A stretch of 64,000 bases of DNA from Paramacrobiotus metropolitanus. Taxonomy: Eukaryota; Tardigrada; Eutardigrada; Parachela; Macrobiotidae. The DNA is taken from assembly GCF_019649055.1 (NCBI RefSeq), contig NW_026570309.1:186001-250000 (forward strand), given 5' to 3'. The translations under genes and the position numbers were made by a program. Under the pieces are notes generated by a model. It made no database searches. It was not told where the DNA came from and worked only from the letters and a program-made list of their open reading frames with translations. Positions 1-64,000 of the stretch are shown here, one piece after another (within the stretch, counting starts at the first letter, position 1; the number at the start of each line of letters is the position of its first letter).

Positions 1-84
1 TTTTTATAATGATGCTTGAGTGTGGCAGGGATTCTACCGAAATTCCCGGTAGTTATGGAGCGTAATGAAATGATTGCTTTGCAG

Positions 85-3000
85 AAAAGTGTGTTCCAGT
101 GTAAGCTGCAGCAGAAAGAGCCGGCCATGCACGGGCCCTTGGAGTTGGCGCTGAGCAACATCCACAGCGACATCGAGCAGTACATGGGCCACCTGACGGA
201 CGCCGAGCAGTTGGACTTCCTGGCCAATCTGATCCGCGACGGGATCGATCCGGTCAATGCGCCGCGGCTGGCGGCCTTCCTCTACCTGGATAAACCGGAG
301 AAGGCGCGCCGCGCCATGCACCACTTCCTCGGCAAGGTGCACGATCTGTCCGTGGCCACCGAGCCGGCACTGACCAAAAAAGTGAGTATCTTGTGCTGAT
401 GTACTATTGTCGGGGTAAATATGGATGATGGTATAATGGTATTCGTTCTAAACTTACTAGCGCATGAAGCGGCCATACGTTATACATTCATCCACAAAAT
501 GCAGATTGCAGAGTCCTGCACTTACTAGTAGGGAGGATAAATTGTAGTATTGTGGCTTTGTCCGATGGTGATCTAAATTCTGTCTTCTACTGGCGTAAGA
601 TCGGCAAGAAATGTTACAGGAGCGTGATCGGGAGCTGCAGATCCGAACGTACCTGAACGCCGTCATGGAGATGATCCGGCATGGCGTTCAGTTGACGACC
701 ACTCTCCTGACGGGCGCCGGTGTCGAGCAGCACCCCATGGTGCCGCAGTATATGGACTATTTGTTGGAGAAGCTGCTGGAGGTGATCCTGGTCTGTCCGC
801 TGTTGACCTACCAGTGGCTGGGGGAGAATATGCGCATGTCGGCACTGCGCCGTTGGGTGCTTGAGAAGTTGGGATGTGTGCTGGAATGGCACGGTGTCCC
901 GGTGGGCAAACAGGTATGCACACGCATCAAAGAGGCGAAGCATTTACGAGAACTGGAGTGGCTTGTCTGCACACTGTAGCGATAACGTAGTGTACTGGCT
1001 CGAAATCCAGGTCTCATCTATTGTGCGTGTCTATATAAACCGGTGTACCTGTGAACAGTCTGATCGATACTTGGTAATTAATTCTAAACTAATTTTTTTC
1101 AAAATGTTCAATCATTTTAATTAGTGTAAATCTGCGCAGACGTATCGGTATTTGTACTGGCGAATGCCAAATTCAGAGCTGCAAACTGCAGTAATTGTTT
1201 TTGACTGAATAATTAATTGAGTCCGAATGAGCATAATATTTGGGAATTAAATTGTTTTATAGGAACAGCTATGTCTTTAATATTTTTACTTAATTTCATT
1301 TAATAATTGTATAGCTTTGGTATGAAGTTTTGTCATTTTTACAGCAGACTCCGTACCGTGACGACCTGCAGATCGAAGTGGCGCGGCTGATTGTCAGTCT
1401 GAGTGGCGAGCAGAAGCTGCGCGAGATCTTCTGTCCGTACCAGCAGGGCCTGATCTTCCAGGCCGGGAAGGATAAGTACGCCAACATCCTGACGGCAGCC
1501 GATAAGATCGACCTGCGCCTGGACGCCGAGCAGCACGAGTGGCTGCGGCAGATCATCGAGCGGGTGCTGGACTACTTCCAAAAACTGCTGGACCAACAAC
1601 CACAAGTGTTCGAGGCGATGGCCAGTGAATCGTACCAGTGGGTGTTGTTTGCCGTGCAGTTTCTGTTGATGGATGAAGCGGAGAAGAAAGAGGTGGCCGC
1701 GCGGTATCCACTGCTGCGGACCATGTTGATTGGACAGTTGGTACCCGAGGTGAAGATGGGCGGCAATCGACAGGTAAATGGGCGTCGGTTTCGTTTTTTT
1801 GAATCTGATGCGTGGCGGTGAAGAAATTGATCGTTTTTTTTATCTGTTATCTTATTTCTGTTAAATTCATTTGTGTTTCGTTTATTTATAATGAAAAAAT
1901 ATTTAGACAATTTTTTCGCCATTGGTATGTTGTCGCAGGGCAGATTAAAAAGAAGAAAGAAATTTTATAAACCTTTGCTATCTTGAGAAATACATAATAC
2001 GCTCATTTTGCCGTGCAAAGCCTCTTCCTGAGTGACACGTGTGGCATTGTACTACGATATATATGTTATCACAATTCCACTAAAAAGTGGTCGAAGTAGC
2101 CATTGCAACCATAAGTTGCAGTAACGGTGTTTTCAGAACAGCTTATAAATTTCTGATTAATAATCTAGAGATAATCAATATATCAGTAACTCAGATAATT
2201 ACTTTAGCATCCTTCTTGTCGAGCAACCTAGTGGCAGCCACCAATTTCTGTGATGTTTTTCAGGCGATTATCCAGTTGTTAGCGGCCGCCGCCCACGGGA
2301 CCCCGCCCCTCGTCCGGCAGATCGTCCAGGACGACGACCTGATCACCCGTTTCCTTTCGGAGACGAAGACCCGCGGCAGCGACGACGTGGTGTTCTACGA
2401 GAACGAAGGCCGCTACCTGAGCGCCGTCCTCTACCTGCTGAACGTCCTGGCGCTGCACGACGGGGATTTCGCCTCGCGGCTGGCGGAGGATCCCCTGCTG
2501 ATCGCCAAACTGCAGACGGCGTTGATCTTCAAAGTCCACGATAGCTGTCGTCGGCCGCTGACGCAGCTGATCGACACGCTGATTAACCAGGCCCGCTATC
2601 CCACCGGGAAACGGTCCGGTGAGCATTTCCGCAAGAGCATCTTCACCACCATCTGGGATGTGAAGAACCACTGGGGCACGCCCGGAACGGATCTGTTTAT
2701 TAGCCCCATTTCTAAGAGGGTCATGGAGGGAGCCGATGAGGAGTTTCAGGTTTGAATTCCCCGTTTTGCTGTGAAATTTTTTGGTTCGAAAATTGATTGT
2801 TATTTACGGTAATACAAATCCGTTTGTTTTGATTTCTGTCTATTAATAAATAATTTCATGCTGGGAAAAACAGGAAAAATATCATTTTATTACTATTATT
2901 TATTGGTAGTTGTAAATTTTGATTAAATTATGATTAAATTTGAAGATTTCTGTAATTAAATTGTTTTTCTGCTGCATCATGTATGACTAATGTGGAGAAG

Positions 3001-3768
3001 CGTGCTAAGCGTAGTGTAGCGGCATCAGCCAGCGTAGGCGAAAGTAATTGCACAGCGAACACAAATTTCTTAACTGTTAGCGATAAGCGAATAACTGTAA
3101 CTACTTTCATGATTTTTTTTTCGCTTGCATTGTTCATTGACTTTTACCAAATAACACGTACTCCTGATAAGACATTATTTTTCATTAACACGTACTTCGT
3201 ACACGAGTTGTATTGCGTAGTGTTTGAACTGGATCTGCAGCAGATGGTGTATAATTTTTGAAGTGATTCATGAGAATGCCAAAGTGTAATACATTACATA
3301 ACTGAAATAAAATACATTAATAATAGTACAATAAATTTAGGATTTGAAGTGGATATGAGGATAAATCAATACAGTAATTCGGCGTTGCGGCTGTAGATGT
3401 TCGCCATTGAGAACAAAGCGCTGGAACTGCTGACGACCAACTTCCGCATCTGCTACCAGATGTTCAACGCCAACAAACTCCTGACGTACCTGAACGAAGA
3501 GGCCAGCTGGTGTCTGGTGTCGCTGCGGAAGTACCGCGCCTTCGCGCAGCAGCACCTGGAGAGTAACGCGGCGGTGAAGGAGGCCTACCAGTGCTGGTTG
3601 AACGCCGCGAAAGTACTCCACTCCCAGACGGGGCTGGACGTGGTCAGCCTGCTGGACACCGGGGGGCTGGGGGCCCCCGAGGGAACGGCGGCCGGGGCGC
3701 TGCTGGTCCCCGGGACGGTGGGCGGGCCGCGGCCGGCCAATCCGGTGCTGGCCAAGCGACGATTGTAG
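85..3768 (+). CDS. Large alpha-helical protein of unknown function, C-terminal five exons (5' partial)
   Basis: Five exons can be joined: 85-381, 620-913, 1345-1773, 2264-2749 and 3397-3768. All have good GT-AG borders, every intron is phase 0, and they encode about 625 residues ending LAKRRL-stop. The gene starts upstream: the first exon here follows an acceptor (TTTGCAG at 78-84). The protein is rich in Leu, Ala, Glu and Gln in amphipathic-helix patterns, like helical-repeat (ARM/HEAT-type) scaffolds. No membrane segment, signal peptide or catalytic motif is visible. The last ~40 residues are Gly/Pro/Ala-rich and probably disordered. Exons are strongly GC-rich against AT-rich introns, which supports coding. 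I do not recognise the family. The exon structure is much surer than any function. Confidence 0.8.
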
Positions 3769-4840
3769 AGGAAAACGGATATTGCGTTGAGAAAATGATC
3801 GGTGCGGTTTTGGTTGGTGTGGACGCGGTGGTGGAGATTTATTCTGTTGGTTGTTGTGTTGTTGGTTGCGTGGGATGGTTGTTGGTTGGCCCGATGGATG
3901 GAGGGCTCTGTTGCCTTGTGTGGTTGCGCTGGTTGGTTGAAATGGGCGGCGACTGTTGTGTTTTTTTTTGGATGGAGGAGTAACCGGATTCGGCTTTTTA
4001 TATGTGTAGAAATTAACCGGCTTTTTTATAATGCGTGACCAACGGATTTAAAATTAAATAATCATTACAAACATGGTGACAAAGTATCTGAGACTTGGTG
4101 GGATTGTGGTAGTATTTATAGAAGTACCAGTTATGCGTGTCACACATAGTTTACTGAGTTTGCGGAAAAATAATGCACGAAAGCATTCGAAATTCGAAAA
4201 ATAGTTACTCGTATTGAACTTTACATTTTGTTTTTAATTTTTTCCATTACTTCGTCTAATTGGCTTAACCGTAGTGATGTACAGCACAACTACATAAACT
4301 TTTGGTAACGGCAAAAAATAATCTTGTTTCCGTACGTAGCCTTCTTTCAAATTCAATAATTATTGTGTTTATACGTTGTCCATTATTATTGCTGTTATTA
4401 TTAATTTGTATTTATGCGTACAAGAGCCAACAGAGCCATGAGTTAACGTAGTTTGCACTGAATCAATATCAGTCGATTGATAAGCAGCCCAACTACAGTA
4501 TTTAAGCAGAAATTCGAAGCAGGCAAATGCTTTAAAGGATTTTATCGAAAACATCGTACCCTGATTTTTGTCGATGTCCGATTACCACGATTCATTCATT
4601 TTTTTGCCGACGATGATCAAACTGATCATCTCCAGGCAGAAGACCGACATTGGCAATGCGTCTTTGCTGCACATTGAACGGCTACTGTATCCGGCGTCGT
4701 ATTTAAATGATATAAAAACTATCGCTTTCTACTGATTTCATTCTGGAATTTCTAGCAATATTTAAAAAACCTGACACATGGTCGTACGCGATTATACGAT
4801 TATATCAGTAGTTGATATAACGATAGGCTTCTCTGTTGTT
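3769..4840. other. Intergenic spacer before the Ig-gene array
   Basis: There is no supportable gene here. The first ~200 bases after the upstream stop are G/T-rich. From about 4480 the sequence is homologous to the regions before the next two Ig genes (about 7690 and 13690), sharing the words AGCAGAAATTCGAAGCAGGC and TTATCGAAAA. It is therefore the left part of the tandemly duplicated Ig unit. Confidence 0.6.
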
Positions 4841-4845
4841 ATATG

Positions 4846-4856
4846 TTATAAGAGGG
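4846..4856 (+). promoter_or_regulatory. Probable TATA-type core promoter of Ig copy 1
   Basis: TTATAAGAGGG is followed by a block (TTTAAGCAA..CAGTCGC) that recurs about 220 bases before the start codons of Ig copies 2 and 3. The conserved position suggests a core promoter with a roughly 200-base 5' leader. No transcript evidence is available. Confidence 0.35.
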
Positions 4857-5078
4857 ACTGACGACCATCGAGAATTTAAGCAATTCAGTCGCTGAGTTTC
4901 TCCTGTTTGTAATTGTCCTGTTTACCATTAGTTGTGTTTAGTTTAGTTTAGTATTAAGGCCAGATTGTTAGTAAAGCAGTTCCGGGTGTGTCTTAATCAG
5001 TGAAATGAATCCTTGTACTAATTTTTTATATTGACCTTTCGCTTATCATAGCGATGTTTTGTAGCGCCATAACATAAA

Positions 5079-5896
5079 ATGGCAAAATCTGTCGCGTCTT
5101 TACTGTCTAAACAATCTCTGCCATACTTCTTCCTGATTGTGTTCGTTTCCGGTCTGTGCTCCTGCCTTCCTGTTTCCAAGAAAGGAACAGATGATCCCGC
5201 CGGCCATGAACATAGGGGTGCCGTTCGAAAGGTTAGCGTGGATGGTGGCCAGCAGCTCGTACTAGCATGCGATGGCTATCACAGTGTAAGAGGGAAACCT
5301 ATAGCTTAATGGTGTGGACTCGATATTCTCGTAATGCATCGGATGACACTGCAACATATATTTACTGCGACACCATGAAAATGATCAGAGATCGACGCTA
5401 TCGCCTGACAAATGGGTTTGACTTGGAGATCCATAATACGACCTATGAAGACGTTGCTGTGTTTAAATGTTATGATCTACTCCACCCAGAAAACGCCACC
5501 CAATATAAAGTGGATGTGCATCTTCCACCGGAAGTCCACACGCAGCCAGTTATCCATTCTGGAGTACGTACCGCTGCTCCCAAATTAACAGGCACGATGC
5601 CTGACGAATCTGGTATAAACGATAATGATACGGTTACATACGACGACGAAGAAGCTGAAGAGGCGGAATTCGCGACCTATGCGGGCGCGCACCCGGAAGG
5701 AAGTGACTACGATGACGAATAGAGTGCTGCCAGCGAAGACTACACCAGCTGTCGAGAAGGATTTTGGTGGTCAGAGTGCGGACGACACGGGGCACCGCTT
5801 CACCGAAAACATGATGTGCGCTTGTGACACCGGAAGGGTGCTTTAACGGTGACGAATGTGCTAACATTGGCGATTTGCTCATTTCTGATTATGTGA
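5079..5896 (+). pseudogene. Ig-domain surface protein, copy 1, broken
   Basis: This is a copy of the Ig gene at 8352 with at least three lesions. It begins intact: MAKSV start, hydrophobic signal peptide, and the first Ig cysteine in the motif QQLVLACD. Near 5283 there are two extra bases relative to copy 2 (GATGGCTATCACAG region), which cause a frameshift and the stop of the first frame at 5307. The Ig fold then continues in another frame (MVWTRY, then the second cysteine in DVAVFKCYDL, then an acidic Asp/Glu linker). That frame meets a TAG at 5720. The C-terminal hydrophobic tail near 5840 has lost a further base. A shortened secreted product from the second frame cannot be excluded, but the Cys-Trp-Cys core is split between frames, so a pseudogene is far more likely. 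The upstream promoter block is still present. Confidence 0.8.
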
Positions 5897-8130
5897 CAAA
5901 TGGGATTAGGATCCCAGAACAGTGATATGCCTGCCCAGTTGCATTAATGATCGTTTAACAGTTCTGTGTTTATTGTAATCAATATAATTATGATGTTAGC
6001 GGAAAACATGGCAACTTTTTTATAAAGTAGAGCTGATAACGAGAGCATCGCTCTCTATGACACGTCCGCAGAACGATCAGGTCAGGGCCCATTTGATCAC
6101 AACACTCCCAAGCTGCCATCGTTATGGTTGAAGAGGTCATTTACAGATTACGTACTACTCGTACATACGAGTATTATTGCAAAACGCTGATATATGCACG
6201 TACGAGGTTCTGTTTTTAACTCAGGATGGCTCACGTACTCAGTTTTAAGGGAGGTGACCCGGTAGACGGTACCAAATTCATATACAATTACACATGCACG
6301 ACAACTTCTGCGCTCTTCTAAATACTTTTCTGCCTTGATCCATGGTATTCTGTAGTCAACGGATCTGTATACGAGCAGCCTACAAAGGCTACCACCCATT
6401 TCGCCTAACCGTTTGATTCGAATCATGAATAACACCTCAGAAACCAATCTATGAAACCTAAGAAAAGTTAAGAAACCTAAGAAAACCTAAGAAAACCTAA
6501 GAAAACATGGAAACATAAGAAAAAAACAAGAAACCATAAGAAAACGCTTTTGGTATAAGCGTTAATTAACGATTCGAATCGAATTTATAGGCGAAATGTC
6601 CCGTAGGCGAAATGTCCCGTAGGCGAATATGGCTGGAATATTCGGTTCGGGAGTTATGGCCGTAAGAAAATTCCAGGAAGTATTGCGTTTTGCAAAAATC
6701 ATAAAGTGGTGCCACCACGTTTACGCTCTAACGCTAATGCAGAATTTCCACGCTAGTCAATCGAAATTTGTTATTATGATTAACCGTTTGTCACACTGTG
6801 ATGTTACTGTGTTTAATGAAATAAAACCATCGTACTACAATATTTCTTGTTTCACCAGCATGTTGTCGTGCTTGGAAGAGATACGTGTACTGTAATAAAA
6901 CGAAGATGAATAATGCTGTGGCCTTTGGTACTTCGAATATTATAATTTATCAATCGATCTATAAATTTAAACAGAAATTCGACGACGATCATAACGCTAT
7001 CCGCATCATCAAGAATTGTTTAACTTCGACAGCAAGAACTGGATCGAGAAGCGTTGTTCCCGTATTGGATGTTTCCGTAATTATACCACGTACGGGAACG
7101 CATTCGCGGGACGAGAGGCTGTCGCGTTGTGTGATGGCGCTGGGTGGTGGAAATGTGGCGGCGACTGCCACACTTTTGGGATGGAAAATTAACCGGAAGC
7201 GGTTTTTATATGAAGAAAGCAATCAGCTTTCTTATGATTCGTGACCAACTGAAGAAATAATCATTTAAAAACCATACGCGCGGAAAATATTCAAGTATTG
7301 GTTCGATATGGCAGTAGTATGATATCCCGGTATAATTATACAATTATTACAAATTATAGCTTGTTGATTTTGGGAAATTAAGTAATGCACTCAATACCAA
7401 TAGAAATTATAAAAATAATTTGGTCGTATCAAACATGCAATTTTTTTTAAGAATCTTTTCAGTTACTTTATCTGTCGGGCTTCAGCCACATTAATGCACC
7501 TGCTTAGCCGCAACCCAATAAAAACCTTTTTTTTACCGCGCACGAATTCGCACTTTTAACGGGCATTTCATTATTGCGTATTATTTTTATTGAAGTATGT
7601 CCAAGGCTGCAAGTGTGACTGAACAAGGGCAGAATAACTGATCATTTGCAAATTAATTTACCTCGATGCAAATTCTTCAACTGATCAGCAGATTGAAGCA
7701 GAAATTCGAAGCAGGCAAAGTGCTATCCGTATTATCAACAATTTAAGGGCCGACATAAGGATATTATCGAAAAGCATCCTGCCCTGATTATTGTCGATTG
7801 TCCGATTATTAACGTCGCTGGTAGTATCGCCGCTGCATTTTTGCGGGCTTACGCATGGTACTGTACTCGTATGTGATCATCTGCAGGAAGAAGACCGGCA
7901 CTGGCGATGCGTCTTTGTTCCACAGTGAACAGCTACCCGGCATCGTATGTAAATGATGTAATACCGGTAACACAAAAACTATCACTCTCTACGACTACTA
8001 TGAATACGGTACATATGTACGGCATGATCTCACTCTGGAATTTCTGTTTCAAAAACAGCAATCCCTGACACATGACCAACAATCGCGCGATTATACGCTG
8101 CAAACTTTTCAACTAAAATGATACGCTTCA
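5897..8130. other. Spacer between Ig copies 1 and 2
   Basis: I see no gene. The sequence just after the Ig reading frame (about 5935-6110) matches the flanks after copy 2 (resuming at 10869) and copy 3 (about 15420-15600). The part from about 7690 matches the upstream flank of the other copies. The word TACTCGTA/TACGAGTA occurs at 6156, 6166 and 7864. ORFs of 70-120 codons here lack coding-like composition and have no counterpart in the other units. Confidence 0.55.
6452..6545. repeat. Degenerate tandem repeat of GAAAACCTAA type
   Basis: About nine imperfect copies of a unit close to GAAAACCTAA run across this stretch, decaying to the right into ACATAAGAAA. It is an ordinary low-complexity tract and is absent from the other Ig units, so it arose after duplication. 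Confidence 0.75.
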
Positions 8131-8132
8131 GA

Positions 8133-8146
8133 GTACATAAGAGGAG
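8133..8146 (+). promoter_or_regulatory. Probable core promoter of Ig copy 2
   Basis: GTACATAAGAGGAG aligns with the TTATAAGAGGG of copy 1 and is followed by the same TTTAAGCAACTGAGTCGCC block. It lies about 210 bases before the start codon. Confidence 0.35.
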
Positions 8147-8351
8147 CTGACGACGTGAATTTAAGCAACTGAGTCGCCGACTTTCTCCTTCCTGCTATTA
8201 TCCTGTTTTTGTTTGCTTGTTTTTTTGTCCTATTTAGCCAGATTGTTAGTAAACAGTTAATACCGTTGTGTCCAAATCGGTGAATCGTATCCTTGCTTTG
8301 ATTTTCTTGTTGACCTTTCGCTAAGCGATTTTCTGCAGCGCCACATATAAA

Positions 8352-9338
8352 ATGGCAAAATCTGTCGCGTTTTTATTATCTAAACACTGTCTGCCGTACG
8401 TCTTCCTACTTTTTTCCGTTTCCAACCTCTGTTCCTGCCTTCCTGTTTCTAGGAATGGAGCCGATAATCCCGCCGGCAATGAACATATGAGCGACGTTCG
8501 AAAGATTAGAGTTGATGGTGGTCAACAGCTTGTACTAGGATGCGATAACTATAACACGGTAACGCACAGGAAAACGAAAATGGTGTGGGTTCGATATTCT
8601 GGAAATATATCGGATAACGCTGCAACATATCTTTTTTATGACACTATAAAACTGATCAGAAATCGGCGCTATCATTTGACAAACGGATTCGACCTGGAGA
8701 TCCATAATGCTACGCATGAGGACATTGCTGTATTTCAATGTTATGATCTGCTCCGCCCACAGACTGCTACCCGATATCAAGTGGATGTGCAGAATCTTCC
8801 AGCGGAAGTCCAGACGCAGCTCGCTATCCATTCTGGTGCACGTACCGATGCTCCCAAATTAAAAGACACTACGTCTGACGAATTCGGCAATGAAACGGTC
8901 GCCTACGACGACGAAGAAGTGGAAGAGGTGGAAGTCGCGACTGATCCGGCCGCGGAACAGGAAGTAAGTGTTCATGATGATGCACTGGGCGCTGACAGCG
9001 AGGACTACACCGCAGTGGTGCTGGACGAGGAAGTGGACTATTTTGGTGTTGGATTGCCGGACGCCACCACGGATTCTGGATTCGATGCAAATGTAGGACA
9101 CAGAAACGCGCAACCGCCACCGGAAAGTGGAACACGGGATGCGGACACAGAAGCGGAGAAAACAACGATTTCCGGATGGAGCAAAGGTCAGGGACAGCAG
9201 GATTTTGTTGGCCCCGGTGCGGACGACACGGTGGGACTGCTTAGCCGAAAATTAGTGTGTACCTGCGGCGCCGGAAGGATGTTGTTAACGGTAAAGACGG
9301 TGCTGATGGGGATGATTTGCTCACTTTTGATTATGTGA
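8352..9338 (+). CDS. Secreted single-Ig-domain protein, probably GPI-anchored (Ig copy 2)
   Basis: A single exon encodes 328 residues. Residues 1-30 form a signal peptide (MAKSVAFLLS, then a Leu/Phe/Val-rich core ending CSCLPVS). Residues ~50-140 form a V-like immunoglobulin domain: first Cys in QQLVLGCD, core Trp in KMVWVRY, and DIAVFQCYD with the second Cys at the usual D-x-A-x-F-x-C spacing. N-glycosylation sequons (NIS, NAT) lie in the domain. A long acidic and Ser/Thr/Pro-rich stalk follows. A C-x-C pair (VCTCGAG) then leads into a hydrophobic stretch (MLLTVKTVLMGMICSLLIM) that ends exactly at the C terminus, the layout of a GPI-anchor signal; a tail-anchor is the alternative. Family members sit at 5079, 14305, 17499 and 23593. 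Partner and function are unknown; surface recognition is inference. Confidence 0.85.
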   Translation: MAKSVAFLLSKHCLPYVFLLFSVSNLCSCLPVSRNGADNPAGNEHMSDVRKIRVDGGQQLVLGCDNYNTVTHRKTKMVWVRYSGNISDNAATYLFYDTIKLIRNRRYHLTNGFDLEIHNATHEDIAVFQCYDLLRPQTATRYQVDVQNLPAEVQTQLAIHSGARTDAPKLKDTTSDEFGNETVAYDDEEVEEVEVATDPAAEQEVSVHDDALGADSEDYTAVVLDEEVDYFGVGLPDATTDSGFDANVGHRNAQPPPESGTRDADTEAEKTTISGWSKGQGQQDFVGPGADDTVGLLSRKLVCTCGAGRMLLTVKTVLMGMICSLLIM

Positions 9339-9395
9339 TTATTCATAATTGTGATTACTATGCTAGCCCTACTCGTTCAGTAAAGTCTCTGTTAA

Positions 9396-10864
9396 CCCGT
9401 TGACGGGCATTGGTGTCTGGAAACGACAAGGTGTTTGGGATTTTTTCTCCAGCGATGGGCAACAGTTAATCGTTATCCCATAAAGTAATAAGCTACAAGG
9501 TGCTTTAAAGCAGCAATAAAAACATAATTTGAACTTATGTCTTAAGTTAATTAAGAACAACAGATGCGCAAAAATCGCTAATTCTGAACTTTCTGACCTC
9601 TGGTAGGTTTTGCTAATTAACTAATTAGTGGATGAATAATTAAACCGGAGATAAATCAACAAGGTACAATTGACTACGCTTTATTCGAAAATGTCTAATG
9701 CGGATTCTAAAAGTTGACCCATAGATGACCACAGTCCGCCAAAAACGTGTGTCGTCTGCCAACACCATTGCCCATGAAGGGTTGTGAATACACGGGCGGG
9801 GGCACTTTCGACAGATTGTTTTTATTACGTAAACGTAACAAGTTGCTGTCAGTTCTGAGGCAAAACATGCTCCATGCGGTTTTGATTGTTGAAAGCTGGC
9901 AGAAAATGGGGTTGCTGAACGGCACCCCGGGCGGTCACCATGGTAATCCTGATGCGTTAGTCCTGATTGTAATTTTACCGCCAGTGTACTGAGCATTGTG
10001 AAGTGGCAGCAGAACCCTGTACTCTGCTGCGTAGCCTGCGCTTTACGTTCGATACCGAACACCTCTTGGGCAAGCAAAGCTGTGGAGCCGCGCAGCTTTA
10101 AAGAGACATGCGAATTTTGAGTTTTGACCAGTCTCGGACGATTGCAAACTGTAATGACCACTTCAGTGATATTGACCTTTGCGATAGCCTTATGTAGATT
10201 ACATCCGATAAAGTGTTAGAAAAAGTGCGAGTGACCACTAATATTTCGTTCGGGGCCAGTCGCCTTTGCAGCTGACCATTCCCGCCGCTTTCTCCATACT
10301 CACCACTGCGGCCACACCAGGAAACGTGCAAGTCCGAATGATGCACGCAGTGTAAACTGTAAAGGCGGCTCAGCGTGTTCACAAATGCAGCAAGCGCAAT
10401 ATTTAATTGCACAAAGGCTGCTTCGTGGAGTACGGGATGAATATGAGAGCGGGATGAAAGTTTGCTAAGGAACATTGTCAGCATCGTTTGTTTTATATGT
10501 TTTATATATGGCATAGTGGTCAAAATGCAAGTAAGCCGGTTTTAGCAGTTTTTAATTTTTTGCTGACCAGTGGTCAAATTGTTGACCACTTCTATACTCC
10601 TGTTTTCAAGTACTTTTTTTGAGCTATTTAATGAAGCCATTGCTTTTACTTTATTCCTATTAGACTAATTATTATTAATTTAGGCGTTTTTATGGTGTAG
10701 ACCGTCCATGGGCATTGGCGTTGGCAAACGACATAGTCACCACCGCTGACAGATGGTCAGCACAAGCTCACAAGAAATTCCCTTTCTTAATTGAATTTTT
10801 TCATCGAGAAATCCTGATTTTCAACAGGAAACTCGCACTCCTTCGGGTACCGCCCGCTGGAGGG
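9396..10864 (+). mobile_element. piggyBac-type non-autonomous element, copy 1 (TTAA target)
   Basis: The 1469-bp element starts CCCGTTGACGGGC and ends GCCCGCTGGAGGG, so it has CCC...GGG ends with short inverted similarity. It is flanked by TTAA at 9392-9395 and 10865-10868. CCC/GGG termini and TTAA target duplications are the known hallmarks of piggyBac elements. A second copy lies at 23817-25282 in the other orientation. The longest internal ORF (minus strand, 173 codons) does not resemble a DDD transposase, so the element is probably mobilised in trans. It interrupts the 3' flank of Ig copy 2: sequence matching the flank of copy 1 at about 5935 resumes directly after the right TTAA. Confidence is high for a mobile element and moderate for the piggyBac class. 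Confidence 0.8.
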
Positions 10865-10868
10865 TTAA

Positions 10869-13800
10869 GTTGCATTTATGATCGTATGACAGTTCTGTTT
10901 GTGTTCTATCAATAGGATGTTAGTGGAAAATATACGTGCTCCCACTCTTTTTATAAAAACATCATACCTCTCTGTGTGGCACGTCCGCAGAACGATCAGG
11001 TCATGGCCGAGTGATCATAACATTCCCAAGCCGAAAGTTCACTACGGTGCTCATCGCGTGCAGTGCAGTGCAGGCTGCATGGAATATTACGAAAAGTCAG
11101 ACATCTTTCTCTGTTGGCTGGTATACGGCCAGTGCAGCGCACTATGGCGCATAAGTTATGATTCATAGAGATAAGGACGGGTATGTTAGAAAACGGAGCT
11201 CTGCAGCGCGGTATCTTGAATACGTGCGGTATAGTTGTTTTGACCATTTGGAGCGCAGATAAACTCCGGATCGTGATGACACACGTTACCCGTCGTTATC
11301 TACTGCGCATTATGCACAAAAAACCAACTGGCGTTGGAAAGATACGAGAATGTCTGATTGTGAGTCTTCGCATTGTTACTATAGTTGCTGTCAAATATTC
11401 CACGTATTGGGACTCTGATGCCATTTGTATTTAGGTCAAAACTCTCAAGTGCGCAACAACTCACGCACTGATTTGTGAGTCAGACAGATTCACTGATAAC
11501 GCCGCGCGCATTGGCCAGATGGAGAATCAGTTGCTGAATTAGTAAACCGAGCTGTTGAGCTCGGTTTTATAATTCGCGGTCACATTCATGATCGCTTGTC
11601 AACTCGTTAAAATTATCCTGCGCTGCTAGTAAACGTTCGTAATAATCCAGGCTGCATTAAACATTAAACAGTATGTAATTACGCTGTACTTACTGTAGTT
11701 CGTCATGAAATTTTAAGATAATGTTTAATTAATAACTTAATAATTAGTAATTGAGCGAAAATTTGATGAACTAACTAGAGTCATTCGCGCCTAATTAGCA
11801 CATTTAGCACCTAGTTAATTAGCGAATCTGCCCCTAATTAGTAGTTTCGCACCTGGTTTTTTTTAGCACTTAATTAGCAAATTCATTACACATGAAGAAA
11901 AAATTAATATTACATGTCATTAAGCTATGCGCAATTATTTTTCTTAATAAGTTTGCGCTTGTTGTGTTGCGTTGTCCATGGTAGTGAATGGCATTGAAGG
12001 CAGATTTATTGCAGAATTCACGGTGCTGTCAGATTTGGTGTTTATTTCTACGAGTGTATCCGTTATCAGTGGAGGAACATGTTTCAATTTTTTTCTCTTA
12101 GTCATAGCGGAAAGATGAGTAACCGATACATGCGCAGCAGTCGTGCCGCAGATACAAGCGAGCTGCTGATATTTGACAGTCCTATATATCTTGCGAAACA
12201 CATGAGTTTATATACATATGAAGTTGAGTTTCTGTTGAGTTTGAAGTTGCTGTTTAAGTAGCAACTCAGAATCTGATCCCATACACATGACAAATCTGAG
12301 TATTTTAATCGAAGTTCGCACAGGCTAACGTTATAACTTGCGGGATGAGGTCACAGCCGATTGAGCTTATATAAATATGCAATAACATGCAGCACATGTA
12401 TACTTCCACTATCTACACTATGCAGCACACAGGACCACACAAAATAATTTCCTTGGTTGAAACCAGAAATGAAACAGAAACCGAAACGGCATGTACATAC
12501 GGGCTAACAGCGTGTAATGCACTGTAAATGCAGACCGAATTCTAACTGCTAAATACTTAATGTAAGAATTTAACCCATTGATCGATAGAGATTTCATATA
12601 AGTTTTTTTCCGCGTTCGAATTTTTGTTGCTTCATGGGTATTCGAACCATGTAATTTTTGTAAGTGCGTTACCATGCACTGCTGCGCATAAACTGATTCT
12701 GATAAATACTTTGTCAGTGCACACGAGTTGGTTGTCTCAGTCCGTAAGTTTTATTTCGGTTATTCATAACAAATGGTGAAGTGATTAAGTGGGAATTCAA
12801 GTGATTTGGACTGTTTTTTTTGTTAACCTGTTGTACTCGCACAGCACAGAGTCGTACTTATAGTATGATTACAGTTTCTTAAACAGCGAATATCTATGCA
12901 GATACAACGGGGAAACGCGATTTGTGTAATGGGTACGATCCCCGATCAGGATAGCATAGAGAAAGTGTTTCTTTTGTAAATGCCGTTTTGTTCTGGTGCA
13001 TAGTTTGTACTCGTACCATGATACTTATTAAAGGTTTCACATTAGTACAATATTAGTAATAGTACACCTATAGCTAGTATATTGCAAAACGCTGATTCTG
13101 TACGCACGTACAGGGCTGTGTGTTTTAACTCAGGATATCTCAGGTACTCGGTTCTTATTCGTTGATTAACGGTCTCACGTTGTGGTTTACGACCTGAGGT
13201 CTCAGCCTACCGAGCTGAACAATTACATTAATTTTATAATATGCAGCCTGCAGCATACCGTATGTACTCGTACGTACTACGTAGGAAACAGGACCTACAA
13301 ATACATAATATTTTTTTATTTGAAAGCAGAAAAGAAAACAAAAGCCAGAAATGTGTTCAGTACTATGTGCAGCGGATACACAACCGAATCCGCGCACCGC
13401 TATACTTGTTAATTTATTATGTCCTTAACACACAGGATGGAGTTTTAATTGTTGTTCAGCGTTCAAAAATGTGAAGCACAACGCCATAAAATTTAAAGGT
13501 TTAATTTAAAGGTTTTTGTTAGAGGTTTTGAAATTCGTATTTTTCACGGGTATTTCATTATTGCGTATTGTTTTTATTAAAGTATGTCCATTATCTTACG
13601 TACTTTATTTAATATGGCACTTGAGCAAACAAACCCATCGATTCCGAAGTAATTTTCATTCATGCAACATCCCGGACTGATCCATATTAATAGATTCAAG
13701 CAGAAATTAGGGGCAGGTGAAGAGCTATCTGTATCACCAAGAATTTAGGGACCGACATCAAGAATTTTGTCGAAAAGCATGTACCATGATTACTGACTTA

Positions 13801-14110
13801 CTGTGGATTGTTTTGATTAACATCGCCGCGTGTAGCACTCTTACATTTTTGCCGGCTTACGCATGGTACTGTTGTACAAGTACACGATCGTCTCCATAGC
13901 AGGTCTACAGCAGGAAGAACACCGGCACTTGCAAGTTGCAACGTGTCTTCCTTCAACAGTTACCCGAGCAGTTACCCGCACAATATATAATACAAAACTC
14001 ATTGAGGAATGGAATTTCTGGTAATACCAGAACCTGATACATGACCCACAACCGCGCGACTACTGTATACGATCATATCAGCAGTTGATGTCATTTACTC
14101 CAGGCAATAG
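10869..14110. other. Spacer between Ig copies 2 and 3
   Basis: I see no gene. Flanking parts are homologous to the other Ig units. The middle (about 11700-11900) is made of repeated AATTAGCAC/AATTAGC words. Around 12775-12815 there is a short block (AACAAATGGTGAAGTGAT..GGGAATTCAAGTG) that also occurs between serpin cassettes at about 27035 and 28035, so it is a dispersed repeat. ORFs of 60-90 codons here look random. Confidence 0.55.
11544..11567. repeat. Perfect 10-bp hairpin
   Basis: AAACCGAGCT, a GTTG loop and AGCTCGGTTT form a perfect stem, followed by a T-run. It looks like a bacterial terminator, but in this eukaryotic context that meaning does not apply. No function is assigned. Confidence 0.6.
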
Positions 14111-14111
14111 C

Positions 14112-14124
14112 ATATCATAAAACG
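14112..14124 (+). promoter_or_regulatory. Probable core promoter of Ig copy 3
   Basis: ATCATAAAACGGA aligns with the TATA-like block of copies 1 and 2 and is followed by the same GAATTTAA..TGAGTCGCC block. It lies about 190 bases before the start codon. Confidence 0.35.
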
Positions 14125-14304
14125 GACTCATGACTATCTTGAATTTAATTGATTGAGTCGCCAAATTTCCCCGTTTATCCTGTGCTTAGCGCTGACTAGG
14201 GTCAGATTATTAGTAATTAAACAGTTACTGCTGGTCCGAAGCATTGAATCGTATGCCCTACGCTGACCTTTCGACGTTTGGCATTGTAACGTTACATATA
14301 TATA

Positions 14305-15384
14305 ATGGCCAAATCTGTTGCGTCTTTATTGTCTGGATATCGCTGGTCACATGGCTTCCTGGTGTTCTCAGTTCTCGCCATATACCCTTCTACTCCTGTT
14401 CTTTCGGCCGATGCAGAAATCTCCGCATTAAGTCTACCTTGGCGCAGCCTTATCAAGATTAGCGTTGATGGTGGTCAGCAGCTCGTACTAGGGTGTGATA
14501 GCTATAACCCGGTAACGTCGGACAAATTAAGGAAATTGATGTGGGTTCGTTGTAATATTACGGATTACACTGAAACACCTCTGTTCTACGATACGGTTAG
14601 ACTGCTCAGGAAGCATGAACGCTATCAGTTGGTTAATGGGTTCGATTTGGAAATCCATAATGCTACTTATGAAGACATTGCGGTCTTTCAATGTTACGAT
14701 CTACTCCACCCGGAAGTAGCCACGCGGTACCTTGTGGATGTGCAGAATCTCCCATCGGAAGTACCGATACATCCCGATATCCCCGAAGACTCTGGAGTAC
14801 GTATCGATGCTCCCAAACTAAAAGATACGACGACTGACGAATCTGGAATATACGGCGATGGTACGGGCGCATACTACGACGCACAAGAGGAGGAGGCGGA
14901 AGCAAGTCGTCACCATGCAGGAGTGGGCGCTGACAGCGTGGACCACACCGTAGTGGAGAATGAAAGGGAAGTAGGAGATTCGGGCGTGGCATTTTCGGAC
15001 GCCACTACGCCTTCTAGACAGTATACAGATTCGGCACATACCGACGGACAACCGGCGCCGGGAAACGCAACACGTGGTTTTGGCACACAAGGAAGGAAAC
15101 CAACGGTCTCCGGATTATATGAAGATGTGGGACAGAGAAATGTGCAACTGGCACCGGGAAACGGATCACGAGATCCTGGCGCAGAAACGGAAAGAGCAAC
15201 GGTTTCCGGGTTGAGCCACGGTCACAGACAGGATTTTATTGGTCACAGCGCCGACAATACCATGGAACCGTTTAACTTAAGCATCGTGAAGATAGTGTGT
15301 ACCTGTACCAGTAGTGCCGGGAGGTTGCTGTTAACGGTGACGAATGTGCTGATGGCGACGGTGTGCTCATTTCTGATTTTGTGA
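14305..15384 (+). CDS. Secreted single-Ig-domain protein, probably GPI-anchored (Ig copy 3, longest stalk)
   Basis: A single exon encodes 359 residues. It has a MAKSVASLLS signal peptide, then the Ig domain with first Cys in QQLVLGCD, core Trp in KLMWVRC and second Cys in DIAVFQCYDLLHPE. The sequon NAT and an NIT are present. The N-terminal linker between signal and Ig domain differs from copies 1 and 2. The stalk contains two tandem copies of a ~40-residue unit (near 15030-15110 and 15125-15210, each with a Q-x-APGN..R core and ending TVSGL), where copy 2 has one. The protein ends with a C-x-C-containing segment and a terminal hydrophobic run (LLLTVTNVLMATVCSFLIL), as expected for GPI attachment. 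Known: Ig cell-surface proteins often bind ligands or each other. The function here is unknown. Confidence 0.85.
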   Translation: MAKSVASLLSGYRWSHGFLVFSVLAIYPSTPVLSADAEISALSLPWRSLIKISVDGGQQLVLGCDSYNPVTSDKLRKLMWVRCNITDYTETPLFYDTVRLLRKHERYQLVNGFDLEIHNATYEDIAVFQCYDLLHPEVATRYLVDVQNLPSEVPIHPDIPEDSGVRIDAPKLKDTTTDESGIYGDGTGAYYDAQEEEAEASRHHAGVGADSVDHTVVENEREVGDSGVAFSDATTPSRQYTDSAHTDGQPAPGNATRGFGTQGRKPTVSGLYEDVGQRNVQLAPGNGSRDPGAETERATVSGLSHGHRQDFIGHSADNTMEPFNLSIVKIVCTCTSSAGRLLLTVTNVLMATVCSFLIL

Positions 15385-17480
15385 TAATTGTGGTTTCTAA
15401 TGTCTTCTTGTTCTTATTCCTGCCGTTTAAGTCGCATTATCGGTCGTATAGCAGTTTATTTTTTATTTCTGATCAATATTATGTTAGCGGAAGGCTTCAC
15501 TAGGTTTTCTTATAATTAAGTACTTAAAGTACAGAGCAATGCAGTTGCTCTACGTGGCACGTATGCAGATGGATCAGGTCATGGTCGAGCTGACCACAAC
15601 ATTCCCATGCCGAACACTGACGACTGCGCTCATCATACGTGATCCTCACCCGTATATACTGTACATGATCCACAAATTACTACTCGTATTTTGCAAAATG
15701 ATACAGAAATACCACGTACGACGGTACGAGTCACGCACTACGAAACCGTGTTTTTTACTCAGATCTCATGATTGTACTATATTTTAATGCGCTGATCAAC
15801 AAATACAACTACACGCCGCGATCGAATTATAACTAGCGGTGGTTGATAACCACATCACTGCACCGAGCGCGAACAGTAACCACTGTGTCTGTTACGCATT
15901 TCCAGTACCACTTAAAAATGGTACGTACCACTGGAACTGGAATCAATGTGTGGATTTCCACATATCCCATAGGAAAGAGGGTTACGTACGCGCTTTTTGG
16001 CGTCAGACAAACTCTGCTTCTGCTGTGGAAGTATATACTCTGCTATGGAGCGTGTAGTCTTGACGATCAGTTACTGTAATTGCAGCACCTCGCGCTTCGC
16101 GCTCGGTGCAAATTATTCCGTTTAAGTCACGCACGGAAGCGTAAAGATTTGAACTACTTTTTCAGCTTTTAGATATAATTGTTATTATTAATTTCATGAA
16201 ACAGGATCACCGCGTTAGCGCTGTTGTCATTCGGATGACTACTTAGCTAATAGATTTGCGTTTTAATACAATGTAGCACCATCATCGTCCGATTAACATA
16301 TTCAGTTAAAGGATTTTTCAGTCGAACTGCATTGTACTACCTTCATGACCATGTATACAATTTCTACTGTACTTAATCGCTGTCGCAATACGCGTTTACT
16401 AGAGTAGGGATAACACACGCTAATTGCAATTTCACATCGATTATTGACATTGTTATATTGTACCTACATTATTTACCTAAACGTGGTCGATTAATAAAAT
16501 CAATGGGATTTTATAGAGTTCAACAGGAAATTTTCATCATGGATGGATACTTTACATTTGATTTGATGGCTATTGGTATTAGTATTATTAGTGTCTTCGC
16601 AAGGTCAAAATAAAGTTTGATGGGAAAGTTTGATGCGTAACCAGCTCCACTCCCTAATTAAAACTACGGTTATATGATATTTTGTGTTCGAAGTGCGTTT
16701 ATGGACGTTCTCTAACTTTTCGCACACTTAAACCGGTACAAGACAACAAGTTGATTTTTGCTGCAGACACGTATAAACATAGCAACCGGATAAAAATTTG
16801 ATTAAATGCAACATACGTTGTTTTTCGATCACTTTGCAAACAAAAACATAGCATAGGTCTTCCACAGCGCTCCACATATGCGGAGGACTGGAAGTGGACC
16901 GGCGGTTTTTTGTCTTTTCGGCCCAATTCGTGACAGACTACGCCGCACTGTATGTACAGTACAGTTGACATAAATAATAGTGCGCTCCACACAATACCAT
17001 TAATACAGTCACTACATTCAAACAGACACGCGTATTATCGAATACGCTGCCAGAGTTTGATGGCCAGCAAGCGCGTGCCTGCACGTTTTTATTACCCAAT
17101 TTTTTTGATAAGATTTTCAACCATTTCCAGTTTTTCCAAGTGGCAAAGCACTGCAGCTGTGATTCTCGGTGGTCGAGACTTATACTTTGTTCAACCAATT
17201 CGTAAACCAACGCAGATCGAAAGCGATGAACTTGCATGACGCATGCCTGGCACGCTTTGCGAAAAAAAAATGTCAATTTCATCTGGCACCACAGTACTGA
17301 GCAGCCAAGTCGTTGACTGACACCAATCCTGCGGTGCACGTGAGTTCTGGTTAATTCTTGGTAAGGACAAAAAAGTGTTCAACTATCAGAAAACTGAAAA
17401 TTATTCTGCTATCCTTTCGATCGGTGAAAAGTGCACTCGCATGGTGATTTGGTTAGCGCGCTGCGTTGTATCGTACTGTA
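15385..17480. other. Spacer between Ig copies 3 and 4
   Basis: No gene is supported. The first ~250 bases match the 3' flanks of the other Ig copies. An inverted pair of GC-rich words (TGCACCGAGCGCGAA near 15860 and TTCGCGCTCGGTGCA near 16095) frames about 250 bases and may be the remnant of a foldback element. The rest is AT-rich with no coding signal. Confidence 0.5.
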
Positions 17481-17498
17481 TGCTTATATATGCCGAAA

Positions 17499-18329
17499 AT
17501 GACAACGTCCGTTGCGTTTTTGTTATCCGGACACCGCTTGCCGTGCATCTTCCTGGTTTTCATGGTTTTCGGCCTTTGCTCCGGCTTTCGTGTTCCCTCG
17601 AAAGCAGCCGACATCCCCGCCAAGAATGGGCCTGCGCGCACCGTGAAAGATATTCGAAAGGTCAGCGTCGATGCCGGTAAAAATCTTCTATTAGACTGTG
17701 ACAGCGCCTCAAGGTCAATGGCTGCGGATAGTCAAATGATGTGGGTTCGCTACGATATCCTGCACAAAAATCCCGTGCCGCTGTTCCGCGACACCATACA
17801 ACTGTTGAGAAAGAATCAGCGCTATCATCTGGCTGGTGCGTTTGATTTGAGGATTCTTAATGTTACGGCGGAAGACATTGCTGTGTTTGAGTGTTTCGAC
17901 TTGGTGCACCCGGAAATCACCACACGGTACGAAGTGTTTGTGCGCAATCTCCCACCGGGAGGGAAGATCCAGCAAGTTGTCCCGGGAGATTCTGGAGTGC
18001 TTGTTAAAGTCCCTGAGCTGAAAGGTCACACGATGGACCAATCCGGAACAATGCCGAATGGTGCGAAACCGGTAGAACCAACGGGTGGCGGATCGGGCAA
18101 AGGTCATGCGGGACAGAAAAACGGAGAAGCGGACACAACGACGCCAGAGACAACGGCTTCTGGAGGGAGTAAAAGTCGTGCGGGGCAGAGCGGCTGTAAG
18201 GATCCGATGGCGGATGGTGCGATAGCAGTGCTGAACGGAACAACAGTGGGCACGTGTGGGGCCGGAAGGTTGCTGTTCACGGTGACGACTGTGGTGATGG
18301 TGGCAGTTTGCTCGTTTCTGATTACGTGA
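17499..18329 (+). CDS. Secreted single-Ig-domain protein, divergent (Ig copy 4)
   Basis: A single exon encodes about 276 residues. I chose the internal ATG at 17499 (MTTSVAFLLSGHRLP) because it aligns with the starts of the other copies; an upstream in-frame ATG at 17466 would add 11 residues. Signal peptide residues 1-30 are followed by an Ig domain with Cys in NLLLDCD, Trp in MMWVRY and the second Cys in DIAVFECFD. This copy has lost the Asp/Glu-rich linker and has a Gly/Lys/Thr-rich stalk instead, with NGT and NVT sequons. The terminus is GTCGAG followed by a hydrophobic tail ending CSFLIT, again GPI-like. It is the most diverged intact member. The ruined copy at 23593 is closest to it, sharing the MTTSV start and DSAS motif. 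Confidence 0.85.
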   Translation: MTTSVAFLLSGHRLPCIFLVFMVFGLCSGFRVPSKAADIPAKNGPARTVKDIRKVSVDAGKNLLLDCDSASRSMAADSQMMWVRYDILHKNPVPLFRDTIQLLRKNQRYHLAGAFDLRILNVTAEDIAVFECFDLVHPEITTRYEVFVRNLPPGGKIQQVVPGDSGVLVKVPELKGHTMDQSGTMPNGAKPVEPTGGGSGKGHAGQKNGEADTTTPETTASGGSKSRAGQSGCKDPMADGAIAVLNGTTVGTCGAGRLLFTVTTVVMVAVCSFLIT

Positions 18330-20278
18330 TGCATGGTGATTCTGTTCCGTACAGACACATTGTACAAAATGATGCCGCTGCACTATGCATATGCCGCGTC
18401 ATTAATCATAATAAGCGTTGATAATCTTAATAATCATGGCATCTTGATAGTCTTTTTATGCACCTTCTTTATGTGTACTTAACTGGTAACTTGGAAGCAG
18501 TGTGGGAACGCTTACTATCGATACTTTTTTTTAGAAAGTGCTAACGAATCGTAAGTAAAGCAGTCTAAGCAGATACTGCTGTTGCCTGCATGCATCGAGC
18601 TCTGTAGCAGAGTTGGTTAGGTCATCACTCGTCAGCATCACAGCACTTTCAAACCGATATTAAAAAGTTTTGCTAATTGGTAAGACATAATCTATAGAAC
18701 GAATGGTATTATGTGCTAAAGATTACTGCGACGCTGTCTTTTCTAACGGATAATATGACAACATATACAGAGTACGCACTTTCCTTTTAAGTGTCCTTTG
18801 ACACGCTATATGCGGCCTGAACGCAGCCGGATGCACACCGAAATTTAACTGCTAAATTTTAATTTTGTTACAGTGTATGGGCATCATAACAAATCGTCAT
18901 CATCATCGCGTGGTTGCTGCAGCATAACTCAATGGTTTTATCTCGTATTGGTTTAATAGCATTCTGGCACATCGTCGTATCCTGATAAGAAAACATATGC
19001 CTCATAAGAAATTAGGAAAAAAATAGTTTATAACGAGGATAACACGGACAACGAATTGGATCGTTGAGTGACTGAGCGCTATACAATGTGCCGTTCACAT
19101 GCGGTCGTTGCCACGTAAAATGCGGAGTGCAGTGCAGCCGGCATTCGGCCCCCTGTATATGAGTGTAGCCGACATCCAGTCTTCTGGGCAGTCCGAATGT
19201 TCGCGTAAATTGTACTACGGTCACTGAGACTGGCAAAGAATGGTCCTTTAAAAAAAATTAATATTGACCGGCGCGTAGCTGAGCGTGTTAGCAATTTCCG
19301 GTACCGGCGACTGCGGCGTCTAAATTAATGGATGACTTGTGGTAGTCGGCGTTACCCACGTCGTAGCTGATCTATCAGCGAAGGACTTTTCGTTTCTTTT
19401 CCTGATTTAGTGCTGTAATTCTTAAAATATGGTATTCGATGCAGTGACTTTATGAAAAAATATTCCACCAAGAAGTGCTAAGGGTAGTAAAGGTATTAGA
19501 ATTTCTTTTATCTCAAAAGCTCCGATATTGCCTTCTTTGCCATATAAAAAAGTATATTATTATAAATAAATTATTGTAAATGCCTAATAATACTATGCTA
19601 ACTGTTTTTATTAAATTACGACATCTTTTTGTGTTTAAAACGTATATAAAGCTTTCTGACTTACGCACATTTAATTACGAACCGGCAAAAGTATAAAACA
19701 TACGCATGTACAAAGTATGTACAGAGTAGCTGGATTCCGATTACATATAAGAGATAAGCAAACAACAACAATAAGAATTTAATTTTGAACGTGAAATACT
19801 TTTTACCGAAGCTATAAATGAATTCCGCGTGAGTGTATGGCGCGTACTTTCAAGTTTCCGGTTGTACTCGTATACCGCACAGCGGTATATCTATACGAGT
19901 ACATCAGTAATTATCGTTTTGCATGCACCTTGCTAACATGCTACTATATAATATTATTACCTTTTAATCTTTTATCATTGGTTAACCTATTGCCAATACC
20001 GTAACTTATTCGTAAGCTTAAGTACCGTATCAGATTTAACAAGTAGCAGAAAATGACAGTCGAATACAAGAAACGCCTTATCTATTAATAAAGTGTGCAA
20101 CGGAAGGTGGTGCCGCGTTCGCAGGATGGATGCCGCGCTTCCTCATACTGTGTACGCTGGGTATATTATCTGCTGATAAGTTTTCCGAATTTAAATTACA
20201 TATTTATTTAATACAGAGACGCAGTATTTTAATTATTATAAAACGACTAGAGGATACCGCGCCGATCTGTTAAAATTA
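18330..20278. other. Spacer between the Ig array and serpin gene A
   Basis: I see no gene in these 1.95 kb. About 20120-20278 is homologous to about 25640-25805 (GGATGGATGCCGCGCTTC and following), so this downstream flank was duplicated together with the adjoining reactive-centre exon. AATAAA-type signals on the minus strand occur near 20205. The word TACTCGTA/TACGAGTA is at 19865 and 19894. Confidence 0.5.
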
Positions 20279-22927
20279 TTATAGGCTGGCAACGCGTCCC
20301 ATGAACGTCATCAGTTGTGTGGATTCATGGCGAATGGCAAAGAGGAATGGATGATCAGCGCGGAATTCCGGCGGTGGATCCAACGGTTCCTCGAAAGCGC
20401 ACTCCGTTACGCCTATGACGGCGGTGGCGGCCGCCGCTTCCGTTCCCGATTCGTTCACTTCTATTACAAAAAACAGGGTTGATAAATTAGCGGTTATTAA
20501 TAGCGCATTGAAAACTTTACATCTTTTTACTATGCGACTAATTTGACTAATAAATTAACTACAATATACACCAAATGCGCTTTTATGTGCAGAGAAAAAT
20601 TGTTTACATGAATGTGTAATTCCTTATGTGCACTTAACCTTCCTTTTTCAATTCTTATGATTTCATTCTGAAAACAGCGGATAAAATGCTGAAAATGTTC
20701 AGATTGCCTAAAATGCATATAAACAGCGGCGCTGTATATATGTATTTTAGGCACCAGCGCCCCCAAATAAATTTGAGAAACCAAAAAAGCCATAATTATG
20801 GAGATGCTTATCCTGACCTAACGAACCTAGAGTAGTGCTTTTGTAACAGCTAGCTTCAGTCTTTAACGGCTAAACCAAACGAGTAGCAGGAAGCGATGCG
20901 CTCCGGCCTACCAGTGCACAGTTCGGTGCACTTTCTTAGTTATTATTTATGATTATTTATTATTATTGATTTTATTACCGACGAAAGCTTTGTGAATGAC
21001 GTTGGACACGGTCAGCCGATCGTCGTCCACCATCCGGCTGAGATCGGCTTTCTCGAACAGCTGATGCACTCCCAGATTTTTCAGCACCGGCACCAGTTCG
21101 TACGATTGCTCCAGTTTGAATTTAGGCAAATACACATCAACCTGCACAAAATAATGTCCAGAAATAAATGGTAAAACCAGAACGACAAGAATTACCCATC
21201 TTATTGAACAAACAGTTTACTTGTTTTATTTGTAATCAGTAAGATAAAATTTTAAAATAGTAGGGTAACACTGAAACTTGGAAATTAATGTACGGCGCAA
21301 TACAGACAATATAAATAAAAGAATCTGACTGAAGTCAAATAAAATCTACTAACTACGGGTTCATTAATATTGAACGGAATGCAATAAAAAATGGGTCTAA
21401 TATCACTATATACCTTAATTTTCCCATTAGTCCAGCGAAAATTACAACAAAAATAGCATTTAAGTGACGGCAGCTGATAAGCGTGGGATCTTTATGACAA
21501 AAATGTCTATTATTATGGCAAAAACAATTATTTATTTTTTTGAACAACTATGTAAAACGGGTATGTCTTGAGTATTGTAAACGTACTATCAAACTGTATT
21601 TCCAAAAATTGTTAACAAATGAGACACGGTGGCATAAATATACAGCTACTAAATATGGCAAATAAGTCACTTCGACCAAGCTAAAGGCCGCAGTTTATCC
21701 AACGCACTACGAAAATGCCTTACGCGTAGTAGCGTATACCTCTTGTTCTGAGGCACTCTCAACCGCATCCCGCAGCATCCGCACGCTTAAATGCCCCTCC
21801 AACTCCTTCAAGCCATTACGCTTTTTAGGCAGCACGATGATCATGGACAATTCATGATTTTTGTAGGGCAGGCGCAGCAGCTGGAAGTGTTCATTCTCGG
21901 TGTAGCCGGCTTGGAGAGACTTGTGCATGAGGTCCACCTTGGAAGTCTGTCCGTTGAGATTGGTGAAATCGGCGTCCTTCCAGGTGGCATGTTCCTCGAA
22001 TTCTTCGTGCCACTGCGCCTTGAAATAAATGGCGTTAACCAGGACAAAAGCGGTGTCCGGGGTCACTGTCTGCGTGTTGACCAGGTCACGGATTTTGTTG
22101 TGGGTCTGCTTCTCCACCCATTGGTTGATCTCGGCGACCGCGCCAGCCGGATTGTTTTCGAAATCTGTTTCTCCCACTTCGCTTTTCAACTTATCTACCG
22201 GGAAATTCTCGATTATTTGGATGTACCTCGTATGTACTGATTTTTTAAAATAGAATTTATTGATTCTATTTAATGATTCTATCACAGCTTCATGATTAAA
22301 TAAATTTACTGAATATTTTCTTAGTCCAAAGTTATGGATTATTTAATTCTAATTCAAGATGATTGATTACGTTTGCTGAACATTTTTCCTTCGATTGAAA
22401 TTATACTGTAGATTCATGAGTAATTAAATTACCGATTATCTTCCAGCTTTTTTGCCCATCGGACAACGATCATGCGATCAATAAATCAGATTTTAATTAA
22501 GAACTTAATACAGCAAATTAAATTTCGCCAATTAGTTATTACGGTTTGTACCTGTAATGATGGCTTTGAAATCAGCTTTTACATGCAATCCCTTCCGCAA
22601 GTACGCTTTATTGGCCAGCGCCAAGTGATAGTTCTCCTCGCCATCTTCCTTTTTACTGGGCGCAAACACCCGCAACACCTCCCCGTACACATCCAATAGC
22701 TGCTTCTCGTTGCCGCCGAAGACTTTCTCCGGATGCAGCATGTTGGTCATCTCCTGTTTAGTAATGCCATCCGCTCCCAAATACGCCAGGAACAGTGCGC
22801 TCTGGATGCTGAATGGCGATAGGAAGGCATTCTTCTCGGCATTCGCTTTGTCCTGGATAATACTCTGGTAGATTTTCAAGGAGAACTGATCGGCCGCTTC
22901 GCGGAATCCTTCCAAACTGAGCGCCAT
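20279..22927 (-). CDS. Intracellular-type serpin, single reactive-centre exon (serpin A)
   Basis: Four exons on the minus strand: 22927-22552, 22194-21740, 21141-20979 and 20460-20279. They sum to 1176 nt (391 residues), the usual serpin length. Exon 1 begins [16 protein letters not shown] with no signal peptide, so the protein should be cytoplasmic or nuclear, as in clade B serpins. Exon 2 has the core around [15 protein letters not shown] and [17 protein letters not shown]; exon 3 has [16 protein letters not shown] and ISNVIHKAF-like [10 protein letters not shown]. Exon 4 carries the hinge [15 protein letters not shown], the reactive loop, and [11 protein letters not shown]. An intact hinge with small residues at P12-P9 indicates an inhibitory serpin. 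Counting hinge Gly as P15 gives P1-P1' Glu-Cys, the pair known from mammalian SERPINB9. Exons 1-3 have exactly the lengths of those of serpin B (376, 455, 163), so the two genes are recent duplicates. Confidence 0.92.
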
Positions 22928-23096
22928 GTTTTAATACAGTCGACTGGTCGAATTAAAGCGAAGAACAACCAAGCATTCGTCTGGACCATAAATGGTGGAA
23001 AAGAGAAATTTTCTTCGGAGATATTATTATGTAGAAGTGAACTGGTTTGCGATATGAAGGAGGATAGCCGGTTGCCGTATCAATAGCGGCATGCGC

Positions 23097-23103
23097 TTTT
23101 ATA
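23097..23103 (-). promoter_or_regulatory. TATA box of serpin A
   Basis: On the minus strand CATATAAAAGCGCATGCCGC lies 170 bases before the start codon. Nearly the same 20 bases occur at the same distance before serpin B (33165-33171). Conservation in both paralogues supports a TATA promoter with transcription starting near 23070. Confidence 0.65.
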
Positions 23104-23592
23104 TGCAAGCAATCAGTGCAGATATGAGCGGATAAGTCAGGCGTTTAAAGGTCGTTTGATGCTTAGGAATTATACTGAAGTACTGGATCTCCAGCTACTG
23201 CGTGCCACAGATGGGTATAATGCGGTTTCGGTCATGGGATCGGAAATGTTTAATGAGCTTTAGTGTTTTCTAGTTCTTAACAAATGTGCTGTTCGTATAC
23301 CTAGACTGTTTTTATAACACACTGTACGACGGTACGGGTCTGATAATTCTGCACGTACATTGCGGTGTACTGTACACGATTTAATTTGGAACGGAAGACA
23401 AAAACTTGCCGGTCTATTTCCGATCCTCCACATGATCCGAGAAAAAGACGACATAAACTCCCTTTCATTCCAGCATGCGGAAGCTGACAAAAATGGAAGA
23501 GTTGTTTCTAGAGTTATCTGTACTCGCTGCACCGAAGAAAATTCTTGTGAGAGTGCATCTCCTGAACCCCCAATAGTACATACTTTCAGGTA

Positions 23593-25590
23593 ATGACCAC
23601 ATCCGTCTTAAATTTTTATTTTCTGGGCACCGCTTTGTCGCGTTTGTTCCTGGTTTTTCTTCGTTTGCGGCCTCGGCTTCTGTATTCGTGTTGCCCCGAA
23701 AGAAGCAGGAACCGCCGCCAAAAAATATATCTATGCGCGGCATTGGATACTCGAAAGGTCACCGTTAATAAATGGTCAGAATCTCCTACTAAAGCGTGAC
23801 AGCGCTTCAACGTTAACCCTCCAGCGGGAGGTACCCGAAGGAGTGCGAGTTTCCTTATAAAAATCGGGATTTCCCGATGAAAAAATTCAATTAAGAAAGG
23901 GAATTTTTTGCGAGATGGTGCTGACCATAGGTCAGCCGTGGTGACCATGTTGTCGCCTGACGCCAATGCCCATGGACAGTCTACAGCATATAAACGTTTA
24001 ATTCTGTAATAACTAGTCGAAAAGTTATTACACAAAAGCAACAACTTCATTAAATAGCCCAAAAAAAGTACTTTAAAACAGAAGTATAGAAGTGGTCAAC
24101 AAGTTGACCACTGGTCAACAAGTTAACCACTGGTCAACAATAAATTAAAAATGACCAAAAGTCATTTTCATGCATTTTGACCATTACTACTGTACTGATA
24201 AAATATAGATTATTACAGTCATATGGTGCTGGACGAAGCGCTCTTTACAAAGTTTAACATAACACTTGCGTCATTTCGGGCACGCCAACCCGCCTTTATG
24301 TTTGCTTGTATTGCCTGGGGTTCTATGTTTCCTGGATTTGACCAGTGGCTACAAATGCCATTATCGGAAAAGCGGCGGGGGTAGTCCAGCTGCACTGGTG
24401 ATAGTTGCTGATTCAGATATTAGTGGTCACTATCACTTTTTGAAATGCACTAGCGGTAGGAAAGTAACCCGGAAGTAATGTGCACATCGCCAATGTGCAC
24501 AGTACAGTGTGCAACATTCTAGTTTGCAATCGCCCGAGTCCAGTCAAAGTTCCCATGTTTTTTTAAAGCTACCCAGCCCCACTTGCTTGGTTTATCCAAG
24601 TGACGCATCGCAAACATAGGTGGAAACGCGTCAGAGCGTAGTGTTGCGCTTCCATTTTACATTGTCATACACACTGTTTCCTCGAACGTGTTGCTGTCTG
24701 AACTCTGAAGGCTGACAACCTTCGAGACAATTTTACTATTTTGACCACCGCCCGGGGAGCTGATCCGCAGAAGCGCTTTTTGCCAGCTGCCGATAACCGG
24801 AACGGTGTGGCGCATGTTTGCTTACAAACCGACAGCAACTTTCCGGATACGTTATAAAAGCTGATGTCGAAATTGCACCCGCCCGTGGATTCAAGACCCT
24901 TCATGGGCAATGGTGTCAGCCGACGACACACGTTTTTCACGGACTGTGGTCATCTATGGTTCAACCTACAGTGTCCGTGTTAACCGTTTTCAGATAGAGC
25001 GTTCTCAGGTGTACCTTGTGGATTTATCTCCGGTTTAATTATTCATTCGCTAATTAATTAATTAGCAAGACCTACGACAGCTAGAAAAGTCCAAAATTAA
25101 CGATTTTTGCGGACCTGTCGTTCGTAATTAACTTGAGACAAAGGCTTCAATTACGTTTTTACTGCTGCTTCGAAGTCCCTTTTTGCTTTTTGTGCTATGG
25201 GATACCGATTAACTGTTTCGGATCACTGGGAAAAAAATCCCAAACACCTTGTCGTCGCCTGACGCCAGTGCCCGTCAACGGGTTAAAGAGAGAGTCCAGT
25301 AAAATGATATAGGTTCGCTTTACGTACTATTCTACATAAAACTTCCTTTGCCTCTTTTCAACGGCACGATAATACTGGAAGGAGAATCAGCGCTGTTATC
25401 TGACTAACGGATTCGACTTGGGTATTCGAATTATTGACAGCATGACTTCTGAAGATATTGCTGTGTGTGAGTGTTTCGACTTGTAATTGCGCCCGCAAAT
25501 TGCTGCGCGGTATATGTAAAGTGGTTGTGTACGATCTGCCACCGGAAGGACAAAAGCATCACATTGTCCCGGACGTTCTAGCAGCAGAAA
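23593..25590 (+). pseudogene. Ig-domain surface protein, copy 5, split by a TTAA element
   Basis: The left part (23593-23812) aligns with copy 4 from its start (ATGACCACATCCGTC) through the first Ig cysteine region to GACAGCGCTTCAACG. It carries frameshifts, and the cysteine codon is changed. A 1466-bp TTAA-flanked element follows. The right part resumes at 25287 and reads through the rest of the Ig fold: RCYLTNGFDLGI, then EDIAVCECFDL. It continues to DLPPEGQKHHIVPDV near 25585, again with stops between. Both halves belong to one former gene because the copy-4 alignment continues across the insertion. The stalk and anchor are gone: homology stops before the serpin cassette flank at about 25640. 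Confidence 0.8.
23817..25282 (-). mobile_element. piggyBac-type non-autonomous element, copy 2 (inverted)
   Basis: This 1466-bp copy matches the element at 9396-10864 in reverse orientation along its whole length. It begins CCCTCCAGCGGG, ends CCCGTCAACGGG, and is flanked by TTAA at 23813-23816 and 25283-25286. It contains three near-tandem copies of a GTTGACCACTGG-type word at about 24093-24140. It sits inside Ig copy 5. No transposase frame is visible. Confidence 0.8.
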
Positions 25591-25805
25591 ATGGCAGCCG
25601 GATAACAGGAAACATTTTATATAAGTTATGCATTGGAATATCGTGCCGCTCGCAGGATGGATGCCGCGCTTCTTCGTACTGTGTATGTCAGATCTGCTAA
25701 TTTATTTTCCGATTAAAATTATTTTATATGGAGAGGTGATATTAAAAAGTAATCGGCTGGAGGAAACGTTGAGATAACGCGCCGAGTCTGCTAATAAAAT
25801 TAATA

Positions 25806-25987
25806 TTATAAGCTGCCGACGCGTCCCATGAACGTCAGTAGTTGTGTGGCTTCATGCCGAATGGCAAAGAGGAATGGATGATCAGCGCGGAATGTCGGTG
25901 GTGGTTCCAAGCGTTCTTCAAAACTGCACTTCATAATGCCGATGACGGCGGTGGCCGCCGCCGCTTCCGTTCCCGCTTCGTTCACTT
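25806..25987 (-). CDS. Serpin B reactive-centre cassette B7 (most distal)
   Basis: Acceptor GTGACAG precedes AAGTGAACGAAG. Hinge [15 protein letters not shown] is intact; loop [16 protein letters not shown] gives P1-P1' Lys-Cys. The exon ends GRVGSL-stop. It is closest to the terminal exon of serpin A (both have AIRHE and TFMGRV), and their downstream flanks are homologous (25640-25805 and 20120-20278). Its use by serpin B is inferred from order and phase, because about 4.8 kb and six other cassettes separate it from shared exon 3. Confidence 0.82.
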
Positions 25988-28900
25988 CTGTCACATCAAA
26001 GAAGAAACGTTAGCGGTTATATGTGCATATACACGTACCTAGTGGTTCTTGCGCGTTTATACGAGTATTTAGCTGGTTGCTGAAATTTTACAGCGTCAAG
26101 CTGTGCATATTTTTGCACTCGTTGTTTGATTGAAAGTCCTTTGAATAATTGCCGGATATGCATGATTTCCCTGTTGTCGTTCTTTTTTGTTTTGCCGACT
26201 GCGAATCGGCGACTACTTTTCGCTCGTTTTTGAACAGAAATTATTGTATGTATGGGTAGTGTTTTATTTCAGTTGAATTTGCGGCAACAGGGTGACTTTT
26301 ATTGCGGTGTCAGCCTTAATTTTATTTAATACAGCTCTTCCAGAGTGCAAATGTTCGTGAACAATTAAGCATCGACATATTGCGTTATATAGTTAGGAAG
26401 CGAGAAATTATTATTTTTTAAAGATTGTCAATGTCGAAAGCCACGTGCAGCTCAACGGAAAAATTTCGGAAGAAAATGCAACAGCAGCGCTGCAGTATGT
26501 AGATGTACATAGATAACAGACGAATGCTATGTTTCACAGTTTTCCGACGCGACCCAGGAATGTCAGTAGACCGGTGGACTGGTGTTGGATGGCAAAGAGA
26601 AACGGGTGATCAGCACGGAAAACCGGTTTTTCCATCAGAAGGAAATTCATACTGCGCAGCATTACGCCCACAACGGCCGTGGCGGCCGCCGCTTCCGTTC
26701 CCGACTCGTTCACTTCTGTTATACAACAGCGTACGTAAATTAATTTGCGGTTATTACTGAACTGACGGAATTTGCGGTTATTACTGCACAGATGCAGTGT
26801 ACCTATAATTATGTACAGTACTACAAGCGCTGTTGTTTTCATATATGCAGATGTAAAAACTGCTAACGTGAATGGGTTATTATTACCATCTGTACAAATG
26901 CCAACTTATATAGAAGTATGTACAAAGTACGCTGTAACTGTTGCAAATAAACTAATTTTGACACTTTTCACTGCATAAGAGTTTTTTGAATTCGTCTTTT
27001 TTATTGCTGGGAGTTGTGGTCATTTGTAACAAATGATGAAGTGATAAAGAGGGAATTCAAGTGGTTTGTAAACTTTTAAACTTTTAAACTTTTAAACCTT
27101 TAAACTTTTAAACCTGCTGCACCTGGAGTACTTAAGCTGTCTTAAGGTTTATAACACTTCTTTGAATCAGCTAAAAGTTCTTGACTAATTTTTTTAGCTA
27201 CCTAAAATTTTTAAACTAATTGTTTTAGTTTTAGCCAGGTTAACCGCAGTTAACCGACTAATTAGTCGGCTAATTTTAGTTTTTTTTCATGATATGGGTA
27301 GTTCTTTATTTGGCTCAAATTTGCGGCAGCAAAGTAACCTTTATTGTGATGTCAGCCTCTTTTATTTATTGCAGCTCTTCCAAAGTCCAAATGTTCATGT
27401 GCAATAAAAGTCATAATTCTTCATAGTTACAGGAAGCGAGAAACTATTAATTTTTGTAGATTGTCTTAATGTCGAAAAGCAATGTGCAGCTCAACGGGAA
27501 AATTCCAGAAGAAAAGGAGCAGCAGTGCTGCATATATACTGGACATGACAGATTAATGCCATGTTTCACAGTTTTCCGACGCGACCCAGGAATGTCAGTA
27601 GGCCGGTGGACTGGTGTTGGATGGCGAAGAGAAACGGGTGATCAGCACGGAAAACCGGTGGTTCCACTATACGGATATTCATACTGCACAACATCACGCC
27701 CACAACGGCCGTGGCGGCTGCCGCTTCCGTTCCCGACTCGTTCACTTCTGTTACACAACAGCGTAGATACGTTAATTAGCGGTTATTACGGTACAGATGT
27801 AGTGTACCTACAATGTACAGTACTACCATCGCTTCTATTTTCATATGCAGATAAAAAAAATGCTTCCGAGAACGGGTTATTATCGCTCTCTGTGCAAATG
27901 CTAATTTTTATATGTATAGACCACAGAATACGCTGCAACTGTCGCACTAACTAATTTTGACACTTTTCAGTGCATGAGAGTGAGTTTTCCGAATTCGTCT
28001 TTTTTATTGGAGGGAGTTGCGGTTGCTTATAACAAAGGATGAAGTGATACCTTGGGAATTCAAGTGGTTTGTACTGAGTTCCTTTCTAATCCTGCTGTAC
28101 AATAAAGTGTACAGAGTGCTTAACCATACGCTAACCGTGCTTAAGGTTTACAAACACTTAATCTTTGAATACATATCGTATACGTATATCCACGCATGAG
28201 CCGCATATAAGAACATGTAATTTCCTTATTTACGTTGTTTCTTGAGTGATTGACTGCGAGGTTGCGAATGCATTTGATCTTTTTAGGCAGTAAAATACTA
28301 TTAACTATATATTTTTCCTTTGCGCCCAGTGATATAAGCAAAAAGTGGTTGTATATATGCAGTACGAATCACAGTCTTCCGACGCGACCCAGAAAAGCCA
28401 GCAGTCCGGTAGACTGGTGTTGGATGGCGAAAAGAAACGGGTGATCAGCACGGAACACTGGCGGCGCTTCCCGATGAACAAGAGCGCTTTTTTTCTTGGC
28501 AATGACCGCCGTGGCGGCGGCTGCTTCCGTGCCGGATTCGTTCACCTCTGCAATCAATCCCTCAGAAATTTAACCGCTGCTTACGGTTAAGTTTTGTTAA
28601 TAATTATTACGAAGTTTATTAAGTAATTAATTTTATCCAACCAAAAGTGGAAAGTACTGAGTTTATCGATTTTACAAATTATCAAACACTGTAATCAAAC
28701 ACATGCAGTCGAACACACCAACCAATGCCCTCGGTGTCCGTTGTCGCTAAACATTTTAAACCATAATATATTGGTGATTACATTCATTTTATTTACCATA
28801 ACACAATGTCGCTACATCCATTTAATTTATCAGATTTTTATACACCATTTTTCTTCGTTTATAGTTTTTATTTATCAAAAGTATCGTAACACGATGCTCT

Positions 28901-31900
28901 CTGGAAATGAGCAAAATTCTGTCGCGTATGAAAAAAAGTATATTCATTTCCATTCTGTTCTATATTGTTCTGTTCGACTATTCAAATGTGTTAAAATGCT
29001 GAAGTCATCGATTAACGGTGAAGGAAAGCATAAAAGACAGAAAGCTGAAAACTTGATCAGCACATCATGCAGCAGCTCAAAAGCCGAACGCGAAAATTGT
29101 GTGCTGTGTTAATAACGATGGATTAGTTTGACAAGACAACGACACGACCCAGGAAAGCCAGTAAGCCGGTGTGGCGGTGCTGGATGGCGAAGAGAAAGGG
29201 ATGGTCAGCACGGAATATGGGCGGTGGATGGGAAAGGCCGTATAGACTGCAGTCCACGGCAACGATGGCCGTGGCCGCCGCCGCTTCTGTCCCGGCCTCG
29301 TTGACCTCTGTAACCAGCCTCACGCTGTACTATTTCGCTGCACCAGCGTCACGCACGGCAATATAAATATCCTGTTAAATTAAAAATATTATTTGACTTT
29401 TGAATCTCTATAATTTAAATATAATTATAGCCGCACATGATTGGTTGTTTGAAATTTTTACAATTGCTTAATGATTCATTTCATACTTCGGTTTTTAGTT
29501 CTTTCGAGTTGTGATAAATACCCAGTACCATAACATGCGATTATATCGAACTCATGCTTCTCCGCGCAGTATACCACGTTCGAATCGCAAGCAGCTGTGT
29601 CGAGATAATCCCAAAGAGAGCGATTATAAGAGACCGGTGTTCACAATGATTCGGAAAAAATGAAGAAACAGTTGGCTCCGAAATAGAAATATGTACGCAT
29701 TGGCGGCATTGTACAGTTTTGCGACAGGACCCAGAAAGATCAGCAGATCGGTGGCCCGGTGTTGAATGGTGAAGAGAAACGGGTGAAACGGAACACCGGC
29801 GGCTCTTCCTCGCGCTTAATGCGGCTGCGACGCGCAGCGAGCACCGCCGAAGCGGCGGCTGCTTCAATGCCGGATTTGTTTACAAGGAATTAATCAGAAA
29901 TCTCTTGTCGGTAAATTCCTGCAGTTCCAAAAATTATCCATCGATTTTGTTTCTTATTTGATTTCAATAGAATGCTTTATTGCGCACGGTCTATCTTGTG
30001 TTTTGCTGTAGTTTTTTTCTTTTACCGTTGGGTAACGCTTTCTGATACTGTTTTTCGTATACCTCGTTTATATACAGTACGAGTCGTCTAGTGTCTTTTT
30101 AGCAAAGTATTTCCTTGAATAATTTCTGTTATTTTGTTTCACATTTTGTTTGTTGATTAAAACAAAAACATTCAACAGGCATAAACGTTAAAAAAATTAA
30201 AATTATGATGATTACCGCATGTCAAACTATTGGGCTGCAGGATAAGACGTTCGTGAGTAAAGAATTATATTAAATTATACTAAAGCGGACTCCGATCGCA
30301 CTTTTACAAGGCTGCGACGCGGCCCAAGAAAGCCAGTAAGCCTGTCTGGCGGTGCTGGATGGCGAAGAGGAAGGGATGGTCAGCGCGGAAAATGGGCGGT
30401 GGATTGGGATTTACGAACATACTGCAACCGAAGGCGACGATGACCGCCGTGGCCGCCGCCGCTTCCGTCCCGGCCTCGTTGACCTCTGTAAACACCCTAA
30501 TGCTAATTTTTGTTGCACCGGTGTGTATGGCGCGCATGAACACCTTCGTTCCAATGTTCTGTAATTTGTTGGTTCAATTTTTTTTGTATATGTTATCTAC
30601 GTAGATTTCTATTTGTATTATGATGATAAAAGCGTAACTGGTTTTTCGAACGACATTAATGTTGATGTGATATGGCACATGTATTTTTCCGGTACATATA
30701 TGGTATGATTCGGCTGGATTTCTATTGGTTGCCGTGATAATTGGCGGTATAAGCTCGATGCTGGGAATATTTTGCAAAAATTAATATTGATCAAAATTTC
30801 TTACCGACAAAAGCTTTGTGAATGACGTTGGACACGGCCAGTCGTTCGTTTTCCACCATCCGGCTCAAATCGGCTTCCTCGAACAGCTGTCGGACGCCCA
30901 GACTTTGCAGCACCGGCACCAGTTCGTACGATTGCTCCAGTTTGAATTTGGGCAGATACACATCAACCTGCACAGATCAGTTCCCAGAAATAAACTGTTA
31001 AACCAAAACTATGAAAATCAACCAGCTTACCAAACAAAAACTACAGTTGCCTACATGCATGATACAGCAATATAAATAAAATCACAAGGCTGTAATAAAA
31101 ACAAATCTTTTTATCTTTTTGAAGATCATAATAATTATACGGTACAATACAGTCTTTTACAGATATAGTACGAGTACCAACAAAAGAATAAGACCCTAGT
31201 CAGATGGAATTTATAAATACGTAAAACAGTTAAAGGCATACAACAAAAACATACTGTAGCAATATTCTACAAAAACAAATTACATTCCTTAATTTTCCGA
31301 ATTTCCCAGCGAAAGTTAAACAAAAATAACAGTTGACGGCAAGTGCCTATCTGTAGCTAAGCGTTGGAGTTTTATTACAAAAATATTGTTTTATTTATTT
31401 AAGCACACCTACATAATTTGGACGTGATATTTTAGAAGTACTTGATTTTTATAGTGCTTGTCCTTAATTGCTTTATAGCCAATGCACTACGAAAATGCCT
31501 TACCTCGCGTTCTGAAGCCTTCTCAACCGCATCCCGCAGCATCCGCACGCTTAACTGGCCCTCCAACTCTTTCAACCCGTTACGTTTTTTAGGCAGTACA
31601 ATAATCATGGACAGCTCGTGATTTTTATAGGGCAGACGCAGCAGCTGGAAGTGCTCGGTCTCGGTGTAGCCGGCCTGCAGGGACTTGTGCATGAGATCGA
31701 CCTTGGAAGTCTGCCCGTTTAGATTGGTGAAATCGGCGTCCTTGTAGGTGGCATGCTCCTCGAATTCCTTGTGCCACTGCGCCTTGAAGTAGATGGCGTT
31801 GACCAGGACGAAAGCGGTGTCCGGGGTCACTGTCTGCGTGCTGACGAGGTCACGGATTTTGTTGTGGGTCTGCTTCTCCACCCACTGGTTGATCTCGGCG

Positions 31901-32990
31901 ACGGCGCCAGCCGGATTGTTTTCGAAATCAGTTTCACCCACTTCGCTTTTCAATTTATCTACCGGGAAAATTATCGATTTTATACTCAGATGTGTTTACT
32001 GATATTGTAAAATTTAACTTATTGATCATTTTGCTTAATAATTAATCGAAAATTATAAAATATTTTTCTTAGTTTAAATTTATTGACATGAATTGCATTT
32101 ACTCATTAATATTGTGAATTTCCCAATTGATTAAATTTATTGAATAATTCATTGATTCATCATTTCTAATGAAAAATATCGATTATTTTTCGTAATACTG
32201 CAGAGTTTTTTATTTGAATATATATGTCATTACAGTAAGCAAATACTCGTAACAATTTCGTCTCGGTTGCAATCGTAGCTAAAATCGAGATTATCTGGAT
32301 TAATTTACAACTATTATGATTAATTTACTATCGAGCTGTTTCTGCCCAGCCAACAACGAGAATAAATTAGAAAAATTTTAGTACCAGACTATAAATCATC
32401 ATTAAACAATTTAAACCGATAACGGTACGGCAACTGCTAAATATTTAAAATCAATAACTGGCTAATGGGTACAGATAAGATTTTTATCGTATGCAAATAA
32501 TGTAACTACATAAAAACTACGCGAGTAACTGGGCTTTTCAAACCATATTCGCCGGCATACTGTAGATCAGCGCGATAAAATATAATTTTTGTTTTATTTA
32601 TTGTTATGATGTACCTTTAATGGTGGCTTTGAAATCGGCTTTCACATGCAATCCCTTCCGCAAGTACGCTTTATTGGCCAGCGCCAAGTGATAGTTCTCC
32701 ACACCATCGTCATTTTTGCTGGGCACAAACACCCGCAACACCTCCCCGTACACATCCAAAAGCTGCTGCTCGTTGCCGCCGAAGGCTTTCTCCAGATGCA
32801 GCGTGTTGGCCATCTCCTGTTTCGTGCTGCCATCCGCGCCCAAATACGCCAGGAGCAGTGCGCTCTGGATGCTCAACGGCGACAGGAATGCATTCTTTTC
32901 CGCATTCTCTTTATCCTGGATAATATTCTGGTAAATCTTCAAGGAGAACTGATCGGCCGCTTCGCGGAATTCCTCCAGATTGGGCGCCAT
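25806..32990 (-). CDS. Serpin with an array of alternative reactive-centre exons (serpin B)
   Basis: The shared exons on the minus strand are 32990-32615, 31958-31504 and 30967-30805. They encode the serpin body up to [10 protein letters not shown] and end in phase 1 (GTC G). Downstream lie seven mutually similar terminal exons (separate entries), six of them intact. Each starts after an AG acceptor with AA or AG that completes a Glu codon, encodes hinge, reactive loop and C-terminal strands, and ends with its own stop. Any intact one gives a complete serpin of 390-392 residues. There is no signal peptide ([16 protein letters not shown]), so the products should be intracellular. Alternative reactive-loop exons are known in Manduca serpin-1 and Drosophila Spn4, where splicing changes protease specificity without changing the scaffold. 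AATAAA-type signals on the minus strand follow several cassettes, which suggests alternative last exons. Splicing itself is inferred from sequence. Confidence 0.9.
26534..26715 (-). CDS. Serpin B reactive-centre cassette B6
   Basis: Acceptor TATAACAG precedes AAGTGAACGAG. Hinge [15 protein letters not shown] is intact; loop [16 protein letters not shown] gives P1-P1' Leu-Arg by counting, or Arg-Ser with a one-residue shift (the pair of antithrombin). The exon ends GRVGKL-stop. It differs from B5 mainly within the P1' side of the loop. Confidence 0.87.
27566..27747 (-). CDS. Serpin B reactive-centre cassette B5
   Basis: Acceptor GTAACAG precedes AAGTGAACGAG. Hinge [15 protein letters not shown] is intact; loop [16 protein letters not shown] gives P1-P1' Leu-Cys. 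The exon ends GRVGKL-stop. It is nearly identical outside the loop to B6, and the 3' flanks of both are homologous over several hundred bases, so B5 and B6 are a recent tandem duplication. Confidence 0.87.
28369..28547 (-). CDS. Serpin B reactive-centre cassette B4
   Basis: Acceptor GATTGCAG precedes AGGTGAACGAATCC. Hinge [15 protein letters not shown] is intact. Loop [15 protein letters not shown] has a lysine triplet before Ser, giving P1-P1' Lys-Ser, so trypsin-like proteases are the predicted targets. The exon ends GRVGRL-stop. Length is 179 nt, with a loop one residue shorter than B5 and B6. Confidence 0.87.
29123..29307 (-). CDS. Serpin B reactive-centre cassette B3
   Basis: Acceptor GGTTACAG precedes AGGTCAACGAGG. 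Hinge [15 protein letters not shown] is intact, with loop [15 protein letters not shown], one residue shorter than B1. The exon ends GRVVVLSN-stop, two residues longer at the C terminus than the others. P1-P1' by counting is Cys-Ser, or Asp-Cys if the register moves by one. Length is 185 nt with the frame kept. Confidence 0.85.
29705..29888 (-). pseudogene. Decayed serpin B reactive-centre cassette B2
   Basis: This is recognisable as a cassette by [14 protein letters not shown] and, later, HPFLFTIQH and a LLIFLG core. The acceptor AG is missing (CTTGTAAAC where the others have CAG). About four bases are lost inside FRADHPF, which shifts the frame, and the hinge P14 Thr is Ile. The loop is strikingly basic ([12 protein letters not shown]), unlike any intact cassette, so a basic-specific inhibitor seems to have been lost. 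Confidence 0.75.
30304..30485 (-). CDS. Serpin B reactive-centre cassette B1
   Basis: This is the first alternative terminal exon after the shared exons. Acceptor TTTACAG precedes AGGTCAACGAGG. Hinge [15 protein letters not shown] is intact, the loop continues [16 protein letters not shown], and [11 protein letters not shown] and GRVAAL-stop end the exon. Counting hinge Gly as P15 puts Gly-Cys at P1-P1'; a one-residue shift gives Cys-Ser. Length is 182 nt, as in most of the other cassettes. Confidence 0.85.
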
Positions 32991-33164
32991 ATTTTAATAC
33001 AGTTAACCGATCGAAAAAAAATCGAAGAACACAGAAGCCGACGGTTGGAGTGTAAAATGCAGAAGAGAAAGTTTTGTTCGAGGGTTATTAGTATGCAGAA
33101 TAAAACTGGTTTGCGATATGAATGCAGAAAGCCGACCGGTTGCCGGATCAATAGCGGCATGCGC

Positions 33165-33171
33165 CTTTATA
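33165..33171 (-). promoter_or_regulatory. TATA box of serpin B
   Basis: On the minus strand GCATATAAAGGCGCATGCCGC lies 175 bases before the start codon and matches the serpin A promoter almost exactly. Both serpins probably share expression control. Confidence 0.65.
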
Positions 33172-33409
33172 TGCAAGCAACCGAAGATATGGGCGGATGA
33201 GTCAACCGTCTGTCTGAAGGTCGTTTGAGGACAGGAATTATAATGCATCGTAATGCATCTCCAATCTTCGCGTGCCTGGTGCCGGGTGCGCTTATTTAAC
33301 TCTCCACAGTAGACGGTAAAGAGGAACTGCAATTTTCCACAAAAATCAGTTACTAACACGGTTGCTTTATTAGAGAAAAAGATATCGGTTGATTTTAGCA
33401 ATATGATTA

Positions 33410-33928
33410 CACTGAAACTTCTCTACAACATACACCGTCCGTTCCCGGCTTTCTGAATGTTACAGAGGGGTGTATGTTATACAGAAGCACTGCCCCAGGG
33501 ACACTGCCCTCAGGGGCACAGCCCCCGGGGGTGTTCCTTAACCAAAAAATTAACAAAATATCATTATTCGGTCTGTATGGACATTATTCGGTCTGAATGT
33601 TGGTTTTGCTGTCCTTTTGCACGCTTGGAGTTGGAAGATCCGGTACTAAACAGATTAAAAACAGAAGCCGGAACTTCCTTTTAGAGACACCGAAATGGTT
33701 TTTTTACCCCAGCCCAGCCAACCGTATATTACGCAGGGGTTGAATAAGCCGGTAAAAATGTTACCGGTTCCATAAAAGGTGTATGTTATAGCTGTAAAGG
33801 GGTGAATGTTATAAAGAGAACTGCCCCTGTGTTATAGTCTACCGGACGGTTTGGTTCCCAGCCTCATGCATGCAGTATTAAAAGGGGTGAATGTTATAGG
33901 AAGGTGAATGTTAAGAGGAGTTTCACTG
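33410..33928. mobile_element. TA-flanked non-autonomous DNA transposon (pogo/Tigger-like ends)
   Basis: This 519-bp element has terminal inverted repeats CACTGAAACTTCTCTACA and CAGTGAAACTCCTCTTAA (right end read on the minus strand), flanked by TA on both sides. The interior holds repeated GGGGTGAATGTTATA-type words and a GC-rich CCCCAGGG..CCCCCGGGGG tract, but no transposase. CAGTGAAAC-like ends and a TA target fit the Tc1/mariner-pogo superfamily. It lies about 240 bases upstream of the serpin B promoter. Confidence 0.65.
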
Positions 33929-35524
33929 TAATAGGGAAACGCGTGAAAATATTTGAATGAAGTTTAAGGTGATAATTACGGTGTAGACAACAGACGCACC
34001 AGAGAATTAGCTTTGGTTGAGTTCTAAGAGATTGAGTATGCGTAGTACATGGCCGCTCGAGAATTTTCTGATGTCGGCACAAAATAATTAAGTAGACAAG
34101 TTACTGAAAACCCTTTGCGTGTCGCCTTGTACAACTACTTGTATTAATTGGGCGTAATACGTAAATAATTTATTTTGTAACATTATTTCAACGGTCTCGG
34201 TATATACTGTATTCGTAAGTCGTAACATAATAATTTTTATTGACACTTTATCGGCAGTATAGTATAAATCATTGAGAACTTAAAGCATGAGAGTCAGTGC
34301 GTGCAGGGCAGCACTGTCGTAGCAGATTAAAATCAGAGGGAGAAGCGGCAACGAAGAAACCAGCTACAAAATAGCCTGCTGGCACAGCAGTCTAAAATTC
34401 AAGTAAAACTGTAAACCGACTTCCATGCCCAACCTAACGCCACAATTTCTGGAACCAAATCTTCATCTCCTTCTGTGAAATCTGCACCCCGTAAGGATAT
34501 TAAATCAAAAAATCCGAAGCGAAGGGCCGGGGGAAAGATCGTACGAAATCGAAGGCACCGGGGAACGGATAAATTCGGGACAGCATGAACGTGTCCAAAA
34601 GGCTTTTAGCCTTCGTGAGTATCATTGTGTCTAAATTAAAAGTACGTAATCTGATCGACCCGGGTATCACCGTCCTTTCCACCTTCCCCGACGAGCGACT
34701 TCCACCGCAATATTGACTAGCAAAGTGCCAAGCTGCCTACCACTCGTCCTTTGCCAAATCCCGGAAGTAAAAGTGAAAGCGCCCCAACTGACCTGTGCAG
34801 TGTGCATCACACGCGCCGGTTCCGTTCCTTCACAGAATCTTTGATGATTGCACTCGTATAGATTAATGTCAATTTATACTCGCTCGCTAATTCGCAATGC
34901 AGTACCCGCAAAAATTTTCTACCATTTGCCCCTATATAAATCCATAATTATTGTTAAATGTACAATAATAACAAAAATTATTTGCACTTGGAATTTCAAA
35001 AAGTAGGATCCTGCATTATGAATACAAATAATTGGTAAATGCATGCAAATTATGCAGTTTTTGAGTGAATGGATTCGAACTAGCAAGCAGTCATACGCAC
35101 AAACAAGTCGAAAAGTTGGGCGTCTTTATGACTTCGCTCATCCCCAATGCTGTTGCCTTTCGATATTCTAGATATTTGATAATGTCACTAATAATTATCC
35201 AGTTACAATAAAAAACTGAAAAGTATGTATGCGCTCCGTGTGCTTTGGAATTCGTAACTGACAGGACAATATCGAAGTTATTCCTTATATTTTGAAAACA
35301 AGCAGCTACGCCATCGGCGCCGACGAAAGCTCAAGAGCGGTCAACACGAGGCGTTTGCCGTTTTGCCGTTTGGTCAGCTTGACAGTGAGATGGCTATCCG
35401 AGTTATCTGTAGTTGACGTTAATAGAATAGGAAATTCATTTTCCCGCTATTTCTGGAGGAAGACCCAGCCCGTGACAAGTAAGACAGAGTTGCCGGTTTT
35501 GACGAGAACACCTACAGTCTGTTC
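33929..35524. other. Spacer without a recognised gene
   Basis: AT-rich sequence with no coding-like ORF over 62 codons. Around 34260-34760 GC content rises and short ORFs appear on both strands, but none is conserved with anything else in the window. Confidence 0.45.
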
Positions 35525-36280
35525 ATGTTTGTGAAAGGAGCTAGCTGTACGCGAACTGAAGTCGTGAACCACTTGTTGCGTCGCCGGCTACTGGCCGGTC
35601 AGCTTTCGGACAACTTCCGAACAACCGTCAAAAATTCCGCAGACAAATTAAAATCAACATGGGAAATGTCGCACCGGCGCAGGGTAAACGTAAAGCAGAG
35701 ACACAAGACAAGTCGGATGAACTGCCGTCAAAGGTTAACAAGATCGAAAAAGAGTAAAAATGTGAACAGCAAGGCAGCCAGATCTATGGAAAAGGCCCTC
35801 TCTTCGAAACGAGCAGTCCTGCATGCCCAGTCACCCGTTAAATTACCGGTAGAAAGCGTTAAGGAGTCAGTGTGCGAAGAGCAGTCGCTGATTACTGGAC
35901 GACCAAAGGCGCCAGTGTTCATACAGCAATACCCGGTACAGGAAGCATGGCCAGAGCCGAAACCTCGGGCAAAAAGCAGCATCGAGGAAGATGAGGCGGC
36001 GGCAGCCGTGCTTCAGCAGTTAATGGACAATGCCAATAATTCAATGAAGTCCAGTCCGAGCGACGAAGATCCAATAATTCTACCAGTACATGAAGCATCG
36101 CCAGAGCCGGGATGCCGGACGGAAAGCGATATTAAGGAAGACGAGGAAGCGGCAGCGATGCTTCAGCAGCTACTGGAAAGCTACAGCGATCCGGTCCGCG
36201 AAGAACCAGTTATTCATATTCCTGACCGTGATGACGACACTAGGCCGGAACTGGCACGGATCCAGGTACAGATAATATGA
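35525..36280 (+). CDS. Unrecognised protein with a duplicated acidic motif
   Basis: An open frame of 251 codons starts at ATG 35525 and ends with TGA at 36278. The first ~100 residues are strongly basic (RRR, KKSK clusters); the rest is acidic. Two repeats of about 35 residues follow each other. One begins VQEAWPEPKPRAKSS and has EEDEAAAAVLQQLMDNA; the other begins VHEASPEPGCRTESD and has EDEEAAAMLQQLLESY. Conservation of the repeats in this frame is the main evidence that it is or was translated. I know no family with this layout. Start choice is uncertain: an ATG at 35659 opens an overlapping frame of 32 codons with plausible Lys/Glu-rich composition before a stop, so a frameshift or missed intron near 35757 is possible. 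Confidence 0.5.
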   Translation: MFVKGASCTRTEVVNHLLRRRLLAGQLSDNFRTTVKNSADKLKSTWEMSHRRRVNVKQRHKTSRMNCRQRLTRSKKSKNVNSKAARSMEKALSSKRAVLHAQSPVKLPVESVKESVCEEQSLITGRPKAPVFIQQYPVQEAWPEPKPRAKSSIEEDEAAAAVLQQLMDNANNSMKSSPSDEDPIILPVHEASPEPGCRTESDIKEDEEAAAMLQQLLESYSDPVREEPVIHIPDRDDDTRPELARIQVQII

Positions 36281-38113
36281 GAACCATGATCGCAATATTG
36301 TCGCATTCAGTGCTTTTAAAGTTTTAACACCCTTAAGGCTTAAATTAATTCCGCCAGGTTTAAGAGTAACCTTATTTACGGCAGCGCCGCCGAAAGTACG
36401 GAAAGTACGCTACTGACGTAGAAAACAATCAGTCGATTCCATTACTTTTTCAGAGTAATTTTTGTTCGTACCTTGTAGTTCCAAATTACCAATAATATAC
36501 CAATTGCGCCAACACGAATCGCGACATACTTACATCGAATTTCACCCTTTACATCCTTACATCGAAGCTCAAAAACGGCCTGATTGGCTGGGCTTCGATG
36601 TAAGTCAATTTTTGCTCAAAGTCTGTCGCGGGGCGGTGACGTAAACCGTTACACAGATGGGCGTACCTTGTAACGGGTCTAAGCGACGCCCTGTTACTTA
36701 CAAACTTCGCTTTTCTGTGGTTTTGATTGGTGGGTCAGCATTCTGAGTTAGATCAAGGCTGCCCACCGCCAATGGCAAAATTCGAAACCACGTGGTACAA
36801 ATTCAGTACTTTGAGTGGTCTATCAAGAAAAAATCACAACTTGTTTGGTGTCCTTTATTTTATTACGAGTATTTCTTTTTAATTATTCTATTTTTTGAAA
36901 TATTTGTCCATATAAATGGAGTTTTCGCATGAAAGGCTTTTTCATTTTACAATTTCCTGACGGAGATCATGCAGGGTAGCCTGCTCACTGGGTTCCCAGT
37001 TGTTTGCGTCTGGGCTATTATCAGTGCTACGAGCAAACGTTGTTTATCCTTTACCCACTCAGATATTTTGTGGATAAGTATTTTAGCAAGTTATGCAGAT
37101 AAGCTAAGAAGTAGCTGGAAAAATTTCAAATCTTTTCCGCTTTCTTGGAAAATCTGCAAAACAATGTTGTTGACGTTTCTTCAATTATCTTGCGGGGAAC
37201 CCTGCGTGCTGGCTAACCAGCTGGCTCTTGTTAATGCAGCAGTACCTACTGGGCAGAGTGTTTGATTCTTGCCAGCCTTTATTAACTGGATAGCCATCCA
37301 TGGTAAGCAAGACCATCAAATGAAAACTTTTATTATTTTACGACTTATAGTATGTGAAATACTTTCAACCAAAACTTTCAGATTACGCAATAAAGCGAGC
37401 ATGTTTGTGATTATTCTTTTTCATCTGGTTGCGGGTTCCCGCTTATCTGGCTACCCAGAGGAAGATATTTGACAAATAACTGTCATTTTGCTGTTGTGCG
37501 GTGTATAAGGCCAGCTTGGTGAAATTTTTAAGTTGCGAGCCAGGGCATTTATTTTATATTTCTGACGCCAGAAAAAAGTAATTCTCAATAAAGCCGTAAT
37601 TTCAATAAATATCGGCAATAAGCAGCACGTATAAATCGAACATGTCAGCGTCACCTATTGAGGTATGTGCGTCCTGTCTGTTTTGCGCACACCGTCCCCG
37701 TTAACACGGACATACATGCAAGCCGTGAAAACGGGCGCGGTTTTGCATACTTTGTATGTAAATGCACGCTGAAATCTTTGTAAGTAAGTCCCTGATGCGC
37801 CTATGCGCAATGACTATAATATTATCTCTCCGAGAACTGGAAGCAGGCGGCTGTGTGTGAGTCAGTGTGACTGTGTTACGAGCTATGATTACCGCCACCG
37901 GTGGCGGGTCTTATGAAAGTTTTCTAAAATTTAATACTGTAAACATTCCCGTATTTAAAATTTAATAGCTAAGCAGACTAAGCTAAGTAGCCTTAAGTTT
38001 GCTTGATTGCACTTGTAACTTGTTGCAGAAGTTCAGAACGATTACATAGAAGTATTCATCTTTTTCTGCTATCCTTACAGTTAACTGACAATCGAATACA
38101 GCGATCACCCGTA
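36281..38113. other. Spacer upstream of TAF9
   Basis: No gene is supported. It contains a perfect 13-bp hairpin at 36556-36604 and a possible small foldback element at about 36972-37455. The element has ends GGGTAGCC and GGCTACCC, with GGGTTCCC words just inside both ends. I see no clear target duplication. Confidence 0.45.
36556..36604. repeat. Inverted repeat, 13-bp perfect arms
   Basis: CTTACATCGAAGC at 36556-36568 and its exact reverse complement at 36592-36604, separated by 23 bases. Part of the arm (TTACATCGAA) also occurs just upstream near 36531. Confidence 0.7.
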
Positions 38114-38542
38114 ATGTCTACGCAGAAATCAACGTTGCCGAAGGCCGTGCACGACATGAAGCGTGTCGTGGAGAAGACATGTGGCAAATCCATGGAGGCT
38201 GGCGTCGTGGAGCGTCTAGTGGATTTCGAGTACGAATACGTGATGGAGCTGCTCCAGGACGCCCGTCACATCTCGCAGTACCTGGGCAAGAAGGACATCG
38301 ACGTGGAGGATGTGAAGCTTGCCAAGGAGATGAGCGACAAGAGCACGGCCAATGCACCCCGACCCAGCAAACCCGTGCTGACGGCGCTGGCGCAGAAAAT
38401 CAACGAGATCCCCTTGCCCCAGATCAAGCAGACCTTCGGATTGCGGATACCCGGGGATCGGTTCTGTATGACGTCGTGCAATTATCAGACGATGGACGTG
38501 GTGGAGCACGAGGAATCCCCGACGATGAATGGGGGGCCGTGA
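38114..38542 (+). CDS. TAF9: Transcription initiation factor TFIID subunit 9
   Basis: A single exon encodes 142 residues. Residues ~10-75 form the TAF9 histone fold (KAVHDMKRVVEKTCGKSMEA, then FEYEYVMELLQDARHISQYL and IDVEDVKLA), which pairs with TAF6 in TFIID and SAGA-type complexes in the nucleus. The stretch after it, ALAQKINEIPLPQIK and LRIPGDRFCMTSCNYQ, is the conserved TAF9 segment that follows the fold. The protein stops ~20 residues later, so it lacks the long C-terminal extension of the human and fly proteins (over 250 residues). That may be a real lineage shortening or a missed downstream exon. Start ATG at 38114 gives the expected short N terminus (MSTQKSTLP). Identification is firm. 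Confidence 0.92.
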   Translation: MSTQKSTLPKAVHDMKRVVEKTCGKSMEAGVVERLVDFEYEYVMELLQDARHISQYLGKKDIDVEDVKLAKEMSDKSTANAPRPSKPVLTALAQKINEIPLPQIKQTFGLRIPGDRFCMTSCNYQTMDVVEHEESPTMNGGP

Positions 38543-39753
38543 TTGTGTTGTCGTTTTTTTGTATGTTGACGGAGGGGAGAATGCTGCACCACGGGCGGCT
38601 GTAATCTGTTCGGTCTGCTGAACGGACAAATTGTTAAATTAATGACAGTATTCAGTGATATTTTCTCTCTTGTTTATTGTGTATTCTAGTACTTCTACTC
38701 TTGTCTGTTGAGACATTCAATTATTCGGTGAGCTAGTTAAAGCCTAGTTTATGGTTAGCACATCTGAAATAAAAACCATGATAAAATCAGCAGCAGTTTT
38801 TTACAATTTATACTCGCCTTCGATTCGGTCGATTTCTGTACGAGTAGCATTTTTGTGTGCGCCATTACGCCAGTTGGCATGATTTTCGCATCGGTTTGCT
38901 CCCAATCAACGCATCTGCAACATGAAATCCTTTTTTTATGATTTATTTTTAATTCCAACAGATGACTTGCAAAAAAAGCCACATTCTTTACGGAAACGAA
39001 AAAAGAAACAAATGGGGATTTTGAAAAATCTGCAAGACAAAACCGCATTAAACTGCCACGTCGGGCGGTTGTAATTGCCACAAGCGCCGGAAGTCCTTGA
39101 TTTTCCGTTCTTTTCAATTTTCAGCTTATAGCCTTCACTGAATTATAAATCACGTCAGATAGAAAAGTGATTTCCACAGGAGAACAGGCCAACTGGAAGG
39201 AAATCGCCCGTGTGTGTTACGAGCCGATGCGTTTCCGGCAGTCAAAATACAGTACCGCACTCAGACCGGTACTATAGGGCGAGTTACTACGAACTTGCGA
39301 GTGTAGTGTACAATACAGTATTACTGTTTGACCGTAAAGTTTTTATCAGAATAATTCGGCATTCTGTACTGTATTTTAGGCTGTAAACTAAAACTGAATT
39401 AGGCTTTGACATATTGCAACGCTTTCGCTTTGCCAGTTTTAGTCAGAAGGATGTACGGTATGTTGCTAATTATCGTGTTGTATCTGTACCTCGTATTTTG
39501 GGAAAGCGTCGGAAACGTATCGCGAGTTTTACATAAGTTGTTGTGGTCCATATGGCCAACCATGCCGACGTGGAATGCCAGCTCGTACAATTCTTACGTA
39601 GCCCAGACAGACAGATTGTGCCGAGCCGGCGCTGCCAATCATATTTCTTCACGTCGTTAGCAGTCGTCAGTCCTTCGCCGTTCTAGAAGAGTGGCACCAA
39701 TTCGCAGATTCACTTTGTCCCGGATTGTGCATTCTCCTCTTTTCCGTGCAACA
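38543..39753. other. Spacer between TAF9 and PPIB
   Basis: I see no gene. TACGAGTA occurs at 38839. Short ORFs on both strands around 39400-39650 overlap each other and have no family features. The PPIB promoter must lie here, but no TATA box stands out. Confidence 0.45.
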
Positions 39754-41508
39754 ATGGGTCTCCTTGGTGTTAGTGTGATTTTATTGGGTAGTCTTGCCAT
39801 CCTGGGTTATGCCGAGGATCCAGCGAAAGGACCGAAAGTCACGGATAAGGTAAAAATGCAGTCAACTGAGCATTCGTGAATGAAGAGAACTGCTCTTTCT
39901 GCATCTGCTGTATGTTCCATCATTTATTGTGCCAGTTGGCCATGCATGCTGTGTGGTTTGCAGGTGTTCTTTGATATTGAGATCGGAGGCGAGAAGGCCG
40001 GGCGCATCGTGATCGGACTGTTTGGGAAGACGGTGCCCAAAACGGTGAAGAATTTCGTGGAGCTGGCACGGCGTCATGAGACGGAGCCCAGCGCCGACGG
40101 CTCACTGGTGGGCTACAAGGGCAGCAAATTTCACCGGGTGATCAAGGATTTCATGATCCAAGGTTAGCTGATGGCGATGCACTCGAGTGCCGCGCTAATC
40201 GGGTGGTGCAAGGGCTTTTCTAATTTTTGAATATTTATAACTACAGTCTTCGCTACTCATTTCCGCTCATGCATCCATCCACTGGTTACTGAGTAACTCA
40301 TTGACTTTTTGCCTTTTTACAAACCCAAATTACTAAATTTTTGTAATGTGTTTTGTATTATTTATACTTGTTGTGTTGCGTTTGTTCCATTTTACTTGAA
40401 TTTCTTGAACAGCTTTTTTTGGAAAAGAATCTAAGTTCAAAAGAAATTTGAATTTTTGAAATCTGTTATTGACAAATAAAATGATTTACTGTATAATTAA
40501 TAAGAAAAGTGAATAACATGAAATTTAATTAATAAAGTGTTTATTGTATTTTTTATTGTATATGTAAATTGTTATTGACTGCACATTTTCAGCTTTGACT
40601 GCCTTTGAGTACGTTATACTCGTATGTAAGTACTTAAATTACGATTTATGTAATTGGAAATGTTGCTGGTTGCAGGAGGCGACTTCACGAAAGGTGATGG
40701 AACTGGCGGCAAGAGTATTTATGGAGAACGCTTTGCTGACGAGAACTTTAAGGTAAATATTTCTCGTACTGTAAGTTAAGGTGAATCTAACAACTATTAT
40801 CTATGTAGTTTCAAAGATTAATACAATTCGCATTGACGATAAATTAAAGAATATTTTCCGCTGTTGTAGCTGAAGCACTACGGTGCTGGCTGGCTGTCCA
40901 TGGCCAACGCTGGTAAAGACACCAACGGAAGCCAGTTTTTCATCACAACCGTCCAGACGACGTGGCTCGACGGGCGCCACGTGGTGTTCGGAAAAATCCT
41001 CGAAGGCATGGTACGGTGAAGCTAAATATAATTAATTCCAGGGATGTACTTCGAAGATACTCTGTAGCTGTACTTTTGCAAATTTTTGTTGAATTAAAAT
41101 CAGCAATTAATATTCGTGAATTAAACCGTCTCAGTGGGCGGATTAATTTTGAATTAATACGTATTAATATTACTGCGATTAAATCAGTTGTTTTTGTACC
41201 GTTGATACTGATGGTCTTATGTACGTTGATCATTCATATGGGATTTTAATGGACTTCCAAATTTACAGTCTTTTTGCCGGTTTTTGTACTAGTGTTTTTG
41301 GCGTCGTTCACGTTTTTTCAAAAAATTATAAAAAATTCTTGCGCATTGTAATGCATAGAGTCGATGTTATTTTCAGGATGTGGTTAGGAAAATCGAGAAA
41401 GGCGAGACAGATCGTGGCGACAAGCCGAAGAAGGAAGTGGTCATTGCGGATTCGGGTGTGATTGAGGTGCCGGAACCCTTTTCGGTCGGCAAGGATAACG
41501 CTGTTTAA
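39754..41508 (+). CDS. PPIB: Peptidyl-prolyl cis-trans isomerase B (ER cyclophilin)
   Basis: Five exons: 39754-39849, 39964-40162, 40676-40752, 40870-41010 and 41377-41508, giving 214 residues. Residues 1-21 are a signal peptide ([20 protein letters not shown]), which places it in the secretory pathway. The cyclophilin fold follows: [24 protein letters not shown] with the catalytic Arg and the Phe and Gln of the active site, [23 protein letters not shown], and [10 protein letters not shown] with the cyclosporin-binding Trp. It should catalyse proline isomerisation during protein folding in the ER, where PPIB also assists collagen maturation. The C terminus is SVGKDNAV, not a KDEL-type signal; vertebrate PPIB likewise lacks KDEL. 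Another in-frame codon upstream does not give a better signal peptide. Confidence 0.95.
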
Positions 41509-43992
41509 AACTCAGACGCTGCGCGTAGATATTGGTTAATTTGTGCCTTTTAGGTTTTTCGTTATTCAAATTTGTTTTATCGCAGATCATTTTGATCGAT
41601 GGGGATTTTGTTGTTAATTTTTAGGATTTCTGTCAAACTTTTAACTTTCTGGTCAACCGGTTTATGTTATCTCTGATGTACTTTTGGCTGCTTGCATAGA
41701 GAAAAAACTAGTAAAAATCTTTTATGTTTGTAATTTCGTATTGTCAAGTCCAAACGGTTTGTGCATCTGCAAATAGTGCCAAATACAGTGTTTGACTGTG
41801 TTTCCAATTTCGAAATTCCACGTACAGAGACGTCACACGTGTACTCTTGGTAATAATTTTATCGTTTTGTCCAAAATGATCTACATCGTTGGATTTTATC
41901 CACAAAAAACATCTGTCTACACAATTAAATGGAAGAATGTTTTTGAAAAGTTTGCAACCAAACATGTGAATGTTAAAATTGAAAATTCTGTGGAAAACGC
42001 AAAACGCGTAGATATGTACTTACAGTGGACTTCAAAAAGGTGATACATTCGGTCCGCGACCGACAATTCATTAGTCAAGACCAAATGACCAATAAAATGA
42101 CCAATAAACTGCAAACATGCAACTGAGCACAGACTCATGCTGAATTCAAACACTTGCGCCGCGCACAGTTCCGAACGCAAACCATCCACCGATACCTCAA
42201 ACGAAAGAAAAAACAATTACAAGAATTTTGATACCAAACAAGCTGTTTTTTATGCGATCTAAAAGAAAATCGAGGCACTCAAAGTTTCTCGTAGACAAAG
42301 CTCCCCTTAGACAATTTGAATCCACGGTTGAGTTTCAGTTTTCACGCAGAAAAAGTATGCTTTGTCTACGAGAAACTTTAAGTGCCTCGATTTTCTCTTG
42401 GACTCCATAAAATACAACTTGTCTGGTATCAAAATTCTTATAATTTTTTTCTCTTTCGTTTGAGATATCGCTGGACAGTTTTCGTTGGGAAATGTGCAAG
42501 TTGCAAGTGATAATATCAGCAGGCCGATGGCCAGCACGGAAGTTGGGTGTTTGAGTACAGGTAAGTTCCTGGTTGCGCGCGTTTTGTGGGTGGGTGGGTT
42601 TTGTAACACCTTTTTGAATTCCATTGTATTGCTAGGCGAACCTTTCATGGCTTTATTCAGGCAGTGATGGCTGCCAATCAACTACGAAAGTCTCCACATC
42701 TACTGCCGGCACTGTTCAGTCAGCATACTCGTATAAAAAGTCAAAACCAAACCGGGTAAATCTTTCTTTCATTTACACTTGACGATTCGCAACCTCAGGC
42801 GGCTCTACGCACTATTCACCAACATTTGCAACAATGACAATTTTTTTCCACGAAGCGCAACATCCGCGGCGGTTTCGATCTTCCGTGTGGGCAGTGACTG
42901 GGCCCAAGCGGACGACGATTTGCTGATATGCTCTACTTCAAAAATTGGCGAGAATATTATTATCCCAAGTGCTTAATAGAACCAGAAACCGTGTTTCCTG
43001 TTACGGCGGTAAATTTATCAGTCCGTAGTGGAAATTTCAGGCGGCATCAGGACAATGTATAAAGCACGTACGGGTGGTTTTCGAAAAAGGCATTCATAAC
43101 TTCACATCCCGGTGCTGCTCAAAGACTGTCGGCACGTCAAGCATATTTTTTTAAATCTAGACTTTATAAAACTTGAGAAAAATGCGGGAAATGCCAAACT
43201 TTTACAGCTACGGTGGGATGCAGAATTCATGATTGCTTTTTCTCGAAAGCTAACTGGGTCTGGGACCGGAAGTGTTCCTTTGCGTAGAGGGCCTTGTTTA
43301 GAAGGTATCATACTTTCATCATCAATACACATCATCCAAGCTGCAGCATGAAAAAGGATTAACGCATAAACCTCTGAAGGACTGATCTTGCCGCTACACA
43401 GATGTCCAACACTTTGACCATGTACCCCAGTGACCCTCTAAAGCTTAGTTGCACAGTTCGATAAAATACTAAACAAATAAAACCCCGCGGTAGACGCTCG
43501 CCACACCATCTACCGATGCAGATTTTCAACTCAACCCGAAATAAAACAAAACAATTTGCATAAGAAATTGCATAGATTTGCATAGGACGCACATTTTATA
43601 GTTCCATGCACGGCAGGTACGAAATGCGTATGAAAAACTGCAGCCGAGTTCACAGCGGCTATATACAACAAATGAATAAAATTCAGTGATACCTTGGAGG
43701 ATCAAAACACACTGCCAAATTGACAAGATCAGCATGGAATCTGATGAGCGCCCAGTGCGATCACGAGTACTGCTTGCACTACAAAGGATACAATACATAG
43801 AACTGATAAAACTGTAGAATGATGTAAATTATTTCACCGTGTCAGCATATATGCGCGTGGAACAGTTTGCCTAATCGATGCAAACGACTGTCGCACACCA
43901 CAGTAAAGCCGAACTGATCATACGTTATTGACATCGCATCCTTTCAAAATGTGTACAAATTACCTGTTCGCAGCAGAATCCATGCAACGATA
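41509..43992. other. Spacer between PPIB and the chemoreceptor gene
   Basis: I see no gene. The only structured part is the foldback element at 42191-42470 (separate entry). TACTCGTA occurs at 42726. ORFs up to 124 codons near 42300-42680 run through the foldback arms and are not credible. Confidence 0.5.
42191..42470. repeat. Long foldback (inverted-repeat) element
   Basis: Arms of about 110 bases (42191-42300 and 42360-42470) are near-perfect reverse complements around a 59-base centre. They share TCGAGGCACT, TTTCTCGTAGACAAAG and TTTTGATACCA. Weaker similarity continues outward to about 42140 and 42510. It looks like a MITE or foldback transposon. No clear target duplication was seen. Confidence 0.75.
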
Positions 43993-46856
43993 ATGGACGT
44001 CTCGTCGGTCTTCTTCTTCCTCCTGCGTCTCTTCGGTCAAGGCTGGGGTCTGGCCGCCGATGGGGACCGCCGGAAGCACTGCCACGCCCTTCTGGCGCTG
44101 GTCTGGCTGTTCCTCCTCGTCCTGCTGTGGAGTCTGGATTTCTTCCTCTACCTGACCTTTTTCCGGGAGCGCGTACAGGACATGGACTTCAGTGCGCTGA
44201 CCATCGGTATTCAGCGCTGCTACATCGTCGCCGAGGCCATCGCCATGCTCCTCATCGCCAAACTCATCGGCAACCAGCCGCTGCGGTTACTGGACGACAT
44301 CCGCCGGCTGTGCTTCCTCCCGGTGGAGGACGCCATCCCGGATGCCGGAAATGGACCGCGAAAGGTCACACGCCTAAATTTACTGACATCCAATTATTGA
44401 TTGTTGATGTTGCGTTTATAGAATAGTTTGCTGCGTCGTCAGCGTTATACATGGCAGTTTTGGGGCGGTGTCCTGATTTTCTGGAGCATCGCCGCGTCCC
44501 TCCTCCTGGGCGGTCTGCAGTGCTACTTCTTCATTAACTTCCTGGCCAGCACCATGATGAAGGACAACTGGAATTGGTACCGCGTTGTCGACGTGGGATT
44601 GGTGACCCTCCCGGTGTATGTCGGCACCGTCGTCTTCTTCCTGCTGGCGGCCGTCAATACTATCCTGGACATGCTACTGCAGATGTTGGGGGTCTGGTGC
44701 GCCCTGGCCATCAGCGCCGCCTTCCGCCAAGTGTACAAGGACCTCAAGGCCCTGTCCAAAGCCATCGACGCGCATGCCCTCCCCGGGGAGGCGGCCGCCA
44801 TGGAGCGCGTAGAGGCGCTGAGCGCCCGGCACCTGGCGCTCAGCCAGCTGGTCAACCGCACTGACGCGGCATTTTCCGGGGTCAACCTGCTGGTGTGTCT
44901 GCGGGATTTTGTGGGGTTTGTCACCGGGTGCGCGGCGCTGCTGCGGGCCGATGAGGACGTCACCGGCGTTAATGCCCGGTTCGATGCCAACGCCCGGGAC
45001 ATCGCGTTGGGGGTGGATTTTCTGGCGAGGACGACGTGCGGGGCGTATCTGGCTGTGTCCATGGTCAACTGTGTCCTGCGCATGTCTGCTTTCATCCGCT
45101 TAACGGAAACGGTACGATTACGAATTTACAAGTACCACACTAAAAATACAAAATTGTTCTAAAATTATTAGAAAGCTAGATAAAAAATGCAAGCGTTCTT
45201 GGCATTGCTTGAGTGCAAACCGAGGTTTGTAAAACAGTGAATATTGTGCCTAATAATAAAAGTTTATGTATGTATTGATAGTAAACAGTAGTGCATGTGC
45301 GTTTCTTACTTGTATGTGTACAAATCACGCATACATCTATACAAGTAGGCAAAAGTAGGCCGGGCCAGCCAATGGCAATTGCGAAAACGTCTTAGTTGTA
45401 TGTATGTATGCGTGATTTGTACACATACAAGTTGCAGCGCTAATGCACTAGTATTAAACACAGAAGGTAAAACCGAGCTGAATATACTGTATATCGGATA
45501 TAAATGTTAATAGTATTACTCGAAACGCACTTTAAATGTGTTCTGTAAGATACAGAGCCGGGAGTTCTGTAAAAGTGAATCTACCAATGGTACAGCGCTG
45601 AATCTTATAGAGCGTTACAGAGCAATGAGAGCTCGGACTCTAAAAGCGCCCAGTTACCGTTGACCAATTTGGTCAACGATTTATTTATTTTTCACAACAA
45701 TTTTGTGGCCGTTTACTTCCTGTTTTTCTGGCGATTTTAAGTTTTATTAAGTTGAAGAAATCAGACGACTGGTGAAAAAGCGAAACGCAATTGCACGTAA
45801 AGTACGTCGAGGTGGTTTTACCATTCCTCGCTCTGACGGCTATGGCGAAGTTGCCTGTTGCCATCGATACAAATCAAACATGCACAGTCGGAGGCAGCAT
45901 AAAAACAGTGAACAAAGCAGAACTGGAATGCTGATTCGATAGAAACAATTAAATTCCCGTTACTTACCCTCAAATCTTGAAAATTAAAAATAGGACTTTA
46001 GACGTACAGCGGACTGTGCATAAAAAAATAAATTTGACATAGCAAGAAATGCGAGTTCTGTATCGTAACGGAGCCAGGAGAGTTCCTTTTAGATACAGAA
46101 CACTTTAACTCAGACGTCCAATCAGCGGTAAGGGGGTGGTATCAAAAGTTACAGAACTTCCGGCTCTGTATCTTATAGAACACAATTTAAAGTGCGTTTC
46201 GAGTAGTACTGTGAAATAATTCATAAATAAAATAATAAAATAATAATTCATAAATAAAATAATAAAATAATAATTCATAATTCATAATTCATAATTCATA
46301 ATTCATAAATAATAATTCATAATTCATAATTCATAATTCATAATTCATAATTCATAATTCATAATTCATAAATAATTCATAAATAATTACTGTGAAATAA
46401 TTCTTGTTAATAATTATTGCGAATAATAATGGTGATTATTTATTCCTTTACATGATGTACAAAAGTTTATGATTTAGGGTAAATCGGCACTGCGCCCATT
46501 AAGTCTAATCTTTGAACAAGTGACCACGTTGGAGGCGAAGACCAGCATGATCCTGATTCTGAACCGCATCCGCGGCCACAGCCTGACGCTGACCGGCGGT
46601 GGCCTCTTCTCTCTTGATCGGTCTTTCGTCGTCACTGTGAGCTTCAGTTAACCGGTTTTTTTTAGTCGAAACAAAATTGGTTAACATAATTTTTCGGCAG
46701 ATGTTCGGAAGCTTCTTCTCCTTTTTTATCCTGGTGTACCAAATGCAGGATCAGAAGAAGGACATCTACTCCGTCATCACGCAGGACGATGTCCACGGGC
46801 TGGCCGCCCAGGTGGCCAACATCACGCGGCACATTCTGACTAGTCCGGCCACGTGA
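43993..46856 (+). CDS. Gustatory-receptor-like seven-transmembrane protein
   Basis: Four phase-0 exons: 43993-44364, 44422-45111, 46478-46636 and 46701-46856, giving 458 residues. Hydrophobic segments are spread as in 7TM chemoreceptors: ALLALVWLFLLVLLWSLDFF and IAMLLIAKLIG in exon 1; FWGGVLIFWSIAASLLLGG, VGTVVFFLLAAVNTILDML and GVNLLVCLRDFVGFVTG in exon 2. The last two exons carry the signature of the insect GR family: LTLTGGGLFSLDRSFVVT followed by MFGSFFSFFILVYQMQ. This matches the conserved TM7 pattern in which a charged or polar hhh-LDRS segment leads into TYhhhhhQF. GRs are ligand-gated channels of sensory neurons. The donor after exon 1 (AAG|GTCACA) is weak; phase and homology support it. 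Intron 2 contains an insertion element and a microsatellite. Confidence 0.82.
45308..45432. repeat. Perfect 29-bp inverted repeat
   Basis: Bases 45308-45336 (starting ACTTGTATGTGTAC) and 45404-45432 (starting ATGTATGCGTGATT) are exact reverse complements around a 67-base centre. Perfect arms suggest recent origin or conversion. It lies in intron 2 of the chemoreceptor gene. Confidence 0.85.
45519..46203. mobile_element. TA-flanked non-autonomous DNA transposon in the chemoreceptor intron
   Basis: This 685-bp element has inverted repeats of about 50 bases. The left end starts CTCGAAACGCACTTTAAAT; the right end is its near-complement, ending AAGTGCGTTTCGAG. TA flanks both sides (45517-45518 and 46204-46205). 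Both ends continue through GATACAGAGCCGG. There is no transposase. A TA target with long inverted ends fits a Tc1/mariner-type MITE. Confidence 0.75.
46217..46390. repeat. (TTCATAA)n microsatellite
   Basis: About twenty copies of TTCATAA and its variant TTCATAAATAA lie directly after the inserted element. This is an ordinary simple repeat, probably variable in length. Confidence 0.9.
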
Positions 46857-49085
46857 ACTCGCGCTGTTTCTGTTAATTACCAGAATTATATTTGTGGCTT
46901 TTTACCCTTAGTATTAATTTATGTATTAGTATAACTGATTTTATATAATTGGCAATACAACAAACGTGTGATCCTCTGAAAATTCAGTGACCTTCAGTGA
47001 AGTAATGGTGTACCCGGGAGTGCTGATGCCGATCGATACACGCATACGAGCTCGCACACTTTATTGTTGCACTAAATAGCGCATGGTACCTGACGCTATG
47101 CAGAGAATATTTAGAAACGACTATTGTTTAAGCAATGACAATCAAGCTAAGCGGAGCAAACATCATCTGACTACCGCGCATATGCATCCGCTGACGTTGC
47201 GGCGATCTGTATAACAATGTCAACATTGCTCATCGATCGAGTGCCCACACTTCAAACTAACCTGTGCTTATGTATTTAGCATAGTTATACTGATCGGGCA
47301 TACTCCGCGGGTGTAGTTGCCAGGATGGTGCAAAGGTTACCTAACAACTGTCGTCCAATAAACCATCGATATCCTGAATTCTGGAAGAAAAGTGGGCTTA
47401 TCACTGCTACCGCTTATTTTTCGGCCATTTCCCACACTGTCATTCAGGATGCCGAAAGTTATGATCCTTGCAGCCACATCGGTACATTGCTAAAATTGCC
47501 TCAAGATGAGGCGATTGCGTAGTCTAACTGTACGTACTACGTGCACCTTCCGCATGGGAACCACGCGTTCGGTGCCGATGGTCAGCGGGCTCCCGGAGCG
47601 TCTTCAAAATTGCCACTTATTATGCGCTGCGGCAAAACGTCTTAGGTAATTTTATGTTTTTTTGTGATACATGTATTTTGTGCGATGATATACCGCGCGG
47701 TCATCGATATAAAAGCGGCAGCGTGAATTCTACTGCGTACCGCCACAAGCCGAGATTTCACGCGGGGAGGTGGTATAGGCTGCCGGTTTGACGAACGTCG
47801 ATGGTGACCCGCCGCACTCGATCCACTAACTGGAATGGATGCTTTTAGTACTGTTTCGACAATATCGTGACGTTGTTAAACACTTTGATGTGTCAGCAGA
47901 GCGAGGATATATCTGCATAAAATTGAAAAATTGTTTGGCGTATTCCGATGATCCAGTGCCATTTGTTAGGTTGCTCATAGTACGGTTGTGGTGTTTGAGT
48001 TATTGACTGACAAATGTAGTACGATGGCTTCGAGGATGGGTGTTTGTTTACATGTTTCGCAAGTTAATGGCACGATTACAAAAAAACTGTTTTAGTTAAT
48101 TTAATATACTTTGTATCAGATTTAATTTTTTTAAGCGTAACACTTTTATTTGCAATTACTCACGTTATTAATTTTGTAATATTTTAGCTATGTTTTAGAT
48201 TTAAATGTGTAACAACGGAGATTAAAAAAAATCTGCCGATGACTACGTACTGGAAGCGGAAGGAGGGATGCCTATATACATGTATACCGGCATCTTGTCG
48301 CTGATGTGTGTGTTCGCCCGATGACTTCCGGTCTGATGACGCGCAGCGCATTGCGGGAACACTAAAAACTTGAATTTGCTTAATTATGTGTCTTGAAACC
48401 CGAGTTTTCTATGCACTGTTTTATTTTACTACGAATTTTGCCGGCATACCTTATGCAGAATATTAAGTGCAGTATAACTACCTTGGCGATTTAATTTTAA
48501 CGATGCTGTTGTAACGAAAGCGTAGTGCACGTACAGTATTGGCAATTTGGCCCTGACCATGGTGAGACAGGTTACCTACACTTTACAGGCTTCGATATAC
48601 AGTCATTACAGTGCAAGGTGCACTTCACATTCAGTGCATGCCTATGCCGATCTGCAAATTTTAACGTTTTGCTGCAGAAACTTTTACCAATTTAATTTTG
48701 GTAGTTCTGTAATTAATTCTAAAAGTTTTATACATTTAGCTTTGGTAATCTGCTGCAGTTTAGCAACTACAGAAAATTGCTCGATGCATACTGGATACCG
48801 CTGAGCCGGGCGATATGCGTTTCTGCATTATGCAGTGTGTAGTTTAGAATAAATCGTCTATACTTTGAACTATCGTGTGCGAGTCGAGAATTTCATGCCG
48901 TAAAAATGTCAATTTTTTAACCAGGTTCCATCAGCTTCTTTGCCCACCCAACAACAACCGCCGCCGAGGAATCATTCGCTCGTAACCTATTACTGTCAAG
49001 CGGACTTAATCATATCTGGACTCTGCAGTAAATAAAATTTCCCATTTAAAAAACAAACAAAAAACCGGCGAATCAGAACAGCGCC
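46857..49085. other. Spacer between the chemoreceptor gene and TRMT6
   Basis: No gene is supported in these 2.2 kb. An ORF of 65 codons at 47325 (+) and one of 85 at 48547 (+) have no family features. Convergent 3' ends of the two neighbouring genes explain the absence of promoters. Confidence 0.5.
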
Positions 49086-51955
49086 TCACAAGTCTTCCAT
49101 CAGCGCATCCAGATTGGCGCTTTTATCCCCCACGGCGTCCCGCTCCACCACCGTTCCGCTGAGCAGGTATCCGCCGCTGCCGTTCATGTTATTCTCCGGA
49201 TGGGTCCGATCCGGCAGGACCTGGTAGTAGCGCAGCCACGTCTCGTTCAGACAGATGCGCACGCAACTGCCCAGGGTGCGTAGCGCGTTGAAGGTGTCCA
49301 CCAGGACTTCCCGGTAGGCGTGATGCACGGCAAAATTACCGGATAATCTCAGGAAAGGCAGGAGAAAGAGGAGGATGGATTTCGGGTGCAGACGGGTGGA
49401 CATGATTAATCTGGAATGAATCATCAAGGATATAAGCAAGGCAAGCAAAACGAAGGGTCAAATAAATAACATGGTGCTAAAATAAAAACAATAATAAGGA
49501 AAATTTTTTAACTTTATAGAAACACCTAAAAATGTGAAAGACCATTGAAATAATGATATATCTAGTAAAATGTAATTTTTATGGAACATCTTTAGTAGTT
49601 TACATTCCAGAAGCTGCTTTTAATGACAGGATCAATTCCGTAAGCACATGACTTTTAAAACCTATTCGATTTCAATTCTGGAGAAATTTACACTTCATTT
49701 CTAAGCAGTGTTTGAAAAATTTGGTTGATTAATGACCGGAGTAGGCGAAAAAAACCAAAAATATAACTTACGAATCCATAGGCGTATTCTGGATGAACCG
49801 AACCGCTTCCGCTTGCGGATCGCTCAGTTTCCGTCGTTTGAACGGTGGAGATGGCTCCGGTTCGGCGGCGGGCACGACCGAAGAGGATAGGATACGGACA
49901 TTGGAACTGAGCACTTCCAGATTATCCACCGATAGATGGTGTATGGATTTCAGCCATTCCTCATCAAATCCAAACATATCAAACGCCGGTCTGCCAAAAT
50001 GCCAACCCAGAATTTATCCATCAGTTATAAATTAGAAACAAATGCGTAAAATAGCAAAAATGATTTGTCACTATTTCAATTAAAACATCAGGAAATTAAT
50101 GAATTTCTAAAACGTTACGAAGTATCGCATTACCAACTGTCATCTGAAATTTGTCAACAGGTTTCAAAAATATGCAAATGCGTGAGCAATATTTTTTCGC
50201 AAAACGAAACGGTTCTGCTACGATCGATCTAAAAAAATTGTATAGCGAGTTGTTAAATAGAAAACTCGTCTAGAAATAAATAAGTATCACTAAATAAAAT
50301 TAGAACTGACAATAAAAAATGCAGCACATCCTAATAAATATAATATAATTATTAATAAAAATAAATCAAATCAACAGGTGCACAGATATGAAGGCAAAAT
50401 AAGAAAAACGGCATAAAATTCGCCTGAATCATGGCATACAATTACAGCATGGATTGAAATTCGGCAGAGTCATCCGTAATTTGCTTCTGTCGTGCTATTA
50501 CTTACATTACTGGTTGCGGTCCCGAGTGGATATGCACGATTCGTCCCGCACCGCCTGTGCGCTGCAGTGCCGCCGCTAATAAAATTCCCTGCGATCCATC
50601 CACCACCACCACATTGGAGCCGTGCCGAATATTGGCAAAGGACAGCATCATGGCCAGAGTATCCACACGCAGATGACTGCAAGAAAACTACTGTAATTCC
50701 CGACTGCAACTGCCACGGTAATAAATGCGCATTTATACAAACAGTAAAAATCGTAATATTGCCTCACTTGATTTTCTGGGAACGCTGGCAGTTGTACACC
50801 TCGCACACTAACCGCAGTGTGGGCTGCAGTACGCGAAAACGGTAAATATGCCTAAAAAACAAATGTCAAAATAAACTACAGATGCAAACAAAAAGCGTTG
50901 AGAATAGAGAATTTAAAACAGAAAAAAATACAGCAGCAATTATGTATTACGGAAAAGAAATGCCAAATAAATACAGGGTCAATAATTCGCAATTAAATTA
51001 CTGAAATTCAAAGCCTTTATTTTAATTGGCATTTTTTTGTCAGTGTACGTAGAGAATTTTTCGCGATAAATCCAGTCAAGGGATTTTTAAATGATTATTT
51101 TCTGTTAGGAAGCATTCGCTAATAAAACGGTAAGTAATTTCAATAAATTTTTTTCAGTTTCTTTCGGCGTACTTGTCTTTTTTCTTTTGGACGTATTTCT
51201 CTTTGGAATATTCCTGGCGCTGGCCGAAGGTGCTGCTGTTCTTGACTAAATTCCCAATCAGCTCCATGCCTGTCACACCGCTGGATTTCAGCGCCGAAAT
51301 CTCGCCCAATGTTAACGACTGCGCACTGCCGTCGTCCACCAGATTGCGATTATCACCGTCTTCTTCACCGTAATCTGCAAGCATTTTACAACTAAAAAAT
51401 AAAAATATTCTTCATAAAAAATACTATTGCGCAAACTTGTAAAAAAAATATCGCACAACTAAATTTCACAAAACTTCGCTCAATCCAAAGCTACACGCCA
51501 TCAATATTTTCCCGAAAATTGTTAGTTGTTTGATACAGAATGTTGGTAGCTTGACAGAAGCGGTTAGAATAAATCAATAAAAACATGTGAGTCAAAAAAT
51601 AAATTTTTCGTTTTCTGGGGACTTTGACATACCTTCGATGTCGTCCTCATCGTCGTCCTTGTCAACGCGCTGGAAAACTCCTTCCTGCTTATTCCACTCA
51701 ACCAGGCATCCATACGGTAGACCCACAATCTCATCGGTGCGGGTCTTCATTTTGGAAATCATCAGGAACCTGCGAGAAGGTCAACGCTCAGGCTCGGCGA
51801 AGAACTTCACGCTATAAGTGCACTATGCACCGAGAAACCTACTTGCCACTTCCCACCACGCATTCCTTCGACCAGTCTTTCCTCTGGAAAATCACCCGCG
51901 CTCCGTCCGCTATGCGTGATACTGCTGTCGCAGCATTCGAATGGGTCGCATCCAT
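49086..51955 (-). CDS. TRMT6: tRNA (adenine-58-N1)-methyltransferase non-catalytic subunit
   Basis: Seven exons on the minus strand: 51955-51843, 51769-51633, 51374-51173, 50851-50768, 50676-50506, 49990-49772 and 49410-49086. They sum to 1251 nt, an exact 416-residue frame, against about 500 in human. Family marks in order: SLTLGEISALKSSG and FGQRQEYSKEKYVQKKKDK, the TRM6/Gcd10 lysine-rich segment; RVLQPTLRL and KINHLRVDTLAMMLSFANI; NVVVVDGSQGILLAAALQR, where the methyltransferase glycine motif is degenerate as expected; then NETWLRYYQVLPDRTHP and GGYLLSGTVV at the C terminus. TRMT6 pairs with catalytic TRMT61A to make m1A58 in the T-loop of tRNAs, including initiator tRNA-Met. The donor after exon 3 is AA|GTACGC, chosen because it alone joins the frame. 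Acidic linker DKDDDEDDIE lies near residue 80. Confidence 0.92.
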
Positions 51956-52846
51956 GATAATGCCCCGTAAAAAGTTGGCAAAAATGAACACCAAAACGGA
52001 AACTGGAAAATGAAAAACTAAAAAGTGGCAAAAAGTAATGACAGGCGCCGGATCCGAAACGAAGTGCGAGTTATTTAGTCGACAAGCTAAACCCCGAGAC
52101 GACGGTTACCTGACACACTGTCGCCGAATTGTTATTTCCGGTGCAGCTGACGAAATTGGCACCGCTGCAGTTTCGTGCGGTTGCAACTTGCAACGTTCAC
52201 AGGACTGGACAAGCCGCTATTGGCGAACTGCTTTAAGATGCTATGGTACAAGAAGATATATGCCGGATAATCGTTGTTTTTTAGGCAACAATTAAAAAAC
52301 AACAACTACATAACTGGTCTTGACGTGAGGATCTTTGCTGAGCACCTGCTTCATTTATCATCAGCCATAATATTACTAAACTAACAGGAATTAAACAATC
52401 GGCGAACGTCACTTTGTCGGAGACGCGCTGCCCGACGCAGTGGGCAACTCTTGCGTACTTGGTGTTTGAGCAGACTTCTCAAATTAATTTTGTCCTATTC
52501 GTTCATCCTATGGGTAAAAAAATGAAGAAGAAGATGCCGAGTTTGTTAAGTGAACGTTGACACAGTGTGATATTATGGATCAGGCCGATCAGCTTATCAC
52601 ATAGGGTATAGTGTTCCGTCATGATCACGCACACATCTGTAGCTGGTAGTATTTTTTAAAATGACCGACCACATTGAGAGTAGCAATATTAAGAGCCATC
52701 CCACAGGGAATCATCGGCGAATATCGCTGACCACAGTAAGCATTGAGGCAATGCAACAGCATTCATTAGATTATACAACCGGCAACCAGTCACAGTCTGT
52801 GAAATAATAAATATATCTATACCTAATCAGAATGTGTCAGGCCAGC
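51956..52846. other. Spacer upstream of TRMT6
   Basis: I see no gene. About 52670-52730 (GTAGCAATATTAAGAGCC..CCCA.AGGGA) matches about 60050-60110, upstream of the GPCR gene at 60684. It is thus the left border of the duplicated GPCR unit. Confidence 0.5.
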
Positions 52847-53197
52847 TCATTTCTTGGCGCAGCACATGACTCCGTTCGTGTTCTTCTTGATGTTGAGCTG
52901 CTTGAACTTGGCCAGATCGACAATGTCCCCATTTCTCCAGTTGTGGATGTCGATTTCGCCGGCGACGCACTTGAAGGAGCCGGCCGGTTTGGGACAGTCG
53001 CCGGCACTCTTGCAGGTGACCTCCTTGTTGACCAGCGCATCGTAGTTTTACGCAGACTGCCCGGCGGCTCCTTGTTTCTTGAAGGAGGGATTAACTTGCG
53101 TGTCGATCTTGATCTTCTCGCATTTCTGAGCGGCGTCCACGGCCACCGCGGCCAACACCAGCACGCTGCAGAGAGCAGCAGCGCAGAAACGGTTCAT
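52847..53197 (-). pseudogene. Small secreted six-cysteine protein with a premature stop
   Basis: The minus-strand frame of 117 codons starts MNRFCAAALCSVLVLAAVAV, a clear signal peptide. It ends in GVMCCAKK and a TGA at 52847-52849. Codon 50 (53050-53048) is TAA. Everything after it is still open, GC-rich and coherent (NYDALVNKEVTCKSAGDCPK, then FKCVAGEIDIHNW), with six cysteines in total. A single base change would account for the stop, so this is a very young pseudogene, a null allele in the sequenced strain, a sequencing error, or a readthrough gene. A 65-base 5'UTR intron (53202-53266, GTAAGT...TTACAG) and a TATA box upstream are intact. I do not recognise the family. Confidence 0.7.
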
Positions 53198-53334
53198 TTT
53201 CCTGTAATTTTAGCGGTCAAACGGAGGGTCTCGAGAAACCACAGATCGTGCGGCAATTAAACTTACAAAAGTAATGGCATTTGTCAAAGCAATCACAGAT
53301 GGCCAGATGGATTCGACTGCCAGGAGATGCGGAG

Positions 53335-53342
53335 TTTTTATA
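53335..53342 (-). promoter_or_regulatory. TATA box of the small secreted-protein gene
   Basis: TATAAAAA on the minus strand, in GTAGTATAAAAACTCCGC, lies about 70 bases before the 5'UTR intron donor. Transcription would start near 53310, giving a short first exon. Confidence 0.6.
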
Positions 53343-53399
53343 CTACCTGGACGGTTGTTTTGACAAACGTTCACGTGGCTGTAAGCGGATGGCATTTGC

Positions 53400-54165
53400 C
53401 TGAATCACCAGTGCAAGTCAATCAATAAAAACAAATCACCGTAAGTGGTTTTGCTGTCGATACGGCGAAAGCGGTAGCGCTGGTCCACTGAGAAAACCGG
53501 CTTGCCAAAATTTTTTCGGACGCACGCCGTGATTAACCCAACCCGCGGCTGTTTTTCACCCAATTCTAAGCGGGTCAAATTGCATTGCAGTGATACAACA
53601 GGAACTTTCTTGTTTTTGTTCTTTAGTTTCTCTGTTTTTTTGCTCCTGTTTGTTTAAAACAGTGGCAAAACAATCACGCTATGAGTAATGTGAGTCGTGC
53701 GACCGAGGGGATTTCGAAAGAGCGCACGATTTTTCGATTTCGTGCAAATTAAATTGTACATTTCCGGCTCATTTCAAAAGTTATTCAGCGTCATTTTTGT
53801 TAAAATGGTTGGCTAGTGCATCAATAAAGCGCACTGGCGCTGTGATATTATGCACCCTATGATACCTTTGAAAGGTCATCCAAAGTAACTGCAGGGGTTT
53901 TTATTTAAACGGTGAGAACGTTTTTCCTGGAAGGTGACAGTCACACTGTTATTATAGGTAATATAAACGGCAGTGCATAATTAACAACCACAGTTTCGTA
54001 AGTATACCACAGTTTCGAATATCTGCAGTTAACATAAATTTAAAACGCGGGCTTTGTTGATAATTGTATGGTTATGGTATTTTAAGGTGAAAACCGCACA
54101 AGCGTCCAGTTCGTTTGCATGGACTGCTATGTAATTCGTTGGAAAGACATTATTCAACCATTTGG
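53400..54165. other. Upstream region of the GPCR pseudogene
   Basis: From about 53810 (TGCATCAATAAAGCGCACT.GCG) the sequence aligns with the upstream region of the intact GPCR at about 60115 onward, including the shared AAAGGTCATC word. No gene lies between 53343 and 54165. Confidence 0.5.
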
Positions 54166-54169
54166 CAGC

Positions 54170-55530
54170 AACGCTCCGAGTACAGTTTGATCGTTTGCTA
54201 TCCCATTCTATTGTTTTTCTGCACCGTTGGAAATTGTTTATGTATACAATAGTTTTCGGCGCCATTCGATCGCGAAGTGCACGGTTACAAAGTGCCGACG
54301 TTTTATTGCTTGCACTAGCAGCTGGTGACCTTTTGACACTGTAAGCATAGTCCTAACTTCGAAGAATAATTAGAGATACAGAGAACGGTGACAGTATCTG
54401 CTGCCATGCTGGAAGTAGTTATATTTTGTAATATACCTACGAGTAGAAGCACTAGTGCGATTATGTTGTTAATTTTCTTAACCTGGCGTTAACAAAACCA
54501 TAAAAGCTCGCACTGTGTCATGCTGCCGCAATTACAAGTACTACAAGTAGCATATAACTAATGTACATAGAACGCGCGGCAATGATTGTATGTAAAGCAC
54601 AGAGGCATCAAGCTACATACTTAAAAAAGCGAAAGTTTGTAGCGGGCAGGCATATTATTAATTAACATACTATACGGTAGTACTTCCAAAAAAATGAAAA
54701 AAACATAATCATCTTTTCAAGTACCAGGGTAGTAAACGATCGAAAGAAAAAGCTTTTCAAAATCTCAAATATTTTTAATGCAGATCGTTTTGTACAAATA
54801 CAGTTTTGAAAAAACGAGATTTTTTACAGAGAAGGCAGAAGATTTTGATGTGTTATCAGCGATACATATAACGTTAACCATTAGCTCGAATTCAGGTCTG
54901 GATAATTCAATACAATAATACGGCATAATTACAGTGATTTTCACAGGTTGATATATTTTCCTGAGTACCTGTTTGTAGGCGACCCGGACATTTTCCACAG
55001 CAGTTACCTTTTCGATAATGTTAACGACTACGTACAAGGCTTATACAGATACATTTGGTTACTGAGCGGATTCCCAAGATTCGCGGATTGGTAAGTACTC
55101 CGCTTAATTAAATATGGATTATTTATTAGTTTATAACATTCTCGATCAAATAACCATTGACGTCGGGTTTTAGTGGTGTTTTCGTAGAGCGGTTTCGTGC
55201 CGTTGTGAGATTTTTGTCACAGCCCATCTCCGCTAAAGTGTCCCGGATCCTTGTCGTAACCTGTTTCCTGTATGGAACCGTAACTTGTATCGATAGGGCC
55301 ATCGTCCAGTATTATTTGTTAGCTACGCTGGACATTCCGAGTTTCGATGCCGAAATATCACTGCTTTCCCACCATCGCTGCCTCGGAGTTTGCAAGCATG
55401 GTAAACAGTACCCATCTTCTACGGGGTACAATAAATTTCTACATTATTCTGTTTGGGATTAAGATGATACGTGCTATACCTGTATAAAAAAATGAGATTT
55501 TCAGGTAGTCGAATCTTTCAAAGGATTTCA
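54170..55530 (+). pseudogene. Rhodopsin-class GPCR, broken paralogue of the gene at 60684
   Basis: Three exons and the start of a fourth align with the intact gene. Exon 1 (to 54340) has SEYSLIVCYPILLFFCTVGNC, then two extra bases shift the frame before SADVLLLALAAGDLLTL; its ATG region is not preserved. Exon 2 (54947-55090) is open, with a two-codon insertion. At exon 3 (about 55162-55441) the acceptor AG is lost and one base is missing before the ERF motif (TTTTCGTAGAGCGG against TTTTCCGTCGAGCGG). Exon 4 starts after TTTTCAG at 55505 and loses homology within ~30 bases, where a tRNA-like sequence lies. The promoter-side flank is also duplicated. It cannot encode a receptor. Confidence 0.85.
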
Positions 55531-55537
55531 ACGTATT

Positions 55538-55609
55538 GCGCCGTGGTGCAGTGGTACTGCCTACGCGGATCTAACGACGTAGCCGGGGTTCGATTCCCCC
55601 ATCGGCGCC
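55538..55609 (+). tRNA. tRNA-like sequence, degenerate (probably a tRNA pseudogene or tRNA-derived insertion)
   Basis: This 72-base sequence begins GCGCCGT and ends TCGGCGCC, so six of seven acceptor pairs form. It holds an A-box-like TGGTGCAGTGGT and a perfect B-box core GGTTCGATTCC, followed at once by TTTTT, a pol III terminator. The anticodon arm is wrong: CTACG and CGTAG pair around a 12-base loop, and the T-stem has a C-C mismatch, so I assign no anticodon. It stands where the broken GPCR loses homology. Confidence 0.45.
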
Positions 55610-56391
55610 TTTTTCAGCCGTATCGGTTTCCAGCGGAAAGGTCAACCAGGTTTTAGCTGGTTGGGCCTGGTTCAGCTCAAACTCAGCAACATACATCAAC
55701 AGCAGGCTTTACCGGTGCTGACATTGCGGCAAAGTCGTCAAATACTGACATTTAATTTGCGACTCCAGGCAGTGCATGAAATGCTGGTAGTTTACAATGC
55801 ATGGTAGCTTTGTTTTCCAGTGCTGAAAAAAAGCGGGGTGTCTTCTTGGTTGTCGTTAAACTTGCCTTCGTTGCATGCACTACCTATTTATGTTCCTCCT
55901 AAACTCGCGTTCATGCGCAAAACTGTATACTCTTTTTCAGTATTTACCGTTAATCGCAGAGAAACTGACGAAACTCGCCAATCAGCATTGAAGATAACTT
56001 GCTCCGTTGGAAGTCATGCCTAATGACTATTGACAATCGATATTAATACAGTACTCGTAATTCTATTCCAACCCACCTGTCAGATTCGTTTCCACCTAAT
56101 CTGACTTTGGCCATTGTTTTGTTACCGAGAGAAAAACATAACTCTTACCGGGAAATCAACTTTGAAAAGCGAGTTGAAAGCCTACAGACACCTGGGGCTG
56201 TTTAATTGGCAATTACAACAGACGATGAAAGTAATCATGATCTGGAATGATTATACAATTATACTAGAAATCTCGTCTACCTTGCGCTCCTTGAAAGCTT
56301 GACGGCGCTTGCGGCTTTTAGGTTTGCCGGTAATTTTGAGGCGCGATTCGATAAATCCTCTGGAAAGTCTAAGTTTTTTTCAAGATAAAAA

Positions 56392-57853
56392 ATGCCGCAC
56401 TCGCTAAAGGATTTTGCTGATGAAAACTTCACGACCGGTGTATGTGACTGGAAAAATGCTCTTCGTCTGAACATGTCCGATGACACGCTCGAGTCCGGGT
56501 ACATTATGTTATTGTATCTTGTAGCTTTTCCAGTTCTTCTCTTTTGTTGCACCATCGGAAGTATCTTTACAGTCGCTGCTATTTTAAATGATCCATCACA
56601 ACGGAAAACCTCCACGGCAGTGTATATGATCGCAGCAGCCATTGGAAATTTATGTATACTGTAAGCCGTATAATGCGTTTATATCCGTATAATCTTATAA
56701 TGTACCGCTTATCGTAACAGTTAACAACAATAATCGTTGATGTTTTAATTGTTCATGATTTGTGAGTTTTAAATCTGTTACGAATTTTAAAATCCGATTC
56801 TGTTTGTGTTTAGGTGGCCTCTCCTCCCAGAGTACTGTTTGTTGCTGGAGGCAGCCATTTTCTATGGGTTTCCGTATGATGCGGATAAAGCAACGTATCC
56901 TTGGGCGGTTTCCCAGTCATTTGGCTTTGCTGAGTTCCTGGGAAGTACCGCTCTTCAGTTTGTAGATTGGTAAGGGTTTTCTCACTTGCTGTGCCGACTG
57001 AAAAATGCGCATGATTGATATTGTAGGACTTTAATAATCTTTGCTTGCGAACGATTATTCAGCACAATGCGGCCGCTAAAAGTTTTCTCCAGAACACGAT
57101 CTTCAGCCTGGAAATGCGCGGTAATAAAAGAAGCCATTATTTTAATTCTGGCTGCAGCATTTTCCTTAAATTATTTATGGACATTTTATTACTGGTGGAC
57201 TTCGCCAACGTACAATGGCAATGAGGGCGAGATGCTGTTGGCTGTTCCTTCGCTGAAAACCTGGAGCATTCTGCAAGCGAATGCTGAAGTACAGAAAGCG
57301 TAACAGCCGCTTTTAATTAATTATAATTACAGTACTTACTTGTAACAGCGTGATTTTGTAGACAATAATGCTGATTTCCAAACGCCTGTTGCTACTCTTG
57401 ATTAACGGGGTGCTGATCTTCGTCTTGCGGAGACATCAAAAAAGCACGAGAAGAACGTTGTCTTACCGTGCAAGTTCTCGAACAGAAAATGCCAACCACA
57501 TCGTGCTGGGCAGTCTGGTATTATACTTGGTCACCCAACTGCCTTTTGTGGGCTACGAGTTTGCTCAAATCGCCAGCCGTCCACCGTACTGCACCTTGGT
57601 CCTAACCGAAGCCGAGAACATCGGTGCCCGTGATATTGTGCAGATTATCAGTTGGGTGGATTATTCGGCTACATTTTGCGTCTACTATGCATCCAGTAGC
57701 AAATTTCGTCAGCAGTGCACAAATCTGTATAGACGCACACTGAAGTCCAGTTGTCGGTTTTGTTGTTCTCGTATTTCCGAAGGCGGTGATGGAGGTTCAT
57801 CAGTTGGGACGATTATTCTTGGCACTGTTACCAGTAACTCGTCCACGGAATAG
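56392..57853 (+). CDS. Rhodopsin-class GPCR (peptide-receptor-like), divergent paralogue
   Basis: Four exons: 56392-56660, 56814-56969, 57027-57288 and 57362-57853, giving 392 residues. TM1 is around YLVAFPVLLFCCTIGSIF; the TM3 end has FACERLFSTM in place of the E/DRY motif; TM5 to TM6 lies in exon 4 (LLLLLINGVLIFVLR, then VLGSLVLYLVTQLPFVGYEF). TM7 has DYSATFCVYYASSSKFRQ where NPxxY is expected, so the usual Asn is missing. Intron positions and phases equal those of the gene at 60684, and exon 3 has the same length (262 nt), so they share ancestry despite low identity. The exon 3 donor is GAA|GTACAG. Ligand is unknown; FMRFamide/myosuppressin-type receptors are the closest family I can suggest. 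The missing TM7 Asn may alter signalling. Confidence 0.82.
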
Positions 57854-57889
57854 TAATAAGCTGATTAGGCTCTACACTTTTTACCAGTA

Positions 57890-58268
57890 CACTGTGTAGA
57901 TACTAGAAACCAAGATACAAGTACAACCTTCCAGTGATGGGCAGATGTTGGGATGCCAGATTTTGGTTATGAGCGGAACACTGTCGTTCGTTGCAGATAG
58001 TTTTCCAGAACTTAAATATGCAGGAAATTGCCGCCTTAGTAAATAGTTCCGACAGGCGCAACGATGGTTCCCGTTAGAGTTCAACATTTCCAAGCATCTC
58101 CCAAGATACGACGCCGTGGTTGCGGCCAGTTTCCTTGGCCAAATTGGTCAGTTCAGCCGGCCGACGGTTATCTCTGTCCTCTGTCTGCGCTCTTTCATTC
58201 AGCTGCGCAAATAGGATATGGCCGGAAAATGGGTTTAGATGTAAAATCAAATTTGGCTTCCATTGCAA
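57890..58268 (-). pseudogene. Fragment of a UBE2K-like gene
   Basis: On the minus strand 58110-57905 matches the exon of the UBE2K-like gene at 63710-64000. Shared pieces are ACCACGGCGTCGTAT, then TAACGGGAACCATCG, then CCCAACATCTGCCC. It contains a stop (GAACTCTAACGG) and frameshifts. It ends shortly after the TGRLY position, so it has the same loss of the catalytic-cysteine context as the larger gene. Upstream, to 58268, an open frame (LNERAQTEDRDNRRPAELTN) may be the copied 5' exon. It is a partial duplicate with no promise of function. Confidence 0.75.
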
Positions 58269-59108
58269 GCGACATTCAACTCAAGTGTCGGGAAGCCACA
58301 TGAAGGCCGGTTATCTGTTGTTAAAAATGTAAAGTGAAAGAATGGAAGTGAACGGTTGTTGAGAAAAGCCGAAGGAAGCGTCGTTAACGGCCTAAACGTC
58401 AGCGAGCTAGTCGCCAGGTATTCTCTTACCACTACCAAAAGATTGGTATTAAAAGTCATCCAAAAAAAGTTGCAAGAGAATCCGTGATTTGAAGAGTCGT
58501 GCAGCCGTGGGGCGATTTTCGAATTATGACATCGGCTGGGAAATCATCGTAGGTCCATAGCAACACGGGTTTTCCCTATCGCTTTCTAAACAGCGCGTGT
58601 TTTCAGACTATCCTCTGTGCTTCTGCAAGAGACGCGAAAAAATAAAATAAAGCTCTCCTCTACGAATAGAGCATCAAATGCCTGATAAAAAAATGCAACG
58701 TATTCTTACACTGATGCAAACTCACTACTCAGTATTAGTGGTACTCGGTAGTAGTTGATAGTGGTATACATATGTACATTATACAGGATGTATACTTCGC
58801 TTTGCCCATTATTTTAATCAGTACCGCTTTAGGGATCAATATATTAATCACTTTACCGAACTGACAGCCTTTTGGGGCGGGCGGCTACATGAACATTTAC
58901 AGCTGACTGTAATGCAGTCTTCGCACTGACTGAGTATGTATTCCAGTCGCACAATATGCAATATTGTGTTCAAATCCGCATAACGAATTTTATTAATAAT
59001 TATCAAGAACCGCCGAGCTTTCATGCATAATTTAGTATTTTACTCCTTCTCCGCGTGCAAGTTTTTTTATATTATCTGCTTTGTTGTACTACATATTAAT
59101 TTTAATTT

Positions 59109-59270
59109 ATGGACAAGCAAGGCCGTATTAATCTCGCTGTCAAACGAGTTCAGGATGGAGTCTTTTCTCTGCGTGCTGCATCGAAGCTGCATAAAATTCC
59201 CTTCACTACACTGCGTGATAAGGTGCGTGGGACGCAACGCGAAGAAAAGCGGAGAAACTCCGCCCGTTAA
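59109..59270 (+). pseudogene. psq-type helix-turn-helix fragment of a pogo/Tigger-like transposase
   Basis: A 53-codon frame reads MDKQGRINLAVKRVQDG, then FSLRAASKLHKIPFTTLRDK and VRG, a typical HTH_psq DNA-binding domain (A-x-x-x-V..G..S-L-R-x-A-x-x-x-x-I-P-x-x-T-L-x-D). It stops at TAA 59268, and the next codons (KAGLTLR-stop) look like decayed continuation. No DDE catalytic part follows. It is most likely the remnant of a pogo/Tigger transposase; a domesticated psq protein is unlikely at this length. Confidence 0.65.
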
Positions 59271-60683
59271 AAAGCCGGTCTAACTCTCAGATGAAACCAT
59301 CTCTTTTTTTTGGGAAAAGATATTGAGTGATACAGATTTTTAATGGAAACGTTTTTGTAAGAGCGGTGCTGGTCGCCGGTTAATTTTATGACAAAGATGT
59401 TAACAGAGCCGGTAGTCTTGTGATGGCTACCGAAATTTGTGTTCGAATTTTTAACTGTTTCTGACGTTCTGTTTTTCTTAATAAATGTTCTTAGGAATTG
59501 TAATATCTGTTTATGAGAATCTAAAAAAATATTTTTTAAAAAGGCCTGCACGTCAAAAGTTAAGTTTCGGGTGATTAATATATTGGTCCGTACAAGGGAA
59601 GTGATTGAAATAATGGGCAAAGCGAAGTATTAATAATTTTAAAATGTACAGAGACTGTATCTACTCTGTACAGTATTAATGTTCAAGACTGTATCTACAG
59701 TATTAAACTTCATTTTCCTGAAAACTGAGTCTTGTTTCTGAAGGTGTAAGTTATACTTTGTAGTTCTTACTTATTTCAACAGGCGGTATCGTAATAAAAA
59801 GGGTCTACCTGTAGTTACCGCATATGTATGACAGAAATGACCCTTCGCCGGCGATCGAGGCAGTGCATTGTAACAAGGTACCCAAGTACGAGCTTAGATA
59901 CAGCAAAACCAGCGCATGCAAATAAAATCATGCAGTATCCGAAAGTTAAGTAAGCCGGGCAACCGGGCGCAACTGCGCAAAAATTAATTCCCTATGCCCA
60001 GTATAAAATTTGTGCAACGTGCGGCCGTAGCAGTACTCGTACTAATGACAGTAGCAATGTTAATAGCCGTCCCATAGGGAGTATATTGCGCAATATCGGC
60101 TAAGGTGATTGGTTAATGCATCAAATATTAATAAAGCACACTAGCGGTGTAATAACTTGCACCCTACGAGACCCTTCAAAGGTCATCGTACACAAATGCA
60201 GCGGTATGCATTTAGGACGATAAGCACGTTTTCCCCACGTGATACCGGTCGGTGAGTGGTGACAGTCCCACGCCTAGATAAAACATCGCATCCTGGTATC
60301 CCGCTGCTGTACTGCAGCAGTGGACAGGCCGTCAAATGAACGTTCGGGCATAATTAAGCAGACCTCTCCCGAGTACTTTAACTTGAACACGAGACCTGAC
60401 GACTGGAACAGTATTTTATGATGAGACCGTGGTGATGCAGTATAGTTACTCGAAGTTATTATCGCGCATGAAAATGCTCCTAGTTTTGTCGGTGGGAAGG
60501 ATTTTTTCTTGAGCTGATATTATTCATGCTTTTATACATTGCTATGCTTGTTATTGCGTTACTAAATCAAGTTTTTTGTTTTATAAATCAAGTTTTTTGT
60601 TTTATAAAACTGCACAAAGAAGGACTGACGTAAAGTTAAGTACGTTTCTAACTATGACTTTGTAATTTGGCGTGTGGTTAAAA
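59271..60683. other. Upstream region of the intact GPCR
   Basis: No other gene is seen. From about 60050 the sequence is homologous to that before the broken GPCR (52670-52730 and 53810 onward). The 58270-59100 stretch holds no certain gene; near 58345-58480 a short frame with VVNGLNVSELVARYSL hints at another decayed transposon. Confidence 0.45.
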
Positions 60684-62203
60684 ATGGAGGCACTCCCTAC
60701 AGTCAGCTTTAGTACACCAAAATACGGGTGCCCTTGGACAGAAGAGAGCAATGATACCACCGGCCAAGAACGCTCGGAGTACAGTTTTACCATTTGTTAT
60801 CCCATTCTATTGTTTTTCTGCACGGTTGGAAATTGTTTAACTATCACTGTTTTTGGAGTCATTCGATCACGAAATGCACAAATACAAAGTGCAAACGTTT
60901 TATTGCTTGCAGTAGCGGTTGGTGATCTTTTGACACTGTAAGTGTAGGCATAAACGGCATAGTTGAGGACTTTGTAATAACTTCAACATGTTATTACAGA
61001 GAATCGTGACAGTATGTACAGATTGTACTGTACCTATTATACGGTCAAGGTTTCTCACTGGTCAGCAGTAGTACACTTTATATGCAGATATATGACCGTA
61101 CGACTGAATAATTTAGTACAAGGAAATAGCTGTTTTTAAATTTTACAGGTGGATACATCTTCCGGAGTACATATTTGTAGTCAACCCGGACATTTTCAAC
61201 AGCAATTACATTTTTGATTATGTTAACGACTATGTACAAGGTTTATACATCTGGTTACAGAGCGGATTCCCAAGATTCGCGGATTGGTAAGAGCTCTCTC
61301 AATGTGAAATAAGTAATGAAAAAATGGTTGTTATTATTACCTGATTAAAAAAACAATAATTAGGGTTTTGGTGGTGTTTTCCGTCGAGCGGTTTCGTGCC
61401 GTCGTGAAACCTCTGTCGCAGCCAATCTCCATCAGAGTTTCTCGGATCAATGTCGTAACTTGCTTCCTGTATGGAACCGTGGCGTGCGTTGATAAGGCCA
61501 TCGCCCAGTATTATTTGCTGGCTACCCTTGACATTCCGAGTTTCGATGCCGAAACATCACTGGCCTTCCAGCCATCGCTGCCCCAAAGTTTGCAAACCTG
61601 GAACGCCATATCAATCTTCTACGGAGTACAACAAACTTCTGTACTATTCTAGTTTGGATTTATTTGTATTAAAGAAATTATGATCTGCAGGTGGTGGAGA
61701 CATTCGTCATATTCGGCATTCTTCTGATATGCAACGTAACCATCATTTACAAAGTCATCAACCATCGCCGCAAAACTGTCCGGCTACAAGCCGACTCGCA
61801 TCTCAGGAAACCGGGAACCACTAAAGCGCCACATCGAGCCAAACAGAAAATGGAGGCACCGCTTCTGATTTCCGCCGTTTCGGTGTATTTGATATGCAGG
61901 CTTCCACAAGCGGTCAATGACACCCTGGGGCGGCTGTCGCGATATCCCTTCTGCTTTGTTAATTACCAGAGTTATAACGTGGTGTGGCGTCCTGCCGATG
62001 TCATAATGCTGATTCCGTATTCCATCAACTTTTATCTGTACTGCGCATTTAGTACGAAATTCCGCAAGGGAGTGAAAGCGACCTTTACGGTAGTGTTACT
62101 AAAAACAAAGTTGTGGAAGAATGCATCGTCTCGTGGTCAAGAGGAATCGACGCAGATTCGCCAAGCAACATCTACAAGTGGCCCATACACTCTCCCCAGT
62201 TAA
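60684..62203 (+). CDS. Rhodopsin-class GPCR (FMRFamide/myosuppressin-receptor-like)
   Basis: Four exons: 60684-60937, 61149-61286, 61364-61625 and 61691-62203, giving 388 residues. The N terminus is extracellular with an NDT sequon. TM1 is YPILLFFCTVGNCLTITVFG with the conserved Asn; TM2 has LLLAVAVGDLLTL with the conserved Asp. The TM3 end has VVFSVERFRAVVKPL (ERF for DRY); TM5 is FVIFGILLICNVTIIYKV; TM6 has LLISAVSVYLICRLPQAV. TM7 IPYSINFYLYCAFSTKFRK fits the NxxxNFxLYC-type ending of neuropeptide GPCRs. The exon 3 donor is GGA|GTACAA, equivalent to that of the neighbour at 57288. It probably couples a neuropeptide to G proteins at the plasma membrane. The ligand is unknown. Confidence 0.88.
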
Positions 62204-63290
62204 ATCCAAGCTCAGATAAAGATACCTGCAGTCGACAGATTTCACAGAAACCTGGAAAAAGCTTAAGGGTTTGTTATTTTATGTAGAACAAGCAACTTCG
62301 TGCAGCTCGGTTATAAATACGACTACGGATAATACGAAACTTTAGCGAACATTCAACGGGTACACGTACTTACTTGCACCTCCACCGGCGGCTTCCAAAT
62401 ATGTACATACTTACTTTCTTAAGCTAGCCTGCAGTGCAATTTGTATGAGTATCAAAATTATACATAGTATGCATCAATTCCGATTGAAAAGGAACTGGGG
62501 AAGGGGTTTTCAATTTACGGATGTTACCGTCCGGCTAGGCAGGATGCTGGTGTCCGGCTCAGAAAAAGTTTTGATGATACTACAACTTCTGTAACTCTGA
62601 TAAACTACGCTAACGCATCGGCCTCATTCGATTGTTCGTTTTTCTGAAAGTTAGAAGAATAAAAGTCTACGTAATGTGGAGTGCTCTGTAGCTAAATCGA
62701 AGGCAGAATTCCATAATCCATTACCCTTTAATTTTTTTGTAACTTATTAGGCCTCGTCCCGAATTCGAAGCGCTAAGTATTTATTAATTGTGGTATGGTG
62801 TAGTTACTACCAAGTACTTACTACCTATAGTAAGTTCTTGTTACTACTCAAACACTGATAATGGTTAAAGTATTCTGGGTAAGCCGAAGACCTTTGGCTT
62901 TCAGTTAACATGCAACACTACCACAGAAAGAAACTGAGAGATCGCGTATAATCTTGTGCAATCTGAATGTTTTTTTTATACAGTTCATGTTTGATCAATA
63001 ATCGAAAAAAAAGGATATTTAACACGCTATCGTATATCCTGACCCATGATATTACTGTACATATTTGTTAGCAAAATGGAAACACTTCATAAGCTAGAAA
63101 TTCTCGTTTGATTGTACGTTTGTACAGAAAATCAAGTACATTGTCTGACAAGGATATTAATTGGTATAAAAGACTAAAGCACATTACTTGGAACTTGGAA
63201 CGCATTCTTGGAACACACACACTTGGACTAAAGCACATTACTTGGAACACATTACGTTGCTCTTGGAACTTCTAATCATAACTAATCAGA
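62204..63290. other. Spacer between the GPCR and the UBE2K-like gene
   Basis: I see no gene. Around 63170-63265 there is a short repeated stretch of ACTTGGAAC / ACTAAAGCACATT words. Both neighbours converge, so this holds their 3' ends. Confidence 0.5.
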
Positions 63291-64000
63291 TCACTCAAAC
63301 GTAAACGCTTGTTGGATGGCCAATTCTTGGTCCAGATCCTCCATTTGAGGGCTACCAAACAGACTTTCAAACGCATGTGCGACGTCCCATTCCGCCAAAG
63401 CCAAAGCATCCCGTGCTGCCGTCGCATCGCAGCATCCCGTCTCCACCAGCTGCGCGACTTTGCCATCCATTTCCGTGTACTCCGTGCAGTCGGCAGCGTT
63501 ACCGTTAGCGTACACTCGCAGCCAGTACCGGGCCGTAAGATTAAACTGGCTCCGGTTATTAATGAACTGGTATGCCAGGACGGCATTGACAGGATCGCCC
63601 AAAAGCTACATAATCGACGGAAAAAACATTAACAACCCGAGCCTGTATAATGTGCGGCATTGTAGTATAAGACACATAAATTTTATCATTATGTTTACGA
63701 GTATCTTACCGGTGAACTGAGCAAACGGCGAGCACACATCAGCAGCGTCTTAATTGTCATACTTTCGCACCATGTCGTACAGAAGCGGGGATACAGCCGT
63801 CCGGTGTTGGGGCAGATGTTGGGGTGCCATATTTTGGTCATGAAGCGTAGAATCGGCGGTCGTTGGGGATAGTTTTCCGGAATTTTGATATCCAGCAGAA
63901 AATTACCGCCTTCATAGATTGTTCCTGCCGGCGCAGCGATGGTTCCCGTTAGAGCTTCCATGCGGTTCTCAAACATCTCCCAGAATACGACGCCGTGGTT
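63291..64000 (-). CDS. UBE2K-like protein lacking the catalytic cysteine (5' partial)
   Basis: Two minus-strand exons are visible: 64000-63710 (continuing beyond the window) and 63605-63291, joined in phase 0. The E2 fold is clear: GTIYEGGNFLLDIKIPENYP, RFMTKIWHPNICPNTG with the HPN motif, then MTIKTLLMCARRLLSSP and a tail GDPVNAVLAYQF. This is followed by a UBA-like domain at the C terminus (VAQLVETGCCDATAARDAL, then WDVAHAFESLF). E2 plus UBA is the layout of UBE2K/Ubc1, which builds K48 chains. After TG the family has A-I-C-L-D; here it is R-L-Y-P-R, so the active cysteine is Tyr and the loop is one residue shorter. The frame is intact, so it may act as a UEV-like non-catalytic partner. A Cys four residues later is unlikely to substitute. 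Confidence 0.82.

Follow-up and report, generated by a model that had tools for sequence, protein, structure and literature searches.

The locus described here raises the question of whether a single tardigrade gene can supply several protease inhibitors by exchanging only the exon that carries the reactive loop. It lies in a 64,000-nucleotide stretch of Paramacrobiotus metropolitanus DNA, called here the window (C89:186001-250000 of a searched genome of 169,799,020 bases in 533 contigs). We consider it very likely that one serpin gene (gene 1) gives rise to several inhibitors, in which a scaffold of 331 residues is completed by one of six alternative last exons. How each cassette is spliced, which poly(A) site it uses, that the products inhibit, what they target and where they act are all matters that we infer from the gene and its predicted proteins. 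The first-pass annotation had guessed that the DNA could come from a tardigrade, and the genome indeed contains both CAHS genes (20 matches to the query, the best-scoring one 65% identical) and SAHS genes (11 matches, all on contig C3), families that are to our knowledge specific to tardigrades. According to an excerpt of one study, both are absent from heterotardigrades (PMC8277472). A lipocalin search for SAHS was set aside, as it gave four matches (three over the cut-off) and the top frame looked like an ordinary fatty-acid-binding protein.

Gene 1 consists of shared body exons followed by several homologous loop exons in the same phase (Table 1). The shared exons have GT/AG borders and join into an open frame that spans 331 codons and one further base, as expected from the earlier description of three shared exons ending in phase 1. 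An in-frame TAA stands two codons upstream of the ATG, and a TATAAA about 180 nt upstream of it, in a 5' flank that is common to the tandem paralogue. The same description had a row of seven homologous terminal exons, six of them intact, and this held when acceptor, phase, frame, stop and Pfam match were checked: every intact cassette has an AG acceptor (all six acceptor positions, the upper coordinates in Table 1, had been placed correctly), continues the frame from exon 3 to a stop, and alone matches PF00079 from profile position 316 to 367/368 of 370 (E 8.4e-16 to 5.3e-14). Assembled isoform D contains a full serpin domain, its residues 11-387 matching positions 2-367 of the 370 in the same profile (E 1.9e-113). 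The cassettes encode 59-61 residues including the hinge, which reads GTEAAAAT in six of six intact cassettes and also in cassette H of the paralogue. Inhibitory serpins have a hinge of small residues, with P15-P8 of the GTEAAAAT type, so the cassettes of gene 1 carry the hinge of a predicted inhibitory serpin. A short tandem array (8-base unit, 5.6 copies) lies at 27069-27113, between cassettes E and F.

Table 1. Exons of the two serpin genes in the window (positions within the window; the slash marks the exon end)
Feature	Position	Strand	Remarks
Gene 1, shared exon 1	32615..32990	-	start codon at 32990
Gene 1, shared exon 2	31504..31958	-	
Gene 1, shared exon 3	30805..30967	-	phase 1 end just before the hinge (..HKAFV/G)
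Cassette A	30304..30485	-	intact; AATAAA 323 nt after stop
Cassette C	29713..29883 (about)	-	decayed; AG acceptor absent, frameshift, altered hinge
Cassette B	29123..29307	-	intact; AATAAA 251 nt after stop
Cassette D	28369..28547	-	intact; AATAAA 361 nt after stop
Cassette E	27566..27747	-	intact; AATAAA 196 nt after stop
Cassette F	26534..26715	-	intact; AATAAA 208 nt after stop
Cassette G	25806..25987	-	intact; AATAAA 100 nt after stop
Gene 2 (tandem paralogue)	20279..22927	-	body exons 22927-22552, 22194-21740, 21141-20979
Cassette H	20460-20279	-	sole terminal exon of gene 2; sister of G

A row of serpin C-termini could also be the visible part of several separate serpin genes, with body exons that are located elsewhere or went undetected. 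The complete second serpin gene nearby, which the earlier description had not mentioned, does indicate that tandem duplication of whole genes happens at this locus, and cassettes with body exons of their own upstream were the finding that would have told against the earlier proposal. However, when the body and the six cassettes were run by tblastn against the whole window (E up to 0.01), no serpin body exon turned up between the cassettes, body exons being present only at 32990-30806 and, in the second gene, at 22927-20980; none appeared there among the matches listed in the genome searches either. Separate genes are thus an extremely improbable reading of the row. Between the two serpin genes lie remnants at 23592-23816 and 25298-25572 (+ strand, 69-70% alike) of a tandem family of open frames whose starts are signal-like (8325-9335, 14290-15381 and 17457-18326 on the + strand, with a copy at 5051-5893), which suggests a duplicated block; in two of the three scanned members of the family, matches to the immunoglobulin V-set were seen that were weak and stayed below the Pfam cut-off. 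Elsewhere in the window, frames at 44422-45159 and 57362-57850 (+ strand) have weak matches, below Pfam cut-offs, to the chemosensory 7tm_7 and Srw GPCR families.

The cassettes differ from each other above all in the loop. Pooled dN/dS, obtained by counting methods from 21 mutually dependent pairs of cassettes A, B, D, E, F, G and H, was 0.02 in the hinge (14 codons), 0.61 in the loop (18 columns) and 0.12 in the C-terminal part (28 codons); being below 1, the loop value falls short of demonstrating positive selection. The youngest pair, E and F, has changes at 7.5 of 41.7 nonsynonymous sites in the loop and at 0 of 92.4 such sites in the flanks (p 6e-5 in a Fisher test that took 7.5 as 8). 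As far as the sequences go, a frozen hinge with a free loop is the pattern of exchangeable loops on a fixed machine, unlike that of relics. This bears on the possibility that a single cassette is used, for example G, which is kept in the paralogue, and that the rest are relics of failed tandem duplications. The paralogue with its one terminal exon would fit such a history, as would cassette C, in which the hinge half and the C-terminal half match in different frames and which, aligned with D, is missing the acceptor AG and four coding bases; one dead cassette also means that the loss of a cassette is tolerated. Relics, however, would be expected to decay like C, whereas six frames have stayed open despite synonymous distances of at least 0.8 between lineages and with the hinge as constrained as it is, and we therefore regard this explanation as very unlikely. 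Gene anatomy, the absence of extra body exons and the selection pattern together support what had first been proposed, a single scaffold with exchangeable reactive-loop exons.

In the mechanism that we propose for such an exchange, exon 3 would be joined to one of the six last exons, each encoding hinge, reactive loop and C-terminal strands. Because each cassette ends in a stop codon, a single one can be read per message. Each would probably end in its own poly(A) site: AATAAA follows the stop by 100-361 nt in six of six intact cassettes, in each case before the next intact one, so the choice is probably made among alternative last exons, and a chosen acceptor and poly(A) site would end the message. 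With a stop and a downstream AATAAA of its own for each intact cassette, exclusivity needs no special device. AATAAA or ATTAAA was found 23 times in seven 700-nt stretches compared to a mean of 9.6 in shuffles, a weak control that kept base composition only, for a motif common in AT-rich DNA and with some stretches running into the next cassette. The acceptors of A, B and D have weak pyrimidine tracts (0.41-0.47), as does that of constitutive exon 3 (0.47). In this tiny sample, the tracts at the acceptors of G and H are richer than those of A, B and D, which could help distal exons to compete.

The protease would cleave the loop and then be trapped by the usual serpin mechanism, the loop setting the target. 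The scissile bond may be placed in either of two ways. A count of 17 residues from the hinge Glu would put it at G/C in A, C/S in B, K/S in D, L/C in E, L/R in F and K/C in G. With the conserved Ser taken as P1', P1 would be C in A, B, E and G, K in D and R in F. Trypsin-like enzymes, for example, would be suitable targets for the loop of D (KKK/S). In A, B, E and G, a Cys stands at or adjoining the likely scissile bond. Part of an earlier report describes many intracellular serpins as having a Cys in the exposed loop (PMC2689274), and according to an excerpt of another, orthologues of Spn42Da in other Drosophila species include some with a Cys/Ser scissile pair (PMC2770083). The protein of gene 1 has no visible signal peptide in the sequence from the ATG, and it is probably an intracellular serpin, as its predicted N-terminus suggests, although a further upstream exon may be spliced into exon 1.

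The tandem paralogue provides information on the age of the array. Its 5' flank, body exons and terminal exon H all align with gene 1, and 297 of 331 body residues are identical. H matches G best, with a similarity that extends into about 225 bases of 3' flank, and in a cassette tree of 16 rows the G/H branch was the single starred one among 13 inner branches, the other forks being poorly supported. Synonymous distances (dS) were 0.13 for E/F, 0.31 for G/H and 0.42 for A/B, at least 0.82 for the other 18 cassette pairs (two saturated), and 0.355 between the bodies of the two genes. By its dS, cassette F is a recent copy of E. On these distances, four lineages of cassettes or more (A/B, D, E/F and G) appear to predate the gene duplication, which suggests that the array is older than the event that gave the paralogue. 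In that case the paralogue has lost its other cassettes, or only the last one was copied. Gene conversion and the shortness of the sequences may distort these duplication dates. Tandem duplication of exons would have enlarged the array, most likely in the tardigrade lineage itself.

Serpins look strongly expanded in this genome: 109 core-exon hits were found (not a gene count), several of them on each of contigs C3, C31, C80, C101, C128 and C230. A PF00079 search gave at least 141 exon-wise matches (111 of 308 candidates scored). With the protein of cassette E as query, 79 matches were found at E up to 0.1, and since this search used a single protein instead of a cassette profile, it may have overlooked further cassettes of divergent sequence. 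When the 109 core-exon hits (N-terminal and C-terminal fragments omitted), some of which are pieces of one gene, were paired with the 79 terminal exons, 77 terminal exons were assigned to 69 bodies, leaving two orphans and 40 unpaired body hits. More than one terminal exon was seen for three of the 69 bodies before checking and for two afterwards, gene 1 and a distant paralogue on C30, these numbers being lower bounds. The candidate that was dropped, on C128, had its second exon 6.9 kb off, beyond serpin genes on the opposite strand. The C30 gene (C30:408800-412600) shares 165 of 329 aligned body residues with gene 1. An AATAAA or ATTAAA stands 273 nt after its first cassette and none within 600 nt after its second, which speaks against the idea of separate poly(A) sites in the C30 gene.

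The splice site used by the array appears to be general. Of 24 further terminal exons, which were chosen by hand, all 24 start behind an AG in phase 1 that lies shortly before the hinge: L010-L029 (19 from the 79 cassette E matches and one from the PF00079 search, two of them encoding the same protein), two of the C30 gene, one on C124 and the orphan L007, which is cut short by a stop.

The same strategy is known from other animals, for which we draw on excerpts of the published accounts. Serpin-1 of Manduca sexta likewise has one scaffold and many alternative exons for the reactive loop and C-terminus (PMC5691223). Its forms 1K (PDB entry 1SEK) and 1B (1K9O) are alike over QKAFIEVNEEGAEAAAANAF and diverge beyond it, with a few scattered differences elsewhere, so that the hinge falls in the shared part, whereas in gene 1 it lies inside each cassette and the insect-type boundary after the hinge was not found. 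In gene 1 the junction falls within the codon for the Glu that precedes VNE, some 15 residues upstream of the Manduca divergence point, which is placed where the two proteins part and not from an exon border. Manduca serpin-1 is a secreted blood protein, in contrast to the gene 1 product with no visible signal peptide. In Pteromalus, PpSerpin-1 has 21 C-terminal forms with higher dN/dS in the alternative exons (PMC10513286); its splice point is at the end of the hinge and the alternative regions are 44-50 residues long, compared to 59-61 in gene 1, where the hinge is counted in. Drosophila Spn42Da (Spn4) likewise has shared core exons and then four alternative loop exons (PMC4006314). It also has alternative signal-peptide exons, while none was noticed for gene 1, where no dedicated search was made, and the phylum differs. 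The C30 gene resembles Spn42Da in its possible upstream, in-frame signal-peptide exon, its two cassettes and a basic loop (VRQKRS in one cassette, in which RQKRS looks like a proprotein convertase site). Multiple reactive-centre exon cassettes are also reported for serpins of nematodes (Kruger et al. 2002), likened here by description only.

The occurrence of one strategy in insects, nematodes and urochordates, as far as the excerpts describe it, could mean that the tardigrade arrangement is homologous to the insect and nematode cassette genes and comes from an early ecdysozoan, an origin that would be compatible with the cassette mechanism itself. Yet Manduca serpin-1K and 1B part after the hinge and the tardigrade cassettes start before it, and the hinge intron, found throughout the serpins sampled from this genome, was available for local duplication; the cassette tree took in no insect or nematode cassette. 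We hold this shared ancestry to be unlikely. The boundary unlike that of Manduca serpin-1 favours an independent origin, probably by convergence; the first-pass annotation had spoken of an independent or undescribed case should the DNA come from another phylum. We lean towards the view that loop swapping is an invention of the tardigrades themselves, in that the hinge intron would have let hinge, loop and C-terminus be duplicated together, as one self-contained last exon, with a probably intracellular array and a two-cassette gene with a furin-like loop as the outcome.

In the portions of the open-access literature on serpins and tardigrades that were available, we found no account of serpin splicing in tardigrades, and the word serpin is absent from the main text of two Paramacrobiotus papers. 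Excerpts of the tardigrade literature do name a 'Serpin B9' of H. exemplaris among glycoproteins and include a Milnesium serpin peptide. If our reading is true, reactive-loop swapping, described in the excerpts for insects, nematodes and urochordates, would be extended to tardigrades. With a hinge of its own in each exon, gene 1 tests the need for a fixed hinge in the shared part, and the tandem paralogue with its single terminal exon would serve as a built-in comparison for the gain and loss of such arrays.
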